DNA of 64,000 nt from Spirosoma aureum (GTDB taxonomy: Bacteria > Bacteroidota > Bacteroidia > Cytophagales > Spirosomataceae), in the NCBI RefSeq assembly GCF_011604685.1, contig NZ_CP050063.1, forward strand, positions 2,378,501 through 2,442,500, written 5' to 3'. Position numbers and translations under genes: made by a program. Every line of letters begins with the position of its first letter. Positions within the stretch are counted from its first letter, which is position 1. The notes beneath the pieces are model-generated. The model did no database searches, was not told where the DNA came from, and was given only the letters and a program-made list of their open reading frames with translations. Of the stretch, positions 1-64,000 are shown piece by piece.

Positions 1-10
1 ACGGAACCTG

Positions 11-1630
11 ATGGAAACCCTAAAAAAAAATACACACCTGGGAATTGATTTAAGTAACGTGCAGGGCGACATTCGGGGAGGAGCGATTTCATTCCTGGTA
101 GCCGTGCCTTTATGTCTCGGTATTGCTCTGGCATCGGGTGCTCCATTATTCGCCGGTATCATTGCCGGAATTGTAGGCGGTTTGGTTGTGGGGGCCGTTA
201 GCCGTTCGTCGCTGAGTATTTCGGGACCCGAAGCCGGGTTGATCATCGTAACCCTGGGCGCTATTCAGTCGCTGGGGTCATTTCCTGCTTTTTTGCTGGC
301 TACCTGCCTGGCGGGAATTATTCAGATTGGATTGGGCTTCGCCAGAGCGGGCATGATCAGTAATTTTTTTCCGTCGTCGGTCATCAAAGGAATGCTGGCC
401 GGTATTGGTATTATTCTGATTATAAAGCAATTGCCGCACCTTGTTGGCTATGATGCCGATGCTGCTGAAGGATTTGCGTTGTTTCAGCCCGGTGGTTTCA
501 ACATCATCGAGCAATTGCATATGGCGCTTGGTCAGTTTCGTGGGGTGGCTATTCTGATTTCGGTGATTTCCCTGTTTATCTTTTATCTGTGGGAGCAACC
601 AGCCTTCAAACAACATCGAGTTACCCGAAACATACCCGCAGCACTGGTTGTGGTTGTGCTGGGTATCTGTACAAACGAACTTGTTCGGATGATCAATCCG
701 CAATGGGCCTTACAGGGAAATCACCTGGTGCAACTGCCAGTACCGGAAAATGCCGCCGAATTTCTGAACTTATTTACCTTCCCCGATTTTTCGCAGTGGA
801 ACAACCCGCTGGTGTATACATCGGCGATTGCGATCGCACTGGTGGCTAGCCTGGAGGCTTTGCTGGCTATCGAAGCCTCGGATGAACTCGATCCGCTAAA
901 ACGCAAAACGCCTACGAACCATGAATTGAAAGCGCAGGGCATCGGCAATCTGGTGAGTGGCTTGATTGGGGGAATACCGCTCACATCGGTTATTGTTCGG
1001 AGTTCGGTAAGCATCAATGCGGGTGCTCGTACCAAGCTGGCTGCGCTGATCCATGGCACCCTGCTTCTGGTGTGTGTAGTCACGCTCCCTACCTTACTGA
1101 ATAAGATGCCGTGGGCGTCTCTGGCGGCTATTTTGCTGGTAACGGGCTATAAACTAGCCCGAATAGAGATCGTTAAGGCTGTTTTTGCCGAAGGGGTTTC
1201 GAAGTTTATTCCGTTTGTCGTCACGGTAATGGCTATTTTACTAACTGACCTGCTGAGTGGTATTGCGATCGGAATGGTGACGGGCATCTTTTTCATCCTT
1301 CGCGATCATTACCTGAATGCGCACCGTATTCGCACCGACTGGGATAGTGGGGAAGATCGAACTCGCATCTACGTCAAACTTGGTGATCACGTGTCGTTTC
1401 TCAGTAAAGCCCGTCTGTTGAAAATGCTGAAGAATGTACCGGCTAACTCAATTCTCGAAATTGATGGAACAGCCTCTTCTTATATCGACAGTGATGTTGT
1501 GACGGCTATCCGAAATTTTGGCGCCGTAGCCCGCCAACGGAATATCCAGCTTATTTTCCTGGAGAATACAACGAAGGAGTTTCAACCTAATTACGCTCGT
1601 TCAGAATTGAAAATGGAAGTGTTTGAGTGA
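11..1630 (+). CDS. SulP family inorganic anion transporter
   Basis: A 539-residue inner-membrane transporter of the SulP/SLC26 family, which moves sulfate, bicarbonate or related anions. Residues from about 20 to 420 are a series of hydrophobic helices. The early segment contains the family-typical serine and Gly/Pro-rich stretch SISGPEAG (about residues 70-77). Residues from about 435 to the end form a cytoplasmic STAS domain, short but with a recognisable strand-helix pattern. The ATG at 11 is the first possible start and gives a normal N-terminus, so the gene is probably complete although its promoter lies outside the window. The substrate cannot be told from sequence; bicarbonate transport is common when a carbonic anhydrase gene adjoins, but the upstream neighbour is not visible. 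Confidence 0.9.
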   Translation: METLKKNTHLGIDLSNVQGDIRGGAISFLVAVPLCLGIALASGAPLFAGIIAGIVGGLVVGAVSRSSLSISGPEAGLIIVTLGAIQSLGSFPAFLLATCLAGIIQIGLGFARAGMISNFFPSSVIKGMLAGIGIILIIKQLPHLVGYDADAAEGFALFQPGGFNIIEQLHMALGQFRGVAILISVISLFIFYLWEQPAFKQHRVTRNIPAALVVVVLGICTNELVRMINPQWALQGNHLVQLPVPENAAEFLNLFTFPDFSQWNNPLVYTSAIAIALVASLEALLAIEASDELDPLKRKTPTNHELKAQGIGNLVSGLIGGIPLTSVIVRSSVSINAGARTKLAALIHGTLLLVCVVTLPTLLNKMPWASLAAILLVTGYKLARIEIVKAVFAEGVSKFIPFVVTVMAILLTDLLSGIAIGMVTGIFFILRDHYLNAHRIRTDWDSGEDRTRIYVKLGDHVSFLSKARLLKMLKNVPANSILEIDGTASSYIDSDVVTAIRNFGAVARQRNIQLIFLENTTKEFQPNYARSELKMEVFE

Positions 1631-1649
1631 AAGAAGTAAGTGAGTTGGC

Positions 1650-1717
1650 AGTCGGGGTTGACCGAACCAGGCACTATATCGTTGGTATAGGGCGTATGGT
1701 TCGGTCAGCCCCTGACT
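1650..1717. terminator. Convergent-gene hairpin terminator
   Basis: Inverted repeat with arms of about 20 bp (left 1650-1669, right 1697-1717), one mismatch and one bulge, between the SulP gene and the converging TonB receptor gene. It is placed to end transcription from both sides. Confidence 0.6.
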
Positions 1718-1719
1718 CT

Positions 1720-4140
1720 TTATAGCTTTACCTGCACTGTCACATAAACACTACGGCCATCGGAGGGGAGAATACCCGGCCCCGGATAACCCGTGGCCCG
1801 TCGGGTGAAATAAGCTCGGTCGGCCAGATTGTTCAGGCTGGTCTCGATCCGGAACTTGCTGAACTGATAAGACAAACTGGCATCCATGATGGTATAGGCC
1901 GGAATCAGGCCGATTACCGCTGAAACACCGCCGTCGCGGGCATTGGTCGCGTCGGAAAACTGATCGGAGAGGTACGTGTACTGAAACGACGCTTTTAGAT
2001 TTTTGTACCCCAGCCGAATACCACTTTTCAGGTTCACATCCGGCACAAATTCAACCTGCTTACCCGCTACTCCGGCAATCTCGCTGGCGTTATATTCCGA
2101 ATGAATCAGGGCTACATTCGCAAATAGAACCCCGCTTAAATCCTGATTTACTGGATTGGCCAACCGCAGAAAATCAGCCTCCGCGTAGGATTCGATACCC
2201 ATGATGATGGCCTGCCCAATATTGCCCCGACGCCGGAGAACCCGGTCGTTTTCGTCGTAGAACTGTACTTCGCCAATGCGGTTGTTGTAATTGAGGTAAA
2301 ACCCGCTCACATCAAAATTATACAGCGTCGTTTGGGCACTTCGTATACCCAGGTCGAGGGAGTAGCCTTTTTCGTCCTGTAAATTCGGGTCAATGACCGA
2401 CGATGGGTTCGCAATCCGCATGTCGCTGAAGGTAATGGAGCGATAGTTCTGCGATAGGTTGCCGTAGATGTCGAGTTGGGGCGTTGGCTTGTAGCTTATC
2501 CCGATTCCACCGATCACAAACTGCCGATCATTGGTGCGGTATTCGTTCGTACGGGTCGAACTGATAATATTCCCGGCCAGATCGCGCGTAACCGTGCCAT
2601 AGAAACCGTCAGCGGTGGTGTGAATGTACTCGAAGCGAACGCCGGGCGTAATCGACAATTTTTCGCCTACATACAGGATGTTCTCGGCAAAGACCGACAC
2701 GTTGCGGTTCGGAAACTGGTAATCAGATGAAATCGCCTGTTTGTCGTCGATGAAATTGAAATTGGCATCCCTGCCCGTGCTTCCAAGGCCCTGTATGCTG
2801 TGATTATAGCCATGATAATAACGGCTACCCAGCAGCAAAACCGCCTGTTTCTTACCCAGATAATACCGTTTTAAATACCGGGCTTCGACTCCCCAGTTCT
2901 GAAAATCGCCTTTGATCAGATCGCGTTCGCTGTTGTCGTCTACACTGGCGACCCGATTCGGCCGGAATCCCAATGAATATCGATACGCATAAAGCCCGAA
3001 CAGCCTGACATTGAATTCGTTGAGGGCGTTGAATTTATGGTCGAAATGCAGCGCAGGCATCGTCCAGTTTACCTTGAACCAGTTTCGCTCCCGGTTACTC
3101 TGGCGGGGATTGGCCCGAAACATCTCGTCGGTGAGGCCGCCCGGTTGCTGCGCCAGGTAGCTCATCTGGGTAATATCGAAACCGAGCGTCGTTTTCTCCG
3201 AGAAATGGTAATCGACATCGGCATAAGCCGTATAGTTGGTGAAGTGCGAGTTTGGGCGCCAGCCATTGCCCTGCTTGTACTGGAAAAAGGTGTAATAACT
3301 TAGTTTCCCCACGGTTCCGCTCAGGCTCGTGAACGCATTGTAAAAACCGAATGAGCCAATGCTTTGCCGCGCAACCAGTTCAATTTTGCGGTCGGTCACG
3401 GGTTTTTTCATGACAAAGTTGAGCAACCCGCCAAACTGCGTACCATATTGCAGTGAAGCAGCTCCCCGAATCACCTGAATGCGGCCAACGGCTTCGGTGG
3501 GTGGCGTATAATAACTCTCCGGATAACCCAGCGCATCGGCACTGATGTCATAACCGTTCTGTCGTACGTTAAAATTAGAACTTCGATTGGGATCGAGTCC
3601 GCGTCCGCCGATGCTGAGTTGCAGGCCCGCACCTTCGTTCTCCCAGATGTTCAGCCCGGCAACGCGCGCATAAATCTGGCGTGCATTGTTGGTAGACAGA
3701 TTGGCTACGAGTTGTTCGGGAATGATCACCTCTGATTTTTTGCCTTCGTAGATTCCCATGCTTTCGACGCCCCGCATTCGGGTGAAGCCGAAATCGGACT
3801 GTTTATCGGTAACCACAACTTCGCTCAGGGTTTCGTCGCGACTGTTGAGCCAGATTGTTATCTGCTGATCCTGCCCGTTAATGGCTATGGTTTGTTTGGA
3901 CACTTTAAAATCGGGGCAACTGGTTTGCAATACATGGTTGCCACTGGGTAGATTCTGGAAGACAAATTGTCCCGTTTTGTCCGTTATAGCCGTGCGTTTA
4001 CCGTCGTTCAGGTAAATCGTGCAGCCATGAATTGACGTACTATCGTGGCGACTCTGAACCGTCCCGGTGAGCCGATACTGACCCAGGACACTTGTTCCAG
4101 TGCAAAGGATAAAAAGACTAAAAACCGTAAATCGTATCAT
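1720..4140 (-). CDS. TonB-dependent outer-membrane receptor, FecA-like
   Basis: An 806-residue outer-membrane receptor for energised uptake, most likely of an iron chelate. The start is placed at 4140, where MIRFTVFSLFILCTGTSVLGQ begins a clear signal peptide; an in-frame ATG at 4209 would add an unlikely hydrophilic lead. Residues about 22-105 form a carboxypeptidase-D-like domain with the usual AITDKTGQFVFQNLPSG pattern, about 120-245 the plug (GLNIWENEGAGLQLSIGGRG), and the rest a 22-strand barrel. The start overlaps the end of the HTTM gene by 23 bases, so the two are translated together. With imelysin and DUF4856 upstream in the same operon, an iron role is the best inference. The actual ligand is unknown. 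Confidence 0.88.
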   Translation of the reverse strand: MIRFTVFSLFILCTGTSVLGQYRLTGTVQSRHDSTSIHGCTIYLNDGKRTAITDKTGQFVFQNLPSGNHVLQTSCPDFKVSKQTIAINGQDQQITIWLNSRDETLSEVVVTDKQSDFGFTRMRGVESMGIYEGKKSEVIIPEQLVANLSTNNARQIYARVAGLNIWENEGAGLQLSIGGRGLDPNRSSNFNVRQNGYDISADALGYPESYYTPPTEAVGRIQVIRGAASLQYGTQFGGLLNFVMKKPVTDRKIELVARQSIGSFGFYNAFTSLSGTVGKLSYYTFFQYKQGNGWRPNSHFTNYTAYADVDYHFSEKTTLGFDITQMSYLAQQPGGLTDEMFRANPRQSNRERNWFKVNWTMPALHFDHKFNALNEFNVRLFGLYAYRYSLGFRPNRVASVDDNSERDLIKGDFQNWGVEARYLKRYYLGKKQAVLLLGSRYYHGYNHSIQGLGSTGRDANFNFIDDKQAISSDYQFPNRNVSVFAENILYVGEKLSITPGVRFEYIHTTADGFYGTVTRDLAGNIISSTRTNEYRTNDRQFVIGGIGISYKPTPQLDIYGNLSQNYRSITFSDMRIANPSSVIDPNLQDEKGYSLDLGIRSAQTTLYNFDVSGFYLNYNNRIGEVQFYDENDRVLRRRGNIGQAIIMGIESYAEADFLRLANPVNQDLSGVLFANVALIHSEYNASEIAGVAGKQVEFVPDVNLKSGIRLGYKNLKASFQYTYLSDQFSDATNARDGGVSAVIGLIPAYTIMDASLSYQFSKFRIETSLNNLADRAYFTRRATGYPGPGILPSDGRSVYVTVQVKL

Positions 4141-5467
4141 CGAAAGAAGTAATCCATGATTTGGCCGCAAACGACTCCTGTTTGCTGGCCAGATCAATTG
4201 TGGGGTCAATCAGGGGTCTTCCTAAACGGCCATTGAGGGCTACGTATGAGTCGACATAAACCTGTGGCGATTGAAAACCATGCTGAGCGTAATAATCCCG
4301 GAGAATGTGCGCAAACTGCAACAGCATATCCGGTTGGGTCGACATCATTTTTTCCTGCAAAGGTGTCAGGAATTGGGTATTGTTGACAATTGTGCGATGA
4401 CCTGCATTGTCCTTCACTGTAAACTGGGCATAACCTGCTTTTTCCATGAGCATAACCCGCCACGAAAACCGGTAACCCTGCTCAGTCCAGAACAACTCAC
4501 CCGGATAGAGCAGATAACGGAACGGAAACAGGAGCTGAACAACCAGAAAAACAGCCAGAAATCTGCGTATCGAGCGGTCAACGAGGGGCTGATAGACAAA
4601 GGTACGATGCGGGTTCAGAAACGTAGTCGACAGTGAAAACAATCGGGCAATCTGGCTGAGCAGCGACTGGTGAAAGTCGGCCGAGAAAAAGATCAGCGCC
4701 GTTACGATCATAATATAGGGAAACATACCGATCGGAAAGAGTACAGCTGTCAAACCGTGAAAAACTACCACCGCTATGTAGGCCCAGGGGCGCGTTTGAC
4801 GGTTCCAGAGCAGAAATGGTATACTCAGATCATAGAGGCAACCAAACCAGCTAAACACGTAAGGCGTCCAACTGTAATTGAACAGAAAGCCAATCAAGGG
4901 CAGGTCGTTGTGGGCTGGTAACCAGATACGTAAAGGCTGAGCATGCAGTAGCCAGTCGCTGTTGAGCTTGGCCAGGCCAGCAAAGAAATAAAGTACCGAT
5001 ACGAATAGCTTCAGCGAATCGATACACCAGGCCGGAATCTTGTCAGCAAGCAGTGCACGATTGCGGTAAGCATCTACTGAAAAATAGGCATGGGCGGGCA
5101 GAATGATCAGGAGCAGACAAACCATACTTGTGAAATAGTAATGGTTCAGGTAGGTGCTTTTATCGATCAGTTCGATGTACGTAAAACTCAGAAACAGACT
5201 CACAATAGCCACCCGATAATACATCCCCAACGCAACGAACAGGGCCGATACACTACAAACCGCAAAGAGTACGTACGTATACGGCCCCAGCGGTTTGACG
5301 AATTCGAACCCATAAAACGGAAAGAAAAAACGCGGCTTGATGTATAAATCACTGATCCATCCTTTGCTCCAGAAACGGACAATGCTACAAAAGAGCATCA
5401 ATCCGAACGCCATCCGAAAAACGGCCAGTGGAGCAGCTGAGGTTGTTCTGTGAAAATACGCCTGCAT
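4118..5467 (-). CDS. HTTM domain (gamma-carboxylase-like) membrane protein
   Basis: A 449-residue multi-helix membrane protein resembling the HTTM family, related in its membrane part to vitamin-K-dependent gamma-carboxylase. It starts with the short lead MQAYFHRTTSAAPLAVFRMAFG, typical of the family, then has about eight hydrophobic segments up to residue ~315 and a soluble C-terminal part containing an aromatic-rich segment (ELFWTEQGYRFSWR). It lies third in the iron-type operon after DUF4856 and imelysin and overlaps the TonB receptor gene. HTTM proteins recur beside imelysin genes in Bacteroidota, but I know of no proven reaction for this branch, so only the family and the location are asserted. 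Confidence 0.75.
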   Translation of the reverse strand: MQAYFHRTTSAAPLAVFRMAFGLMLFCSIVRFWSKGWISDLYIKPRFFFPFYGFEFVKPLGPYTYVLFAVCSVSALFVALGMYYRVAIVSLFLSFTYIELIDKSTYLNHYYFTSMVCLLLIILPAHAYFSVDAYRNRALLADKIPAWCIDSLKLFVSVLYFFAGLAKLNSDWLLHAQPLRIWLPAHNDLPLIGFLFNYSWTPYVFSWFGCLYDLSIPFLLWNRQTRPWAYIAVVVFHGLTAVLFPIGMFPYIMIVTALIFFSADFHQSLLSQIARLFSLSTTFLNPHRTFVYQPLVDRSIRRFLAVFLVVQLLFPFRYLLYPGELFWTEQGYRFSWRVMLMEKAGYAQFTVKDNAGHRTIVNNTQFLTPLQEKMMSTQPDMLLQFAHILRDYYAQHGFQSPQVYVDSYVALNGRLGRPLIDPTIDLASKQESFAAKSWITSFDDTIYGF

Positions 5468-5488
5468 AGGGAGAAAGTTTTCAATGGC

Positions 5489-5545
5489 CAGTCCTCAGTC
5501 TACAGCACGAAGCGTCTTTTGCGTGCGACCGGAAACTGAGGACTG
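5489..5545. repeat. Intercistronic inverted repeat
   Basis: Perfect 11-bp arms CAGTCCTCAGT (5489-5499) and ACTGAGGACTG (5535-5545) lie in the 95-base gap between the imelysin and HTTM genes. This could be a partial terminator or an mRNA-stabilising stem that sets the ratio of upstream lipoproteins to downstream membrane proteins. Confidence 0.5.
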
Positions 5546-5562
5546 AGTACTGAAGACGGCTG

Positions 5563-6717
5563 TTAATCGCCGTCGTTGTCGGTGTAGGTGATGGTAATGC
5601 TCATGGCTGTTGTCATATCGACCTTGAGCATCCGAACGGCTTTCTGCATTTCCGTATACACCAGAACCACACTGGCATTGTTGGTCTTGATGGCATCGTA
5701 CAGAATCGGTTGCAACCCGTTGAGCTGAGCCGTTGAGGCCGTAAATTGCTGATTGATGATGTCTGTGAGCGACGTTCCGGTGCGGCTGTCTTTAGCCCCA
5801 AGCCCATTCAGATAGGTCTTCAGACTTGGCCCTTCCTGGCCCGTTTTGACATTTTTTCCATTGAAAAAATCGACAACAGCCTGATGCGCCGTTTTAGCCA
5901 GTGTCAGCGACAGGGCTTTTTTGTAAACAGACTCTACTGTTTCGGGGTTGGGAGTTCCGTTCGTCATCGCCCCGGATGGAATACCAATTTTGCCTGACCG
6001 GATGTATCGTTCGTAATGTAACACATAGCCATTGACTAGTTTGGAGGTCGAGCAACCCGCGTCCAGCCCGGTGCAGTTGATGAATGTGTCGCGGTAACCA
6101 CCCGTCCACTCGCCATAGACCGTTGTAAAGGTTGTGTTCATCTGGGTCGTTACCCGCTTTAGGTAAGCGATGCGTTTGGTCGCGTCAGCAGCGGTCGTAT
6201 AGCGGGCCAGGATGGCTTCGTCGGTGGTACCCAGGCCATTGATCATGTAATCAAGAGCCGGAAATCCCTGTTTAGGATAGGACACTGGCGTTTCGAACGT
6301 ACCTGTACCAGCGGCAATGTATTCTTCAATACCCGTAACATTGGTCGGGTAGATATTGAAAAAATTGCGAATCGTGTACTTTTCACCTGGCCCGACATCA
6401 AACAATTCAACTTTCTGCCATTCGGTATAGGCATCGGCCCATGCCTGCCGTAAATCGGTTAAAGCTGCTTTATCGGGCTTGGCCGCAAAGGCGTCCGATT
6501 TTGCCAGCATAGCATCCAGTTTAACCTTGAAGTTCGCATAGCTGGGCAGAATAATGTTGTCGGCGATGTTGGTCAGCATGGCCTTACGGTCACTACTGGC
6601 CTGATCGGTGGGCGTGGTTGGTGTGGGCGAATCCGGGTCACCTGTTTTTGAACAAGCCCATAAAACGCCTATCAGGGCGCAGGCAATTCCGATTTTTTTC
6701 CAGCTAAAATGTATCAT
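5563..6717 (-). CDS. Imelysin family lipoprotein
   Basis: A 384-residue helical surface or periplasmic lipoprotein of the imelysin (Peptidase_M75) family, a group tied to iron acquisition. The start at 6717 gives MIHFSWKKIGIACALIGVLW followed by ACS, a good lipobox with Cys at residue 22. An upstream in-frame ATG at 6768 would spoil the signal peptide. The conserved GxHxxE motif of imelysins is replaced by GFPALD at residues 151-156, so His becomes Pro and Glu becomes Asp. The C-terminal half keeps the family helices. It sits between the DUF4856 lipoprotein gene (73 bases upstream) and the HTTM gene. The altered motif suggests a binding rather than catalytic role, which is an inference. Confidence 0.85.
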   Translation of the reverse strand: MIHFSWKKIGIACALIGVLWACSKTGDPDSPTPTTPTDQASSDRKAMLTNIADNIILPSYANFKVKLDAMLAKSDAFAAKPDKAALTDLRQAWADAYTEWQKVELFDVGPGEKYTIRNFFNIYPTNVTGIEEYIAAGTGTFETPVSYPKQGFPALDYMINGLGTTDEAILARYTTAADATKRIAYLKRVTTQMNTTFTTVYGEWTGGYRDTFINCTGLDAGCSTSKLVNGYVLHYERYIRSGKIGIPSGAMTNGTPNPETVESVYKKALSLTLAKTAHQAVVDFFNGKNVKTGQEGPSLKTYLNGLGAKDSRTGTSLTDIINQQFTASTAQLNGLQPILYDAIKTNNASVVLVYTEMQKAVRMLKVDMTTAMSITITYTDNDGD

Positions 6718-6731
6718 GTTGTAAAACAGAG

Positions 6732-6760
6732 ACAGAGCGATACGTCGTGTACCGCTCTGT
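6732..6760. repeat. Intercistronic inverted repeat
   Basis: Perfect 8-bp arms ACAGAGCG (6732-6739) and CGCTCTGT (6753-6760) in the short gap between the DUF4856 and imelysin genes, just before the imelysin start codon. It may form a leader stem in the mRNA. Confidence 0.4.
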
Positions 6761-6789
6761 ATACTCAACTAGTTGGTTTGTCTCGCTTA

Positions 6790-7962
6790 TTAGCCAGCAA
6801 TGTTAAATTTGGTTTTGATCGCCGTGCTTGCTGCGTCGATCTTGGCGTTTGTTAACCCCCAAAAACCATTAGGCGCTGAGTAAATCAGATTGGTAAGAAT
6901 TCCGTCGGAGAAGGCTGCATCGCCCCCGTTTAGTTTAGCATAACGCAGACTGTAGATAAAGCCCAGTCCTTCGCCCATAGCGTGGGCAGCAGCGGCTGTA
7001 TTGGTCCCTGCGGTTTTCCATTTGCCCAGGTAGCCTAAAGCAGCATTGGCAACGGCTTTCTCCATGGCCGACCGAAGAATGGCAACCTGTGCTTTCAACG
7101 TTGTCGCGTCGTTGTTCACGATGGCCGCACGACCTTTTAACAGAGCCGGATGAATTTTTGGAAAATCATCTTTATTGTATTCCCAGATATAGGAACCAAT
7201 GAAGCTTTCGCCCGATGAGGTTGCCGTAGCTTTTGCCCCATAAATTGGATTGGCCGTTAGAATGCCATAAATCTCGTCCCAGTTTTGCTCCAGCTGCGTA
7301 TATTTCTTCCCGGCTACCAGTGTGGTGTTGTCAGCGGCAAGGCTTTTATCGCTCAGCAGAACATTACTGATATAGTCTAACTGGAATGCCCCAATCAAAC
7401 CTTTCTGGATAATCTGACCGTATTCGATACCCTTTTCGTCGACCAGATACGTACCTAATTTACCCGCTTTCCCTTCCGAAGCCGTGGCCGAAACCGATTT
7501 GCTGGCGGTAGCGATGGCCGTAAAGCCAGCTTCGATAGTCTGCCGTTCTTTTTCTGCATCGGCAGCTGCCAGCGACGAGGCTGTTACACTCCGCAGCTGA
7601 ACACCTGATGTATTTAACGATGCCAGCGAACCCGAATAAGGACTGCTTGTATTGGCAAACATGTTTTTCAGGACGTTAGCATCCAGCGTAGCACCTGTTC
7701 CTACAGCCGTACCGTTGTAGGTATTGATGGCCCGGAACATGAGTAGCCGGTTGGCACCGTTCGAGAGATCAACGGTTTTGGCGCCCGCATCATCCACAAA
7801 GAAGTTCGCGTAGGTCGTTGTATCGCTCAGTTTCGCGTAATCGATGGATTTGCGAAGCTGTGGGGCAACGGTATCCGGATTGTCCTTTTTGTCGCAGGAG
7901 GCTAATCCAGCAACCAGAATTATCGCAGGAGCGAAGCGAAGTAGTGAGATAGGTTTGAACAT
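6790..7962 (-). CDS. DUF4856 domain-containing lipoprotein
   Basis: A 390-residue lipoprotein matching the DUF4856 family of Bacteroidota. MFKPISLLRFAPAIILVAG ends in the lipobox LASC, with Cys at residue 23. The first mature segment has the family-like pattern KLSDTTTYANFFVDDAG, followed by an alanine-rich helical body. It is the first gene of the four-gene operon, so it carries the operon promoter. In this phylum DUF4856 genes commonly neighbour imelysin genes, which supports a shared role in metal (probably iron) uptake at the cell surface. The biochemical function is not known. Confidence 0.8.
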   Translation of the reverse strand: MFKPISLLRFAPAIILVAGLASCDKKDNPDTVAPQLRKSIDYAKLSDTTTYANFFVDDAGAKTVDLSNGANRLLMFRAINTYNGTAVGTGATLDANVLKNMFANTSSPYSGSLASLNTSGVQLRSVTASSLAAADAEKERQTIEAGFTAIATASKSVSATASEGKAGKLGTYLVDEKGIEYGQIIQKGLIGAFQLDYISNVLLSDKSLAADNTTLVAGKKYTQLEQNWDEIYGILTANPIYGAKATATSSGESFIGSYIWEYNKDDFPKIHPALLKGRAAIVNNDATTLKAQVAILRSAMEKAVANAALGYLGKWKTAGTNTAAAAHAMGEGLGFIYSLRYAKLNGGDAAFSDGILTNLIYSAPNGFWGLTNAKIDAASTAIKTKFNIAG

Positions 7963-7992
7963 TATCAGTAGCGTATTATTTCAAATCATTGG

Positions 7993-8023
7993 CAAATGTA
8001 TGTACTATTTAGATTAAGTCTAA
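7993..8023 (-). promoter_or_regulatory. Iron-operon promoter with overlapping dyad
   Basis: Read on the minus strand, TACATTTG (8000-7993) fits the Bacteroidota -7 box TAnnTTTG and lies 30 bases before the DUF4856 start codon. A dyad with arms TTAGA and TCTAA (8009-8023) occupies the -33 region, with TTAG 19 bases from the -7 box. The arms resemble DtxR/Fur-type iron boxes, so a repressor there would block RNA polymerase. The identity of the repressor is inferred. Confidence 0.5.
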
Positions 8024-8151
8024 TTATCGCCAGTAAAATTTTTTAAGTTTTATTTTAATCTCCTGACAGTGAGTATTCTCATTTTCGGTAATCGATTCAA
8101 CCTATTTTGCTGAGAAAACCGAGTAGCCATCCTAACTGACGGCGATTGCTT

Positions 8152-8159
8152 TACTTTTG
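8152..8159 (+). promoter_or_regulatory. Bacteroidota -7 promoter box
   Basis: TACTTTTG matches TAnnTTTG and lies 62 bases before the threonine-aldolase start. No convincing -33 box is seen. Confidence 0.4.
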
Positions 8160-8221
8160 AATCTACGTTACTGGTATTCGATTTTAGTTCTGATAACTCT
8201 CACGTTCATCAATTAACCTGC

Positions 8222-9391
8222 ATGTTTTCACGAAGAAATTTCCTGCGCGTATCTGGCCTGTCTGCCGTTCCAACGTTCGCGCCATTAGACCAGTTTACTG
8301 CTCAATTTTCTGTCGACCCTCCTTCTGATTTTGTGCGATTTAGTGGCGATGGACCCATGTATCAGCCCGATCAGTTCATCACTAAGCTGCAGGAAATAAG
8401 TAAGACACAAGCCATTAAGTGGGATTTTTATGGCAAAGGGGGGAGTATTGATGAGCTAACCAAAAAAGTTGCTGCGCTTACCGGCAAGGAGGCTGCTATT
8501 TATCTGGCTTCCGGTACACTGGCCAACCAACTGGCCATTTCGGTGCTAAGTGGTGAAAATACCAAAGTTTTCGTTCAGGAAACCAGCCATGTCTATCGTG
8601 ACGAAGCCGATGCCGCTCAATCGATTTATGGGAAGCGGTTAATCCCACTGGCTCCCGGAAAAACCTATTTTACGCTGGAAGAACTTCAAAAATCCATTGA
8701 GGAGCATTCGCAGGGTGAGGCTTTCAAAAGTGGTATCGGCGCCGTATCGATCGAAAATCCGGTCAGGCGGTGCGATGGAACATTTGTTCCCCTCGATGAA
8801 ATAAAGAGAATATCGGCTTTTTGTCGGGAGAAAGGCTATAAGCTTCATCTGGATGGTGCCCGGATTTACCTGGCTTCTGCCTATGCGGGTACATCGGTTG
8901 CCGAGTATGCGTCTTACTTCGATACCATTTACATCTCGCTTTACAAATACCTGGGCGCGGCTGGTGGTGCCATTCTGTGTGGGCCGAAAGAAATTATTGA
9001 CCGGATGGATCATTTAGCCAAAATCCACGGTGGCGTTATTTTTATGAACTGGGCGAATGCAGCTATGGCGTTGCATCACCTGAACGGAATAGAGGATCGT
9101 TTCAAGCGGGTTGTTACCCAGTCGAAACAATTATTCGCTTTGCTGAACCAACTGCCGGGCCTTAAAATAACGACGATTGATAATGGCACTAATATTTCAA
9201 CTGCTCAGTTAGCTCCAACCGTGAATGCCTACAAACTGGGTGAAATACTATGGGATAAGTATCGTATTGGTTTACCGGGAATTAACCCGAAGGGCGAAAT
9301 GAAACTAATGGTAAACGACAGTCTGTTGAACCGCGATAACAACCAGATCGTGGCAGCTTTCAAGGATGCGCTGGTATTGGCTAAAGTGTAA
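8222..9391 (+). CDS. Threonine-aldolase-family PLP enzyme with Tat-like leader
   Basis: A 389-residue fold-type-I PLP enzyme of the beta-eliminating lyase/threonine aldolase family (threonine or allo-threonine to glycine and acetaldehyde). It keeps GKGGSIDELTKKVAALTGKE near residues 75-94, the PLP-binding LDGARIYLASAYAG segment, and the Schiff-base lysine K242 in SLYKYLGAAGG. The protein starts with FSRRNFLRVSG, which matches the twin-arginine consensus S-R-R-x-F-L, followed by a weak hydrophobic stretch. Cytosolic threonine aldolases normally start right at the enzyme fold and lack such a leader. It may be exported or may carry a decayed signal. It stands alone, ended by a hairpin. Confidence 0.85.
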   Translation: MFSRRNFLRVSGLSAVPTFAPLDQFTAQFSVDPPSDFVRFSGDGPMYQPDQFITKLQEISKTQAIKWDFYGKGGSIDELTKKVAALTGKEAAIYLASGTLANQLAISVLSGENTKVFVQETSHVYRDEADAAQSIYGKRLIPLAPGKTYFTLEELQKSIEEHSQGEAFKSGIGAVSIENPVRRCDGTFVPLDEIKRISAFCREKGYKLHLDGARIYLASAYAGTSVAEYASYFDTIYISLYKYLGAAGGAILCGPKEIIDRMDHLAKIHGGVIFMNWANAAMALHHLNGIEDRFKRVVTQSKQLFALLNQLPGLKITTIDNGTNISTAQLAPTVNAYKLGEILWDKYRIGLPGINPKGEMKLMVNDSLLNRDNNQIVAAFKDALVLAKV

Positions 9392-9467
9392 AATAAGCAT
9401 TCAACAGACCACTAGTACTCTTCCAATTTCTAGTTTATACATACTAGTCATGAATGAGGTTGATTAC

Positions 9468-9499
9468 AAACCGATAAGGTTTCAAAACCTTATCGGTTT
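9468..9499 (+). terminator. Hairpin terminator after the aldolase gene
   Basis: Perfect 15-bp arms (9468-9482 and 9485-9499) around a 2-base loop, 76 bases after the stop codon and rich in A on the 5' side and T on the 3' side. Confidence 0.65.
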
Positions 9500-9532
9500 A
9501 AATTAGCCGAGTACTAGGTATAGCGAATGAAG

Positions 9533-9582
9533 CTGGTTGCGTTAATCCGCCCCTGACAGTCACAAAGTGCTAACGCAACCAG
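9533..9582 (-). terminator. Candidate terminator of the potassium operon
   Basis: Perfect 12-bp arms CTGGTTGCGTTA (9533-9544) and TAACGCAACCAG (9571-9582), 48 bases past the kup stop codon on the minus strand. The 26-base loop makes it weaker than the neighbouring hairpin. Confidence 0.45.
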
Positions 9583-9629
9583 ATTCTTAACCATATCCAA
9601 AGGCCAGCCAGGAGGTAAAATCCTTTTTA

Positions 9630-11579
9630 TCAATTCCGCTCCCGGGTCAGATTAATGTTCTTGGGATGAGAAAAGAGTAAGGGCACATCTTCGACAACCA
9701 CATTGTTCGTGTCAAGGCCATAGGCCGAATCTTCATGCAGGGCCGTTCGTCGGATCAGGAAATAACTGTTCATGATTATTTTCTGGATCAGCGGCAACTC
9801 ATTCTCGTACGAAAGGAAATTCTTAAAAACCACGAACCGGAAATCACCCATCAGATTTTTTCGGTTCAGCGATCGGTAGCGACTCGTAATTTCAACCTCA
9901 TTGCATTGAACCATGTCTTCAACGGCTAACCGGAAGAACAGGTTAAGCCGGGGTTCGATACGAAAACCGAGGTAGAACGTGATGTAGTAAACGTCCTGTT
10001 CGGCCAGCGTCTCGACTTTATAGCGCATCGTAAATGGCTCATCTTCAACATGAACGTGCAGAAGCCAGTATACATCGGCCCGTTTGGGGGTTCGGTATAA
10101 AATGGACTCAATCGTTTCGGACTCAATTTTTGCCGAAGTCTCGGAGCCTGTCAGATAGACAAGGTGTGTAGCATATTTGGGAACAGTAGTATCGTTGCTG
10201 AGTTCTTTGAGTGTTTCGATAAACGGAGGAAGTGGCTCAAACTGAACGAAACTTCGCTTGAGGTCTTTACCTTTATGCCATAGGGTCATTACGGTTATGA
10301 GCATCAGACCCAGTACAATCGAGATCCAGCCACCTTCTTCAAACTTAATCAGGTTCGCAATCAGGAATGAGGTTTCGATTGACAGAAAGAGGGCTGTTAT
10401 AACCACCGTCAGGAGCGCATTTACGCGTTTTATGCGCAGATAGGCATTCATGAGTACTGTCGACATGAGCATGGTAAGCGTAACGGCCAGCCCAAAGGCC
10501 GCTTCCATGTTTTTCGATTCCTGAAAGTGTAACACAACCCCGATACACCCCGCCATCAGCAACCAGTTGATTTGAGGAATGTATAATTGACCCCGGAAAT
10601 CGGTCGGGTAAATGACGCGCTGCCGTGGCCAGAGGTGAAGACGAATGGCTTCACCAATGAGCGTAAAGGACCCACTAATGAGCGCCTGACTGGCAATAAT
10701 GGTCGCCAATGTAGCGATTCCGATGGCAAACACCAGAATTGATGGAGGAACAATTTCGTAGAATGAACTGGTTGGGCCAAGTTGCTTGCCCAAATGCTGC
10801 ATCAGCCAGGCCGATTGACCAGCATAAGAAAGGAGCAGCATAAGCTTAACAAATCCCCAACTGACCCGAATGTTTCCCCGACCGCAGTGCCCCATGTCGG
10901 AATAGAGAGCTTCGGCTCCCGTTGTACAGAGAAAAACCCCGCCCAACAGCCAGAATCCGCCCGGATAATCGCGGAGTAGTGTAACAACATGCCACGGATT
11001 TAAGGCTCGTAACACGCCCGGATGTTGCACCAGCGATAATAATCCTATTACGCCGATAAATGTGAACCAGACCACCATGATTGGGCCAAAAAGACGACCA
11101 AGCCATTGCGTGCCAAACTGCTGGGTAATAAACAGTAAGATGATAATAGCGAGCACGATAGGGACCGTATCGAGCTTTGGGTAGTAAATGAGTAAGCCTT
11201 CAATGGCCGAAGAGACTGAAATTGGCGGAGTAATGATGCCGTCGGCGAGCAGAAAACTACCACCAATAATCGCCGGATAGAGCATCCATTTGCCCGTGTA
11301 TCGCCGGATCAGTGTATACAGCGAAAAAATACCACCTTCCCCGTTGTTATCGGCATTGAGGGTGATAATGACATACTTCAGTGTGGTCTGAAACGTAAGT
11401 GTCCAGAAAACGGCGGAGAATGACCCCAGCACAAGGTTTTCGGTCAGAATACGATCGCCAAAAATGGCTTTGTAGGTGTAAAGTGGTGATGTGCCGATGT
11501 CGCCAAAGACGATACCGATGGAAATCAGTAAACCAGAGAGAGAAACTTTGTTGAGGTGCGAATTAGTCGACGAGTTCAT
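9630..11579 (-). CDS. kup: KUP/HAK/KT potassium uptake permease
   Basis: A 649-residue potassium:proton symporter of the Kup family in the inner membrane. The N-terminus has the signature GIVFGDIGTSPLYTYKAIFG (about residues 22-41), followed by the conserved NADNNGEGGIFSLYTLI (about 74-90). About twelve hydrophobic helices reach to residue ~440, then comes the soluble C-terminal region usual in bacterial Kup. Its start lies only 29 bases after the stop of the histidine kinase gene, and all genes up to the kdp regulator share its strand. It is therefore probably co-transcribed with kdp, giving two potassium uptake routes under one sensor. Confidence 0.95.
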   Translation of the reverse strand: MNSSTNSHLNKVSLSGLLISIGIVFGDIGTSPLYTYKAIFGDRILTENLVLGSFSAVFWTLTFQTTLKYVIITLNADNNGEGGIFSLYTLIRRYTGKWMLYPAIIGGSFLLADGIITPPISVSSAIEGLLIYYPKLDTVPIVLAIIILLFITQQFGTQWLGRLFGPIMVVWFTFIGVIGLLSLVQHPGVLRALNPWHVVTLLRDYPGGFWLLGGVFLCTTGAEALYSDMGHCGRGNIRVSWGFVKLMLLLSYAGQSAWLMQHLGKQLGPTSSFYEIVPPSILVFAIGIATLATIIASQALISGSFTLIGEAIRLHLWPRQRVIYPTDFRGQLYIPQINWLLMAGCIGVVLHFQESKNMEAAFGLAVTLTMLMSTVLMNAYLRIKRVNALLTVVITALFLSIETSFLIANLIKFEEGGWISIVLGLMLITVMTLWHKGKDLKRSFVQFEPLPPFIETLKELSNDTTVPKYATHLVYLTGSETSAKIESETIESILYRTPKRADVYWLLHVHVEDEPFTMRYKVETLAEQDVYYITFYLGFRIEPRLNLFFRLAVEDMVQCNEVEITSRYRSLNRKNLMGDFRFVVFKNFLSYENELPLIQKIIMNSYFLIRRTALHEDSAYGLDTNNVVVEDVPLLFSHPKNINLTRERN

Positions 11580-11608
11580 GTCGCAAAGTAACTCAATTCA
11601 TTAAAGTT

Positions 11609-13402
11609 TCAACTACCTGGTAGCCTAAAATAGAACGCTGCGCCATCTTGCAGATCTGATTTTAGCCCAATTTCACCACCCATCGATTCGATAAATTCCT
11701 TGGCGATAGCCAGCCCTAAACCCGTACCACTTGATTGGCCATTGTTGCCGGGTGCTCTGAAATAGCGTTCGAAAATACGGTCGCGGTGCTCGGCCCGGAT
11801 GCCTGCACCATAGTCGCGAACCAGAAACTCCACCTGGTTTCCTACTGGATAAACAGATACATCGATCCGGTTGTCTTCGGGACTATGCCGAACGGCATTC
11901 GAGAGGAAATTGACCAATACCCACGACGCTTTGTCTGGATCGGCCTTGATCGTTGGTAAGTCAAGAGGGGCATTTACATCGAAACGAATGTGCTTTTGAT
12001 TGGCTGATACCTGAAGCGCATTGGTAGCGTACCGGACAATATCGGCCGGAGCAACGGTTTCGATCTTTAACTGGATCTGTCCCGATTCTACCTGAGCCAT
12101 ATTAACCAGTTCGCCCGTAATGCTGAGGAGCCGTTCGGCATCATCACGCACATGGCCAACGAGTTGTTTCTGCTCCTCATTGAGCTGGCCGATTCGCGAG
12201 TCGTCGAGCAATTTCAGGCTGAGTTTAATGCTGCTGATTGGCGTTTTCAACTCATGCGAAACCGTAGCGATGAAGTTTGTTTTGGCCTGATCGAGTTCTT
12301 TAAATGAGGTAATATTTTCCAGCATAATTACCCAGCCAGCCGGACGAGGTTCACCCTCGCCCGTAGGAGCTACCGTAACGGCGTGAATTTGCTTGTTAAA
12401 ATAACTCTCCTTGCCTTTTCCATCCGATCCATTCCCTGACAGACTCTGACTGGTAGGTGTGGGGTCATAAATTTTTAGCAGCCCATTTTTTTCGGGTCTG
12501 GGCGTGGTTTCGGGCCAATGTTCGGTCATCAGATCCTGAATCAACGTTCGCATGAGGTCATTGACCGAAGCGATGTCGGGAGCGTACCGCCCGATCAGTT
12601 TCGCTTCGTCCATGCCGAGCAGTCGACAGGCGACCGGGTTGGCAAATAGAACCTTTTTGTTCTCATCCAACCCGATAATGCCATCGCCCATGAGCTGGAT
12701 CAGGGTATCAATACGTTTTTTTTCAAACAGCAGTTTAGCCAGATTCGAGTGTTCATATTCGTCCAGCTTCTGCGCCATCGAGTTGAATGACCGGGCTAAT
12801 TCGCCAAATTCGTCGCTGGAGCGGAAGTGCAACCGTTCTTCGAAATTACGACTGGTTATTTCCCGGATTCCGCGCGTTAGTTCGCGTACTGGCCGGGCAA
12901 TGTAACTGGGAAAGTTAACGACGAATGACAGAACGATCAGAAAACAAAAGGTGCCCACAACCGCCAGGAGCAGGAGGGCATCCGTTGCGGTTTTTTTTGC
13001 CGTTCCGTTCTTCCGAAACATAGCCTGCCGATTAATGTCATCGAGCTGCAACAGGTTGGTTTGTAATCGTTTCGTTGCTGCAGTGTCTGTGGGTATTAGC
13101 TTTAATCGATTAAAATCGCGTCGTAAAGCCGTCGTGATTTCCTGCTCGCCTTCTTCCGTAACGTTAGCTTCCTGCCTGCGCAGATTTTCGTCGAACTGCT
13201 GGAATGCATCGGGGTCGGAAGTCCGCTCAAGCAAGGCCTTCTGCATATCACTGACGTACTGGAGGGAGATGTAATTGTCCTTCAGAATAGCCTGCGAATC
13301 GTTGGCCAGTTCGTTCAGGTAATAAACGCCCAGCCCGCCCAATCCAAGAATAATGGCGAACATGAAGGCTAAACCGAGCGATATTTTTGATTTAATCGTC
13401 AT
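11609..13402 (-). CDS. HAMP-PAS sensor histidine kinase of the kdp block
   Basis: A 597-residue membrane histidine kinase. It has TM1 at about residues 8-30, a helical periplasmic domain to about 140, TM2 at about 143-165, HAMP at about 168-220, PAS at about 233-350, HisKA with the phospho-accepting His383 in SHELKTPISSIKLSLKLLDD, and HATPase_c (N box FLSNAVRH; G boxes DYGAGI and GTGLGLAI). It overlaps the KdpD-domain gene by four bases, so the pair is translationally coupled. It most likely supplies the kinase half that ordinary KdpD carries in the same chain. Its partner should be the sigma-54 response regulator at the head of the block. Confidence 0.9.
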   Translation of the reverse strand: MTIKSKISLGLAFMFAIILGLGGLGVYYLNELANDSQAILKDNYISLQYVSDMQKALLERTSDPDAFQQFDENLRRQEANVTEEGEQEITTALRRDFNRLKLIPTDTAATKRLQTNLLQLDDINRQAMFRKNGTAKKTATDALLLLAVVGTFCFLIVLSFVVNFPSYIARPVRELTRGIREITSRNFEERLHFRSSDEFGELARSFNSMAQKLDEYEHSNLAKLLFEKKRIDTLIQLMGDGIIGLDENKKVLFANPVACRLLGMDEAKLIGRYAPDIASVNDLMRTLIQDLMTEHWPETTPRPEKNGLLKIYDPTPTSQSLSGNGSDGKGKESYFNKQIHAVTVAPTGEGEPRPAGWVIMLENITSFKELDQAKTNFIATVSHELKTPISSIKLSLKLLDDSRIGQLNEEQKQLVGHVRDDAERLLSITGELVNMAQVESGQIQLKIETVAPADIVRYATNALQVSANQKHIRFDVNAPLDLPTIKADPDKASWVLVNFLSNAVRHSPEDNRIDVSVYPVGNQVEFLVRDYGAGIRAEHRDRIFERYFRAPGNNGQSSGTGLGLAIAKEFIESMGGEIGLKSDLQDGAAFYFRLPGS

Positions 13403-14523
13403 GAGAGAATAATCAGGTCGGTAGCTGAATCGGATAACTTATTCAGCAACTGGTTAAAGGCGTTGGTGCGTAAAATGACCTGAATCAAGTTTATATGTGG
13501 CTTGCCGATACATACCGTCGTAATTTTACGCTCCTCAGCTGTTTCGGCAATGGCACTGACGATATTTTTACTTTTTACCTGAATGACTTCTGCCCCCAGT
13601 TCGGTAGCCAGTTTAAAGTTATTGATTAAATGACGCTGTACATCCAGCTTAATCCGGTTGGAGTCTTCGGCGGGTGTCTGAACGTAGAGGACAAACCAGC
13701 GCGACTGGTAATAACTCGCCAATCGCGACGTTTTGCGGATAACCCGCCGGGCTACTTCATGATTGCTGCTGATGGCAGCCATAAATCGCTCGGGTTTTAG
13801 CTGTGTTCCGGGCGCAACCTGCGTTTCGATCTTACGTTCTACGGCAGTGGCCACCTCTTTGAGAGCCAGTTCGCGGAGTTGGAGAATCTTATCGGGCTGA
13901 AAAAAATTACCCAGGGCTGTTTCAACCTTCGCCCGATCATAAATTTTACCATCTTTCAGGCGCGTAATCAGTTCGTCGGCGGTGAGGTCAATATTGACAA
14001 CTTCGTCGGCCATTTGCAGAATCCGATCCGGTACACGTTCGGCCACATCGATGCCCGTAATTTGCCGTACCGACAGATAGAGGCTTTCGATGTGCTGAAT
14101 ATTAACGGCGCTGATCACGTTGATGCCAGCATCCAGAATCTCCAGCACATCCTGCCACCGCTTCTCATTTTTAGACCCAGGAATGTTTGTATGGGCCAGT
14201 TCGTCAACGATGACCAGCTCGGGATGCAGATTGATGACCATCTGCAAATCCATCTCGTCCAGTTCGCGCCCTTTATAAAAGAGCCGACGCCGGGTAATAA
14301 CGGGCAAACCATCGACCAGAGCTACAGTTTCGGCCCGGTTGTGTGTTTCAACAAATCCAATCCTGACGTCGATGCCGCCACACAATAGCGCATGGGCTTC
14401 CTGCAACATCCGGTACGTTTTTCCAACGCCGGCACTCATACCAATATAAATCTTGAACTTCCCCCGCCTTGACTGACGGAGGAGATTCAAAAAATGTTCG
14501 GCATTCTGGTCGTTGGATGTCAT
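13399..14523 (-). CDS. kdpD: Stand-alone KdpD sensor domain with USP domain
   Basis: A 374-residue cytoplasmic protein equal to only the N-terminal half of KdpD. The KdpD domain has Walker A GMSAGVGKT (residues 28-36) and Walker B VIVDELAHTN, followed by a universal-stress-protein domain from about residue 240 to the end. There are no KdpD transmembrane helices, GAF or kinase domain. The start at 14523 (MTSNDQNAEHF) matches the family N-terminus; the in-frame ATG at 14553 adds an unlikely ten residues. The stop overlaps the histidine kinase start by four bases. Split KdpD is known in Bacteroidota; it presumably binds nucleotide or c-di-AMP-like signals and tunes the separate kinase, which is inferred. 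Confidence 0.92.
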   Translation of the reverse strand: MTSNDQNAEHFLNLLRQSRRGKFKIYIGMSAGVGKTYRMLQEAHALLCGGIDVRIGFVETHNRAETVALVDGLPVITRRRLFYKGRELDEMDLQMVINLHPELVIVDELAHTNIPGSKNEKRWQDVLEILDAGINVISAVNIQHIESLYLSVRQITGIDVAERVPDRILQMADEVVNIDLTADELITRLKDGKIYDRAKVETALGNFFQPDKILQLRELALKEVATAVERKIETQVAPGTQLKPERFMAAISSNHEVARRVIRKTSRLASYYQSRWFVLYVQTPAEDSNRIKLDVQRHLINNFKLATELGAEVIQVKSKNIVSAIAETAEERKITTVCIGKPHINLIQVILRTNAFNQLLNKLSDSATDLIILS

Positions 14524-14573
14524 GGTGGCAGGATTATATTGTCCTCCCAACAAGGAGGAATGACAAAGCCGGA

Positions 14574-15701
14574 CTAGAAACTTATGGCCAGACTCGTTGT
14601 GAGTGATGTATTTGTTTTACTCAGTCCGCTGGCCGATTCAAAGATAGCGTCCTGACTAGAATACACTTTACCTTCAATCTGGAAGACAGCATTAGGCAGA
14701 ATGAAATAGTCAAAATTTACAGAATAACCCCAGGTTTTAAAGCCATTCGCGGTTCCGGTGGCAATGATTACACCATTTTTATCGTCATAATACTCAACCC
14801 GTCCGGCCAGTTTCACGGCATCGCTGATCGAATAGCGTACAATCGCTACCGGCGAATACCAGACATAGCTACCACTTCCGGCCCGACGATCACCCGATAC
14901 GATTGGCTTGCGGTCAGCGCCAATGTCGAAGCCAAGAATGGTGCTGATTTTTCCGTTCGGATTCAGAATCGCGTAGAAATTGTTGAAAAAACGCGACTGT
15001 TTCAACGAATCGGGACGATCACTGCCAATGAACGTACTCCAGTTCAGCAGGACGCTTGCATTGGGTTTATACTGCACCTGCGTGCTGATTGCCGGTCCGG
15101 TGTAACCCGGTAGTTTCGCAATCCGTTGCCAGCCATTAACCACCGATCCCAGCAGTGTCCACTTACCATTTGGCGTAAGGTAGGTTAGTTTTGCTCCCGA
15201 CAGATAATAGGGCGAATTTTCGGCCAGCAGGCTGCGGGTCAATGTCCAGCAATCTTTTGAGATCGCGCTTTCAAAACCAATGTGCGATGTAAAAATGCCT
15301 GCATCCAGCCATAAATCGCGTGTTTTACTGAGTTTCACGCCAGCATTGGCTTCAAAAACATTCCGCAGTAAGGGTTGCTCAGCCGCGTAGTTATATTGCG
15401 CATAGGTACCTGCCTGAATGGCCAGATTACCGCGAATCCGCTCACTGGTATAGGCCGCTTTAATAAACGCCAGATTTACGTTGATTTCGCGGTTTCGCTT
15501 ATGATTATACAAAAATCCGGGCCGTTCCTGGTTGGTTTTCGGAGCGGTAAAATCATGCGTATAGTACGCTTCTACATAACCGCTGAAGGTTAAACTGGCT
15601 GAACTCTTGCTGGCGGTCGTATCTGCGGACATTTGTGCCAGTAAAGGTGTACCAAATGCCGAGCAGATGGTGGTCAGCAAGATGTAAACTGTCTTTTTCA
15701 T
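14574..15701 (-). CDS. Outer-membrane beta-barrel porin of the kdp operon
   Basis: A 375-residue outer-membrane protein. MKKTVYILLTTICSAFGTPL is a signal peptide cleaved near LLAQ, and the start at 15701 is preferred over an ATG at 15758. The body is made of alternating beta strands rich in aromatic residues (TFSGYVEAYYTHDF, AYTSERIRGNLAIQAGTYAQY), and it ends in a terminal Phe, which fits BAM recognition. It lies between kdpC (61 bases upstream) and the KdpD domain gene. A porin in this position suggests it lets potassium or other small ions cross the outer membrane, but the specificity is inferred from location only. Confidence 0.82.
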   Translation of the reverse strand: MKKTVYILLTTICSAFGTPLLAQMSADTTASKSSASLTFSGYVEAYYTHDFTAPKTNQERPGFLYNHKRNREINVNLAFIKAAYTSERIRGNLAIQAGTYAQYNYAAEQPLLRNVFEANAGVKLSKTRDLWLDAGIFTSHIGFESAISKDCWTLTRSLLAENSPYYLSGAKLTYLTPNGKWTLLGSVVNGWQRIAKLPGYTGPAISTQVQYKPNASVLLNWSTFIGSDRPDSLKQSRFFNNFYAILNPNGKISTILGFDIGADRKPIVSGDRRAGSGSYVWYSPVAIVRYSISDAVKLAGRVEYYDDKNGVIIATGTANGFKTWGYSVNFDYFILPNAVFQIEGKVYSSQDAIFESASGLSKTNTSLTTSLAISF

Positions 15702-15762
15702 GGTTGTTTTGTTGTACTCGATAAACTGCCCCGAACAAAAATGGTCTGCTCGGGGCATGGCT

Positions 15763-16326
15763 TCATTTTAGACCATCCAGGGCAACGTTCAGCTTCAGGA
15801 CGTTTACCGTAGAAGGACCAAACAGGCCTATTAACGGGCCTTTAGTGTGTTCGTCGACCAGTTGATTCAGCCGATCGGCACTGATGCCACGAGTTTTCGC
15901 AATCCGTGCCACCTGAATCTTAGCCGCTACGGGCGACAGATCGGGGTCCAGACCTGAGCCTGATGCGGTTACCAACTCGGCAGGAATGTCTTCTTTACGA
16001 ATTCCGGGATTATGAACCAGAAATGTATCGATACGTACCTGAACAGCTTTCAGATAATCAGGGTTCGAGGGGCCTTTATTCGATCCGGCCGAGCCCGCTG
16101 CATTGTAGTCAACCGCAGAAGGACGCCCGTTAAAATAGCGGTCTTCAGTAAATTTCTGGCCTACCAGTGCGTAGCCAACTACCTTACCATTTACAGTGAC
16201 GGTTTCACCTTTACCACCCCCTGGTGCAAACCGACTGACGCCAGCGATCACGAGTGGATAAAGAACGGAGAGGATGACCAGCAGAACGAACGTAAGTCGA
16301 ATGGCTGGTCCAATATGATTTTTCAT
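15763..16326 (-). CDS. kdpC: Potassium-transporting ATPase subunit KdpC
   Basis: A 187-residue inner-membrane subunit of the KdpFABC pump. It has one N-terminal helix (LTFVLLVILSVLYPLVIAGV), then a periplasmic domain with the family motifs KFTEDRYFNGRPSA, NYNAAGSAGSNKGPSN-type sequence (here DYNAAGSAGSNKGPSN) and GSGLDPDLSP. The start at 16326 (MKNHIGPAIR) matches KdpC proteins; the longer reading from 16407 runs into kdpB and is rejected. The gap to kdpB is 52 bases. Confidence 0.97.
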   Translation of the reverse strand: MKNHIGPAIRLTFVLLVILSVLYPLVIAGVSRFAPGGGKGETVTVNGKVVGYALVGQKFTEDRYFNGRPSAVDYNAAGSAGSNKGPSNPDYLKAVQVRIDTFLVHNPGIRKEDIPAELVTASGSGLDPDLSPVAAKIQVARIAKTRGISADRLNQLVDEHTKGPLIGLFGPSTVNVLKLNVALDGLK

Positions 16327-16378
16327 GATTACTATTTTTTCGTTGTGGAGACTGGTCTGAGGGTGGGCATAGGTTTGG

Positions 16379-18448
16379 TTACACAAACAACCCCACAACC
16401 AGATCAATCAATTTAATGCCGATAAACGGAGCAATAATGCCGCCTAATCCGTAAATGAACAGGTTCCGGCGGAGCAGGGCCGATGCGCCAATTGGTTTGT
16501 ATTCGACACCACGCAGGGCCAGCGGAATGAGCATCGGGATAATGATGGCGTTGAAGATCACTGCCGATAAAATAGCCGATTCTGAACTGTGAAGCTTCAT
16601 GATATTGATAGCCTGTAAGGCAGGAATCGACACCACGAAGAGTGCAGGAACAATGGCAAAGTATTTGGCTACGTCGTTGGCAATCGAGAACGTTGTAAGC
16701 GTACCGCGTGTAATCAGCAACTGTTTTCCAATTTCAACCACCTCAATCAGTTTGGTTGGGTCGTTATCCAGATCCACCATGTTGCCTGCTTCTTTGGCCG
16801 CCTGCGTACCTGAGTTCATCGCTACACCAACGTCGGCCTGAGCCAGAGCCGGTGCATCGTTCGTGCCATCGCCCATCATCGCGACCAGTTTACCGCCTGT
16901 TTGCTCATGACGGATGTAGTTCATTTTATCCTCCGGTTTGGCTTCGGCGATGTAATCATCTACGCCAGCTTTTTCGGCGATAAACTTCGCTGTCAGCGGG
17001 TTATCGCCAGTTACCATAACCGTTTTTACGCCCATTCTTCGTAGCCGTTCAAAGCGTTCCGAAATGCCCGGTTTAATGATATCCTGTAATTCAATAACAC
17101 CTTTTACAAGATCATTTTCGGATACGACCAGTGGCGTGCCCCCGTTGGCCGCAATCTTTTTGGCTTGATCTTCTGTCTCTTTGGGGAATGGATTGCCAGC
17201 CCGTGTAATGATGTTCCGAATTGAATCCGTAGCTCCTTTACGAATGCGTACGATCGATCCATTTTTCCCCGCAGGCATGTCGATGCCCGACGAGCGTGTT
17301 TCGGCGGTGAACTTAATGAGTGTAGCTCCATCCGTAGAGAGTTTATTCGTCACTTTGGGCCCTGCCAGCTCTACGATGGATTTGCCTTCTGGTGTTTCGT
17401 CGGCCAGTGAGCTGAGCGCCGAAGCCCGGATCATATCGTCTTCTGAGACACCCGGAGCCGGGTAAAAATTGGTGGCTTTCCGGTTGCCAATCGTAATCGT
17501 TCCGGTTTTGTCGAGCAACAGCGTGTCGATGTCGCCCGCGGTTTCAACGGCCCGCCCTGATTTGGCAATGACGTTTGCCCGTAAGGCGCGGTCCATGCCG
17601 GCAATCCCAATCGCTGACAGCAGCCCACCGATGGTTGTTGGAATCAGACAGACAAAGAGTGAAATCAGAGCCGCGATCGTAATCGGTGTGTTTGCGTACT
17701 CGGCAAAGGGTTTCAACGCCACACAGACGATGATGAAAATGAGCGTAAAACCGGCCAGAAGAATCGTGAGTGCGATTTCATTCGGCGTTTTTTGCCGACT
17801 GGCTCCTTCTACCAGTGCAATCATTTTGTCAAGAAACGACTCGCCGGGCTGTGTAGTCACCTGCACTTTGATGCGGTCAGACAGCACTTTCGTTCCGCCT
17901 GTTACCGATGATTTATCACCACCGGCTTCGCGAATGACCGGCGCCGATTCGCCCGTAATGGCCGATTCGTCGATGGTGGCCAATCCTTCAATGATTTCCC
18001 CGTCGGATGGAATAATGTCGCCCGGTTCGCATATGAAAATGTCGCCTTTAACGAGTTGTGCAGATGAAATAATCTGCACTTCGTCGGTGTACATATTGCC
18101 TACTGGCCGAATGACCTTGGCGGGCGTTTCCTGCCGAGTTTTACGAAGCGATTCGGCCTGTGCTTTCCCACGTGCTTCGGCAATGGCTTCGGCGAAGTTG
18201 GCGAACAGAATGGTCAGTAAAAGAATTGCCGTGATGGCGATGTTATACCCCAGCGATCCCTGCGATGTATCGCCCGTGATGGCGATGTAAGCCGTTACCA
18301 GTACCATAACGATGGTACCGATTTCGACCGTAAACATAACCGGGTTCTTGATTAGAATTGAGGGACTTAATTTGACAAACGACTCCCGGATAGCCGTGCC
18401 AACGAGCTCGCGCTGGAACAGAGAAGGGGATGAATTTTGCTTTGCCAT
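16379..18448 (-). CDS. kdpB: Potassium-transporting P-type ATPase subunit KdpB
   Basis: The 689-residue catalytic subunit of KdpFABC. The phosphorylation site is D313 in DKTGTIT. The TGES actuator loop ([15 protein letters not shown]) and the hinge [18 protein letters not shown] are present, as is the [20 protein letters not shown] motif. Length is close to the E. coli protein. The start at 18448 ([11 protein letters not shown]) is chosen over 18481 because the latter adds a basic hydrophilic tail. It lies 71 bases after kdpA and 52 before kdpC. It hydrolyses ATP to drive high-affinity potassium uptake through KdpA. Confidence 0.98.
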
Positions 18449-18519
18449 TTTTTTATGTTGTCTGGACCGGTGATTCGCCAATTGGCTTTATCTGAAAATC
18501 GGAGAAATCGCCGGTCGGA

Positions 18520-20238
18520 TTACTTGAGTGAGAAATATTCGGCTAGTGGACCAAGGGCCAGTGCCGGGAAGAACGAAAGTGCGGTGATGATGATAATAAC
18601 GGCAAAGGTCATGAGGCCGAACGTCGCTGTGTCGGTAGGCAAAGTGCCCGACGATTCAGGAACGTATTTTTTCTTCGCCAGCAGACCCGCTATTGCTACC
18701 GGACCAATGATCGGAATAAACCGGCCCAGAATCAGGACAATACCCGTTGCGAAGTTCCAGAAAAAGTTGTTGTCGCCCAGGCCTTCAAAGCCCGATCCGT
18801 TGTTGGCGTTGGCCGAGGTGAACTCATATAATATTTCCGAGAAGCCGTGGTTTGCCGGATTGTTGAGCCAGGCTGAGGGCTTAACAGCCATGTCGAACGC
18901 GACCCCGGCAGCACTGGAGTACTTAACAAAAAACCAGGCAGCCAAAGCCGTGCCGCCTTTCACCAGTAATGTACTCAGCAGTGCTACGATGGATGCAATC
19001 TTGATCTCACGGGCTTCTACTTTTCGACCGAATAGTTCGGGTGTTCGTCCGACCATCAGTCCGGAAATAAACACGGCGATAATCAGGTAGTAGTAATAAT
19101 TCAGGAAGCCGACGCCACAGCCGCCATAGAAGGCATTGGTCATCATACCCAGCAGTTCCATGGTACCCGAGAGAGCCATTGACGAATCGTGCATGGAGTT
19201 GACCGAACCCGTTGAAATAATGGTCGTTACGATGCTCCAGTAGGCAGATGCCAGCGGCCCAAACCGAACCTCTTTCCCTTCCATAGCTCCCGTGGGCTGG
19301 CTCACACCCAAGTGTGCTATGGCTGGGTTGCCATGGACTTCGGTTACCAGCGTTGGTATCAGCAGACAGAGCATGCCGAGCGTCATGACACTATAGACCA
19401 CCCAGGTAAACCGACGGCGGTTGATCAGGAAGCCGAGGGCAAAAAGCATCGCAATCGGAATGAGCACCTGCGCCACCATTTCGACTATGTTGGTGAAATA
19501 GTTTGGGTTTTCGAGTGGATGAGCTGAGTTAGCACCAAACCAGCCACCGCCGTTGGTACCGACGTGTTTGATGGCGATCATACCAGCCGCTGGTCCGCGG
19601 GAAACGCCAACCGTATCACCCTGCATGGTTACGATACTGTCCTTGCCATCAAAGCTGGCCGGTGTTCCATTAAATGTCAGGAGCAGAGCCACTATGAAGG
19701 AAATTGGCAGCAAGATTCGAGTGATCGACTTTACGAAAAACACATAGAAGTTGCCGACGGTGTCTACTACTTTAGGCAGAAACGACCGCACAACGAGCAG
19801 CAGCGATGCAATACCTGTTGCCGCCGACGTAAACATCAGGAAGTTCATAACGAACAACTGCGTCAGATAGGTGGCACCCGATTCGCCCGAATAGTGCTGC
19901 AAATCGCAGTTGACCATAAAGCTGATGGCCGTATTAAACGCCAGATCAGGCGTCATGGACGGATTTTCGTCCGGGTTAAGCGGAAGAATGCCTTGCAGCA
20001 GAAGCAGCGTAAAGGCGAAAGCCAGCCACACGGCGTTGATCGTTAGTAGGGCAACGAGGTTTTCTTTCCAACTCATTTCGCGGGTTGGATCGATACCTCC
20101 TATGCGATAAATGAACCGTTCCAGCGGTCCGTTGGCCGATTCAGGTTTAAAGACGTTGGCAATGTATTTGCCCAGCGGAATGGCCAGCAGAACGGTTATT
20201 CCGTACATGGCTATAACGCCTATTAATTCAGTTGACAT
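18520..20238 (-). CDS. kdpA: Potassium-transporting ATPase channel subunit KdpA
   Basis: A 572-residue membrane subunit that binds and conducts potassium. It carries the selectivity-filter-like loops typical of KdpA, including VGTNGGGWFGANSAHPLENP and the TSANANNGSGFEGL loop, and about ten transmembrane segments. The initial sequence MSTELIGVIAMYGITVLLAI fits a first helix. It is preceded by kdpF (41-base gap) and followed by kdpB. Confidence 0.97.
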   Translation of the reverse strand: MSTELIGVIAMYGITVLLAIPLGKYIANVFKPESANGPLERFIYRIGGIDPTREMSWKENLVALLTINAVWLAFAFTLLLLQGILPLNPDENPSMTPDLAFNTAISFMVNCDLQHYSGESGATYLTQLFVMNFLMFTSAATGIASLLLVVRSFLPKVVDTVGNFYVFFVKSITRILLPISFIVALLLTFNGTPASFDGKDSIVTMQGDTVGVSRGPAAGMIAIKHVGTNGGGWFGANSAHPLENPNYFTNIVEMVAQVLIPIAMLFALGFLINRRRFTWVVYSVMTLGMLCLLIPTLVTEVHGNPAIAHLGVSQPTGAMEGKEVRFGPLASAYWSIVTTIISTGSVNSMHDSSMALSGTMELLGMMTNAFYGGCGVGFLNYYYYLIIAVFISGLMVGRTPELFGRKVEAREIKIASIVALLSTLLVKGGTALAAWFFVKYSSAAGVAFDMAVKPSAWLNNPANHGFSEILYEFTSANANNGSGFEGLGDNNFFWNFATGIVLILGRFIPIIGPVAIAGLLAKKKYVPESSGTLPTDTATFGLMTFAVIIIITALSFFPALALGPLAEYFSLK

Positions 20239-20279
20239 GGTGAATGTGTGTTACTCCCACACCGGGAGAGACGTTCGGG

Positions 20280-20360
20280 TTAAAATTTTTCTGGTTTTAT
20301 CAGCACGTACAGCATGTACGCGAAAACCATCAGCGAGATGATGAATAAGCCTGTGAGCAT
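20280..20360 (-). CDS. kdpF: KdpF small subunit of the Kdp pump
   Basis: A 26-residue single-helix peptide, MLTGLFIISLMVFAYMLYVL followed by IKPEKF. The Leu/Tyr-rich helix ending in a YVL-I-KPEKF motif is the hallmark of KdpF, which stabilises the KdpABC complex. It ends 41 bases before kdpA on the same strand. It is too short for ordinary gene finding. The reading was checked codon by codon from ATG at 20360 to TAA at 20280-20282. Confidence 0.9.
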   Translation of the reverse strand: MLTGLFIISLMVFAYMLYVLIKPEKF

Positions 20361-20375
20361 GATAAGGATTGACTG

Positions 20376-20439
20376 ATTGAATTATTGAATGATAGAGTGA
20401 GTGTATGTCAGTCCAGATTCAATCATTCCGTAATTCAAT
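20376..20439. repeat. Hairpin between the 27-residue ORF and kdpF
   Basis: Two 18-bp arms (20376-20393 and 20422-20439) pair with two or three mismatches. The stem falls in the 82-base gap before kdpF and could attenuate transcription or protect the downstream kdp mRNA. Confidence 0.45.
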
Positions 20440-20442
20440 GTA

Positions 20443-20526
20443 TTAAATGTGTTCAAACCACTCGATGGATTTGTAGAAAAATGCGAAGCAGAGCAGGGCA
20501 GTTATAATCAGAAGGACGATTTCCAT
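20443..20526 (-). CDS. 27-residue membrane peptide upstream of kdpF
   Basis: An ATG at 20526 opens a 27-codon frame, MEIVLLIITALLCFAFFYKS followed by IEWFEHI, ended by TAA at 20443-20445. It is one hydrophobic helix with an acidic/aromatic tail, and differs from KdpF, which follows 82 bases later. It is the first frame after the candidate sigma-54 promoter and lies on the kdp strand. It could be an extra Kdp subunit, a membrane anchor for the split sensor or a leader peptide. I cannot name it. Its coding status rests on the helix pattern, start and position, not on comparison. Confidence 0.55.
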   Translation of the reverse strand: MEIVLLIITALLCFAFFYKSIEWFEHI

Positions 20527-20548
20527 AAAAAGCAATTCTGTTTGGTTC

Positions 20549-20564
20549 GAACAGGGTATGCCAA
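20549..20564 (-). promoter_or_regulatory. Weak sigma-54-like promoter of the kdp operon
   Basis: On the minus strand TTGGCATACCCTGTTC runs from 20564 to 20549, about 22 bases before the 27-residue ORF. The -24 half fits TTGGCAY well, but the -12 half has TC where GC is expected, so the match is partial. An IHF-like box (TATCAATTATATA, 20616-20604) lies 40 bases upstream, one base off consensus. The sigma-54 regulator gene immediately upstream makes such a promoter expected. Confidence 0.4.
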
Positions 20565-20672
20565 AAAGTATTCCAGGCTTGATTGGAAAGAGAGACTATT
20601 GGCTATATAATTGATAATCAGTAAATTAATTATAGGATTTGTTTTCTGCAATGAAAAAGAAATTCGGCAACC

Positions 20673-20703
20673 TTCTCATTTTGACAAGGTCAGTTCTCAT
20701 TTT
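20673..20703. promoter_or_regulatory. Candidate activator-binding site of the kdp operon
   Basis: The 10-mer TTCTCATTTT occurs at 20673-20682 and again at 20694-20703, a 21-base period or two helical turns. Between the copies is a short dyad, TGAC-AAG-GTCA. The element is about 110 bases upstream of the sigma-54-like site, a usual distance for an NtrC-type enhancer. The 314-base gap 20527-20840 holds this, the promoter and no further gene that I can see. Confidence 0.5.
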
Positions 20704-20840
20704 AGGAATGGAGCGAAAAGATTGGAATGAGCCCGTGAAATGGGATAGTCAAAACTGAAGACACCTGATCTATAGCGCGAATGAAGATTCGACCCATCCA
20801 TACTGAACCGGAATTCCTTTTTCATTAAGTAGTTAATCGG

Positions 20841-22178
20841 TCACCCTAACTGATATTCATCGTATTTCCGATAGAGCGTACTCAGACTAATACCGAGCAG
20901 CCGGGCGGATTCGGCTTTGTTGCCATTCGTATGCTGCAACACACGTTCGATATGGTTTTTTTCGACGGTCGCCAGGTCATATGAAAAGGCAGGAGGTTGA
21001 CTGGAAGGGGATTGAACATCCAGCGGTAGATAGGTTGGCAATAAGGTTTGCCCATCGCTGAGGATAACCGCCCGCTCGATGACGTTTTTCAATTCGCGAA
21101 TGTTGCCTTTCCAACTGTAGCGGGTTAGCGCGTCGATAAATGCCGGACTTAGCGTCATTTGCTTTTTTCCAATTTTGGCAGCTTCCTGCTGAGCCAGCAC
21201 TTCGGCAAGGACAGGAATGTCGTCGCGCCGGTCGCGCAGGGGAGGAAGTTCGATGGAAAAAACGGAGAGCCGGTAGTATAAATCAGACCGAAAATGGCCG
21301 GTTTCGGCGTCCTGCTTCAGATCACGATTGGTGGCGGCAACAACCCGCACATCGGTTTTGGTAGGCTTTGTGTCGCCTACGCGCATAAATTCGTGCGTTT
21401 CGAGCACACGCAGCAGTTTGGCCTGTAGGTCAAGGGCCATTTCGCCGATTTCGTCCAGAAAAATAGTGCCTTTATTGGCTTCTTCAAACAGCCCTTTTTT
21501 GTCGCGTGTAGCTCCCGTAAATGCACCGGCTCGATGCCCGAAGAGTTCACTTTCCAGAATTTCTTTACCCAGCGCGCTACAATTGACAGCCACAAACGAC
21601 CCCGCCCGGCGTGGACTCGCCTGGTGGATAGCCTGCGCGAAAACTTCTTTTCCTGTGCCCGTTTCGCCGGTCAGCAGTACAGTCGTGTCGGTCACCGCAA
21701 CTCTGCGGGCCAGATCGATGGCTTGCTGAATGGTTTTGGACTGCCCGATAATTTTCTCAAAACCGTATTTCTGTTGTACCTGTTCTTCGAGCCGTTTAAT
21801 CCGAAACTGTAACTGCGCCTTCTCGATTGCCCGACTCACCAGCGGAATGATCCTATCATTATCGTCGCCCTTGGTTATGTAGTCGAAAGCACCATTTTTG
21901 ATCGCTTTTACGCCATCGGCAATAGTCCCATAAGCAGTCAGGACAATGACTTCAGTGGCGGGCTGGATTTTTTTTACCTGGGCTGTCAGGTCAATACCAT
22001 TACCGTCGGGGAGCTTTACATCGCTGATAACCAACTGGATTTCTGTTCGTTCCAGTGTGCGTAAGCCACTTCGGGCATCATCAGCCTCCAGTACCTGATA
22101 ATCTTCCAGAGTCAGGATTCGGGCTAATAGTTGACGAAGTTTGGGTTCGTCGTCGATGAGTAGGATGGTGCCAGGCAT
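20841..22178 (-). CDS. Sigma-54-dependent response regulator of the kdp block
   Basis: A 445-residue NtrC-type regulator. The receiver domain (about residues 4-115) has the phospho-acceptor D53 in VISDVKLPDG. The AAA+ domain (about 140-370) has Walker A GETGTGKE, the sigma-54 contact loop GAFTGA, and Walker B FLDEIGEM. A C-terminal Fis-type helix-turn-helix (NGNKAESARLLGISLSTLYR) ends the protein. It is the first gene of the minus-strand potassium block, 314 bases before the first kdp reading frame. Normal Kdp systems use the OmpR-type KdpE; here this sigma-54 activator is the likely substitute, phosphorylated by the kinase at 11609-13402. The pairing is inferred from gene order. Confidence 0.92.
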   Translation of the reverse strand: MPGTILLIDDEPKLRQLLARILTLEDYQVLEADDARSGLRTLERTEIQLVISDVKLPDGNGIDLTAQVKKIQPATEVIVLTAYGTIADGVKAIKNGAFDYITKGDDNDRIIPLVSRAIEKAQLQFRIKRLEEQVQQKYGFEKIIGQSKTIQQAIDLARRVAVTDTTVLLTGETGTGKEVFAQAIHQASPRRAGSFVAVNCSALGKEILESELFGHRAGAFTGATRDKKGLFEEANKGTIFLDEIGEMALDLQAKLLRVLETHEFMRVGDTKPTKTDVRVVAATNRDLKQDAETGHFRSDLYYRLSVFSIELPPLRDRRDDIPVLAEVLAQQEAAKIGKKQMTLSPAFIDALTRYSWKGNIRELKNVIERAVILSDGQTLLPTYLPLDVQSPSSQPPAFSYDLATVEKNHIERVLQHTNGNKAESARLLGISLSTLYRKYDEYQLG

Positions 22179-22290
22179 AGTTGTTGATTGACATTCCGGC
22201 GTAGTGAGGAGTACCGATGCAGATGAATTCGTGCGGTAAAGATGGGAAAGCTGTTGCCGTTTTTAGCCAGAAGAGTTGAATAATTTATTT

Positions 22291-22367
22291 TATTCTGGTT
22301 GTAGGTTAGAGTAGGCGTGCCACGGTTCAAAACTGTGGCACGCCTACTCTAACCTACAACCAGAATA
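22291..22367. repeat. Perfect 33-bp inverted repeat
   Basis: Arms 22291-22323 and 22335-22367 are exact reverse complements with an 11-base centre that itself can add four more pairs, one of them G-U. It lies in the 258-base gap between the divergent sigma-54 regulator gene and the TlpA-like gene, where a terminator has no obvious gene to end. It may be a relic, a bidirectional terminator for readthrough, or a small structured element. Confidence 0.8.
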
Positions 22368-22436
22368 CACAACCGCCTTTTTTATACTGAATTGGCTACA
22401 CTCGCGTTTTGCTATTAAATAGCTATTTTGTTGATT

Positions 22437-22931
22437 ATGAACATGAAATCAATTTTTGGCTTATTTTTGATATTACTGCTGGCTGGCGCTAAACCAGCAC
22501 AAAGCCAGTTGGTGAAGGTCATTAAATTCAATCAGTTGAATCAACTGGTCAATCAGCCGAATGACACACTTTATGTCGTGAATTTCTGGGCTACGTGGTG
22601 TGCGCCATGTGTTAAGGAATTGCCGCAGTTCGAAGCGTTGAGGCAAGCGTATTCCGATAAGAAATTGGCTGTTCTGCTGGTAAGTCTGGATGATAAGAGC
22701 GATCTGACCAGGAAGGTAAATCCATTCGTTCGAAACCGGAAAATTCGGTCAAAAGTCGTTTTACTCGATGAAACTGACCTGAATACGTGGATCGATAAAA
22801 TAGCCCCGGAGTGGTCGGGAGCACTGCCAATGACGCTGATTATCAACCAACGGCGGAAAATCAGACAGTACATTGGTAAACCCTTGAAGGAAGGAGAACT
22901 TACAACCATAATTGATCAATACAAACTATAA
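22437..22931 (+). CDS. TlpA-like thioredoxin-fold protein, exported
   Basis: A 164-residue thiol-disulfide protein of the TlpA/ResA class. MNMKSIFGLFLILLLAGAKP is a signal peptide. The active site is WCAPC in NFWATWCAPCVKELPQFEAL, followed by the family's beta-alpha pattern and the cis-proline segment WSGALPMTLIINQ. The start is placed at the ATG 22437; the next ATG at 22443 is also possible. It reduces or exchanges disulfides outside the cytoplasm, with no specific partner visible. The stop lies only five bases before the next gene, so the two form an operon. Confidence 0.88.
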   Translation: MNMKSIFGLFLILLLAGAKPAQSQLVKVIKFNQLNQLVNQPNDTLYVVNFWATWCAPCVKELPQFEALRQAYSDKKLAVLLVSLDDKSDLTRKVNPFVRNRKIRSKVVLLDETDLNTWIDKIAPEWSGALPMTLIINQRRKIRQYIGKPLKEGELTTIIDQYKL

Positions 22932-22936
22932 TCATC

Positions 22937-23557
22937 ATGAAAAAGACCGCTTTTTTGTCAATGTTGGCACTGCTACTGACTGTAGCGTTGATGAGTACCC
23001 GGAGTTTGTCGGATGGGTATAAGGTAGGGGATACGGTTCAGGATTTTAAACTGAAAAATGTAGATGGAAAAACGGTTTCGCTGGCTGACAAAAAAGACGC
23101 GAAAGGCTACATTATCGCCTTTACCTGCAACAGCTGTCCGGTAGCGAAAGCCTATGAAAGCCGGATTATGGCACTGAATGAAGAGTTTGCGTCGAAAGGG
23201 TATCCTGTTCTGGCGATTCAGGCCAATGATGCTGAACAGTCGCCCGGCGATTCATTCATGGCCATGCAGGACCGGGCTAAAGCAAAAAAATACGCATTCC
23301 CTTATCTGTATGATGAGAGTCAGGCCGTTGCCCGGACCTTTGGTGCAACGAACACTCCCCATATGTTCGTTGTCAAAAAAGACGGTGGTCAATATAAGAT
23401 TGCTTACATCGGGGCCATTGATAACAATCAGCGCGACGCATCGGCTGCCGATAAAAAATACGTCGAAGAAGCCGTCAATGCGTTGCTGTCGGGCAAGTCG
23501 GTAACCACAACATCGGCCAGAGCCATTGGTTGCGGTATTAAGTGGAAAAATGCTTAA
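22937..23557 (+). CDS. Exported redoxin/thioredoxin-family protein
   Basis: A 206-residue thioredoxin-fold protein of the AhpC/TSA-redoxin type. A signal peptide (MKKTAFLSMLALLLTVALMS) precedes the conserved region QDFKLKNVDGKTVSLADKKD, and the redox site is TCNSCPVAKAYESR, a C-x-x-C with an extra Pro. The segment GATNTPHMFVVKKDG carries the cis-proline. The family commonly handles peroxides or maturates surface proteins in Bacteroidota; the exact substrate is not shown. It follows the TlpA-like gene by five bases and ends within a strong hairpin. Confidence 0.87.
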   Translation: MKKTAFLSMLALLLTVALMSTRSLSDGYKVGDTVQDFKLKNVDGKTVSLADKKDAKGYIIAFTCNSCPVAKAYESRIMALNEEFASKGYPVLAIQANDAEQSPGDSFMAMQDRAKAKKYAFPYLYDESQAVARTFGATNTPHMFVVKKDGGQYKIAYIGAIDNNQRDASAADKKYVEEAVNALLSGKSVTTTSARAIGCGIKWKNA

Positions 23558-23618
23558 CCAAAATCAGTCTCAAAAAGAATAGCTTATTATTCTTTTTGAG
23601 ACTGATTTTGGTTAAGCA
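23551..23618. terminator. Perfect 31-bp hairpin terminator
   Basis: Arms 23551-23581 and 23588-23618 are exact complements around a 6-base loop, and the left arm contains the redoxin stop codon. The A-rich left and T-rich right arms can end transcription in both directions between the converging genes. Confidence 0.8.
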
Positions 23619-23665
23619 AACTAGCGGCAAGCCCAATCCACAATGAATAGGGCTTGTCGCTAGTT
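23619..23665. terminator. Second convergent hairpin, 16-bp arms
   Basis: Arms 23619-23634 and 23650-23665 pair with one G/A mismatch and directly abut the preceding hairpin, just before the end of the M28 peptidase gene. It is probably that gene's own terminator. Confidence 0.65.
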
Positions 23666-23670
23666 CATTT

Positions 23671-25335
23671 TTAGGGTGTAGCGGGCTTCCCAAACTTCGT
23701 TCCGAAAAAATCACCCTTGTTCCAGGTAGGGCGACTGTCGGCCTGAGCCGCTAGATAGCCGATCAGGAATTGCAGTTGCACATGTTTGGCCGCGGCATTG
23801 AAATCGAAGGGCTGGTTGATATCATCCTGTGGAGAGTGGTAAATGGTAGCCCGCCAATCGAGGTTGAGTTTGGTGCCGTCGAGGTTGGGATTGCCTGTTT
23901 GGGAGCCGCTTTTGATATAGATGGCCGGAATGCCCTGCCGAACAAAGCTGAAGTGATCGCTGCGCATAAACACAGTTTGTTCCGGAATCGGGTCCGGGCT
24001 GATCTGAACGCCAACAAATGCAGCGGCCAGTTCTGTTTCATGACCCAGACTTGAATGTTCGGCACCATAGGGCACGATATCGAGCAATGGGTGGAAGAAA
24101 AAGGGCATATCGAGGCAGAAATTGGCAACGATTTTGTCTTTCGGAACGGTTGGGTTACTGGCAAAATAATCGGAACCCAGCAGGCCCATTTCCTCTCCCG
24201 TTACGCCCACAAACACAAGCGATCGGCGCGGAGCTTTGGGCAGGGATGCGAATAGCCGGGCCGTTTCGAGATTGATAGCAACCCCCGACGCGTTATCGTG
24301 CGCACCGTTATAGATCGAGTCGCCTTTTACCGGGCGGCCAATGCCTAAATGATCGAGGTGCGCGACATAGACGATGTATTCGTTTTTCAGAACAGGATCA
24401 GAGCCAGGCAATACGGCTACTACATTTTGTCCGGCTACATCTTCTACTGCATCAGTCTGGGTATGCATCTGAGCCGAAATGTTAAGCGGAAATGCCTGAG
24501 AGCGGTTTTTCATGACAGCGGCTACCGCATCGCTGAACGAAGTGGCCGAATTCGTAAAAATCAGCCTGGCGGTCGAATCGCTTAGGGAAGCAGAGCCTTT
24601 AATGGCCGGAAACGTGCGTTGTGGCTTTCCACGCTTATCGAGCCAGCGATAAATGCCTTGCCGGGTTCGGGGAGCGGCTGTTTCGATGCGGTTACGCAAG
24701 TCGGTTGGTAAGCTAAACGAAAGCACACCGACTGCTCCATGTGCCGCAGCGATCTCTGCCTTCGCCGACGAATAATAAGCCCGCTGGTTTGACGGAAAAA
24801 TGGTTGGCGCTCCGTTTACATAAGCCACGATTTTACCTTTAACATCAATGTTCGCATAATCATCATACCCCAACTCTGGTGCCGACACGCCATAGCCGAC
24901 AAACACAACAGGTGCACTGACATCGCTGTTGGCATGATCTGGATTTGGGTTCAGAATAAACTGTTGTCCATAAAGCAGTGTCTTTTCGCCATCTTTAAAG
25001 GAAAGCGTCAGAAAACTAGTCTTTTCCCGGACCTGCCACCGGCGGAGGGGTACGGCCTGGCGATACGTATTGTTTTCTCCGGCTGGTTGTAGACCCAGTG
25101 CTTCGAGCTGGGTTTGCATGTAATTGGCAGCCAGCGCAAACCCTCGTGTGCCGGGTTTGCGGCCTTCGAGCGCATCATCGGCAAGAAAATGCATGGCGGC
25201 CCGGATCGCTTCAGGGCGGACGGTTTTCGCAATGGTTTGTGCCTCGGAAGGAATACTGCCCGACTGAGCCAAAGACACCGTCACGACAGTCAGACTGATG
25301 AGCAGAGCGAGCGGGAAAGAGGTAGAAAAACGCAT
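23671..25335 (-). CDS. Exported M28 family metallopeptidase with PA domain
   Basis: A 554-residue zinc aminopeptidase-like enzyme. It has a signal peptide (cleavage near VSLAQ), a helical lead containing FLADDALEGRKPGTRG, a protease-associated domain at about residues 135-260, and the M28 catalytic domain from about 300. Metal and catalytic residues are visible: His in VAHLDHLG, Asp in NGAHDNASG, the Glu-Glu pair in GVTGEEMGLLGS, Asp in FCLDMPF and His in RSDHFSFVRQG. It probably trims peptides in the periplasm. It is monocistronic, converging on the redoxin operon. Confidence 0.92.
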   Translation of the reverse strand: MRFSTSFPLALLISLTVVTVSLAQSGSIPSEAQTIAKTVRPEAIRAAMHFLADDALEGRKPGTRGFALAANYMQTQLEALGLQPAGENNTYRQAVPLRRWQVREKTSFLTLSFKDGEKTLLYGQQFILNPNPDHANSDVSAPVVFVGYGVSAPELGYDDYANIDVKGKIVAYVNGAPTIFPSNQRAYYSSAKAEIAAAHGAVGVLSFSLPTDLRNRIETAAPRTRQGIYRWLDKRGKPQRTFPAIKGSASLSDSTARLIFTNSATSFSDAVAAVMKNRSQAFPLNISAQMHTQTDAVEDVAGQNVVAVLPGSDPVLKNEYIVYVAHLDHLGIGRPVKGDSIYNGAHDNASGVAINLETARLFASLPKAPRRSLVFVGVTGEEMGLLGSDYFASNPTVPKDKIVANFCLDMPFFFHPLLDIVPYGAEHSSLGHETELAAAFVGVQISPDPIPEQTVFMRSDHFSFVRQGIPAIYIKSGSQTGNPNLDGTKLNLDWRATIYHSPQDDINQPFDFNAAAKHVQLQFLIGYLAAQADSRPTWNKGDFFGTKFGKPATP

Positions 25336-25499
25336 AGGACAACGCTGGAATACAAAAACAATTGACTAAGATAGCCGACGATTTCTGTAGATCAAATTTG
25401 ACATGGATTCTCATTGACCATCAACTGGGGTCTAAACTTTGTCAAAGCCGGGATGTCAGGTTCTTCAGGACTCGTAGTATATTGGCTATTTATAGCTGA

Positions 25500-25515
25500 G
25501 TATACCCAGGTATAC
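25500..25515. promoter_or_regulatory. Palindromic operator-like site
   Basis: The perfect palindrome GTATACC-CA-GGTATAC lies 32 bases upstream of the nucleoside hydrolase start, where a repressor could bind. No regulator gene is nearby. Confidence 0.4.
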
Positions 25516-25547
25516 GGTAGCTGGAACGCTATGAAAACCACCAACGA

Positions 25548-26486
25548 ATGAAGAAATTACCCGTGATTATTGACTGTGACCCCGGTCACGATGATGCCGT
25601 GATGTTGATGCTGGCGGTTGGTTGTGGCTTGTTTGATATTAAAGCAATCACGACATCGGCCGGAAACCAGACACAGGCAAAAACGCTGAAAAACGCGCTG
25701 AAAATTAAGGCTTTGCTAGCCGTTGATATCCCCGTTTATAAAGGCTGCGACAAGCCTCTTTTTCGTGAACTCATTATTGCCGATTATGTGCACGGCGAGA
25801 TGGGAATGGACGGTCCTATTCTGCCGGAGCCTGTTATTGAAGCCGAGCCCTTATCGGCCATCGAAGCCATTGCCAAAATTCTGACCGATAGCCCGGAGAA
25901 GGTCACCCTTGTGCCGACCGGACCACTAACCAACATTGCCACTTTTTTGCTGGCCTATCCGCATCTGAAGTCGAAAATTGAGCGGATTTCGCTGATGGGC
26001 GGTGGCGCTTTTCGAGGGAATATGACGCCTACTGCCGAGTTCAATATCTATGTCGATCCCGAAGCCGCTGCTGTTGTGTTTAATTCTGGTGTTCCGATCA
26101 CCATGTGCGGTCTGGACGTTACGCACAAGGCATTGGTTTTTCAGGAAGATATAGAACTGTTCAGAGCTGTTGGGAATAAAACGGGCAAAGTGATCGCTGA
26201 ATTGATGGACTTCTTTTCCATCTTTTACCGAAAAGAGCGGACCGAGTTGAATGGGGGAGCCGCACTGCACGATCCCTGTGCCATTGCCTGGTTGATTGAT
26301 CCATCCATGTTTCAATCGAAAGCCTGTTACGTAGATGTAGAACTGACGGGCAAGCTAACGCTGGGCACCACCGTAGTCGATTTTTTCGATGTATTGAAAA
26401 AGAAACCGAATGTCGATTTTGTGTACGACATCGATAGAAAGAAGTACATCAAATTGATTTACGACTCGATCCAGAATTTGCCTTAA
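25548..26486 (+). CDS. Nucleoside hydrolase (IUNH family)
   Basis: A 312-residue inosine-uridine-type nucleoside N-ribohydrolase that splits ribonucleosides into base and ribose. The calcium-binding signature is IDCDPGHDDAVML at residues 8-20. Later motifs are LVPTGPLTNIATFL, RISLMGGGAFRGN and the substrate-binding ALHDPCAIAWL. There is no signal peptide, so it should be cytoplasmic. No linked purine or pyrimidine gene is present; a palindrome lies in its upstream region. Confidence 0.94.
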   Translation: MKKLPVIIDCDPGHDDAVMLMLAVGCGLFDIKAITTSAGNQTQAKTLKNALKIKALLAVDIPVYKGCDKPLFRELIIADYVHGEMGMDGPILPEPVIEAEPLSAIEAIAKILTDSPEKVTLVPTGPLTNIATFLLAYPHLKSKIERISLMGGGAFRGNMTPTAEFNIYVDPEAAAVVFNSGVPITMCGLDVTHKALVFQEDIELFRAVGNKTGKVIAELMDFFSIFYRKERTELNGGAALHDPCAIAWLIDPSMFQSKACYVDVELTGKLTLGTTVVDFFDVLKKKPNVDFVYDIDRKKYIKLIYDSIQNLP

Positions 26487-26491
26487 CTACC

Positions 26492-26530
26492 ATTTCTCGA
26501 CCAATGAGCGTTTTCCCGTCTGCGAGAAAT
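26492..26530. terminator. Weak convergent hairpin
   Basis: Eight-bp arms ATTTCTCG (26492-26499) and CGAGAAAT (26523-26530) sit between the nucleoside hydrolase gene and the opposing lipoprotein gene. Confidence 0.35.
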
Positions 26531-26545
26531 TGGCGGTAATTGTCA

Positions 26546-27133
26546 TCAGAACCACGGCCGCTTAACCTTGAATGACTTTTTCAGGCCACTGATCATCAGG
26601 AATGCGCCGACGACACCGAAAATGATGGCCAGTATCGTGATGTGCAGAATGGCAAATAGCACGGCCACCAATAGTATAATTATCGATGCTTTAAGCTTCC
26701 AACTAATCCGTTGCCACCAGTTCAACTCCTCGCGCAGTGGTAAACCCAGTCCCTGACGAATTTTATTGCCAAGCCGAAGTTGACTCTTGGGTTTAGGTTT
26801 TGGCTTCGGTTGTTTATCAATAACCTCTGTCGAATGCGTTAACAACGACTGAATGCGCTGCATCCGGCGTTCTACGCGCTTCGAAGCCAATTGGTCCGGT
26901 GTATTGCCCCGGCTGACAACCGCCGGAGTCGCTGTCTCCAAAGCAATGGCAACGGGTTGCTCAATTACTGAAACGGAATCAGGAATTACTACCTGATTAG
27001 GAGCAACCGACTGATTGGCAGAAAGTCTGGCCGCTGCTGGATGAGGAGTTCGTTGGAAATAGGCGACGGGCCGGTGGCAGGACGAAAAGAAAAGACATAA
27101 CGCAGCAACGAAAACGACAGCGATATTTTTCAT
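26546..27133 (-). CDS. Hypothetical lipoprotein with C-terminal membrane helices
   Basis: A 195-residue protein of unknown function. With the start at 27133 it begins MKNIAVVFVAALCLFFSSC, a good lipobox with Cys19, rather than at the more distal in-frame ATG at 27169. Residues about 30-105 are low in order and charged. About 95-125 include a Lys-Pro repeat (KPKPKPKS). The C-terminal third holds two adjoining hydrophobic helices, SIIILLVAVLFAILHITILA and IIFGVVGAFLMISGL, and ends basic. A lipoprotein that also spans the inner membrane is unusual. The same design recurs in small envelope proteins of this phylum, but I cannot name it. Confidence 0.7.
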   Translation of the reverse strand: MKNIAVVFVAALCLFFSSCHRPVAYFQRTPHPAAARLSANQSVAPNQVVIPDSVSVIEQPVAIALETATPAVVSRGNTPDQLASKRVERRMQRIQSLLTHSTEVIDKQPKPKPKPKSQLRLGNKIRQGLGLPLREELNWWQRISWKLKASIIILLVAVLFAILHITILAIIFGVVGAFLMISGLKKSFKVKRPWF

Positions 27134-27320
27134 TAGGTTGTGTTGTACGATCGGAAATTGCAGATGCAAAATTTCCCCTTACAACGAACTGGAAAGGCGG
27201 TTTGATATGATTTGGATAAAAAAGTCGACTAAATAGCCGCTGGTATTACTGAAAATAAGCCGGAAAAGTAAGGGTGTTAGGGGTCTTTTCGTTGGATTAT
27301 AAGCCCACTTTTCTCTGTTT

Positions 27321-27565
27321 ATGAATCGTATACCAGATTGGCAAGCATTGAGTCTTTTCGTTGTCAGCCTTGCCAATGGGCAAACTGCTGAACCAGTTTA
27401 TAATTACGATGAAGCCAAAGTTGGTACGTATGTGCGATCACATTTCCTGCCATTAATCAACCCGTTGGTCAAACGGTTCGTTTTCACGTCCGAACCGTCA
27501 AACAGGATGTTACGAACTACAATTGGGAACAATACTTGCGGTTTGCGGATGAATTAGTCCGGTAG
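27321..27565 (+). pseudogene. Remnant of a glucuronoyl/acetylxylan esterase-like gene
   Basis: The 5' part (from ATG 27321) encodes a signal-like start and TAEPVYNYDEAKVGTY, which matches the N-terminus of CE15-type glucuronoyl esterases. The 3' part, in a frame shifted by two bases, encodes FHVRTVKQDVTNYNWEQYLR followed by FADELVR and a stop at 27563-27565, which resembles the C-terminus of the same family (HDVT-Y-WEQYL-FAD). Only about 80 codons remain out of roughly 400, so the centre with the catalytic serine is deleted and the frame broken near 27430-27440. The family call is from memory of motifs. Confidence 0.6.
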
Positions 27566-27572
27566 TCCTGCC

Positions 27573-27580
27573 TACCTTTG
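27573..27580 (+). promoter_or_regulatory. -7 promoter box of the NUDIX gene, likely leaderless
   Basis: TACCTTTG matches TAnnTTTG and ends five bases before the ATG at 27586. A start of transcription at the usual distance would coincide with the start codon. Confidence 0.45.
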
Positions 27581-27585
27581 TGTCT

Positions 27586-28137
27586 ATGATTCCAGATAAT
27601 GACCCTCGGCCCTGGTCGGTCGAAAGCTCCGAATACCTCCATCAATTGCCGTGGTTTACGGTTCGCAAAGATGCCGTCCGAATGCAAAATGGCGGTACTA
27701 TTCCCAATTATTTCATTTTAGAGTATCCTGACTGGATCAATGTCGTGGCTGTAACGACCGAAGGACAGGTTGTACTGATCCGGCAATACCGGCATGGTAT
27801 TGCAGGTGTTCACTACGAACTTTGCGCGGGTGTTGTTGATCCCGGCGAAGAGCCACTCGTGGCGGCTCAGCGCGAACTTCTGGAAGAAACGGGCTTTGGG
27901 GGTGGCCAGTGGACACCATTGATGACACTCTCTGCCAATCCGGGAACGCATGCAAACCTGACGCATTCATTTTTGGCGATCGGGGTAGAGCCTAAACAGG
28001 CGCAGCACCTCGAATCGACTGAAGAAATAACCGTTCATATTGTATCGCCGGAACGGGCATGGGACATCATCAATAAGGGCGAGATGATGCAGGCATTGCA
28101 TCTGGCCCCATTGCTGAAATACCTCGCTGAACGATGA
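27586..28137 (+). CDS. NUDIX hydrolase, ADP-ribose pyrophosphatase-like
   Basis: A 183-residue NUDIX enzyme that cleaves nucleoside diphosphates linked to another group. The complete NUDIX box, G-x5-E-x7-REUxEExGU, is present as GVVDPGEEPLVAAQRELLEE followed by TGF. The preceding VVLIRQYRHGIAGVHYELCAG resembles the ADP-ribose pyrophosphatase subgroup. The ATG at 27586 is preferred to the GTG at 27580 because the latter lies inside the promoter box. It stands alone ahead of the aminotransferase operon. Confidence 0.9.
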   Translation: MIPDNDPRPWSVESSEYLHQLPWFTVRKDAVRMQNGGTIPNYFILEYPDWINVVAVTTEGQVVLIRQYRHGIAGVHYELCAGVVDPGEEPLVAAQRELLEETGFGGGQWTPLMTLSANPGTHANLTHSFLAIGVEPKQAQHLESTEEITVHIVSPERAWDIINKGEMMQALHLAPLLKYLAER

Positions 28138-28175
28138 TTATTCTGTTTTGCTGATCAGCAGGATTTATTTCCCGG

Positions 28176-28183
28176 TATCTTTG
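28176..28183 (+). promoter_or_regulatory. -7 promoter box of the aminotransferase operon
   Basis: TATCTTTG matches TAnnTTTG, 42 bases before the possible ATG at 28225 and 77 before the favoured start at 28261. Confidence 0.45.
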
Positions 28184-28260
28184 CGGTTTATTATCGTAAT
28201 GAAGGCTGATTTACACAAAAATCAATGAGATCGGCCAAACCAGAAGAAGCACAGTTTGGA

Positions 28261-29415
28261 ATGATAATCCCTCTTGCCCACCGCGCTGATCAAACGCAGG
28301 AATACTATTTTTCGGTGAAATTGGCCGAAGTCCGTCGCCTTCAGGCGGCTGGACATGATGTAATTAACCTCGGTATCGGCAATCCTGACCTGATGCCGTC
28401 TGCCAACACGGTGGATGCGCTCATCAAGTCGGCGCAACAGCCAGCATCGCATGGATATCAGCCTTATAAGGGTACGCCAGGCTTGCGCCAGGCCATCGCT
28501 CAGTTTTATGCCCATACCTATGGAGTTCCGCTTGATGCCGATACCGAAATTTTGCCATTAATTGGCTCAAAAGAAGGTATTACCCATATTTCGCTGACGT
28601 TCCTGAATGACGGCGATGGCGTTCTCGTTCCTGAACTGGGTTATCCGGCCTACCGGGCTGTGAGCCGTATGATTGGCGCTTATGTTCGCGAATATCCTTT
28701 ACTGGAGTATGGCGGGTGGCAACCCGATTGGGAGGTTATGGCCGATTTGCTGACCGATACGACCAAACTTATCTGGCTCAATTATCCGCATATGCCGACC
28801 GGTGCACCCGCAACCCGTGCTTTATTTGAGCGGGCCGTACGGTTTGCCCACGATCATCGGATATTGTTGTGTCACGACAACCCTTATAGCCTGATTCTGA
28901 ATAAAAAACCGCCTATTAGTCTGTTATCGGTCGACGGAGCGAAAGAGGTAGGTATCGAGTTGAATTCGTTGAGTAAGTCGCATAATATGGCGGGCTGGCG
29001 TATTGGCTGGATGGCTGCGGCCAAAGCTTATGTAGATGCCGTATTGACCATTAAAAGTAACGTCGACTCGGGACAGTTCAAACCCTTGATGGATGCCGCT
29101 GCCGAAGCCCTAACCAACTCCGACGATTGGCACCGCGAGCGTAATGCCGTGTATCAGGGACGGTTAGATGCCGTTCATGCTTTTCTGGATGCGCTCAACT
29201 GTACCTATACGACTGATCAGGAAGGGTTGTTCATCTGGGCGAAACTCTCCGATTCAACCGAATCGGCCGAAAAACTGGTGGATGACTTACTCCTGACGAA
29301 GCACGTTTTCATTGCACCGGGCTTCATTTTTGGACCCAAAGGCGATCGCTACATACGGGTGTCGTTGTGTATGCCTAAAGAACGGATCGAAGAAGCTGTA
29401 AAACGAATAAAATAA
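28261..29415 (+). CDS. Class I/II PLP-dependent aminotransferase
   Basis: A 384-residue aspartate-type aminotransferase. It begins with MIIPLAHRADQTQEYYFSVK, the usual short lead of these enzymes; an in-frame ATG at 28225 would add twelve residues. Visible motifs are NLGIGNPDLMPS, HGYQPYKGTPGLRQAI, LNYPHMPTGAPA (PLP contacts) and the Schiff-base lysine in NSLSKSHNMAGWRIGW. Its stop overlaps the prephenate dehydrogenase start by one base, so it probably completes tyrosine or phenylalanine synthesis by transaminating the keto acid; it could also serve aspartate metabolism. Confidence 0.92.
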   Translation: MIIPLAHRADQTQEYYFSVKLAEVRRLQAAGHDVINLGIGNPDLMPSANTVDALIKSAQQPASHGYQPYKGTPGLRQAIAQFYAHTYGVPLDADTEILPLIGSKEGITHISLTFLNDGDGVLVPELGYPAYRAVSRMIGAYVREYPLLEYGGWQPDWEVMADLLTDTTKLIWLNYPHMPTGAPATRALFERAVRFAHDHRILLCHDNPYSLILNKKPPISLLSVDGAKEVGIELNSLSKSHNMAGWRIGWMAAAKAYVDAVLTIKSNVDSGQFKPLMDAAAEALTNSDDWHRERNAVYQGRLDAVHAFLDALNCTYTTDQEGLFIWAKLSDSTESAEKLVDDLLLTKHVFIAPGFIFGPKGDRYIRVSLCMPKERIEEAVKRIK

Positions 29416-30272
29416 TGGTTGTAAGCATCGTTGGAATAGGCTTATTAGGTGGATCGTTCGCCCTGGCCATACGCGAAAAATACCCCAAAATACGCTTCGT
29501 TGGTGTCGATACCTCAACCGTCAATGGCCAGCTAGCACTAGCTAAAGGCATTGTCGATGAGGTCTTGCCATTGGAGGAAGCTGTAGCACAAAGCACGTTG
29601 GTCGTGATGGCTACACCCGTCAATATTATTATCGATCTGTTGCCCAGGGTTCTGGATTTATTGCCACCCGGTGCAACCGTTGTCGATCTGGGGTCGACCA
29701 AAGAACTGATTTGCGGCATTGCTGATGCACATTCAAAACGGGCGCAGTTTGTGGCCGCTCACCCCATGGCCGGAACCGAAAATTCTGGCCCCAGCGCTGC
29801 CTTCAAGGAGCTGTTACCCGGCAAAAATCTGATCATCTGCGACCGCGAGAAAAGCAATCCCGATAGCCTGACGCTGACCGAAAGCCTATTCCGGGATGCC
29901 GGTATGAAATTGTTTTATATGACTCCGCAGGAGCATGATCTTCATCTGGCCTATGTCTCGCACCTGAGCCATATCAGCGCTTTCGCACTTGGCCTGACGG
30001 TATTGGAAAAGGAAAAAGACGAACAGGCCATCTTCGATATGGCCAGCACCGGTTTCAGCTCAACGGTACGGTTGGCCAAAAGCTCTCCGCAGATGTGGGC
30101 ACCTATTTTTGACCAGAACCGGATCAATGTTTCCGATGCGCTTTCGGCTTATATCGAGTTTCTACAGCAGTTTAAGCAGGTTATCGACGATCAGGATGTA
30201 AAAACCTCCCTCGATTTCATGCAGCGGGCCAATGTCATTCGACGGGTGCTGGATGGGATCGAGAAGCGTTGA
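29415..30272 (+). CDS. tyrA: Prephenate dehydrogenase
   Basis: A 285-residue NAD(P)-dependent enzyme converting prephenate to 4-hydroxyphenylpyruvate for tyrosine synthesis. The Rossmann motif VGIGLLGGSFALAI is at residues 6-19, the family segment AAHPMAGTENSGPSAA follows at about 115-130, and the catalytic-region histidines lie in HDLHLAYVSHLSHISAFAL. It is translationally coupled to the aminotransferase by a TAATG overlap. Its last 38 bases overlap the end of the converging monooxygenase gene. Confidence 0.93.
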   Translation: MVVSIVGIGLLGGSFALAIREKYPKIRFVGVDTSTVNGQLALAKGIVDEVLPLEEAVAQSTLVVMATPVNIIIDLLPRVLDLLPPGATVVDLGSTKELICGIADAHSKRAQFVAAHPMAGTENSGPSAAFKELLPGKNLIICDREKSNPDSLTLTESLFRDAGMKLFYMTPQEHDLHLAYVSHLSHISAFALGLTVLEKEKDEQAIFDMASTGFSSTVRLAKSSPQMWAPIFDQNRINVSDALSAYIEFLQQFKQVIDDQDVKTSLDFMQRANVIRRVLDGIEKR

Positions 30273-31437
30273 TTGCCAGTTTTCGAGCATAGTCCATGTT
30301 GTAAATTCCGTCAAATTGCTGTTTGCTGGCCGATTTTGGCAGTATTCGCATGGCTGTGAAGGCAAGTGGTTTGAGCCATCCGGGCAAATTAACAACCTGC
30401 CCAATCTGGCGTGAAAGTTTTACAATACGGTCGACTTTTGCCTTACGGATTGATTCGTACTGACGGAAGGCCTCAGCCTCAGTCGTTGTTTGACCCAGAC
30501 ATGTGCTTACAACAAACGCGTCTTCAATTGCCTGACAGGCTCCCTGACCTACGTTAGGCGTAGTGGCGTGGGCGGCATCGCCCAGTAAGGTACATCGACC
30601 GCGCGACCAGGTTCGTAAGGTTGGTAAGTCATAGAGATCGGCGCGGTGAACTCGCCCTTCTTCGGCGGCTTCGAGTATCCGTGAAACAATTGGCGGAAAG
30701 TGCTGGCCTAAAGACTGTAAGTAGGGAATGGTTTTACCTGGTACATCATGGCCATTGGCTGGAGTCGCCACGGTGATGTAGGCATAAAGCTGGTTGAGAC
30801 CGCATGGTACCAGGCCAACGCGCAGACCAGCTGAGCGGCCCCAATATTCAATAGATGTCGATTGTTCATCAACGGGTAAAGGATAGTTGATGATCGTTCG
30901 CCAGCAGGATTGTCCTGAATAATGCAGGGGTTGCTCACTGAAGAGTCGCGTACGAACGGCTGATCGAATGCCATCCGCCCCAATCAAAAACGAGCCATCC
31001 GCTGTAGAACCATCCGTAAATCGGGCGTGCACCTGCCGACCATCGTCATATAGGTCGGCTAGTTGCTTGCCTGTATGAATCTGATCCGGATTTAGAGAAT
31101 CCAGCAATAACCGTTGAAGTTTCCCGCGGTTGACAACAAGCGTTCCGTAACCGTATTGCTTTGTCAGTTCCTGAACATCTAATTCCTGTACAATTCGACC
31201 ATTCGGATCTGTAATCAACCCTTTTGTAAGCGGCCAGCTAATCGAAGTAAGCGCTTCCAACAGCCCTAACTGATCGAATACAAAAAGTGCATTGGACGAT
31301 AAAACTAATCCGGCGCCCACTTCCTGTAGACGGATAGCCTTCTCATAAATAGTTGACCGAATGCCCTGCTGGTTCAGGGCTAACGCCGTTATCAGCCCTC
31401 CAATACCTCCTCCGATGATTATTCCTGTTTGTTCCAT
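30235..31437 (-). CDS. FAD-dependent aromatic-type monooxygenase
   Basis: A 400-residue flavoprotein of the PHBH/UbiH class. The dinucleotide-binding motif GGGIGGLITALALNQQG is at residues 9-25, the ribose-contacting Glu lies in STIYEKA, and the GD motif is LLGDAAHATTPNVGQGACQA at about residues 290-309. Such enzymes hydroxylate aromatic or related compounds, including some antibiotics. It is divergent from a TetR regulator, and two palindromes lie over its promoter, so it is probably induced by its substrate. Confidence 0.9.
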   Translation of the reverse strand: MEQTGIIIGGGIGGLITALALNQQGIRSTIYEKAIRLQEVGAGLVLSSNALFVFDQLGLLEALTSISWPLTKGLITDPNGRIVQELDVQELTKQYGYGTLVVNRGKLQRLLLDSLNPDQIHTGKQLADLYDDGRQVHARFTDGSTADGSFLIGADGIRSAVRTRLFSEQPLHYSGQSCWRTIINYPLPVDEQSTSIEYWGRSAGLRVGLVPCGLNQLYAYITVATPANGHDVPGKTIPYLQSLGQHFPPIVSRILEAAEEGRVHRADLYDLPTLRTWSRGRCTLLGDAAHATTPNVGQGACQAIEDAFVVSTCLGQTTTEAEAFRQYESIRKAKVDRIVKLSRQIGQVVNLPGWLKPLAFTAMRILPKSASKQQFDGIYNMDYARKLAINASRSHPAPVE

Positions 31438-31453
31438 TGTTATTTGTTATATT

Positions 31454-31499
31454 TAGGACAAATGTACTAATGAGATTTGCATTTAGAACAAACGTTCTA
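31454..31499. promoter_or_regulatory. Tandem TetR operators between divergent genes
   Basis: Two 16-bp dyads, TAGGACAAATGTACTA (31454-31469) and TAGAACAAACGTTCTA (31484-31499), are 30 bases apart and differ at four positions. On the minus strand the first contains TACATTTG, a -7 box for the monooxygenase gene, and the second contains TTTG at the -33 position. The GTG start of the TetR gene is eight bases from the second dyad. This design suggests control of both genes by the TetR protein. Confidence 0.7.
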
Positions 31500-31506
31500 T
31501 TTATCG

Positions 31507-32130
31507 GTGGATACAAAAGCTAAAATTTTACAGGCGGCTCTGAAATTGTTTAATGAGCAGGGAGCAGATGTTAGTACGGTTCGGCATATTGCCAAAGAAG
31601 TAGGCATCAGCCACGGGAATTTGTGTTATCATTTCCCCAATACCGACATTATAATAAACCACCTTTACGACCAATTGGTCGATCAGCTGAGCGTTCGGAT
31701 CGGGGCGGTTTATGCGACTGCTGATCAGGAAATGGAAGTTCTCATCGAATCGGCTAAAGCAAGCATGGCGATCCTGCATGACTATCGTTTTTTGATGCTG
31801 GATTTCGCTGGTATTATGCGACGAATACCGGAACTGCGCGAGAAGCATAGGGCTTTGGTTGTAAAACGCAAAGTCGTGTTCCGGCAAATCCTGCTTCAGT
31901 TAAGAGCATCGGACAGAATGCGGGGGGAGCTATATCCGGGCCACGATGACGATTTGCTGGATCAGTTGTTTATAGTCGGCGATTTCTGGTTATCCAGTGC
32001 TACTATTTTTCATGATGGTCCGATTGACGAGAAACTTAATCACTATCAGCGCATCTTTCTGGCGCTCCTGATTCCATTGTTGACCGAAAAAGGAATCGCC
32101 GAGTGGCGCTCGATTGAGCAATTCGCCTAA
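31507..32130 (+). CDS. TetR family transcriptional regulator
   Basis: A 207-residue repressor-type regulator. The N-terminal helix-turn-helix is clear: KILQAALKLFNEQGADVSTV followed by RHIAKEVGISHGNLCYHFPN. The remaining helical domain should bind a small effector. No ATG is available ahead of the domain; GTG at 31507 (then DTKAKIL) is the best start. A TTG at 31477 would place the start inside the operators. It is divergent from the FAD monooxygenase and upstream of the aldo/keto reductase. Confidence 0.85.
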   Translation: MDTKAKILQAALKLFNEQGADVSTVRHIAKEVGISHGNLCYHFPNTDIIINHLYDQLVDQLSVRIGAVYATADQEMEVLIESAKASMAILHDYRFLMLDFAGIMRRIPELREKHRALVVKRKVVFRQILLQLRASDRMRGELYPGHDDDLLDQLFIVGDFWLSSATIFHDGPIDEKLNHYQRIFLALLIPLLTEKGIAEWRSIEQFA

Positions 32131-32264
32131 AAATGTCGGAGCCTGTTGTTACTAAAGCAGCAGCTTCTTTTTCAGCGCTATGCGCAGGTAAAGGCATAAA
32201 AAAAATGAAAACTTCTTGGTTCCGTTTATACAAAAAGCGTTTCTATTGGTTTATGAGTAGGATA

Positions 32265-32286
32265 CAGGACACGATCTGTTGTCCTG
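32265..32286. promoter_or_regulatory. Operator-like dyad upstream of the reductase
   Basis: CAGGACA (32265-32271) and TGTCCTG (32280-32286) form a dyad 28 bases before the aldo/keto reductase start. It shares GGACA with the TetR operators but its spacing differs, so a common regulator is only possible. The rest of 32131-32313 holds nothing I can identify. Confidence 0.35.
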
Positions 32287-32313
32287 TTTTGCAACAAACA
32301 ACCAGAAACACTT

Positions 32314-33174
32314 ATGCAAGTAACAGAAACGCCAGCATCACAAGCTGGTACGATTACCATTGGTGATTTAACCGTCAATCGAATGGCCTACGGAGCTATG
32401 CGTCTAACTGGCCACGGCATCTGGGGACCACCTCAAGACCATGATGAGTGCATTCGTGTGCTAAAACGTACTCTCGATCTTGGTATTAACTTCATCGATA
32501 CCGCCGATAGTTATGGCCCTCATGTTGCAGAAGAGCTGATCGCCGAAGCACTTTATCCCTATCCGGAAGGGTTGGTTATTGGAACCAAAGGCGGATTACT
32601 GCGAACGGGCCCGAATCAATGGCCGGTAGATGGGAGCCGGAAACACCTGGAAGAGGCCTTGAATGGCAGCCTTAAGCGCCTGAAACTCGATCAGATTGAC
32701 CTGTATCAGCTCCACCGCTTCGATAGTAAAGTTCCCTCGGAAGAATTCCTGGGCTTTTTGCAGGAAGCTCAGCAACAGGGCAAAATCAAACACATTGGTT
32801 TATCGGAGGTAAGTATCGAACAAATCGAAGAAGCGAAGCAATATTTTGAGGTGGTTTCAGTCCAGAATATGTATAATTTTGGTGAGCAGCGATGGAATAA
32901 CGTGTTGCACTACTGTGAGCAGAACAATATTGCGTTTATTCCGTGGTTCCCGCTCAATGCAGGTAATATATCGGCTCAAAAAGCGATTAAAAAAGTAGCA
33001 GAACGGCACAATGCGACTGAGTACCAGATTGCACTTGCCTGGTTGCTGGCTGCTTCACCTGTTATGTTGCCCATTGCTGGTACCTCTTCGGTGAAACACC
33101 TGGAAGAAAATGTACAGGCTGCTACGATCCGGTTAACTGACGAAGATTTTCAGGATATGCCGTTACCGAAATAG
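32314..33174 (+). CDS. Aldo/keto reductase
   Basis: A 286-residue NADPH-dependent oxidoreductase with the aldo/keto reductase barrel. The catalytic tetrad is visible: Asp in FIDTADSYG, Tyr in the same segment, Lys in VIGTKGG and His in YQLHRFDS. The C-terminal part (LAWLLAASPVMLPIAGTSSV) fits the cofactor-binding end. It reduces aldehydes or ketones; the substrate is unknown. It follows the TetR gene and may belong to the same detoxification response. Confidence 0.92.
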   Translation: MQVTETPASQAGTITIGDLTVNRMAYGAMRLTGHGIWGPPQDHDECIRVLKRTLDLGINFIDTADSYGPHVAEELIAEALYPYPEGLVIGTKGGLLRTGPNQWPVDGSRKHLEEALNGSLKRLKLDQIDLYQLHRFDSKVPSEEFLGFLQEAQQQGKIKHIGLSEVSIEQIEEAKQYFEVVSVQNMYNFGEQRWNNVLHYCEQNNIAFIPWFPLNAGNISAQKAIKKVAERHNATEYQIALAWLLAASPVMLPIAGTSSVKHLEENVQAATIRLTDEDFQDMPLPK

Positions 33175-33243
33175 GCCTGCGAATTGGTTTGTCTGAACAT
33201 CCATAAACCGTTAATCGAATACTGAACCGTAAATAAAACGATC

Positions 33244-33591
33244 ATGGCACTACAAACGAACCAGGACACAGGGCAACTGCTGGCAACAACATTGCAACGG
33301 TTGCAACAGGGCGCAGAGCATATTAGCCCAGTCGACGAGTTGATTAGTGAGTGGAGTAAGGCTCTTGGCGAAGGAAATCAGACGTTGGAAAATGTTGCCG
33401 ATGAACTGTTTTCTCTAAAGCAGGCCCTGACGGAAGGAAAGGCTCCTAAAATTGCGGGATCGCTGCATACACTTAGCAAACTGACCAAGCGAGCAGCTAA
33501 TGAGTCGTCGGAAATTGGCTTGGTAGGTCAGCTTCTTCAACTCGCCGAAGTTCTCGACGACCTGTCGGCCAGAGTCGCTCAATCGCGTTAG
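33244..33591 (+). CDS. Hypothetical helical protein
   Basis: A 115-residue, fully helical, cytoplasmic protein with no signal peptide, no Cys and no recognised motif. Leu and Ala at regular spacing (LLATTLQRLQQGAEHISPVD; HTLSKLTKRAANE) suggest a helical bundle. It converges on the DUF2383 four-helix-bundle gene across a strong terminator, and it may be a small stress protein. No function is claimed. Confidence 0.65.
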   Translation: MALQTNQDTGQLLATTLQRLQQGAEHISPVDELISEWSKALGEGNQTLENVADELFSLKQALTEGKAPKIAGSLHTLSKLTKRAANESSEIGLVGQLLQLAEVLDDLSARVAQSR

Positions 33592-33602
33592 TATGGTTAG
33601 TA

Positions 33603-33656
33603 GCCTAAGAACGAAACAGGGAATGCCGTTCGGCATTCCCTGTTTCGTTCTTAGGC
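33603..33656. terminator. Perfect 26-bp convergent hairpin
   Basis: Arms 33603-33628 and 33631-33656 are exact complements around a two-base centre. It lies 11 bases after the helical-protein stop and 10 before the end of the opposing DUF2383 gene. Confidence 0.8.
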
Positions 33657-33666
33657 CCAATTAAGC

Positions 33667-34122
33667 TTAAGCGGTCTCGTGCAGGCCCTTAATTTTATCA
33701 TAAGCGCCCTTTAGCTCGCTCAATTGCTTCTGCAAATCTTCTTTGATATAAGCCGGAATATGATCTTTCGCAATGGCATCCTCATAGGCTTCTACGGCTG
33801 CATTTTCACCGAATTCTACGGAACTCAGGATCGCTGACCGTTCTTTTCCGGTTACCGCCGATTTAATATCAATCCAGGCGCGGTGTAGTTTGCTGGTCAG
33901 ATCGGTTGAATCAACATCAGCAACACCCGAACCGTCAATCCGGACAATGTGGTCGGCTAACTGACTACGGAACTGCTCGCTCTGGATAACCATGTGACGG
34001 AACAGCTCATTTAACTGAGCATCTTCATTGTCTTTAATGGCGTCTTCGTAGCCGTGAATGCGGTCGTTGTTGATTTTGACCAGATCGTTGAGGTCATCAA
34101 CAATTTCTTTGTTCGTGATCAT
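33667..34122 (-). CDS. DUF2383/PA2169-type four-helix-bundle protein
   Basis: A 151-residue protein of the ferritin-like PA2169/DUF2383 family. The start MITNKEIVDDLNDLVKINND matches the family helix 1, and the following segments (YEDAIKDNEDAQLNELFRHM, VEFGENAAVEAYEDAIAKDH) keep the repeated Glu-x-Tyr-Glu-x-Ala pattern seen in the group. It is cytoplasmic and is probably a stress-related protein; no metal or enzymatic activity is established for this family as far as I know. Confidence 0.85.
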   Translation of the reverse strand: MITNKEIVDDLNDLVKINNDRIHGYEDAIKDNEDAQLNELFRHMVIQSEQFRSQLADHIVRIDGSGVADVDSTDLTSKLHRAWIDIKSAVTGKERSAILSSVEFGENAAVEAYEDAIAKDHIPAYIKEDLQKQLSELKGAYDKIKGLHETA

Positions 34123-34208
34123 AACAAATGAGTTCGATAGTTAATGGATTACCAATTAATAACCCCGACTTCGGCTAATTGTTTATCAACAAACCGTAGA
34201 TTCATTCT

Positions 34209-34241
34209 AAACCTATAAGGTTTTTGAAGCTATATAGGTTT
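34209..34241 (-). terminator. Hairpin after murA
   Basis: Nine-bp arms AAACCTATA (34209-34217) and TATAGGTTT (34233-34241) lie 10 bases past the murA stop codon on the minus strand. Confidence 0.5.
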
Positions 34242-34250
34242 GAAGACTAA

Positions 34251-35558
34251 TCAAAGCCGGATAATCTCCGCACCGATCGCATTCAGACGCGTATCGATGT
34301 GTTGATAGCCCCGGTCAATCTGCTCAATGTTATCGATAATACTGGTTCCCTGCGCCGACATGGCCGCAATGAGTAAGGCAACCCCTGCCCGAATATCGGG
34401 CGATGACATGCGGATACCTTTCAATGGTAATTGGCGGTTCAGACCGACAACCGTAGCCCGGTGTGGATCGCAGAGAATAATCTGAGCACCCATATCGATG
34501 AGTTTGTCTACGAAAAACAACCGACTTTCAAACATTTTTTGGTGAATCAGTAATGTTCCCTGCGCCTGTACGGCTGTAACGAGCACAATACTTAACAAAT
34601 CGGGCGTAAAGCCAGGCCAGGGCGAATCTGCAACGGTCATCATGCCCCCATCCAGAAAGGTTTCGATCTGGTAACGCTCCTGAGCCGGTATAAAAATATC
34701 ATCACCCCGGAAGTCGACCTGAATACCTAGCCGCCGAAATTGATCAGGAATTATCCCCAGCTCTGGAATCCGGCAGTTTTTGATCGTTATTTCCGATTGG
34801 GTCATAGCGGCCAGACCAATGAACGAGCCAATCTCGATCATATCAGGCAACATCGTGTGTTCGGTGCCCTGAAGTTCCGAAACGCCTTCGATCGTCAGTA
34901 AATTGGAGCCAACGCCAGAAATCTTTGCCCCCATCGAATTAAGCATCTTGCTCAATTGCTGTAGGTAAGGTTCGCAGGCCGCATTGTAGATTGTCGTTGT
35001 TCCTTCAGCCATCACGGCCGCCATCAGCACGTTGGCAGTACCGGTCACCGATGCTTCATCGAGCAACATATACGTACCGCGCAGATTGCTGGCGTCAACC
35101 TGGTAATAACCACCATCATTGGCATCATAGTTAAACTGAGCACCGAGTTTCTCAAAACCCAGGAAGTGAGTATCCAGGCGCCGACGGCCAATTTTATCAC
35201 CACCAGGGCGTGGAATCCGGCCTTTTTTGAAACGGGCAAGCATGGGCCCTAACAGCATAACCGAACCACGAAGAGCGGCTGCTTTTCGCTTGTAAGTGTC
35301 GCTTTCCAGATAATCCAGATTGACATCTGATGCAACGAAACGGTACGAGTTTTCGCCAATTTTAGTTACCCAGACACCCAGATCGCCCAGCAGATCGATC
35401 AACTGATTGACATCGCGGATGTTAGGAATGTTATGGATTGTGACGGGTTCTTTCGTCAGCAAAACGGCACATAGAATTTGAAGGGCTTCGTTTTTTGCCC
35501 CTTGAGGAATCAGTTCACCCTTGAGCTTGCGCCCACCCGTAATTTGAAAAGAAGCCAT
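34251..35558 (-). CDS. murA: UDP-GlcNAc 1-carboxyvinyltransferase, Asp-type active site
   Basis: A 435-residue enzyme for the first committed step of peptidoglycan synthesis, joining enolpyruvate to UDP-GlcNAc. The N-terminal GGRKLKGELIPQGAKNEALQ carries the usual Lys-Asn pair. The active-site loop reads PGGDKIGRRRLDTH: D121 replaces the cysteine that fosfomycin alkylates in E. coli MurA. Codon 35196-35198 is GAT on the coding strand, so this is clear in the sequence. The Asp form is known to work and to be fosfomycin-insensitive in other bacteria. It is followed by the DUF4290 gene upstream on the same strand, 83 bases away. Confidence 0.96.
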   Translation of the reverse strand: MASFQITGGRKLKGELIPQGAKNEALQILCAVLLTKEPVTIHNIPNIRDVNQLIDLLGDLGVWVTKIGENSYRFVASDVNLDYLESDTYKRKAAALRGSVMLLGPMLARFKKGRIPRPGGDKIGRRRLDTHFLGFEKLGAQFNYDANDGGYYQVDASNLRGTYMLLDEASVTGTANVLMAAVMAEGTTTIYNAACEPYLQQLSKMLNSMGAKISGVGSNLLTIEGVSELQGTEHTMLPDMIEIGSFIGLAAMTQSEITIKNCRIPELGIIPDQFRRLGIQVDFRGDDIFIPAQERYQIETFLDGGMMTVADSPWPGFTPDLLSIVLVTAVQAQGTLLIHQKMFESRLFFVDKLIDMGAQIILCDPHRATVVGLNRQLPLKGIRMSSPDIRAGVALLIAAMSAQGTSIIDNIEQIDRGYQHIDTRLNAIGAEIIRL

Positions 35559-35577
35559 TGATTGGAGGATAAATTAA

Positions 35578-35626
35578 AATGATGAATAATGAATGCCTGT
35601 TCGAAAAGCATTTATCATTCATCATT
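35578..35626 (-). terminator. Imperfect hairpin between DUF4290 gene and murA
   Basis: Two 19-bp arms (35578-35596 and 35608-35626) pair with about three mismatches, 15 bases after the DUF4290 stop. Confidence 0.4.
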
Positions 35627-35641
35627 TATGAGTACTCATAA

Positions 35642-36451
35642 TTAGCGTCTGCGACGGTCGTTGTTGCGATTGTTTGGCCGTCCGCCCTGATTCTGACCGT
35701 CGCCACGGTTACCAAAGTTGCGCGGGTTACCGCCGTCGTTGCGGTTATTGGGGCGACCCGGAGGTCCGTCGTTCCGGTTGTTACGACCGAAGTTACGCTG
35801 GTTACCACCTTCATTCCGGTTATTCTGCCGTCCCTGATTTGGGCCATCGCCCCGGTTATTGCGATTCTGATTCCCACCGAAGTTGCCGCCCACGCGTTGG
35901 GGCTGCGTTTGGTCGCCGGTGCGTTCTCGGGGAGTGGCGTCAACCAGTCCCTGTTCCCGAATCAGTTTAATATCGTCGGCGAGTTTACCATTGGAAAGCT
36001 CCAGCAGACTCTGGTAAATGGTTTCATCCTCAACGGATTCCTTATTCCAGGCCTGATAAAAAGTGCGCATCAATCGGGTCAGATACGACACAAAAGCGCG
36101 TTTTTCTTCAGGATCTTCAACCGAAATGGCCTTGGCAATTAACAAATCGACGTTTCGGCCAAAATGTTTGAACTTCAGATGGTGCGTATTATAAGGAACT
36201 CGCTGGGGCTTTTTGCCTAAAGCCTCTTCCGATGGGGGCGGGTAGGGGCTATCTACGTCTAAGGTAAAACCTGACATGATGTAAAGGTCATCCCACAGTT
36301 TGTTGTAGTAATCCTGACCATCCTTCATGTTAGGGTGAATTTGCCGCATCAACTCAATCAGGATATGCGCGTAACGAGTACGTTTTTCCCGATCTTCGAT
36401 GTTGACCATGTTGTCAACCAGCTTCTGGATACTACTTCCGTATTCTTTCAA
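35642..36451 (-). CDS. DUF4290 protein with Asn/Gly/Arg-rich tail
   Basis: A protein of about 269 residues. Residues 1-170 match the helical DUF4290 family (KEYGSSIQKLVDNMVNIEDR; RTRYAHILIELMRQIHPNMK). From about 195 to the end it is a disordered tail of repeated Arg-Asn-Asp-Gly-Gly and Asn-Phe-Gly units, ending NNDRRRR, like RGG-type RNA-binding tails. No ATG suits the domain; a TTG at 36451 gives MKEYGSSIQKL and sits 28 bases after a TACTTTTG -7 box. The far ATG at 36568 is upstream of that box and is rejected. The gene may share a transcript with murA. The function of DUF4290 is unknown. Confidence 0.75.
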   Translation of the reverse strand: MKEYGSSIQKLVDNMVNIEDREKRTRYAHILIELMRQIHPNMKDGQDYYNKLWDDLYIMSGFTLDVDSPYPPPSEEALGKKPQRVPYNTHHLKFKHFGRNVDLLIAKAISVEDPEEKRAFVSYLTRLMRTFYQAWNKESVEDETIYQSLLELSNGKLADDIKLIREQGLVDATPRERTGDQTQPQRVGGNFGGNQNRNNRGDGPNQGRQNNRNEGGNQRNFGRNNRNDGPPGRPNNRNDGGNPRNFGNRGDGQNQGGRPNNRNNDRRRR

Positions 36452-36479
36452 GGGCTTTGCCTGATTCGTGTAAAGAAAA

Positions 36480-36545
36480 CAAAAGTACGAAGAATGCGGC
36501 AGGGAGCAAGGGGCAGGAGAGTGTAGAAAAGAAGCATTATCTTTG
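36480..36545. promoter_or_regulatory. Divergent -7 boxes for DUF4290 and MATE genes
   Basis: On the minus strand TACTTTTG (36487-36480) precedes the DUF4290 gene, and on the plus strand TATCTTTG (36538-36545) precedes the MATE gene. Both fit TAnnTTTG. Confidence 0.5.
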
Positions 36546-36566
36546 TTGACAATTGCTCTCCTCCCC

Positions 36567-37970
36567 ATGGTTGCTGCTCTACGCCCTCTGCCAGGTATCT
36601 ATCGTCCCGAATTCGCTGATACATTTCGATTAAGCGTTCCTATTATTATTGCCCAGTTAGGCGTTGTGTTAATGGGCGTTACGGATAATCTGTTTGTTGG
36701 GCGGCTGTTGGGGGCTGTGCCATTAGGAGCCGCGGGGCTGGCCAATTCGCTTTCATTCCTGATGTCAAGTATTGGGGTTGGCGGACTGACGGTAGTAGCT
36801 GCTTTGGTATCGAAAGCGCATAGCCAGCATGATGCACATGCCATTAACCGTTTATTTAGGGGTGGTTTGCGGGTTGCCATACTGTTCAGCGTAGTATTTG
36901 GAGGCTTATCGGCCTTGTTAGCGTTCAACTTTAGTCTTTTCGGGCAAACGGCAGAGGTAACCAGACTCGCACGGGACTTTATGCTGATTCTGAGCCTGTC
37001 GCTGTTCCCTTTGCTGGTATTCGTGGCAGCCCGGCAACTCGCCGACGGATTACGTCACCCTCGTGTGGCTATGGCGATAACCATGTCTGCTCTGGCCCTG
37101 AATGCCTTCTTCAATTACGTACTCATCAAGGGAGTTGGGCCATTTCCCGAATTAGGATTAATGGGGTCGGCAACGGCTACCTTACTCTCCCGGCTGTTTA
37201 TGGCGGGAGCGATGCTGGCCTATATATTTCGATCAGCCCGATTTCAACCCTATTTACAAAAGGCGTTTCGTCGATTACCCTCTGGCGAGGAAGTGAAGAC
37301 AATTCTTGCGTTAGGCGTACCGGGAGGATTGACGTTTTTCTTTGAGGTCGCTACGTTTTCACTGGCGGTCGTGATTGTTGGCTGGCTGGGTGAAGATCGG
37401 CTCGCTGCCCACCAGATTGCCATCAATATGGCGTCGGTAACGTATATGATGGCTACGGGTATTTCATCAGCCGCGGCTATTCGGGTGAGCGCAGCGGTCG
37501 GACGAGGTAGCCGTGAAGGCGTTTTTCGCGCGGGCGTGGCTGCTTTTATGCTGTCAATCAGCTTCATGAGTTTGGCGGCCGTACTGTTTCTCACGGCAAA
37601 TGACTGGCTTGTATCTTTGTATATCCGCGATAATCCAGAGGTTATGCGGATAGCGGCTTCACTGGTTATTATTGGTGGCTTTTTTCAACTCTCCGATGGA
37701 GTTCAGGTAGTAGCGTTGGGTAGTTTGCGTGGTTTGTCGGATGTCAATGTGCCGACCGTCATTACGCTCTTTTCATACTGGATAGTAGCTTTACCGTTGA
37801 GCTATTTACTCGCTTTCCCTCTTCATATGGACGCCATTGGGGTCTGGATTGGTCTGTTATTAGGACTGAGCATTGCGGCCGTATTGCTGACTATTCGATT
37901 TTTCCGGCGGTTAGGCCGCATCAATTATGGCGTTCCCCTTGAAACGATACCACAGGGCATTAGTAGTTGA
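36567..37970 (+). CDS. MATE family multidrug/sodium antiporter
   Basis: A 467-residue inner-membrane exporter with twelve hydrophobic helices in two homologous halves. The first half starts TFRLSVPIIIAQLGVVLMGV, followed by TDNLFVGRLLGAVPLGAAGL; the second half has ILALGVPGGLTFFFEVATFS. These are classic MATE repeats with a conserved acidic and Gln/Asn site. The ATG at 36567 is preferred; an alternative TTG at 36543 lies in the promoter box. It probably extrudes cationic drugs or metabolites in exchange for sodium or protons. Confidence 0.93.
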   Translation: MVAALRPLPGIYRPEFADTFRLSVPIIIAQLGVVLMGVTDNLFVGRLLGAVPLGAAGLANSLSFLMSSIGVGGLTVVAALVSKAHSQHDAHAINRLFRGGLRVAILFSVVFGGLSALLAFNFSLFGQTAEVTRLARDFMLILSLSLFPLLVFVAARQLADGLRHPRVAMAITMSALALNAFFNYVLIKGVGPFPELGLMGSATATLLSRLFMAGAMLAYIFRSARFQPYLQKAFRRLPSGEEVKTILALGVPGGLTFFFEVATFSLAVVIVGWLGEDRLAAHQIAINMASVTYMMATGISSAAAIRVSAAVGRGSREGVFRAGVAAFMLSISFMSLAAVLFLTANDWLVSLYIRDNPEVMRIAASLVIIGGFFQLSDGVQVVALGSLRGLSDVNVPTVITLFSYWIVALPLSYLLAFPLHMDAIGVWIGLLLGLSIAAVLLTIRFFRRLGRINYGVPLETIPQGISS

Positions 37971-38336
37971 TCACTAACTGGCTGTTTACGAGCTTCTGAA
38001 ATCGGTCCTCCTTTGCGCATTTTTGCTGGCTGTACGAAGATTACCTATAAGTAATAAGATTTTATAAAAGCATATAGTGTAGATAGGGATTGTGCATATA
38101 ACCGAGTGATTGTCAGATAGACACCTTTCTACTTTTTTGAAAGTTAATTGGTAGTATAGGTAGATTAAATAGAATATTATTTGAATTGTACTAGGTAGAA
38201 TTAGCCTTATAATTAGAAAATCGGAAGATGTAGGTATCATTGTGCATCATCGATTTGATGAATGTGTCTTTTCTTTTTTAGGTAGACTGTTTCGTCAAAT
38301 CCTCAGTCAATACATGTACCTCTAAATCTAGTTCCT
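37971..38336. other. AT-rich gap upstream of susC, no gene seen
   Basis: A 366-base stretch rich in A and T. I see no supported gene and no clear promoter. It contains TACATGTA (a short palindrome near 38312) close to the SusC start. It is the likely control region of the SusC/SusD operon. Confidence 0.5.
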
Positions 38337-41300
38337 ATGACTATTTATTTACTCAACCATGGGCGAAAAAGACTTCGGCAGTGGTGGCTATTGAGCCTAC
38401 TTGTGCTGGCCTCATCGGTCGGCTACGCTCAGACAATCATTACCGGAACCGTTACCGACGGAGGCACCGGTGAAGTACTGGCCGGAACTACAGTTCAGGT
38501 CAAAGGAACCAACGTCGGAGCAACGAGCGATGCGAAAGGGCAGTATCAGATTTCGCTGCCTGCTACTGGAAAAGTGCTTGTATTCTCGTTCATCGGGTAT
38601 CAGCCTACTGAGGTTACGGTTGGAAGTCGAAGCGTCGTTGATGTAAAGTTGACCAATTCCGATAATGCGCTTAGCGAAGTTGTTGTGGTGGGTTATGGTG
38701 TGCAGAACCGACGCGACATTACTACGTCGATTGGCTCCGTAAAAGCAAGAGATCTCGCCAATCAGCCCGTTGCCAGTTTCGATCAGGCACTGGCTGCTAA
38801 AATCGCGGGTGTGCAGGTGACACAGACATCGGGAGCGCCGGGGGCAGCTCTATCTGTGCGGGTACGGGGTACGGGATCGATCAGCGCGGGTAATGATCCG
38901 TTGTATGTAATTGATGGAATTCCGCTTTCGCGCGATACCAAATATGCCACTGGCAGTACCAATACCCAGTTCCCTGATAATCCAATTAACGTACTCAGCA
39001 CGGTCAATACCGACGATATCGAGAGTATCGAAGTGCTGAAAGATGCCTCTGCGGCTGCTATTTATGGTTCGCGTGGTTCGAATGGTGTTGTGCTGCTGAC
39101 TACTAAACGGGGTAAGGAGGGCAAAACGGTCATTAGTTATGATTCCTACGTTGGAGTGCAGCAGGTGTCCAAAAAGATCGATATGATCAACGCCTATGAG
39201 TACGCTCAATTAAGCGCTGAAGCAAAAAATAATGCCTATATCGACCGAAATCCAACGGGGAAAATAACCGATTCTAACGATACTCGGAACAAGGGAGTAG
39301 GCGCGCCAAGTACGCTAATCCAGCCAGAAATTGTGCCTTACCTCTCTAATCAGCCTGGCCTAACCAACACCGACTGGCAGGATGCTATTTTCCGGTCAGC
39401 AACCATTCAGAACCACACACTTTCTATTTCGGGTGGTAAAGACAATGTTCGGTTCTATGTGTCGGGTAATTACCTCAATCAGCGGGGTGTCGTGATTAAT
39501 TCGGGCTACAAACGCTATAGTGCGCGTGCCAATGTTGAAGTAAAAAGCGGTCGTTTAACGGCTGGAATCAACCTGAACCCGACTTATGGATACCATGACC
39601 TCATCAAAGCCGAAGGGCCATACCTGGGTGAGGGTGTAATCGGCCTGGCTTTGCAAATGCCGCCAATCTTCCCGGTCTACAACGCCGACGGCTCGTATAA
39701 CTGGGGTGGTAATGCCTGGGGATACGGGGCTACATCGATCCTGAATCCGGTAGCTATTGCCAATCAGGTTAGTGATAAGATGAGCCAGTTGCGACTCCTG
39801 GGAAATGTTTACGCCCAATACAACATCACAAAAGACCTGTCGTATCGGCTCAGCCTTGGCACCGACATCAATAGCTTTCAGCGCGACTATTACCGGCCAT
39901 CAACCCTCGAAATCCGGGATCGTAAAGGTCCATCGGTACCAACGGGTTTCTCGCGGGCGCAGAACTTTGTAGACTGGCTTGTCGAAAATACCCTGAACTA
40001 TAGCCATTCTTTCGGAGCGCATAACGTATCGGCACTGGCGGGTTTCACGTCGCAGAAAGACCGCCGGGTTGCCAACGAACTGACGGCTACAAACTATCCG
40101 AACGATTTGGTTTACACACTCAACGCCGGGCAAGTGTCGTCGGGTAGTTCTGACGTTCAGGAGTGGTCGTTGCTGTCATATCTGGGTCGCGTTCAATATG
40201 ATTACAACGGAAAATACCTGTTGTCGGCGGCTGTCCGGGCTGATGGGTCCTCCCGTTTCGGAAGCGATAATCGCTGGGGCTATTTCCCATCGGTTTCCGG
40301 AGGCTGGAACGTTTCGCAGGAGCCGTTCCTGAAATCGGCGACGTGGTTGAGTGATCTGAAACTCCGGGCTAGCTATGGTCTGACGGGTAATTTCCAGATT
40401 CCGAACTATGGGTCGATCAGTTTGCTGAGCTACTCAAACTACATTCTTGGGCCTGAAACAATCGTAAGTGGGCTGGCACCCAGTAATTCGGCGAATCCTA
40501 AGCTGAGATGGGAAAAAACAGCCATGTTTGATGTCGGATTCGATGTAAGCTTTTTCCGCAATAAGCTGAATCTGACCGTCGATTATTACAATGCCAATAC
40601 CTCTGATCTGCTGCTCAATGTGCCGGTTCCACGGGCTTCGGGATTCAGCACCGAATTGCAGAACATTGGCAAAGTAAATAATCAGGGGCTGGAATTTACG
40701 CTTGGTACACATCAGACGTTCGGTCGGTTCCGCTGGGATGCCAGTGCCAACATTGCCGCTAACCGAAACAAGGTGAAAGCACTCGGACCCGCCGGTGATC
40801 CGATCATTGTGGCGGGTGGTGTGGCCGGAGCACAGTTCATCACCCAAATCGGACGCCCGATTGGCGAATACTACACCATGGTTTACGATGGTGTATTTAA
40901 AAATCAGGCTGAGATCGATGCGTATCCACATACGACCACGACCCGCCCCGGCGATTTCAAATTTATCGATACGAATAAAGACGGTAAAATCGACTTCAGC
41001 AGCGACCGGGCCGTTACGGGTAGCTATTTCCCGAAATATACCTTCGGCTTTAATACAAATCTGGCTTATGCTGGATTTGATCTGGGCATAGCTGTACAGG
41101 GCGTTCAGGGGCATAAAATTCTGAACCTGATCCGTCGGTATATCTACAATATGGAAGGAAACGGTAATCTGTTCAAAGGTGCGCTGGACCGCTGGCAATC
41201 GCCCGAGAACCCCGGCAATGGACTGGTTAACCGTGCCAATCGGCTGGCATCGGGTTCGAACGGGGAAATTTCGACCTGGCATATTGAAGATGGTTCGTAT

Positions 41301-41537
41301 GTGCGAATCCGTACCATTACGCTGGGGTATACCTTGCCTACGACGTTACTGAATCGGTTGCATGTTAGCCGGGCGCGTGTCTATGTGACAACGCAGAATC
41401 CATTCACATTTACCAAATACCTTGGCTTTAATCCAGAGGTAAACAGCCGTCCTGATAGCGCGCTTTCATCGGGTGAAGATTACGGGACTTATCCATTACC
41501 CCGCACAACATCGGTTGGTATTAACCTCTCATTCTGA
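38337..41537 (+). CDS. SusC/RagA-family TonB-dependent transporter
   Basis: A 1066-residue outer-membrane transporter. After a signal peptide (to about residue 31, SSVGYAQ) there is a carboxypeptidase-D-like domain (residues ~33-105, TDGGTGEVLAGTTVQVKGTN), then the SusC signature SEVVVVGYGVQNRRDITTSI, a plug ending around residue 240 (SIEVLKDASAAAIYGSRGSN) and a long barrel. It works with the SusD partner encoded next to import an oligomer, usually a glycan or peptide, energised by TonB. No enzyme or regulator for a polymer lies within several kilobases, so the substrate cannot be read from context. Confidence 0.96.
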   Translation: MTIYLLNHGRKRLRQWWLLSLLVLASSVGYAQTIITGTVTDGGTGEVLAGTTVQVKGTNVGATSDAKGQYQISLPATGKVLVFSFIGYQPTEVTVGSRSVVDVKLTNSDNALSEVVVVGYGVQNRRDITTSIGSVKARDLANQPVASFDQALAAKIAGVQVTQTSGAPGAALSVRVRGTGSISAGNDPLYVIDGIPLSRDTKYATGSTNTQFPDNPINVLSTVNTDDIESIEVLKDASAAAIYGSRGSNGVVLLTTKRGKEGKTVISYDSYVGVQQVSKKIDMINAYEYAQLSAEAKNNAYIDRNPTGKITDSNDTRNKGVGAPSTLIQPEIVPYLSNQPGLTNTDWQDAIFRSATIQNHTLSISGGKDNVRFYVSGNYLNQRGVVINSGYKRYSARANVEVKSGRLTAGINLNPTYGYHDLIKAEGPYLGEGVIGLALQMPPIFPVYNADGSYNWGGNAWGYGATSILNPVAIANQVSDKMSQLRLLGNVYAQYNITKDLSYRLSLGTDINSFQRDYYRPSTLEIRDRKGPSVPTGFSRAQNFVDWLVENTLNYSHSFGAHNVSALAGFTSQKDRRVANELTATNYPNDLVYTLNAGQVSSGSSDVQEWSLLSYLGRVQYDYNGKYLLSAAVRADGSSRFGSDNRWGYFPSVSGGWNVSQEPFLKSATWLSDLKLRASYGLTGNFQIPNYGSISLLSYSNYILGPETIVSGLAPSNSANPKLRWEKTAMFDVGFDVSFFRNKLNLTVDYYNANTSDLLLNVPVPRASGFSTELQNIGKVNNQGLEFTLGTHQTFGRFRWDASANIAANRNKVKALGPAGDPIIVAGGVAGAQFITQIGRPIGEYYTMVYDGVFKNQAEIDAYPHTTTTRPGDFKFIDTNKDGKIDFSSDRAVTGSYFPKYTFGFNTNLAYAGFDLGIAVQGVQGHKILNLIRRYIYNMEGNGNLFKGALDRWQSPENPGNGLVNRANRLASGSNGEISTWHIEDGSYVRIRTITLGYTLPTTLLNRLHVSRARVYVTTQNPFTFTKYLGFNPEVNSRPDSALSSGEDYGTYPLPRTTSVGINLSF

Positions 41538-41544
41538 CATAGCC

Positions 41545-42927
41545 ATGAAAAAGATAACCTTACTTTTAATTTCTCTAATTAGCCTTTCGGCTTGCCAGAA
41601 GGATTTTCTGGACCTAAAACCTTTGTCGCAGCCAAACGTAGACAACTTCTACAAAACGGCAAACGACTTTGGGAATGCCGTCAATGGTGCTTACGATGCG
41701 CTGCAAAGTGCCAACCAGTATGGTGGCGACTTCAATACATTGATTGAAGCACGTGGTGATAATGTACTTGATAATGACCCATCGTCTGGTTCCGGTCTGC
41801 GTTACAATATAGACCGTTTCATTGAACCAACCACAAACACGGTTCTGCGTGATACGTGGGGGAGTTTGTATACGGGTATCAATCGTTGCAACCTGATACT
41901 GGATAAGATCGATGGTGTAACGATGGACGCGACATTGAAAGCGCGTTATAAAGGGGAAGCACAATTTATTCGGGCTCTGTCGTACTTCAACCTGGTGCGG
42001 TTATGGGGTAAAGTGCCACTTGTCTTAACCGCCGGAACAACCACCGAAGCCCGATCCTTTTCACGCAACGAAGTGGCCGATATTTATGCCGCTATTGAAA
42101 AGGATTTGACAGCCGCAGCGGCTGGTTTGCCGGTAAGCTACACGGGTAATGATATTGGCCGGGCAACAACTGGTTCGGCTAAAGGCTTGCTGGGTAAAGT
42201 GTATGTCACGGAAAAGAAATACGATCTGGCCGTGCCTCTCCTGAGGGATCTGGTGAACGGAACGACCTATCAGTTGCTGCCCAATATTGCCGATGTGTTT
42301 CTGGTCACGAACAAAAACAACGCAGAACTTTTGTTTGCTGTAAAATTCAAGAAGGGTGGTTTATTGGGCGAAGGGCATGGCTCTTGGTTTGGTACGAGCA
42401 TTGGCGACCCCATTGAGCCGTCGTTGCGGGCTGCCTACCCGGCGGGTGATAAACGGCTTCCGCTAACGGTAATGATCCCGGTACCTACCAGTATCAACGC
42501 TGTGCCGAGGAAATATTACGATGAACTGTCTGGGACAAACGATGTCGGTAATGATTTCCCGGTGCTGCGTTTTGCCGATGTGATTCTGCTCTATGCCGAA
42601 GCCTTAAATGAGGTCGGTTACCAGGCAGACGGTGATGCATTCAAAGCCCTAAATCGGGTTCGTACGCGGGCAGGTGTGGCAAACTATACAGCCGCCCAGC
42701 TGGCAACTAAAGAAGCTTTCCGGGTAGCCATTATCAATGAACGGCGATTGGAACTAGCTCTGGAAAGTGACCGGTGGTTCGATCTGATTCGAACAGGAAC
42801 GGCTGTGGATGCTATAAAAGTAACCGGCATTACGATGCCCACGTACCGTACGGTCTATCCAGTACCCCAGTCTGAAATTGATGTGTATAATAACAAAACC
42901 ACGTTTCCTCAAAACGACGGGTATTGA
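41545..42927 (+). CDS. SusD/RagB-family substrate-binding lipoprotein
   Basis: A 460-residue surface lipoprotein that caps the SusC transporter. MKKITLLLISLISLSAC gives a lipobox (LSAC, Cys17), and the mature start QKDFLDLKPLSQPNVDNFYK is typical SusD. The body contains YFNLVRLWGKVPLVL and the C-terminal RRLELALESDRWFDLIRTG, both strong family motifs, and ends PQSEIDVYNNKTTFPQNDGY. The start at 41545, only seven bases after the SusC stop, is chosen over an in-frame ATG inside susC. Confidence 0.95.
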   Translation: MKKITLLLISLISLSACQKDFLDLKPLSQPNVDNFYKTANDFGNAVNGAYDALQSANQYGGDFNTLIEARGDNVLDNDPSSGSGLRYNIDRFIEPTTNTVLRDTWGSLYTGINRCNLILDKIDGVTMDATLKARYKGEAQFIRALSYFNLVRLWGKVPLVLTAGTTTEARSFSRNEVADIYAAIEKDLTAAAAGLPVSYTGNDIGRATTGSAKGLLGKVYVTEKKYDLAVPLLRDLVNGTTYQLLPNIADVFLVTNKNNAELLFAVKFKKGGLLGEGHGSWFGTSIGDPIEPSLRAAYPAGDKRLPLTVMIPVPTSINAVPRKYYDELSGTNDVGNDFPVLRFADVILLYAEALNEVGYQADGDAFKALNRVRTRAGVANYTAAQLATKEAFRVAIINERRLELALESDRWFDLIRTGTAVDAIKVTGITMPTYRTVYPVPQSEIDVYNNKTTFPQNDGY

Positions 42928-42937
42928 TTTAAAGTAA

Positions 42938-42995
42938 CTGACAACAGAAACCCCCTGACTGGAATTATCTTCAGTCAGGGGGTTTCTGTTGTCAG
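42938..42995 (+). terminator. Perfect 24-bp hairpin terminator of the SusC/D operon
   Basis: Arms 42938-42961 and 42972-42995 are exact complements with a 10-base loop, 10 bases after the SusD stop codon. The right arm carries a T-rich stretch. Confidence 0.8.
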
Positions 42996-43057
42996 AGTAT
43001 CGGTTCGATTAAGAACTTAAACGATTAGCACAAACGCAATTTGTTCACACAAAGGGA

Positions 43058-44440
43058 TCAAAATACCAGATTAAATGTGCTGCCAGTGCCAGGTGTCGAC
43101 GTGGCGGTTAATTGACCACCGTGCAGCTGCATAATTTGACGGGATAGACTTAAACCAATACCCGATCCCGTTTTTTTCGTTGTATAGAACGGAATAAAAA
43201 TCTGCTCCAGTGCTTCCGGTTCAATACCTGGGCCATTGTCGGCCACGCTGATGATCACGCGGGGCCCATCGGCCATAGCCTCCAGATGAATCGTTGGATT
43301 AGGTGTTTTGTCTAAGCTTTCTACGGCATTTTTGAGCAAATTGATGAGAACCATTTCAATCTGATCAATATCGGCGCGGATGGCCAGATTGGGCAACGTA
43401 GTTTTCGTTGTGATTTTGACCGGTTGTTTCTGATTGTTGGCCTGTGTAAGCTGAACAACGTGCTTCATGAGCTGATCCACAGGAACTTCAGCAAAACTTG
43501 GTTGAGGAATCGTTGTAAAATGCCGATAGGCATCCACAAACCGCATAACACCCGCCCCGCGCTGTTCGATTGTGGTTAGCGCATCCCGAAGGTCAGTAAC
43601 CGAGGAGGCAAACAACGACGAAGAAAGAAGTTCAGTCGTATCGATTTCTGAAGACATTCCGGCTTCGACAATAGGGACCAGATCCGTCTCTACAATATCA
43701 CGCATCGTGCCTGCCAGTGACACAATAGGCGTAATTGAATTCATGATTTCGTGACGCAGTACTTTGGTCAGGTTTTGCCAGGCATCAAGTTCACGCTGCT
43801 GCAATTCCGAACGAATGTTTTGCAGGGATGCCACGGTCACTAACCGCCCCCGTAATCGAACGACCGTACAGCGTACCGACAATTCCCCGTCCGTACCGGT
43901 TTGATACGATACGGGGGTAGAAGACGCAGTTGATGATTTAAGTACGTTTACCAGATCGGCATGAGTCGAGTTCAGGTCGCTGAGCGTACGAAGCCGATAA
44001 GTACCCAATAACCGAAGGGCTGTCTGGTTAACCAGTTCGACCTGTCCGGCGGCATCGAACGTTAGCAAGCCAACACTTACGTGCTGAACAATGGTATTTA
44101 CATAGTGCAAATTCGCTTCTTTCTCAGCCCTTGCCTGCCGAAATGCGTCCAGTACCTCATTGAACTGATCGTTTAGCTCATGGAAAGAAGGGCCGAGATT
44201 ACTATCGGCCCTGAAGGCAACCGCAAAATCAGAATAGCGTACCGATTCCAGAAACCGTGTCAGTTTACGATTCAGGCTGGTGACGAATCGATACAGGTTT
44301 ATGGTTATGACCAAATGGGCAATAAACAACGGGAAGAGCAACAAGCTATTGCTACCCTGAAGGTAAAAATAGGTAAGCGCAACGGTCAGAATGACCACGA
44401 CAACAATGCGCCAGCCAATGCCTATGGCGAAACGATCCAT
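43058..44440 (-). CDS. PAS-containing sensor histidine kinase, NtrB-like
   Basis: A 460-residue membrane histidine kinase. Two short hydrophobic segments near the N-terminus (about residues 9-27 and 33-52) anchor it. A PAS domain (about 120-205) leads to the kinase core with phospho-accepting His230 in VLRHEIMNSITPIVSL, an HisKA variant typical of NtrB/AtoS-type kinases that feed sigma-54 regulators, then HATPase_c with LLKNAVESL and DNGPGI, and GSGIGLSLSRQIMQLHGG. It follows the acyl-ACP desaturase gene by three bases. The sigma-54 response regulator 2.5 kb away is the likely partner. Confidence 0.88.
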   Translation of the reverse strand: MDRFAIGIGWRIVVVVILTVALTYFYLQGSNSLLLFPLFIAHLVITINLYRFVTSLNRKLTRFLESVRYSDFAVAFRADSNLGPSFHELNDQFNEVLDAFRQARAEKEANLHYVNTIVQHVSVGLLTFDAAGQVELVNQTALRLLGTYRLRTLSDLNSTHADLVNVLKSSTASSTPVSYQTGTDGELSVRCTVVRLRGRLVTVASLQNIRSELQQRELDAWQNLTKVLRHEIMNSITPIVSLAGTMRDIVETDLVPIVEAGMSSEIDTTELLSSSLFASSVTDLRDALTTIEQRGAGVMRFVDAYRHFTTIPQPSFAEVPVDQLMKHVVQLTQANNQKQPVKITTKTTLPNLAIRADIDQIEMVLINLLKNAVESLDKTPNPTIHLEAMADGPRVIISVADNGPGIEPEALEQIFIPFYTTKKTGSGIGLSLSRQIMQLHGGQLTATSTPGTGSTFNLVF

Positions 44441-44443
44441 GAG

Positions 44444-45418
44444 TTATGCAATCCAACTGAACGGGTACTCAAGTGTAGGTACTTTGGTCCGCTCAGCTAT
44501 CCGGCGCAGTCGATTAGGAAGCGCCATCAGGTAATCACGGGCACGTTGACCAGCATCGTCGAGATCCGTGATAGCCCCAATGTTCCAGTCGGCCAGCAAA
44601 TTATCCAGAATATCGATATAATCGTATGTTGTATATACCCCAAGCCGCTGAGCTGCATCGGAAAAGTGACTGAACGTCTGGCCAATTTTAACCCCTGTTT
44701 CGCGCAGGAAGTGAGCAGGCATCACAATCTTTTTGCGCATCATATCTTCAAATGCCAGCATCATTTCCGACGGATCGACCTCAAAAATCTGTCCGACAAA
44801 TGCCTTATAGGCTTTAGCATGACGCATTTCGTCGGAAGCAATTACGCCACATATTTTAGACAACTGCGGACAGCCAGCCTGCTTGGCCAGCGTGGCTGTT
44901 CGACGGTGCGATACATTGGTTGCCAGTTCCTGAAACGAGGTATACACAAAGTTGCGGTAAGGGTCACGGCCCGTTCCAATGTCGAAGCCATCCGCAATAA
45001 GATACTGGGTAGAAACTTCCATGGCCCGCATATTGACCCGGCCCGACAGATACAGGAATTTGTTGAGCAGGTCACCGTGCCGGTTTTCTTCGGCTGTCCA
45101 GCCCCGAATCCATTGCGTCCAGTGTTGCGGGCTATTTTGGTCAACGCCTTCCATTCCCATCAGCCATGATTCATAGGTTGGGAGAGCTTCTTCGGTAATG
45201 GTATCGCCCACCAGAACGGCTACGTAATCGTAGGATAATTCACGCGTGCTTTCGCGAAGGAGCTTGACCTCGTCCAGAAAATTTTCCTGTGCGGAATCGG
45301 GCAGCAGGTCAGCCGGTTGCCAGTTTGTTTCGATAGGCTTAAGATACTCCCCAATTAAGGCGTTTATTTTTTCGCCGACGAAACGCATTACGTCTATACG
45401 AGAGGCCGATAGAATCAT
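44444..45418 (-). CDS. Acyl-ACP desaturase, ferritin-like diiron enzyme
   Basis: A 324-residue soluble desaturase of the stearoyl-ACP type, which inserts a double bond into acyl-ACP using O2 and ferredoxin. The diiron ligands are visible as EENRHG (about residues 112-117) and DEMRHA (about 197-202), with the first ligand Glu in LPTYESWLMGME. The start at 45418 gives a short extra lead; M11 at 45388 is also plausible. It is the first gene of a minus-strand pair with the histidine kinase. Opposite it lies an acyltransferase gene, which hints at joint control of membrane lipid composition. Confidence 0.88.
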   Translation of the reverse strand: MILSASRIDVMRFVGEKINALIGEYLKPIETNWQPADLLPDSAQENFLDEVKLLRESTRELSYDYVAVLVGDTITEEALPTYESWLMGMEGVDQNSPQHWTQWIRGWTAEENRHGDLLNKFLYLSGRVNMRAMEVSTQYLIADGFDIGTGRDPYRNFVYTSFQELATNVSHRRTATLAKQAGCPQLSKICGVIASDEMRHAKAYKAFVGQIFEVDPSEMMLAFEDMMRKKIVMPAHFLRETGVKIGQTFSHFSDAAQRLGVYTTYDYIDILDNLLADWNIGAITDLDDAGQRARDYLMALPNRLRRIAERTKVPTLEYPFSWIA

Positions 45419-45535
45419 GTAAAATCAACAAAGAAGATGATCAATCAATTCAATAAACTTGCAAGGTACACTTAAAACAAACGACAGATTTAGTGTGCTT
45501 TGCCTTTTTCTACCAAACAAAACCTGACGGATTGC

Positions 45536-45543
45536 TATTTTTG
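45536..45543 (+). promoter_or_regulatory. -7 promoter box of the acyltransferase gene
   Basis: TATTTTTG fits TAnnTTTG, 46 bases before the acyltransferase start; no clear -33 partner is seen. Confidence 0.35.
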
Positions 45544-45589
45544 AGCTAAAATAAGGCAATAGGCGTATTTCGATGCCCAAAAAGGCGCT

Positions 45590-46342
45590 ATGAAAAAAAT
45601 TCTGGATTATTTTTTGAGCTCTGTTTACCTGCTCTACTTCGGATTGACTTTAGTGGTTTTTCACGTTCTTCAGGTCATTGCGTTTCATGTATTTGGGAAA
45701 CCGGCGCACAAAAAAGTGGTCGATTGGATGAATGCGTTCATTGCTTATGGCTGGTATCTGACGGGTAGTAGTATCAGGTTTCAGCAACAGCCCAATCTGC
45801 CAACTGATCGTCCGATTATTTTTGTGGCCAACCACCAGAGTATGTTCGATATTTCACCGATTATCTGGTTTCTGCGTCGTCATACCCCCATTTTTGTTTC
45901 CAAAATTGAGCTGGCTCATGGAATACCGGGTGTGTCCTATAACCTGCGTAAAAGCGGAGCGGCACTGATCGATCGTAACGATCCGAAACAAGCCATCGTT
46001 GAGATTGCCCGCTTGGGTAAGCATATTCAGCAAACGAAACATTCTGCGGTTATTTTTCCGGAGGGAACGCGGTCATCATCGGGGAAAATGCGTCCTTTTG
46101 TAGCGGGTGGATTGGCCATGCTGCTCAAGCGGGCACCCGATGCGCTCGTGGTGCCTATTGCTATCCGTGGGACGGGTCCTTTCAATCCGACTGGCGTATT
46201 TCCATTGACCTCATTTTCGCGGATGTCGTGGGTGGTGCTACCCGGTATCGAGCCTGCTGGCCAAACCCCCGATGAAATAGTGAGACTAGCGCAGGAGGCT
46301 ATTTCTCTGGAACTCGGTGTATTAGGGGCGGTTAGCCAGTAA
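45590..46342 (+). CDS. 1-acyl-sn-glycerol-3-phosphate acyltransferase-like
   Basis: A 250-residue PlsC-family acyltransferase in the inner membrane. An N-terminal hydrophobic helix (YFLSSVYLLYFGLTLVVFHV) precedes the catalytic H-x4-D motif NHQSMFD (about residues 86-92), then the substrate motif VIFPEGTRSSSGK (about 155-167). It transfers an acyl chain to lysophosphatidic acid or a similar acceptor in phospholipid synthesis. It is divergent from the desaturase gene across a 171-base region. Confidence 0.92.
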   Translation: MKKILDYFLSSVYLLYFGLTLVVFHVLQVIAFHVFGKPAHKKVVDWMNAFIAYGWYLTGSSIRFQQQPNLPTDRPIIFVANHQSMFDISPIIWFLRRHTPIFVSKIELAHGIPGVSYNLRKSGAALIDRNDPKQAIVEIARLGKHIQQTKHSAVIFPEGTRSSSGKMRPFVAGGLAMLLKRAPDALVVPIAIRGTGPFNPTGVFPLTSFSRMSWVVLPGIEPAGQTPDEIVRLAQEAISLELGVLGAVSQ

Positions 46343-46411
46343 AATAGCAATGATGTATTTGTAGTTGACTCTGGTATTTCCGTATATTTATAAAGAAACC
46401 GTTTTGCTTGT

Positions 46412-46870
46412 TTGACTCTAGATAAACCGCATCGGCGGAACGGTCTTGACCAGATTGAACCCATACTAGCCGACGTAGCTCAAAAAACAGATCGGCTCAT
46501 TGAGTCGAACGGCCAGATTTTCCAACTGGCTACTGAGACCCAGGCGCAGGTGCAAAAAGTAGTTCAGCAGGCAGATAGTACTGCCAGAGGGCTGGCGAAT
46601 CTAACCGTTAGTGTTAACCAGCGGTTTGATCAACTCACTGCCGATGTAAATCATCAGTTTGTCCAGATCAACCATCGATTTGTTGAGGTTGATCATCGAT
46701 TCGATCAACAGCAGAGTCAATTTGAAAGCCTTCGAGGTGAAGTGCAGCTTGGGCTAGAGCAACTTGATACCAAAATTGACAGTAACGTAGATGGGCTACA
46801 GGAGGAAATAAAATTTCCGAAAGATACTCAGATCGAAATTTTGACTATCCTCAAAGATCGGTTAAAGTAG
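46412..46870 (+). CDS. Coiled-coil protein with HRF repeats, unrecognised
   Basis: A hypothetical cytoplasmic protein of about 152 residues, nearly all predicted coiled coil. Repeated units NQRFDQL, NHQFVQI, NHRFVEV and DHRFDQQ show a heptad pattern at about residues 69-102. No ATG suits; the frame opens with TTG at 46412 and reads KPHRRNGLDQIEPI soon after, so the start could be different or the 5' end lost. Proteins of this kind are often structural partners of membrane or restriction systems, but none is visible here. It is on the opposite strand to the regulator at 46953. Confidence 0.55.
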   Translation: MTLDKPHRRNGLDQIEPILADVAQKTDRLIESNGQIFQLATETQAQVQKVVQQADSTARGLANLTVSVNQRFDQLTADVNHQFVQINHRFVEVDHRFDQQQSQFESLRGEVQLGLEQLDTKIDSNVDGLQEEIKFPKDTQIEILTILKDRLK

Positions 46871-46952
46871 ATAGTAGGGTAACTATACGGCCTGACCTGA
46901 ATTGACAATGGCTGAATTACGGTACCAATGCCGATTCAGATCAGGCAATAAC

Positions 46953-48329
46953 TCACAGCCCAAATTTCTCCAGTCGTCTGTACAACGCCTGACGGGATAC
47001 CCCCAGTTCTCGCGCAACATCCGTGATGCTACCCCGATGTTTCTGCATTGCCTGTTGAATCAATTGACGCTCCATGTCTTCCAGTTGCAGCGTTTCGTTT
47101 ACCGGAGATGTTGTTGTAGACGCGTCTTTTCGGAATACAAAATTGCCCGGTTCCAGGAGAGTGCCCTGCGTTAGTTCAGGACGGGCCAGAATAACGGCCC
47201 GCTCAACAGCATGCTGTAGTTCACGCACGTTTCCAGGCCAGCGATATTGTTTCATTTCAGCCAATAATGCCGGGCTCAGCCCCGAAACGGATCGATTGTA
47301 TTGCTTGGCATATTTTTTTAGAAAATGTTCGGCCAGCAGACCAATATCCGACGGACGTTCGCGTAGGGGAGGTAAATGAAGCTCAATTGTGTTGATCCGA
47401 TAAAGCAAATCCTGCCGAAATTGCCGCTCGGCTACGCGTTGATTCAGGTCAGCATTCGTTGCGCAGACGAGCCGGACATCTATTGGCCGGGCCTTGTTCG
47501 AACCAACGCGTGTTACCTGCCGCTGTTGCAGGACGGTTAACAAACGGGCTTGTTGAGAAGGAGAAAGATTACCAATCTCGTCCAGAAAAATTGTTCCGCC
47601 GTTCGCTTCTTCGAACCGACCAGCCCGATCGTCGCGGGCATCGGTAAACGCACCCTTCACATGCCCGAAAACTTCACTCTCAAACAGGCTTTCGGTCAGC
47701 GCACCTACATCAACGCTTATAAACGGTTTGTCCCGGCGATCTGACTGTTCGTGAATTGCCCGGGCGATTAAATCTTTGCCCGTTCCATTCTCTCCCAAAA
47801 TCAGCACGTTGGCGTCAGTAGGAGCAACACGTTCGACGGTTTCCAGAACCGGACGCATGGCCGAGCCGATGATGGTGGCATGTTTCCCATTTACTTTGGC
47901 CGATTGTTTGTCTTTGGCGCCCTTTTCGCCGTCTTCTTTTTCGTCCTTTCGCCCTTCAACTGCCCCGCGGATGGTATCCAGAAACTTATCATTTTGCCAG
48001 GGTTTGAGCACAAAATCAATGGCACCGGCTTTCATGGCCCGTACAGCCATTTCGACGTCGCCATACGCCGTAAACAAAATTACCCGAGCGGCCGGATCGA
48101 TATCTAAAATACGATCAAGCCAGGCAAATCCCTCACGGCCACTGCTAACATCACGCTGAAAATTCATGTCCAGCACAATTGCGTCGTATCGGTTATTGTT
48201 GAGCAGAAAAGGCAGTTTTTCGGGATTTTTTTCGATGTCCACCGCGCCGAAATGTCGTTTCAGCAGCAACCGGGCAGCCAGCAGCACGTCGGGGTCATCG
48301 TCGACGAGGAGAAGTTTAGCATCTTGCAT
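46953..48329 (-). CDS. Sigma-54-dependent response regulator, likely controls the ABC cluster
   Basis: A 458-residue NtrC-type activator. The receiver domain has D54 in [12 protein letters not shown] charged linker (about 120-145) precedes the AAA+ domain with Walker A GENGTGKD, Walker B FLDEIGNL and the sigma-54 contact loop as GAFTDA in place of the usual GAFTGA. The C-terminal Fis-type helix-turn-helix is [20 protein letters not shown]. The start at 48329 ([14 protein letters not shown]) is right for a receiver; the in-frame ATG at 48380 adds an unlikely tail and lies before the -7 box. The kinase at 43058 and the sigma-54-type promoters at 50296 and 60483 are its likely partner and targets. 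Confidence 0.9.
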
Positions 48330-48333
48330 ATAC

Positions 48334-48341
48334 CAAAGATA
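48334..48341 (-). promoter_or_regulatory. -7 promoter box of the regulator, likely leaderless
   Basis: On the minus strand TATCTTTG (48341-48334) ends four bases before the ATG at 48329, so transcription probably begins at or next to the start codon. Confidence 0.45.
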
Positions 48342-48498
48342 AAGAGTCTGGCGATTTGTTGCACGCAGGCACTGTTTCAACGACGAATTAAGCTTTTCTT
48401 ACGTACTTTCGTTGCCAAAAGTCGTTGAGCGGTCATTGGTCGTGATTTATGGTCATTTTCTGGAAGTTGACCGTTGAGCGATAATTTTATGCCAACTA

Positions 48499-50193
48499 AT
48501 GACTGACATTGCCCCACCTCTCAACGATCGCTGGTTTTATGCCCTGGTAGTAGCTGGCATATTCCTCAATGCAACAGGCTTATTTCCGCCAATTCTGGAA
48601 CCCGATGGCGCACTCTATGCCTGTATTGCCAAAATAATGGCCCAAACCGGGGATTTTGTTAATCTGTATGCCGTTGGCCGTGACTGGCTCGATAAGCCGC
48701 ATTTTCCCTTCTGGGTATCGGCCCTGAGCTATCTTATTTTTGGGATTAATACATTCGCCTATAAATTTCCGGCTCTTTTGTTCTTTATGGGTAGCGCCAT
48801 TTACACCTATAAATTTGTTCGGCTGGCCTATTCAAAATTGACAGCACAACTAGCTGTGCTGGTTCTATTGACGGCCTTTCACGGTGTACTTTCGAATAGC
48901 GATGTGCGGGCTGAGCCTTATCTGACACTACTAATCATCGGGCCAGTTTACCATTTTTACCGGGTCTTTCTGGGGGATAAAAATGACCTTTCTAAAAACT
49001 GGCTTCATCTGCTACTTGGGTCGTTCCTGACTGGTTGCGCCCTGATGACGAAAGGACTCTTCGTGATCGTTCCAATTGGTGCAGGTTTAGGACTTCACTG
49101 GCTCTTGACCGGTAACTGGCGGGAGTTATTAAAGCCGAGGTGGTATCTGGCAGTTGTGCTATCATTTGTTTTTACGTTGCCTGAGATTTATTGTTTATAT
49201 CAACAATTCGACCTGCAGCCCGGAAAAGTAGTTTTTGGGAATACGGGCGTTTCGGGCATTCGATTTTTCTTCTGGGACAGTCAGTTCGGGCGTTTTTTTA
49301 ACACGGGTCCAATTAAGGGCGCGGGCGACAAATTTTTCTTTCTTCATACGCTGCTTTGGGCTTTTCTGCCGTGGTCGTTACCCTTGTACATTGGTGTTGG
49401 AAAAGCACTGGTCGCATTAGTAAAGCGGCAGAATCCCTTACCAGAGTACGTTTCACTGGGGTCGAGCCTCGCTACCTTTGCGCTGTTTTCGTTATCGGGC
49501 TTTCAGCTTCCGCATTATCTGAATATTGTTTTTCCGTTCTATGCCATTCTGACCGCTCAGTTTCTGGTGAGTCTGAATCCGGTTAACCTTCGTAGGTGGA
49601 CGGTCGCACAGTCAATTATTGGGTTGTTGTTAGTCGTACTGATCGTGGCCGTGTTGTTTGTTGTAAAACCCGCTAAACTCGGCATCGCGCTTAGTTGGGT
49701 AATTATCATCACGTTGGCGACAATCACCCTGTTTCGGCAAACGACGATGTTGTCCTTAATGGGTCGGATGGTGGGAGCAATGCTGGTATTGGCTGGTGTA
49801 CTCAACCTGTTTCTGTATCCAACCTTTATGCAATATGAGGCTGGTTTGACCGCTGCCCGGTTCGTTAATGAACAGCCGCTGCTTGCCAAGCGGCCAACGG
49901 CACTTTACGGCCCCGGTACGTTTGGCGAAAGCTCGTGGTCGTATGAATTTTACGCCCATGCACCAACGCAATACATTCGCGAAGACTCAGTATTACGACA
50001 AATGAGCAGCCATCGGGCGGTGCAGGTTTTTACTACAAATACGTATGCTGATTCGCTGGAAATACGCGGTTTTCGTGTTCGTCGGGTAGCGATTTTTCCT
50101 TATTTTCACATCAGCCAGCTAACCGCCGATTTCCTGAATTATGACACACGGGCAACAACGCTTAAGCCCTATGTGCTCATAGAGGTTAAATGA
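48499..50193 (+). CDS. ArnT/PMT-like GT39-family glycosyltransferase
   Basis: A 564-residue integral membrane glycosyltransferase of the GT39/ArnT class, which uses lipid-linked sugars at the periplasmic face. The first loop contains LEPDGALYACIAKIMAQTGD with the catalytic-type acidic residue, then GRDWLDKPHFPFWVSALSYL, the signature of ArnT-like enzymes. About eleven hydrophobic helices follow and a periplasmic C-terminal domain from about residue 440. The target, lipid A, glycolipid or protein, is not shown by sequence. It lies just upstream of the transporter cluster but before that cluster's own promoter. Confidence 0.87.
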   Translation: MTDIAPPLNDRWFYALVVAGIFLNATGLFPPILEPDGALYACIAKIMAQTGDFVNLYAVGRDWLDKPHFPFWVSALSYLIFGINTFAYKFPALLFFMGSAIYTYKFVRLAYSKLTAQLAVLVLLTAFHGVLSNSDVRAEPYLTLLIIGPVYHFYRVFLGDKNDLSKNWLHLLLGSFLTGCALMTKGLFVIVPIGAGLGLHWLLTGNWRELLKPRWYLAVVLSFVFTLPEIYCLYQQFDLQPGKVVFGNTGVSGIRFFFWDSQFGRFFNTGPIKGAGDKFFFLHTLLWAFLPWSLPLYIGVGKALVALVKRQNPLPEYVSLGSSLATFALFSLSGFQLPHYLNIVFPFYAILTAQFLVSLNPVNLRRWTVAQSIIGLLLVVLIVAVLFVVKPAKLGIALSWVIIITLATITLFRQTTMLSLMGRMVGAMLVLAGVLNLFLYPTFMQYEAGLTAARFVNEQPLLAKRPTALYGPGTFGESSWSYEFYAHAPTQYIREDSVLRQMSSHRAVQVFTTNTYADSLEIRGFRVRRVAIFPYFHISQLTADFLNYDTRATTLKPYVLIEVK

Positions 50194-50209
50194 TAAATGA
50201 ACCGGTTTT

Positions 50210-50245
50210 GAAACCGGACAGCTATTTGTCCGAAACCGGACAGCT
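50210..50245. promoter_or_regulatory. Activator-binding site upstream of the ABC cluster
   Basis: The 14-mer GAAACCGGACAGCT occurs at 50210-50223 and 50232-50245, a 22-base period. Within it TGTCCG (50227-50232) and CGGACA (50237-50242) form the palindrome TGTCCG-N4-CGGACA, with a further CGGACA at 50215. The same palindrome occurs at 60416-60431. It is 53 bases from the -24 element, suiting an NtrC-type activator. Confidence 0.7.
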
Positions 50246-50295
50246 GTAATTTTTAGTTCTGAATTAATTTGTTGATAATCAGTATATTTTATTAG

Positions 50296-50311
50296 TTGGC
50301 ACGACTATTGG
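50296..50311 (+). promoter_or_regulatory. Sigma-54-type promoter of the ABC cluster
   Basis: TTGGCACGACTATTGG matches the sigma-54 consensus except that the -12 box ends GG rather than GC. An IHF-consensus box (TAATTTGTTGATA, 50265-50277) lies between the activator site and the promoter. The adaptor gene begins 64 bases downstream. Confidence 0.7.
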
Positions 50312-50374
50312 CTCAAAAGGAGTAAAGCACACGCTTAGTGTTTTATTTCTTAATGTGCTAATTGAAAAATTACA

Positions 50375-51622
50375 ATGGATCGCGCCTTACCTAAACGTTT
50401 CTGGACAACACAACGTATCGCAATTTTTGGTGGTGGTACGCTGATTTTGAGTCTATTAGCTTATACGTTCCTGTTTGCTGACCGCCGGTCGAAACTGAAC
50501 GTCGAAAAAGATAAAATCACCGTCTCGAACGTATCTACCGGACCGTTTGAGGACTTCATCGCCGTTACGGGCGTCGTTCAACCGCTGAAAACTATTCGAT
50601 TGGATGCCATCGAGGGCGGTTATGTAACATCAAAACTCGTTGAGGGTGGCAACATGGTTAAGAAGGGCGATGTGCTCCTGAAGCTCGAAAACCAGAGCCT
50701 TAAACTGAGCTTTCTACAATCGGAAACAGAAGCCAATCGACTTGTCAACGACTTGCAGAATACGCGCCAACGGATACAGATCGAACGATTTACGCTCCGT
50801 AAAACGCTGGCTGATGTAGATGCTCAAATTTCTCAGGCGAAAGACACTTACGATCGTCAGGAAAAGCTCTACAAAGATAAAGTTGTGTCAGAAGAAGACT
50901 ATCTGAAAGCGAAACGGGCTTACGAACGATTAGTCACCCAGCGTACCATCGAAATCGAAACGCAGAAGTATCAGGAGGAAAACGCAAAATTTCAGATCAA
51001 ACAACTTGAGGGTACCTTGCAACGTACGCAGCGAAATGTCGCTCTTTGGCAACAGACGCTCGATAATCTGGTCGTCAAAGCACCGGTATCGGGTCAGTTG
51101 TCGAGTATCGATGTCGAAGTTGGGTCGAACATTAACCGGGGCCAGAATATTGGTCAGATCGATGATCTAAATGGGTTTAAAATGCGGGTTGGTATTGATG
51201 AACACTACATTAGCCGCGTATTTTCGGGCCTGAAAGGATCATTTGAGTTCAACGGGAAAATGCACGATCTGGAAATTAGTCGCGTGTATCCCGAAGTAAA
51301 AAGTGGTCGATTTGAAGTTGATATGGTTTTTCCGAAGGGCACACCCGAAGGCATCAAGCGCGGTCAATCATCACCGATTCAGCTGGAGCTGGGCAAAGCA
51401 GCAAAAGCTACGTTACTGCCCGTAGGTGGTTTCTTCTCCGACACAGGTGGTAACTGGGTATACGTAGTCGATAAGTCGGGCAAGCGAGCGGTGAAGCGGC
51501 CAATTACGCTGGGCCGTAAAAACCCGGAGTTTTATGAAGTGCTTGAAGGTTTGCAGCCCGGCGAGCAGGTTATTACGAGTTCTTACGAAAATTTTGGCGA
51601 TAACGAAGTTCTAGAATTTTAA
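50375..51622 (+). CDS. MacA/HlyD-like periplasmic adaptor of the ABC cluster
   Basis: A 415-residue membrane-fusion protein. A single N-terminal helix (IAIFGGGTLILSLLAYTFLF, about residues 15-34) anchors it. Then come a lipoyl half (FIAVTGVVQPLKTIRLDAIE), a coiled-coil hairpin at about residues 105-225 (many Glu/Lys heptads), the second lipoyl half (VVKAPVSGQLSSIDVEVGSN), and beta-barrel and membrane-proximal domains. It is the first gene after the sigma-54-type promoter and is followed 25 bases later by the ATPase gene. It would link the inner-membrane ABC complexes to an outer-membrane TolC-like partner that is not encoded in this window. Confidence 0.92.
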   Translation: MDRALPKRFWTTQRIAIFGGGTLILSLLAYTFLFADRRSKLNVEKDKITVSNVSTGPFEDFIAVTGVVQPLKTIRLDAIEGGYVTSKLVEGGNMVKKGDVLLKLENQSLKLSFLQSETEANRLVNDLQNTRQRIQIERFTLRKTLADVDAQISQAKDTYDRQEKLYKDKVVSEEDYLKAKRAYERLVTQRTIEIETQKYQEENAKFQIKQLEGTLQRTQRNVALWQQTLDNLVVKAPVSGQLSSIDVEVGSNINRGQNIGQIDDLNGFKMRVGIDEHYISRVFSGLKGSFEFNGKMHDLEISRVYPEVKSGRFEVDMVFPKGTPEGIKRGQSSPIQLELGKAAKATLLPVGGFFSDTGGNWVYVVDKSGKRAVKRPITLGRKNPEFYEVLEGLQPGEQVITSSYENFGDNEVLEF

Positions 51623-51647
51623 ACCCTCAGAACCATTCTGAAAAAGT

Positions 51648-52325
51648 ATGATCCAGACAGTTAACCTACAGAAACTCTTCGCTACCGAAGAAGTAGAAAC
51701 CACCGCCCTCAATGGCATCAACATGGACGTTAAAGACGGCGAGTTCGTGGCCATCATGGGTCCGTCCGGTTGTGGTAAATCCACCCTGCTAAACATCCTT
51801 GGCCTGTTAGACAATCCGAGCGAGGGCGAATACAATTTCTACGGAACAGCTGTTGCCAAAATGACTGAGCGCCAGCGGGCGCAGTTGCGGAAAGGCTCTA
51901 TCGGGTTCGTGTTTCAGAGCTTTAACCTGATCGACGAACTTACCGTCTATGAAAACGTCGAACTGCCACTGCTTTATCTTAAAACGCCTACCGACGAACG
52001 CAAAAAGCGCGTTGAAGAAGCCCTCGAACGCATGAGCATTATGCACCGGCGTAATCACTTCCCGCAGCAACTCTCGGGTGGTCAGCAACAACGGACAGCT
52101 ATTGCACGGGCGGTTGTTGCAAAACCAAAATTAATCCTGGCGGATGAGCCGACGGGTAACCTCGACTCGAAAAACGGCGAGGAAGTGATGAAGCTTCTTG
52201 GAGAATTAAATGACGAAGGAACAACGATTATCATGGTAACGCACTCACCCTACGATGCTGGCTTTGCGCACCGTATTGTGAACCTGTTCGATGGTAAAGT
52301 TGTGACGGAAAACTTCCACGTTTAA
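51648..52325 (+). CDS. MacB/LolD-type ABC transporter ATP-binding protein
   Basis: A 225-residue ATPase subunit. Walker A is GPSGCGKST (about residues 38-46), the Q loop FQSFNLIDELTVYEN, the signature LSGGQQQRTAIARAVV (about 142-157), Walker B LILADEPTGNLD and the switch His in MVTHSPYDA. The layout, with MIQTVNLQKLF at the start, is typical of the MacB/LolD group that powers FtsX-type permeases. It is the only ABC ATPase gene in the window, although at least four permease genes follow. Confidence 0.97.
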   Translation: MIQTVNLQKLFATEEVETTALNGINMDVKDGEFVAIMGPSGCGKSTLLNILGLLDNPSEGEYNFYGTAVAKMTERQRAQLRKGSIGFVFQSFNLIDELTVYENVELPLLYLKTPTDERKKRVEEALERMSIMHRRNHFPQQLSGGQQQRTAIARAVVAKPKLILADEPTGNLDSKNGEEVMKLLGELNDEGTTIIMVTHSPYDAGFAHRIVNLFDGKVVTENFHV

Positions 52326-52369
52326 CTCGCGTAGAAAGCCGTTTTACAGGAAAGATTTAAGTCTGATTG

Positions 52370-52424
52370 CAAGACCTGGGAAAAAAAGATGTGGTTAACA
52401 GACCGCTATCATTCCTGGGTCTTG
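52370..52424. terminator. Hairpin after the ATPase gene
   Basis: Eleven-bp arms (52370-52380 and 52414-52424) pair with two G-U wobbles, followed by the permease promoter region. In 52326-52658 I see only this hairpin and a decayed minus-strand frame, with no clear promoter for the permease. Confidence 0.45.
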
Positions 52425-52656
52425 TCGTTGAAGACTAAGCCTGCCGGAATACCATATTTATTTTTGTCAGTCAGCTGATTAATTCTTTCGGCGCCGTGTT
52501 CAGGCCAATTGTCTGACAAAGCTCAACAATGGCTTTTGCCTGTTCTGATGGATAATCGTATTGCACTAAATCAGGAACAGAGCTTCCAAAACCTTCAGTA
52601 AGCAACGTTACTGGAAGTGGAGCAACTGTGCTACAGTTCGAAATTAACCCCAACAA
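52409..52656 (-). pseudogene. Decayed gene fragment of unknown family
   Basis: A minus-strand frame from ATG 52656 to TGA 52471 reads like normal protein (VPDLVQYDYPSEQAKAIVEL, then CQTIGLNTAPKELIS). A one-base shift at its end opens another stretch, NQLTDKNKYGIPAGLVFNDK followed by TQE and TGA at 52409-52411. The natural composition in both segments suggests one old gene broken by a single-base change and cut off at its 5' side by the permease gene. The family is not recognised. Confidence 0.35.
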
Positions 52657-52658
52657 CT

Positions 52659-55016
52659 ATGTTCCGCAATTACCTCAAAATTGCAGTTCGGAGTTTGCTA
52701 AAGAACAAACTCTACTCATCCATCAACGTATTGGGGTTAGCGCTCGGAATGGCGTGTAGTTTGCTGATTGGGCTCTGGGTACGTGATGAACTGAGCTATG
52801 ATCGCTTTCTGCCCGATGCGGAGCATATCCAGTATGTTCGGGTTAATTTTCCTTATAACGGCGAAACCGTCACGAATTTCGTCACACCCGGCCCTTTACA
52901 GGAAGCCATTGCGAAAGATGTGCCTCAGGTGGCCGCTGTCACAAAAATTAATTATGGGCCGGAGCTTTTGATAAAAGTCGGTGAAAGAAACGCCAAAGAA
53001 AAAGGTCATTACGCCACCGACGATTTTTTTGGGGTATTCGATCTGCCCGTAGTTGATGGCAATCCCAAAGCGGCACTAGCCCAAACCAATCAGATTGTTA
53101 TTACCAAAAAGATAGCCGAAAAATATTTCCCGAATAGCCCGGCCATTGGTAAAACACTGCAACTTGACAATGACAAATTCTACGTTGTTGGTGCCGTAAT
53201 TGACGATTTACCGCACAACTCAACGCTGCAATTCGACTGGCTCGTAAACTGGAAAGTACAGGAGCAGGATTGGATGAAAACCTGGGGCAATAATGGGTTC
53301 TATACGTATGTTCGGCTCAAACCTAATACGACGATTGCCCAGGCCGAAGCCGCCATGAAACATATCTATCCGCGCTACGGAGGAAAAAACTTCGATACAG
53401 GACGGCCAACATTGCAACCCATGACCGACCTGCACCTGTATGCAGACTACAAAAATGGACACTCGGTTGGGGGACGGATTGAATACGTTCGCATTTTCTC
53501 GATTGTTGCGCTGTTTATCCTGCTCATTGCCTGTATCAATTTCATGAATCTGGCAACCGCCCGCTCGGCAATGCGTGCCAAAGAAGTGGGCGTCAGAAAA
53601 GTGGTTGGCGCTTTACGTTCATCGCTGATCGGACAGTTTTTGAGCGAATCAATCGTTACGAGTTTATTAGCCGTTGTGTTGGCATTCGGGCTGGTTTGGG
53701 CCGTTTTGCCAACCTTTAACGCCTTATTTGGCAAACAGATCGTACTTAATCTTGCCGAGCCGACACTCTGGCTCATTGTTACAATACTGGTACTGATAAC
53801 AGGCTTCCTGTCAGGAAGTTACCCGGCTTTGTTTCTGTCATCGCTGCAACCCATCAAAATTCTCAAGGGTCGCTTACAGTTCGGTGCCGGACCTGCTCTG
53901 TTTCGCCGGGCACTGGTTGTCTTTCAGTTTTCGCTGTCTATTTTCCTGATTGTGGGTATGCTGGTTGTGGGTAAACAGATGGATTATCTGCGCACTAAAA
54001 ACCTGGGCCTTGACCGCGAAAATGTGGTTTACATACCCCTGGAAGGCGAAATTGCTCAGCCTAAAAAGCTGGAACCATTTCGACAGGAGGTACTGCGGGC
54101 ACCATCCATTGCTTCGGCATCAACAGCGATGTCATTACCCGTAAGTGTACAAAGCACATCCGGCGATTTGAACTGGACGGGCAAAGACCCAGCCTTACAA
54201 ACAACCGTCTCAGCGATGGCTATCGGGGCCGATTTCATTAAAACGATGAATATCAAATTGGTAAGTGGTCGCGATTTTCGCGCAGATAGCCCCGCCGATT
54301 CATCAAATTACCTGATCAACGAAGCCACGGCCAAACTGATGGGAATGAAAGATCCCGTTGGTAAAGAAATCACATTTTGGAATGGAAAAGGACGGGTTGT
54401 CGGGCTGATGAAAGATTTTCATCTGACTTCATTACACGAGGCCATTAATCCCTTGGTATTGGTTTTTAATCCGTTGAATACGAGTTATTTACTGGTGAAA
54501 ACTCGTGCTGGTCAAACCCAGCAGGCCATCGCTGATTTAGAACGAATCACGAAGGAGTTTAATCCGAATTATCCCTTCAACTATCATTTTGTTGACGAAG
54601 CCTACGAAAAATTATACCGTAGTGAACAGCAGGTGAACGCCCTGGTCAATTATTTCGGCGTACTCGCTATTCTGATTTCGTGTCTGGGCTTATTTGCTCT
54701 CGCGGCATTTACCGCTGAACAGCGTACCAAGGAAATAGGCGTCCGGAAAGTGCTGGGCGCCAGTGTCACAAACATCATTGGGTTGCTTTCTAAAGACTTC
54801 CTGAAACTCGTCGTCATTGCGCTTGTCCTGGCTTCGCCGTTAGCCTGGTGGGCGGTGAGTACCTGGCTGGGGACGTTTGCATACCAAACAGAATTGGGCT
54901 GGTGGATTTTCGGTGTTGCCGGTCTTCTGGCACTATTAATCGCTTTTTTAACGGTCAGCTATCAGAGCATTAAAGCAGCCCTGATGAATCCGGTTACGAG
55001 TTTGCGAAGCGAATAA
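52659..55016 (+). CDS. FtsX/MacB-type ABC permease, paralogue 1
   Basis: A 785-residue permease with two MacB_PCD-FtsX units. TM1 (SSINVLGLALGMACSLLIGL) is followed by a periplasmic domain to about residue 280; three helices follow between about 285 and 400 (IACINFMNLATARSAMRAKE, GVRKVVGALRSSL). A second unit has a helix near 430, a periplasmic domain and three C-terminal helices (SCLGLFALAAFTAEQRTKEI). The start at 52659 (MFRNYLKIAVRSLLKN) matches its paralogues. It probably moves or senses lipophilic or peptide cargo using the ATPase upstream. Confidence 0.93.
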   Translation: MFRNYLKIAVRSLLKNKLYSSINVLGLALGMACSLLIGLWVRDELSYDRFLPDAEHIQYVRVNFPYNGETVTNFVTPGPLQEAIAKDVPQVAAVTKINYGPELLIKVGERNAKEKGHYATDDFFGVFDLPVVDGNPKAALAQTNQIVITKKIAEKYFPNSPAIGKTLQLDNDKFYVVGAVIDDLPHNSTLQFDWLVNWKVQEQDWMKTWGNNGFYTYVRLKPNTTIAQAEAAMKHIYPRYGGKNFDTGRPTLQPMTDLHLYADYKNGHSVGGRIEYVRIFSIVALFILLIACINFMNLATARSAMRAKEVGVRKVVGALRSSLIGQFLSESIVTSLLAVVLAFGLVWAVLPTFNALFGKQIVLNLAEPTLWLIVTILVLITGFLSGSYPALFLSSLQPIKILKGRLQFGAGPALFRRALVVFQFSLSIFLIVGMLVVGKQMDYLRTKNLGLDRENVVYIPLEGEIAQPKKLEPFRQEVLRAPSIASASTAMSLPVSVQSTSGDLNWTGKDPALQTTVSAMAIGADFIKTMNIKLVSGRDFRADSPADSSNYLINEATAKLMGMKDPVGKEITFWNGKGRVVGLMKDFHLTSLHEAINPLVLVFNPLNTSYLLVKTRAGQTQQAIADLERITKEFNPNYPFNYHFVDEAYEKLYRSEQQVNALVNYFGVLAILISCLGLFALAAFTAEQRTKEIGVRKVLGASVTNIIGLLSKDFLKLVVIALVLASPLAWWAVSTWLGTFAYQTELGWWIFGVAGLLALLIAFLTVSYQSIKAALMNPVTSLRSE

Positions 55017-55050
55017 AGGACCTTAAACGGTATGAAGTAGCTTTTCTTTT

Positions 55051-55088
55051 TTCTGCTCGCTACTGGCCTGTGCTTTTAGCGAGCAGAA
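55051..55088. terminator. 12-bp hairpin between permeases 1 and 2
   Basis: Perfect arms 55051-55062 and 55077-55088 with a 14-base loop, 35 bases after permease 1. A T-run precedes the stem rather than following it, so strong termination on the plus strand is uncertain. Confidence 0.5.
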
Positions 55089-55198
55089 TCATTTGTAGGA
55101 AGTGTAGTCTGCCGAAAAGTATGTTGAGTCATAATAGGGGATATGAATCCTTGTAAAATACTGATTTTCAAAAAATTACATACAGATAGATCATTCGT

Positions 55199-57616
55199 AT
55201 GCTGCGCAATTATCTGAAAATAGCCTTTCGCACGCTCTGGAAAAACAGTACACATTCACTGATCAACATTGTTGGTTTATCGGTCGCGTTTGGTACCTGT
55301 GTATTGCTATTTCTGACAGCCACCTTTGAACTATCCTATGACCGGTTTCATACGGATTCAGACCGGTTGTTTCGTCTTTATTTCCTGTCTTCTAATCGAG
55401 ATGGTACTCCCGACAAAAGTAGTACGATGCCTTATCCGATTTCGCCCGCACTCAAAGCGGAGTTTCCGGAGATCGAAGGGGTTTCCCGCTATTTTAATCG
55501 AACGGCGAGCGTTCGGCGGAAAGATCAGGCCTACGGCAAAAACGTCAGAATGGTCGGTGCTGATTTTCTGAAAATGTTCACGTTTCTGCTCCTGAAAGGT
55601 AATTCAGGAACGGCGATGAATAGCTTAAGTGATATTGTCATCAGCGAGAGCATGGCCAGGGATATTTTCGGTAAGGAAGACCCACTCGGTAAACCACTCC
55701 AGCTTCGGATGAATAACACCTGGCAGGCCTTTACGGTCACGGGTGTGGTTAGTGATGCGCCTAAAAATTCAACATTCGACTATGATGCACTTATTCGAAG
55801 CGAGAATGCCGGCGACTATGAAGAAAATAAAAGCCGTTGGGACCATGGTAATCATGATGTCTACGTCAAACTAAAAGCAGGTACTGACCCGCAAACGCTG
55901 CAAAGGCGGACGCAGGCATTCATGGACAAATACTTTGCGAAAGACAATAAAGAGCAAAAGGAGTTGGGGTATCCAAAAAATGAGCTGGGTTTCCAGCGAA
56001 GCCTGATTCTACAGCCGTTATTAACGGTTCACTTTGACACCGAAACCACGCACGGGCTTGGTATTAGCCGCACATACGTAGTCACGTTGTTGCTGGTTGG
56101 GTTCTTCATACTGGCGATTGCCTGTATTAATTTCATCAATCTAACAATTGCTCAATCGTTCTCACGGGCGCGCGAAGTAGGCGTTCGGAAGTCACTGGGG
56201 GCGCAGCGTGTGCAGTTATTTGGGCAAATATGGGGCGAAACACTGATGCTTTGTCTGGGCGCCTTACTGATTGGATTGGGGTTAGCTTATTCGGCCTTAC
56301 CTTACTTTAATCGATCATTTCAAAGCCACCTGACATTAGCCGATTTTTTGAAACCGAGCGTGTTACTTATAACCGGATTCGGTTTTCTAGTCATTACACT
56401 GGTGGCTGGTGGCTATCCATCCTGGTTCGTGACACGTTTCAATGCCGTTGAGGTGCTGAAAGGGAGAGTGAAGATGAGTCGACCCGGTTTGCTCCGTAAT
56501 TCGCTCATTGTTACCCAGTTTACCATTGCCTGCCTGCTCATTGTGTGTACGGTCATTGTCCGTCAGCAGATCAATTACCTGCAACAGAAACCGATGGGCC
56601 TTGATAAGGAGCAGGTTGTCAGCATACCGGTAGGGAATGACTTAAATGGTAACGATGCGCTGAAAACCATGCGAGACCGACTGGCTAATCAACCAAACAT
56701 AGCCGCCGTATCGGGTTCAGGCGTTAACATTGGTGCCGGGCTGGATGGAAGTTCATCGCGCATGATGTACGGCTTTCTATACGGCAAACGAAATATCACC
56801 TGCGACTGGCTACGGATCGACACAGATTACCTGAAAACGATGGGTGTCAAATTGCTACAGGGCCGTGATTTTAGTACATCGTTCAGTACCGACTCGAGTT
56901 CGGCCATACTCATTACGCAAAGTATGGCAAAGCAATTGGGAGAAACCAACCCAATTGGCAAGTTCATCAAGCCTGATAACAAAGAGTTTCAGATCGTTGG
57001 TGTTGTCTCTGACTTCAATCTGTATTCACTACATCAGGAGGCCAAGCCCATTGCGCTGCAAATGCAATCGAACTCTCCCATTCAATACATTCTGGTTCGG
57101 GTAAATCCTCAAAATCTGACTGGCGCGATGGAAAGCATTAAAAAAGCCTGGAAGACGGTTGCGCCGAAGCAGGAGTTTATTGGATCATTTCTGGATGAAA
57201 ATACCGAGCGGTGGTATAAAAAAGAACAGCGGTTGGCTACCATTTTCTCATCGGCCGCCGGGGTTGCTATTTTATTATCGTGTATGGGATTGTTTTCCAT
57301 TGCGTTGATATCGATTCAGCAACGGACCAAAGAAATTGGGGTACGTAAAGTGCTGGGTGCATCCGTAACCAGCATCGTAACCCTGCTTTCGAAAGATTTT
57401 CTGAAACTTGTTTTGATTGCCATAGTCGTTGCATCACCCATTGCGTGGTGGGCCATGAATAAATGGTTGCAGGACTTCGCCTATAAGATTGACATTGACT
57501 GGTGGGTGTTTGTACTGGCGGGCGCATTAGCCATTGCCATTGCCTTGATAACCGTTTGTTTCCAAAGTATTAAGGCGGCTCTGATGAATCCAGTAAAATC
57601 ATTACGTTCCGAATAA
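55199..57616 (+). CDS. FtsX/MacB-type ABC permease, paralogue 2
   Basis: An 805-residue permease. It shares the N-terminus MLRNYLKIAFRTLWKN, the loop IACINFINLTIAQSFSRARE, GVRKSLGAQRVQLFG, and the C-terminus SIKAALMNPVKSLRSE with its neighbours. It differs in the central periplasmic domains. It has the same eight-helix layout. There is no ATPase gene beside it, so it presumably shares the one at 51648. A 182-base gap with a hairpin separates it from permease 1. Confidence 0.93.
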   Translation: MLRNYLKIAFRTLWKNSTHSLINIVGLSVAFGTCVLLFLTATFELSYDRFHTDSDRLFRLYFLSSNRDGTPDKSSTMPYPISPALKAEFPEIEGVSRYFNRTASVRRKDQAYGKNVRMVGADFLKMFTFLLLKGNSGTAMNSLSDIVISESMARDIFGKEDPLGKPLQLRMNNTWQAFTVTGVVSDAPKNSTFDYDALIRSENAGDYEENKSRWDHGNHDVYVKLKAGTDPQTLQRRTQAFMDKYFAKDNKEQKELGYPKNELGFQRSLILQPLLTVHFDTETTHGLGISRTYVVTLLLVGFFILAIACINFINLTIAQSFSRAREVGVRKSLGAQRVQLFGQIWGETLMLCLGALLIGLGLAYSALPYFNRSFQSHLTLADFLKPSVLLITGFGFLVITLVAGGYPSWFVTRFNAVEVLKGRVKMSRPGLLRNSLIVTQFTIACLLIVCTVIVRQQINYLQQKPMGLDKEQVVSIPVGNDLNGNDALKTMRDRLANQPNIAAVSGSGVNIGAGLDGSSSRMMYGFLYGKRNITCDWLRIDTDYLKTMGVKLLQGRDFSTSFSTDSSSAILITQSMAKQLGETNPIGKFIKPDNKEFQIVGVVSDFNLYSLHQEAKPIALQMQSNSPIQYILVRVNPQNLTGAMESIKKAWKTVAPKQEFIGSFLDENTERWYKKEQRLATIFSSAAGVAILLSCMGLFSIALISIQQRTKEIGVRKVLGASVTSIVTLLSKDFLKLVLIAIVVASPIAWWAMNKWLQDFAYKIDIDWWVFVLAGALAIAIALITVCFQSIKAALMNPVKSLRSE

Positions 57617-57661
57617 TCTAGAGTTGCAGGTATCTCGCTATCAGATACCTGCAACTCTAGA
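57617..57661 (+). terminator. Perfect 19-bp hairpin between permease 2 and a small gene
   Basis: Arms 57617-57635 and 57643-57661 are exact complements with a 7-base loop, directly after the stop of permease 2 and followed by ATTTT. It is 20 bases before the small gene at 57681. Confidence 0.7.
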
Positions 57662-57680
57662 TTTTCCTATTCCTAAAACC

Positions 57681-57875
57681 ATGCTTACTCAACTATACGA
57701 AAAATTAAGTGCACGACGGGATGCACTGGTCGCCTTATATGGCCATCGAAGCGGCTTGAGAGATTGTAATCCAGACGCTTATTCGCATTATCTACAGGAA
57801 ATCCGGGATTTGAACCGTCAGTTACGATTATTACGAGTAAGACTGATGAACAATTCTGGTCATCTGGCTGGCTAA
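57681..57875 (+). CDS. 64-residue basic hypothetical protein in the permease array
   Basis: A small, cytoplasmic, mostly helical protein rich in Arg and Leu (LTQLYEKLSARRDALVALYG; LQEIRDLNRQLRLLRVRLM). The ATG at 57681 is preferred; a longer reading from 57624 would begin inside the terminator hairpin. There is no signal peptide and no known domain. It lies between permeases 2 and 3 on the same strand, 33 bases before permease 3. It could be a small regulator or partner of the transporter; no function is claimed. Confidence 0.55.
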   Translation: MLTQLYEKLSARRDALVALYGHRSGLRDCNPDAYSHYLQEIRDLNRQLRLLRVRLMNNSGHLAG

Positions 57876-57908
57876 TCTGATAACTGGTTACTACATAAAT
57901 CCTCGATC

Positions 57909-60359
57909 ATGTTCCTCAACTACCTTAAAATCGCGTACCGAAATCTGCTTCGTCAGATGAGCTTTTCCGTCATCAACATTGTCGGGCTGACAGTCGGACT
58001 AACCTGTTGCTTTCTGATTCTGCTCTTTGTTCGTCACGAACTTAGCTACGATACATTTCATCAGAAATTTGACCGGATTTATCGGATTTCGTATTTACCC
58101 AAATTTGCCGGTTTGACAGAGCCGCTGGCCTTGACCCCACCGCCAGTTTCTCCATTGTTGACAGGTGCCTTTTCCGAAATTGAGAAATCGGCACGCGTGT
58201 ATAGGAGTAGTGCAACGATTGAAATACCCAATCCGCAACAGACTCGTCCCGTAAAATTCGATGAAGAACGATTTTTCTTTGGCGACTCGACACTGCTCGA
58301 TATTTTCTCGTTCAATTTCCGACAAGGCGATGCCCGAACGGCCCTGAAAGACAAATTTACTGTTGTCATCACCGACGAAATAGCCGCCAAATATTTTGGT
58401 ACGCAAAATCCACTTGGCAAAACCCTGATCTATGAAGGACAACATCCATTGCGCGTAACGGGTGTTGTGGATAAGTTTCCGGATAACTCGCACATTCATA
58501 TTGATTTGCTGTCGAATTATGAGACAATGTTTGCCACTGAAAGCGATCTGGTTCGGGAAAATCTCCCGCAAAACTGGGTCATTTCGCATGGATATACCTA
58601 TGTGCTGTTGCGGCCGGGACGATCGCCCGAATCTGTGAATGCCCGATTCCCGAAATTTTTGCTCGATCATGCCAATAAACAATTCGCCAAAGACATTGTC
58701 TATTCGCTCGAACCCCTGAAAGACATTCATCTTCGTTCCGATGCACAGAGTGGGCCTGAACCTTCGGGAAGCATGACCTACATTTATGTATTTATTGGCA
58801 TTGCCGTCATTACACTGCTGATTGCCTGTATCAATTTTGTGAATCTATCGACGGCCCGTTCGCTCAAACGGGCCAAAGAAGTTGGTATTCGTAAAGTGCT
58901 TGGTAGCGAAAAGAAGCAACTCATTGGGCAGTTTCTGGGAGAGTCAGTATTGCTTAGCAGTATTGCCTTACTGCTTTCTCTATTTCTGATTGCTTTACTG
59001 CTGCCTGTATTGAATAATCTGACCGGTAAACAGCTTACGATAAGTTATTTTCTGACCAATGGATGGTTAATCCTGCTGTTTGTGGGAATGGGTTTATTGA
59101 CCGGGCTATTGGCAGGTAGTTATCCCGCTTTTTTTGTGTCCAGTTTCCAGCCAATTACTACGTTGAAAGGCAATTTTGTGAGTGGTAAGGCACGGGGTGG
59201 CGCAGTTCGGCAAGTATTGTTGGGCGCGCAGTTTGTGGCATCGATCGCATTGATTATTGGTGCTATAATTTCGTTCCAGCAGCTTCGGTATATGAAAGAC
59301 CAGCCGCTGGGTTTCGATAAAGACTTTATCATCACCGCCAATACCCGTAATGATAAAATTACGAACGTATTTGCCACGCGTACCGACAGTGCTTATCTAC
59401 GACTGAAGGCTTTTCGGGAGGTTCTGCTTAAAAATCCGCATGTTAAAGAAGTAACGTTATCGACCCGTCGGATGGGTGATGGTGCGGTACGACGAAATGT
59501 GGTTCCAGAAGGACACACACCCGACGATAATCTGTTTGTGGGGGCGATGGGTGTTGATCACAATTTTGCTGAAACCTATGGGTTGACCTTTGTTGCCGGA
59601 CGCAATTTTTCCGAAGCCTATCCGACTGATAAAACCTCGGCCTTCCTGATTAATGAAACGGGCGTAAAGCAACTCGGCTGGAAGTCACCAGACGCAGCCG
59701 TCGGCAAGTCGGTAAATCTCGAAGGCAAACAGGGAAAGATTGTTGGTGTGCTGAAAGACTTTCATAATCAATCGCTTCAGAACCCGATTGAAGGTATGCT
59801 ATTGACCATCGATCAGCCGTTATTGACATTATTCTCGATTAAAATTCAGCCTCAGCAGGTTCCCGAAACATTAGACGCAATACGGCAGGAGTGGGATCGG
59901 TATTTTCCAGAGAAAGTATTTGCGTATGAGTTTGTTGATCAGAATCTGGCGCAGCGCTACGAACGTGAACAACGGTTGAGTAAACTCATTAGTTATTTTG
60001 CCGGACTGGCCATTCTGATTTCCTGCCTGGGCTTGTTCGGATTGGTATCACTCGTAACGCAGCAGAAAACAAAAGAAATTGGTATTCGGAAAGTATTAGG
60101 CGCGTCAGTCACGAATATTGTTCGACTTGTGTCGAAAGATTTTGTCATTTTGGTCCTGATCGCCCTTGTCATTGCTTCTCCGGTTGCCTGGTGGGCTATG
60201 AACAAATGGCTAACGGCTTTTGCCTATCGAATTGACATTCACTGGTGGGTATTTGCGCTGGCAGGATTGCTGGTTGTCGTTGTAACAATACTAACCGTTA
60301 GCTTCCAGAGCATCAAAGCTGCCCTGGTAAATCCGGTCAAAAGTTTGCGGGCGGAGTAG
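57909..60359 (+). CDS. FtsX/MacB-type ABC permease, paralogue 3
   Basis: An 816-residue permease starting MFLNYLKIAYRNLLRQMSFS. It carries the same repeated landmarks, IACINFVNLSTARSLKRAKE followed by VGIRKVLGSEKKQLIG, and in the second unit SCLGLFGLVSLVTQQKTKEI and GIRKVLGASVTNIVRLVSKD. The periplasmic domain at residues 50-280 diverges from paralogues 1, 2 and 4. It follows the 64-residue gene by 33 bases. It ends 48 bases before the conserved activator palindrome of the next gene. Confidence 0.93.
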   Translation: MFLNYLKIAYRNLLRQMSFSVINIVGLTVGLTCCFLILLFVRHELSYDTFHQKFDRIYRISYLPKFAGLTEPLALTPPPVSPLLTGAFSEIEKSARVYRSSATIEIPNPQQTRPVKFDEERFFFGDSTLLDIFSFNFRQGDARTALKDKFTVVITDEIAAKYFGTQNPLGKTLIYEGQHPLRVTGVVDKFPDNSHIHIDLLSNYETMFATESDLVRENLPQNWVISHGYTYVLLRPGRSPESVNARFPKFLLDHANKQFAKDIVYSLEPLKDIHLRSDAQSGPEPSGSMTYIYVFIGIAVITLLIACINFVNLSTARSLKRAKEVGIRKVLGSEKKQLIGQFLGESVLLSSIALLLSLFLIALLLPVLNNLTGKQLTISYFLTNGWLILLFVGMGLLTGLLAGSYPAFFVSSFQPITTLKGNFVSGKARGGAVRQVLLGAQFVASIALIIGAIISFQQLRYMKDQPLGFDKDFIITANTRNDKITNVFATRTDSAYLRLKAFREVLLKNPHVKEVTLSTRRMGDGAVRRNVVPEGHTPDDNLFVGAMGVDHNFAETYGLTFVAGRNFSEAYPTDKTSAFLINETGVKQLGWKSPDAAVGKSVNLEGKQGKIVGVLKDFHNQSLQNPIEGMLLTIDQPLLTLFSIKIQPQQVPETLDAIRQEWDRYFPEKVFAYEFVDQNLAQRYEREQRLSKLISYFAGLAILISCLGLFGLVSLVTQQKTKEIGIRKVLGASVTNIVRLVSKDFVILVLIALVIASPVAWWAMNKWLTAFAYRIDIHWWVFALAGLLVVVVTILTVSFQSIKAALVNPVKSLRAE

Positions 60360-60407
60360 GCTGAACGGCGCGTAAGCCTTGGTGTGATTCTGACTGTCCA
60401 CTGCCGT

Positions 60408-60439
60408 ACGAAAAATGTCCGTTTTCGGACATTTTTCGT
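60408..60439. promoter_or_regulatory. Activator-binding palindrome inside the permease array
   Basis: Perfect 14-bp arms (60408-60421 and 60426-60439) around TTTT. Its core, TGTCCG-TTTT-CGGACA (60416-60431), is the same TGTCCG-N4-CGGACA as at 50227-50242. It is 51 bases from the -24 element, against 53 at the adaptor promoter. It could also act as a terminator for permease 3. Confidence 0.65.
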
Positions 60440-60482
60440 GTTCTGTTCGGTGTAATTTGCTGATATTCAGAAAGTTTATAGC

Positions 60483-60498
60483 TTGGCATGATCCTAGC
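60483..60498 (+). promoter_or_regulatory. Sigma-54-type promoter of the secreted-protein gene
   Basis: TTGGCATGATCCTAGC fits the -24/-12 consensus with GG and GC twelve bases apart. An IHF-like box (TAATTTGCTGATA, 60453-60465, one base from consensus) lies upstream, 30 bases before the -24 box. The gene starts at 60556. Confidence 0.7.
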
Positions 60499-60555
60499 TG
60501 GAAACATATCGCACAACTATGCTCACCTCTAATTAAGACGAACCGCTGCCGATTT

Positions 60556-61152
60556 ATGAAAACGCTACTTACCCTCCTCCTCCTTGCAGTCGGCTTTAGC
60601 GCAGTAGCGCAACGGTCATCGTTTAGCAAAGAAGTGACGACCGACGGTCAGCAACTTCGGATTCGTGTCGATGCTGAACAATCAGGGCGCTCCCTGCATT
60701 TCAATCGTTCATTCGATGTATCTGAACTGGATGCCAGAGCGGTTAAAGCACTGGAGAATCATATACTCGATTCGCTGGATCAGGAATTTGATGGTCGTTA
60801 TGCAGGGGTATTTAATGAGCGTAAGCGCGACGTAAAAAACAAGAAGAAGCAGAGTGATGAAGCAACTGTTTCTATGGTTGTCGTGAACACCAACGAAGAC
60901 ACGAACCGCGACGAAAAAATTGTTGCCACATCGAAGCATGAGTTATCGTCAAGTGATGTAGCTCCAGCATCTGTCATTCACCGGGAAGACAAAGAAAACG
61001 GTCGGCTCTGGATGCAATATACATTCAAGAAAGACGGTGATGAACTCGTGTTCGAGCGTACTGCCAATGTTCTCGGCAAAAGCGAGAGCGAAAAGAAGGC
61101 TATCATTCAGGAAACCGAACGTAGTCTGGGTATCAAATCCATGAATCAGTAG
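60556..61152 (+). CDS. Secreted protein of unknown function under a sigma-54-type promoter
   Basis: A 198-residue exported protein. MKTLLTLLLLAVGFSAVAQ is a clear signal peptide. The mature part is hydrophilic and strongly charged, with two similar stretches, LRIRVDAEQSGRSLHFNRSF and YTFKKDGDELVFERTANVLG, which suggests a repeated beta unit. A Lys/Arg-rich linker lies at about residues 90-105. A longer reading from 60415 would run through the promoter and is rejected. No family is recognised. It has its own activator site and terminator inside the permease array and so is probably made together with the transporter. Confidence 0.75.
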   Translation: MKTLLTLLLLAVGFSAVAQRSSFSKEVTTDGQQLRIRVDAEQSGRSLHFNRSFDVSELDARAVKALENHILDSLDQEFDGRYAGVFNERKRDVKNKKKQSDEATVSMVVVNTNEDTNRDEKIVATSKHELSSSDVAPASVIHREDKENGRLWMQYTFKKDGDELVFERTANVLGKSESEKKAIIQETERSLGIKSMNQ

Positions 61153-61179
61153 ATAAAACTGCATAGGGCAGCTGATATA

Positions 61180-61213
61180 AGCAGGGAAACCGTTTCTCTG
61201 CTCTAAATTTTTT
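61180..61213 (+). terminator. Hairpin with T-run after the secreted-protein gene
   Basis: Imperfect 11-bp arms around 61180-61202 followed by ATTTTTT, 27 bases after the stop codon. Confidence 0.5.
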
Positions 61214-61250
61214 ATGCCCTGACCAAGAAAATCATCTCATTATCCGAAAC

Positions 61251-61277
61251 AAGTTGACACCCTGTGATAGTCAACTT
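61251..61277. repeat. Inverted repeat in the gap before permease 4
   Basis: Perfect 8-bp arms AAGTTGAC (61251-61258) and GTCAACTT (61270-61277). Its position before a terminator and a new transport gene allows either an operator or an RNA stem. Confidence 0.35.
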
Positions 61278-61296
61278 ATGTGAGCGGTATGGCTCT

Positions 61297-61337
61297 AAAA
61301 GAATAACATTGATCGTATTGGTCACTGTTATTCTTTT
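61297..61337 (+). terminator. 12-bp hairpin with long T-run
   Basis: Arms 61297-61308 and 61326-61337 are exact complements, ending in TTTTTTT. It is a typical intrinsic terminator, well after the secreted-protein gene. The 376-base gap 61153-61528 therefore holds terminators and probably a promoter for permease 4, though I see no clear -7 or -24 box. Confidence 0.7.
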
Positions 61338-61528
61338 TTTATAGGACATTGCTTACAGATAGAATGGAAATTGGCAGGAATTGTAAAGCTAACTCCTTGC
61401 TGATCGTAAGTTTTTGATGCCCTAAAGCAGCGTTTCTGACCCCGATTGCATCTTTACGCTGTCTGTGAGTATCTCTCTGCACGGTGTTTTGCTAACGCAT
61501 GAGAAACGCTCAATCAACCCCTAACACT

Positions 61529-63904
61529 ATGCTGCGAAACTATTTTAAAATAGCCCTCCGGAACCTGTCTAAAAACAAGGTTTATTCGTTTATCAACATT
61601 TTTGGTTTAGCCGTGGGTATGGCGGTGGCTATGCTCATTGGCTTATGGATTTACGACGAACTATCCTTCAATAAATTCCATAAAGGATATGATCGGCTGG
61701 CGCAATTGTACATCAATCAGACGTTCAACGGCACCACAGGAAGTAGCCGGGCCGTTTCGATTCCGTCGGCCACCGAGATAAAAACCAAATATGCTCCCGA
61801 TTTCAAATACGCATCGCTGGCCTCCTGGAATTTCGGGCATCTGCTGGTAAATGGTGACAAGAAAATCAATAAAGAGGGCATGTATGTAGAGCCTGTTTTT
61901 CCGCAGATGCTCTCGCTCAAGATGCTCAAAGGCGACTATGCTACGGCCCTTAAAGAGCCCGCTTCTATTTTGTTGTCGGAGTCGGTTGCTAAAGTCCTTT
62001 TTGGGGATAAAGATCCGCTCAACAAAATCATTAAAATTGACAGTAAAAACAACATGAAAGTGACGGGTATTTTTGAAGACTTACCCTTTAACTCTGACTT
62101 TTACGATACAAAATTTTATTTGCCGTGGAGCGCCTATCTAGCCGAACAGTCCTGGGTAAAAGAGTCGCAGCAACAGTGGAGTAATCACTCGTTTCAAACC
62201 TTCGTTCAGGTAGCTGACCAGGCCGACATGAATAAGGTTTCGGCCAAGATCAGAGACGTAGAGAAAAAACACACGTCGCCCCAGGAAAATCCGGAGTATT
62301 TTCTGCATCCGATGAGTCATTGGCATTTATACTCTGACTTTAAGGAAGGGAAAAATGTAGGCGGAGCCATTCAGTTCGTATGGCTGTTTGCTATTATCGG
62401 TGTCTTTGTGTTGCTGTTGGCCTGCATCAATTTTATGAACCTGAGCACGGCCCGATCCGAAAAACGCGCCAAAGAAGTCGGTATCCGAAAAGCCGTTGGT
62501 TCGCTCCGCCAACAACTCATAACTCAATTTCTGAGCGAGTCTCTGCTAGTAGTTGGTTTTGCGCTGGTTTTGGCCATTCTGATCGTTCTGATTTCTTTAT
62601 CGGCATTCAACGATTTATCGGGTAAGCAAGTTAGTATTCCGTATCAGGCTCCTCTGTTCTGGGCAATGATTATTGGATTTTCGCTCATGACGGGCTTGCT
62701 GTCAGGTAGTTACCCGGCTCTGTATCTGTCGTCGTTTAATCCGCTGGAGGTACTCAAAGGAACATTCAGAGTGGGTCGATGGGCAGCTGTGCCTCGCAAG
62801 GTGTTAGTCGTGGTTCAGTTTACCGTTTCCATTACGCTGATCATTGGAACCATTATCGTTTTTCGGCAAATTCAGCACGCCAAAAATCGACCCGTTGGCT
62901 ATGACCGCCAGGGATTGCTGCAAATCTCGTTAAGCTCCAACCTCAACAAGAAATATGACCCCTTGCGGGATGATTTGTTGAAATCAGGGGCCGTTTATGA
63001 AATGAGCGAATCATCCAGCCCCACAACGGGTGTCTGGTCAAACCAGATTGGTTTTGAATGGGAGGGGAAAGATCCGAAATCGATACCCTTGTTTGGTGTG
63101 GTTGCCTGCACCCATCATTTCGGAAAAACCATAAACTGGAAGATTAAAGAAGGCCGGGATTTTTCAAGGGATTTCTCAACCGATACCTCCGCTTTTGTCC
63201 TGAATGAAGCGGCTGTTAAGCTGACGGGTTTGAAAAATATTGTTGGTAAAATCATTCGCTATAATGATAAACCCTGTACGGTTGTCGGCGTGGTGAAAGA
63301 TATGGTGATGGAGTCGCCGTACACACCCATCAAACCAACCATTTTTATGGTAAATTATGATTGGGCGAATGTGATCAATGTCAAACTAATGCCTAATGCA
63401 CCGGTAGAAGATGCCCTTAAGAAAGTAGAAGCGGTTTTCAAAAAATACGATTCCGACAGTCCGTTTGATTTCAAGTTTGCTGATGAACAATACGATGCTA
63501 AATTCAGGTCGGAGGAGCGCGTTGGGAAACTGGCCCGGATTTTTGCGGTACTGGCCATTTTTATCAGTTGTTTAGGGCTGTTTGGGCTGGCATCGTTCAT
63601 TGCCGAACAGCGAATTAAAGAAATTGGTGTTCGTAAAGTACTGGGCGCTTCCGTTTTGAATCTGTGGGGCCTACTCTCTAAAGACTTTGTTCGACTGGTC
63701 ATCATCTCCTTCCTGATTGCAACGCCCATTGCTTATTTTTTCCTGGACGATTGGCTGCAGGAATACGAATACCGTACCAACATCTCCTGGTGGATCTTTG
63801 TACTGTCGGGTATTGGGGCCACTGTAATTACCTTATTGACTGTCAGTTATCAGGCCATTCGGGCGGCCCTGATGAATCCGGTGAAGAGTTTGCGATCTGA
63901 ATAA
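61529..63904 (+). CDS. FtsX/MacB-type ABC permease, paralogue 4
   Basis: A 791-residue permease with the same plan: MLRNYFKIALRNLSKNKVYS at the start, LACINFMNLSTARSEKRAKE and GIRKAVGSLRQQLITQFLSE in the first unit, and SCLGLFGLASFIAEQRIKEI and GVRKVLGASVLNLWGLLSKD in the second, ending NPVKSLRSE. An in-frame ATG at 61499 would add ten residues and is less like the paralogues. It has its own leader with terminators upstream, so it may form a separate transcript. Confidence 0.93.
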   Translation: MLRNYFKIALRNLSKNKVYSFINIFGLAVGMAVAMLIGLWIYDELSFNKFHKGYDRLAQLYINQTFNGTTGSSRAVSIPSATEIKTKYAPDFKYASLASWNFGHLLVNGDKKINKEGMYVEPVFPQMLSLKMLKGDYATALKEPASILLSESVAKVLFGDKDPLNKIIKIDSKNNMKVTGIFEDLPFNSDFYDTKFYLPWSAYLAEQSWVKESQQQWSNHSFQTFVQVADQADMNKVSAKIRDVEKKHTSPQENPEYFLHPMSHWHLYSDFKEGKNVGGAIQFVWLFAIIGVFVLLLACINFMNLSTARSEKRAKEVGIRKAVGSLRQQLITQFLSESLLVVGFALVLAILIVLISLSAFNDLSGKQVSIPYQAPLFWAMIIGFSLMTGLLSGSYPALYLSSFNPLEVLKGTFRVGRWAAVPRKVLVVVQFTVSITLIIGTIIVFRQIQHAKNRPVGYDRQGLLQISLSSNLNKKYDPLRDDLLKSGAVYEMSESSSPTTGVWSNQIGFEWEGKDPKSIPLFGVVACTHHFGKTINWKIKEGRDFSRDFSTDTSAFVLNEAAVKLTGLKNIVGKIIRYNDKPCTVVGVVKDMVMESPYTPIKPTIFMVNYDWANVINVKLMPNAPVEDALKKVEAVFKKYDSDSPFDFKFADEQYDAKFRSEERVGKLARIFAVLAIFISCLGLFGLASFIAEQRIKEIGVRKVLGASVLNLWGLLSKDFVRLVIISFLIATPIAYFFLDDWLQEYEYRTNISWWIFVLSGIGATVITLLTVSYQAIRAALMNPVKSLRSE

Positions 63905-63907
63905 GAG

Positions 63908-63958
63908 AGAGTCCATTTCTCCAGTGCAAGACTTTTTCGCATTGGAGAAACGGGCTCT
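63908..63958 (+). terminator. Hairpin after permease 4
   Basis: Imperfect 20-bp arms (63908-63927 and 63939-63958) with an 11-base loop, between permease 4 and the next permease start. Confidence 0.5.
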
Positions 63959-63973
63959 ACAAAGCCTAAACTT

Positions 63974-64000
63974 ATGTTACGAAACTACCTCAAAACCACC
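63974..64000 (+). CDS. Start of a fifth permease, cut by the window edge
   Basis: The ATG at 63974 opens MLRNYLKTT, nearly the same start as permeases 2 and 4, and lies 69 bases after permease 4. Only nine codons are visible. Confidence 0.7.

What the first reader, a model, noticed from the sequence alone, without database searches (positions are those of the whole stretch)
50210..60498. Two matching sigma-54-type promoters in the ABC cluster
Upstream of the adaptor gene (50375) and the secreted-protein gene (60556) the same parts occur in the same order: palindrome TGTCCG-N4-CGGACA (50227-50242; 60416-60431), an IHF-like box TAATTTG[T/C]TGATA (50265; 60453), and a TTGGCA-type -24/-12 element (50296; 60483). 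The gap from palindrome to -24 is 53 and 51 bases, and from the IHF-like box start to -24 is 31 and 30 bases. The two regions are otherwise different, so shared function, not recent duplication, is the simpler reading. The sigma-54 activator at 46953-48329 is the nearest candidate regulator.
Basis: partly seen in the sequence, partly recalled or inferred. Interest (0 to 1): 0.78.

Follow-up and report, generated by a model that had tools for sequence, protein, structure and literature searches.

The report
One switch for many exporter permeases
Two matching control sequences in a soil-type bacterium belong to a genome-wide set of about thirty-five such switches, most of them in front of membrane exporter genes, and probably worked by one sensor-activated regulator encoded close by.

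Summary
In this 8.9-Mb Spirosoma-type genome the exact palindrome occurs only at the two reported places. Relaxed to TGTCCR-N4-YGGACA with TGGCA 50-65 bases downstream it occurs 23 times, the reversed control twice. A 28-site model finds 32 strong and 3 weaker full-length sites. Of these 35, 23 lie within 900 bp upstream of a duplicated FtsX permease gene, and 3 more with other genes between. At least 66 such permeases exist, 41 in one co-directional 124-kb array.

A second palindrome lies 21-23 bp upstream in 25 of 28 sites. The distance from the nearer palindrome to the -24/-12 element falls in two classes, 66-70 and 77-81 bp, about one helical turn apart. About half the short-class spacers carry an IHF-type box. 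Genomes with three or more sites: 29 of 127 with the regulator (46953-48329), 0 of 114 without.

Best reading: a two-component, sigma-54-dependent regulon for a modular ABC export system. A 2025 paper already links sigma-54 to FtsX permeases in Bacteroidia; motif, regulator and regulon were not found in print. Binding and expression are untested.

The parts
50205..50220 (+). distal (upstream) degenerate copy of the enhancer palindrome, site 1; only the right arm CGGACA (50215-50220) is good
   Evidence: 8 of 12 letters
50227..50242 (+). proximal enhancer palindrome TGTCCGAAACCGGACA, site 1
50265..50277 (+). IHF-consensus box TAATTTGTTGATA (YAANNNNTTGATW, no mismatch), 31 bp before the -24 element
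50296..50312 (+). sigma-54-type -24/-12 element TTGGCACGACTATTGGC, site 1 (GG where GC is usual at -12)
60395..60410 (+). distal enhancer palindrome TGTCCACTGCCGTACG, site 2
   Evidence: 10 of 12 letters, 21 bp from the proximal one
60416..60431 (+). proximal enhancer palindrome TGTCCGTTTTCGGACA, site 2
60453..60465 (+). IHF-like box TAATTTGCTGATA (1 mismatch), 30 bp before the -24 element
60483..60499 (+). sigma-54-type -24/-12 element TTGGCATGATCCTAGCT, site 2
43058..44440 (-). sensor histidine kinase (PAS-like + HATPase_c), probable partner of the response regulator; directly behind it in several other genera
46953..48329 (-). NtrC-type response regulator: receiver + Sigma54_activat (GAFTDA loop) + Fis-type HTH; proposed binder of the palindromes
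50375..51622 (+). periplasmic adaptor (HlyD/RND_mfp; DarC-like), first gene behind promoter 1
51648..52325 (+). stand-alone ABC ATPase (MacB/LolD/DarD-like)
52617..55016 (+). duplicated FtsX/MacB_PCD permease 1 of the 41-gene array
55199..57616 (+). duplicated FtsX permease 2 of the array
57909..60359 (+). duplicated FtsX permease 3 of the array
60556..61152 (+). secreted-type protein without Pfam match at cut-off or NCBIfam match, first gene behind promoter 2
61499..63904 (+). duplicated FtsX permease 4 of the array, behind the secreted-protein gene

Best explanation
The two sites are members of one sigma-54 regulon. The histidine kinase (43058-44440) phosphorylates the NtrC-type response regulator (46953-48329). 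The regulator binds a tandem pair of TGTCCR-N4-YGGACA palindromes about two helical turns apart. The DNA between is bent, by an IHF-type protein at YAANNNNTTGATW in many promoters of the short class and perhaps by a hairpin or A-tract element in others. The activator then reaches sigma-54 polymerase at the -24/-12 element from one of two distances, about 68 or about 79 bp, one helical turn apart. This switches on together the adaptor and ATPase of a tripartite ABC exporter and about 26 transcription units that hold duplicated FtsX permeases, plus several secreted proteins. Shown by sequence: the shared architecture, its two spacing classes, its target genes, its conservation and its linkage to the regulator gene in other genera. 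Inferred: binding, phosphorylation, sigma-54 use, and that the permeases share one ATPase and adaptor.
For: Whole-genome pattern 23 hits against 2 control. Model R1: 32 sites at E <= 6.2e-9 plus 3 weaker. 23 of 35 sites within 900 bp of a permease gene (chance about 7e-41 if 7,400 genes are assumed); 17 of 21 dispersed permease units have a site. Distances from palindrome to -24 element, scanned from -200 to +300: of 28 own and 60 relatives' pairs, all but one (50 bp) fit; every one of the 22 pairs at 89-100 bp has a nearer palindrome 20-22 bp downstream, so the nearer distances are 66-70 or 77-81 bp in 87 of 88. Distal palindrome with at least 9 of 12 letters in 25 of 28 against 0.29 in shuffles. 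IHF consensus with at most 1 mismatch in 8 of 15 own short-class spacers against 1.04 in shuffles, all eight 30-31 bp from -24, and in 17 of 28 relatives' short spacers against 1.73. Within 400 bp upstream of the adaptor in 80 relatives' loci: palindrome and core in 40, core only in 25, palindrome only in 14, neither in 1 whose contig starts there. Regulator ortholog on the opposite strand in 71 of 80, within 550 bp in 53. Pattern hits in 60 of 127 genomes with the regulator against 13 of 114 without. All 36 genomes of the genus have model matches at E <= 1e-4, 4 to 52 each, antisense echoes included.
Against: No transcript, footprint or mutant exists. Four of 21 dispersed permease units, and 8 of 15 gaps of 300 bp or more inside the array, have no site; a loose scan found none there, and a ninth gap (1506 bp) has only a weak one that the loose scan missed. 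67 of 127 genomes with a regulator ortholog had no hit of the own-genome pattern, and the reversed control scores 96 in the 127 against 241 true hits, so much of the signal comes from a minority of genomes. In 25 of 80 adaptor loci the strict palindrome was not found. In the window, regulator and site 1 are 1.9 kb apart with another gene between. A second activator at 106810-107310 has the same GAFTDA loop, a similar HTH, 44% identity, and MacB-type permease genes nearby. Model R1 was built from sites of the same genome.
Confidence: 0.8

Rival explanations
1. The sites form a real sigma-54 regulon, but a different activator (for instance the 44%-identical paralog at 106810-107310 of the genome, next to MacB-type genes) binds the palindromes, alone or together with the window's regulator.
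For: Ten strong sigma-54 activators in the genome. The paralog shares GAFTDA and the [10 protein letters not shown] helix and lies close to MacB_PCD genes at 103846-105812.
Against: No palindrome with at most 2 mismatches lies in the 3.5 kb fetched around that paralog; the same is nearly true of the window regulator in this genome (one chance-like 2-mismatch place), but in other genera its orthologs stand beside the site (53 of 80 loci within 550 bp of the adaptor). Of four family members without the regulator at E <= 1e-120 (G119, G222, G233, G250), three have no pattern hit and one has one; in three of the four no relative at all was found at E <= 1e-70. Their genomes are also the smallest of the family.
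Confidence: 0.13
2. The palindrome is an operator for a repressor or other factor of the permease cluster, and TTGGCA is a chance companion or a non-sigma-54 promoter.
For: TGTCCR-N4-YGGACA is a simple palindrome. Site 1 lacks the canonical GC at -12.
Against: Nearer palindrome and -24/-12 element keep two distances one helical turn apart in 87 of 88 pairs. The linked regulator is a sigma-54 activator.
Confidence: 0.04
3. The palindromes are intrinsic terminators of the upstream genes (site 2 forms a 12-bp stem with a T run behind the third permease).
For: GAAAAATGTCCG-TTTT-CGGACATTTTTC at 60410-60437 looks like a terminator hairpin.
Against: The letters TGTCC/GGACA themselves, not merely a hairpin, are kept at the aligned sites, mostly without flanking A and T runs and with a -24/-12 element at fixed distance downstream. 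Upstream gene ends were not mapped for the dispersed sites.
Confidence: 0.03

Closest known systems
NtrC/NifA-type sigma-54 promoters (tandem upstream activator sites, IHF, -24/-12)
   Same: Tandem palindromic activator sites, an IHF-type box between them and the core, GG-N10-G core, two-component activator with receiver, AAA+ and Fis-type HTH. The textbook anatomy is recalled, not from a call.
   Different: Different recognition sequence (NtrC's is recalled as TGCACC-N5-GGTGCA), target genes are ABC export parts, and in the long class (13 of 28 own promoters) no IHF box was found.
Sigma-54 control of COG0577/FtsX-like permeases in Bacteroidia (PMC12316311, PLoS One 2025; passages seen)
   Same: That paper reports enrichment of predicted sigma-54 promoters before FtsX-like permeases in Bacteroidia and calls it first evidence.
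   Different: It is a class-level statistic. In the passages seen it names no enhancer motif, no activator and no regulon of this kind; 'palindrom' does not occur in its main text. Its supplements were not seen.
ADOP (TIGR03434, acidobacterial duplicated orphan permease) with PadR (TIGR03433)
   Same: Window permease 52617-55016 matches ADOP over nearly its whole length (352 bits); many units are PadR + permease. PMC11573002 (one passage seen) notes 28 and 33 such copies in two Dyadobacter genomes.
   Different: Both curated cut-offs are missed (352 of 622.3 bits; 36.7 of 101.8 bits).
DarBCD darobactin exporter
   Same: Same three-part make-up: duplicated permease, adaptor, lone ATPase; DarB, DarC and DarD models match the window proteins.
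   Different: All below cut-off (150 of 700, 199 of 450, 278 of 375 bits); no antibiotic peptide genes were sought; here one adaptor/ATPase pair stands beside dozens of permeases.

Membership tests
sigma-54-dependent promoter | -24/-12 element with GG-N10-GC | tested here: met
   GG-N10-G in the 28 aligned sites with few exceptions; the final C is variable and is G at site 1
sigma-54-dependent promoter | upstream activator sites at helically phased distance | tested here: met
   two distance classes about 11 bp apart, 87 of 88 pairs; the period itself is poorly fixed by two classes (10.5-11 fits about equally)
sigma-54-dependent promoter | rpoN gene present and required | not tested
NtrC-family two-component activator | receiver, AAA+ Sigma54_activat with GAFTGA-type loop, Fis-type HTH | tested here: met
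   (loop reads GAFTDA)
NtrC-family two-component activator | binds the palindrome | not testable with these tools
   only linkage and co-occurrence
IHF-assisted promoter | WATCAANNNNTTR (either strand) between activator site and -24 | tested here: met
   short class only: exact 4 of 15, <=1 mismatch 8 of 15, shuffle means 0.06 and 1.04; long class 0 of 13
ADOP (TIGR03434) | score over curated cut-off 622.3 | tested here: not met
   352 bits; one permease scanned
PadR_acidobact (TIGR03433) | score over curated cut-off 101.8 | tested here: not met
   36.7 bits; Pfam PadR PF03551 is met, 39.5 of 27; one protein scanned
DarBCD exporter (NF038008/NF038010/NF038007) | scores over curated cut-offs | tested here: not met
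   150/700, 199/450, 278/375 bits

The most novel reading that the evidence does not exclude
One two-component sigma-54 activator commands a combinatorial export machine: one or two shared ATPases and adaptors, perhaps a TolC channel, and dozens of interchangeable duplicated permeases. The PadR-permease modules carry a distinct promoter class, one helical turn longer, in which the IHF box is replaced by a hairpin or A-tract/T-tract element between enhancer and core. That element insulates each module from read-through or supplies the DNA bend itself, so that a global activator and a local PadR repressor together decide which permeases are made.
Probability: 0.3. Interest if true: 0.8.

Novelty: new member of a known kind. 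Interest (0 to 1): 0.62.

Why it matters
Duplicated FtsX permeases are present in dozens of copies in such genomes (66 here; 28 and 33 in two Dyadobacter genomes), and their signal and cargo are unknown. A single enhancer motif and a single named activator would give a handle: delete one regulator and the whole export programme should move. It also gives a natural set of about 35 promoters of one activator in two spacing classes, useful for studying DNA looping in sigma-54 activation.

Tried and rejected
Palindrome alone with 2 mismatches: no enrichment over the reversed control (267 against 418). A loose -24/-12 scan of the window: 379 matches against 333 expected, not informative alone. Four spacing classes: my first reading took 89-92 and 100 bp as further helical steps; the check showed that each of those 22 pairs has a nearer palindrome 20-22 bp downstream, so only two classes remain (confidence lowered from 0.82 to 0.80 for this). 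TolC as a regulon member: a site lies on the TolC strand about 820 bp upstream of 7577466-7579055, with an oppositely oriented aminotransferase-like gene between (name from the look of the sequence); the site is found in 9 of the 30 same-genus loci examined, own included, of 32 genomes with a match, so membership is possible, not shown. Hairpin in the spacer: significant in 12 of 20 relatives' sites, 3 of 13 own long-class and 2 of 15 own short-class sites. The 20 were chosen's listing after hairpins had caught my eye there (10 of 11 of G079, 8 of 12 of G256, 2 of 6 of G045), so 12 of 20 is not an unbiased rate. Genome G019 looked like a regulator-poor exception, but its ortholog is split over the ends of the contig, 85% and 84% identical. 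Paper searches: by single words for ADOP and PadR only noise; sigma-54 + Spirosoma none; Spirosoma + FtsX one unrelated listing; others. The absence of this motif or regulon in print rests on those searches of open-access papers only; apart from passages of two papers I saw only listings.

Full report
What is there. Both promoters are as described. The window lies at 2378501-2442500 of an 8,898,242-base chromosome. The nearest named relatives of the adaptor are Spirosoma proteins, the first nine at 91-95% identity, and several same-genus contigs have the lengths of named Spirosoma records, so the organism is taken to be a Spirosoma species. The exact palindrome occurs nowhere else in the genome.

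The two sites are part of a genome-wide set. There are 35 own-genome places with at most one mismatch to TGTCCG-N4-CGGACA. In 19 of the 33 one-mismatch places the change is G to A at the inner base of an arm, giving TGTCCR-N4-YGGACA, and many have a TTGGCA...TTTG-like element 67-79 bases downstream (27 loci viewed). The pattern GTCCR-N4-YGGAC-N(50-65)-TGGCA gives 23 hits, its reversed control 2. A sequence-only model of 28 sites gives 68 matches at E <= 1: 32 full-length sites at E <= 6.2e-9, one more at 4.1e-6, and two weak ones (0.001 and 0.006); the other 33 are antisense echoes or partial matches and were dropped. Of the 35 palindromes, 29 lie in these 35 sites. The model was trained on sites of this genome, so its E-values are not independent of them; the pattern count and its control are.

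The targets. I fetched the array and the dispersed permease neighbourhoods and found 66 duplicated FtsX/MacB_PCD permeases with a profile made from four window permeases: 41 in one array of 124 kb, all on the + strand, beginning in this window, and 25 dispersed in 21 units. MacB_PCD matches in the whole genome number 130, some in other, shorter MacB-type genes. Of the 35 sites, 23 lie within 900 bp upstream of one of these permeases on the same strand: 17 dispersed (17 of 21 units) and 6 in the array. Three more array sites lead units in which other genes precede the permease: adaptor and ATPase (site 1), the secreted protein (site 2), and a 378-aa protein behind the weak site at 2453022. The remaining nine lead a DUF4097 protein, four small DUF3244-type proteins (two of the four scanned, one over the Pfam cut-off), another secreted-type protein, a second lone ATPase, a possible TolC gene, and one unassigned place. 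Counter-examples: four dispersed units and 8 of 15 array gaps of 300 bp or more have no site even when up to four mismatches in all are allowed. Those array genes may be read from upstream sites or be under other control.

Anatomy. In 25 of 28 aligned sites a second palindrome with at least 9 of 12 letters lies 21-23 bp upstream (shuffles: mean 0.29, most 3); site 1 of the window is one of the three that fall short. In the own-genome stretches and the 80 relatives' loci, 88 palindrome/-24 pairs lie within -200 to +300. Twenty-two of them, at 89-100 bp, are the distal members of tandem pairs. Counting the nearer palindrome, distances are 66-70 bp (17 own, 45 relatives) or 77-81 bp (11 own, 14 relatives), with one relative at 50. 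Two classes about 11 bp apart fit one helical turn; a period of 10.5 to 11 fits about equally well, and related sequences are not independent. The counts list pairs, so a few promoters count twice. In the short class the spacer carries the IHF consensus: exact in 4 of 15, at most one mismatch in 8 of 15, at 30-31 bp before TTGG; in relatives 17 of 28 with at most one mismatch. In four Dyadobacter loci with the 80-bp spacing it lies at 41 bp, about one turn further. In the own long class it is absent in 13 of 13. Ten of those 13 promoters lead PadR-permease units, against 2 of 15 in the short class (counted; PadR was confirmed by Pfam for one, the others by a sequence motif in the script). Some long-class spacers, and many of the Fibrella-type spacers viewed, instead hold an A-tract, GC-rich stem, T-tract inverted repeat (sites chosen by eye).

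The regulator. Upstream of the adaptor in 80 relatives' loci, within 400 bp, palindrome and core are both found in 40, core only in 25, palindrome only in 14, and neither in one whose contig begins there. An ortholog of the response regulator (46953-48329; at least 59% identity) is within the fetched flank in 71 of 80, always on the opposite strand, and within 550 bp of the adaptor in 53, among them Dyadobacter, Runella, Emticicia, Larkinella and Chitinophaga loci. The nine without it include Fibrella, where the ortholog lies elsewhere in the genome in the two cases looked at (G079, G256). The histidine kinase follows the regulator directly in several genera; in the window the two are split by a desaturase and an acyltransferase-like gene, and the regulator is 1.9 kb from site 1. 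In a sample of 241 genomes of the order, 127 have a match to the regulator at E <= 1e-120. Pattern hits: 60 of 127 with it against 13 of 114 without; at least three hits in 29 of 127 against 0 of 114; total hits 241 (control 96) with it, 14 (control 25) without. Genome size and kinship are confounders. Not every regulator-bearing genome has hits; whether other spacings or motifs explain that was not tested.

Mechanism, step by step. Shown by sequence: tandem palindromes, two spacing classes, core element, IHF-type box in part of them, target set, conservation and linkage. From established knowledge of NtrC-type activators (recalled): phosphorylated receiver, hexamer formation, looping, ATP-driven opening of the sigma-54 closed complex. 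Inferred: that this kinase and this regulator act here, and that the permeases share the adaptor and ATPase. The signal and cargo are not known; the resemblance of the parts to DarBCD and MacAB suggests export of peptides or envelope-active compounds, a weak inference.

What is known. PMC12316311 (passages seen) reports class-level enrichment of sigma-54 promoters before COG0577/FtsX-like permeases in Bacteroidia. So the general link is in print; the enhancer motif, the activator, the spacing and the regulon were not found in the searches. PMC11573002 (one passage) records 28 and 33 'acidobacterial duplicated orphan permease' copies in two Dyadobacter genomes, of unknown function.

Verdict. 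The finding is real, its reading is supported, and it generalises to a large regulon. Mechanistically it belongs to a known kind; its content and size, and the two promoter classes, are what a specialist would find new.

Noticed in passing
window 52617-63904, continuing to genome position 2554952: Forty-one duplicated FtsX permease genes stand on one strand in about 124 kb, an unusually large tandem family.
   Followed up: partly
own-genome sites L139, L148, L016, L142; relatives L271, L272, L274, L276, L277, L279-L281, L284, L285, L287, L288: A terminator-like hairpin (A-tract, GC stem, T-tract) of varying sequence sits between the enhancer palindrome and the -24 element, where other promoters have the IHF box. 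Insulator or bend are both possible.
   Followed up: partly
genome 7579874-7579984 (L233), TolC at 7577466-7579055: A strong site points at a TolC-type gene across about 820 bp that hold an oppositely oriented aminotransferase-like gene; the site is found in 9 of 30 same-genus loci, own included. It would give a long antisense leader; the gene between was not checked in relatives.
   Followed up: partly
L146, L147, L154, L155 (genome 3955114, 4226697, 6045767, 7047575): Four scattered, closely similar small secreted-type proteins of 124-125 aa (DUF3244-like), each behind the same promoter type.
   Followed up: partly
genome 106810-107310 (L167) with MacB_PCD genes 103846-105812: A paralogous sigma-54 activator with GAFTDA and a similar HTH lies beside single MacB-type permeases, without the palindrome in the 3.5 kb fetched.
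   Followed up: partly
window 21249-21752 (-): A second sigma-54 activator domain lies in the window (genome 2399749-2400252); its targets were not studied.
   Followed up: no
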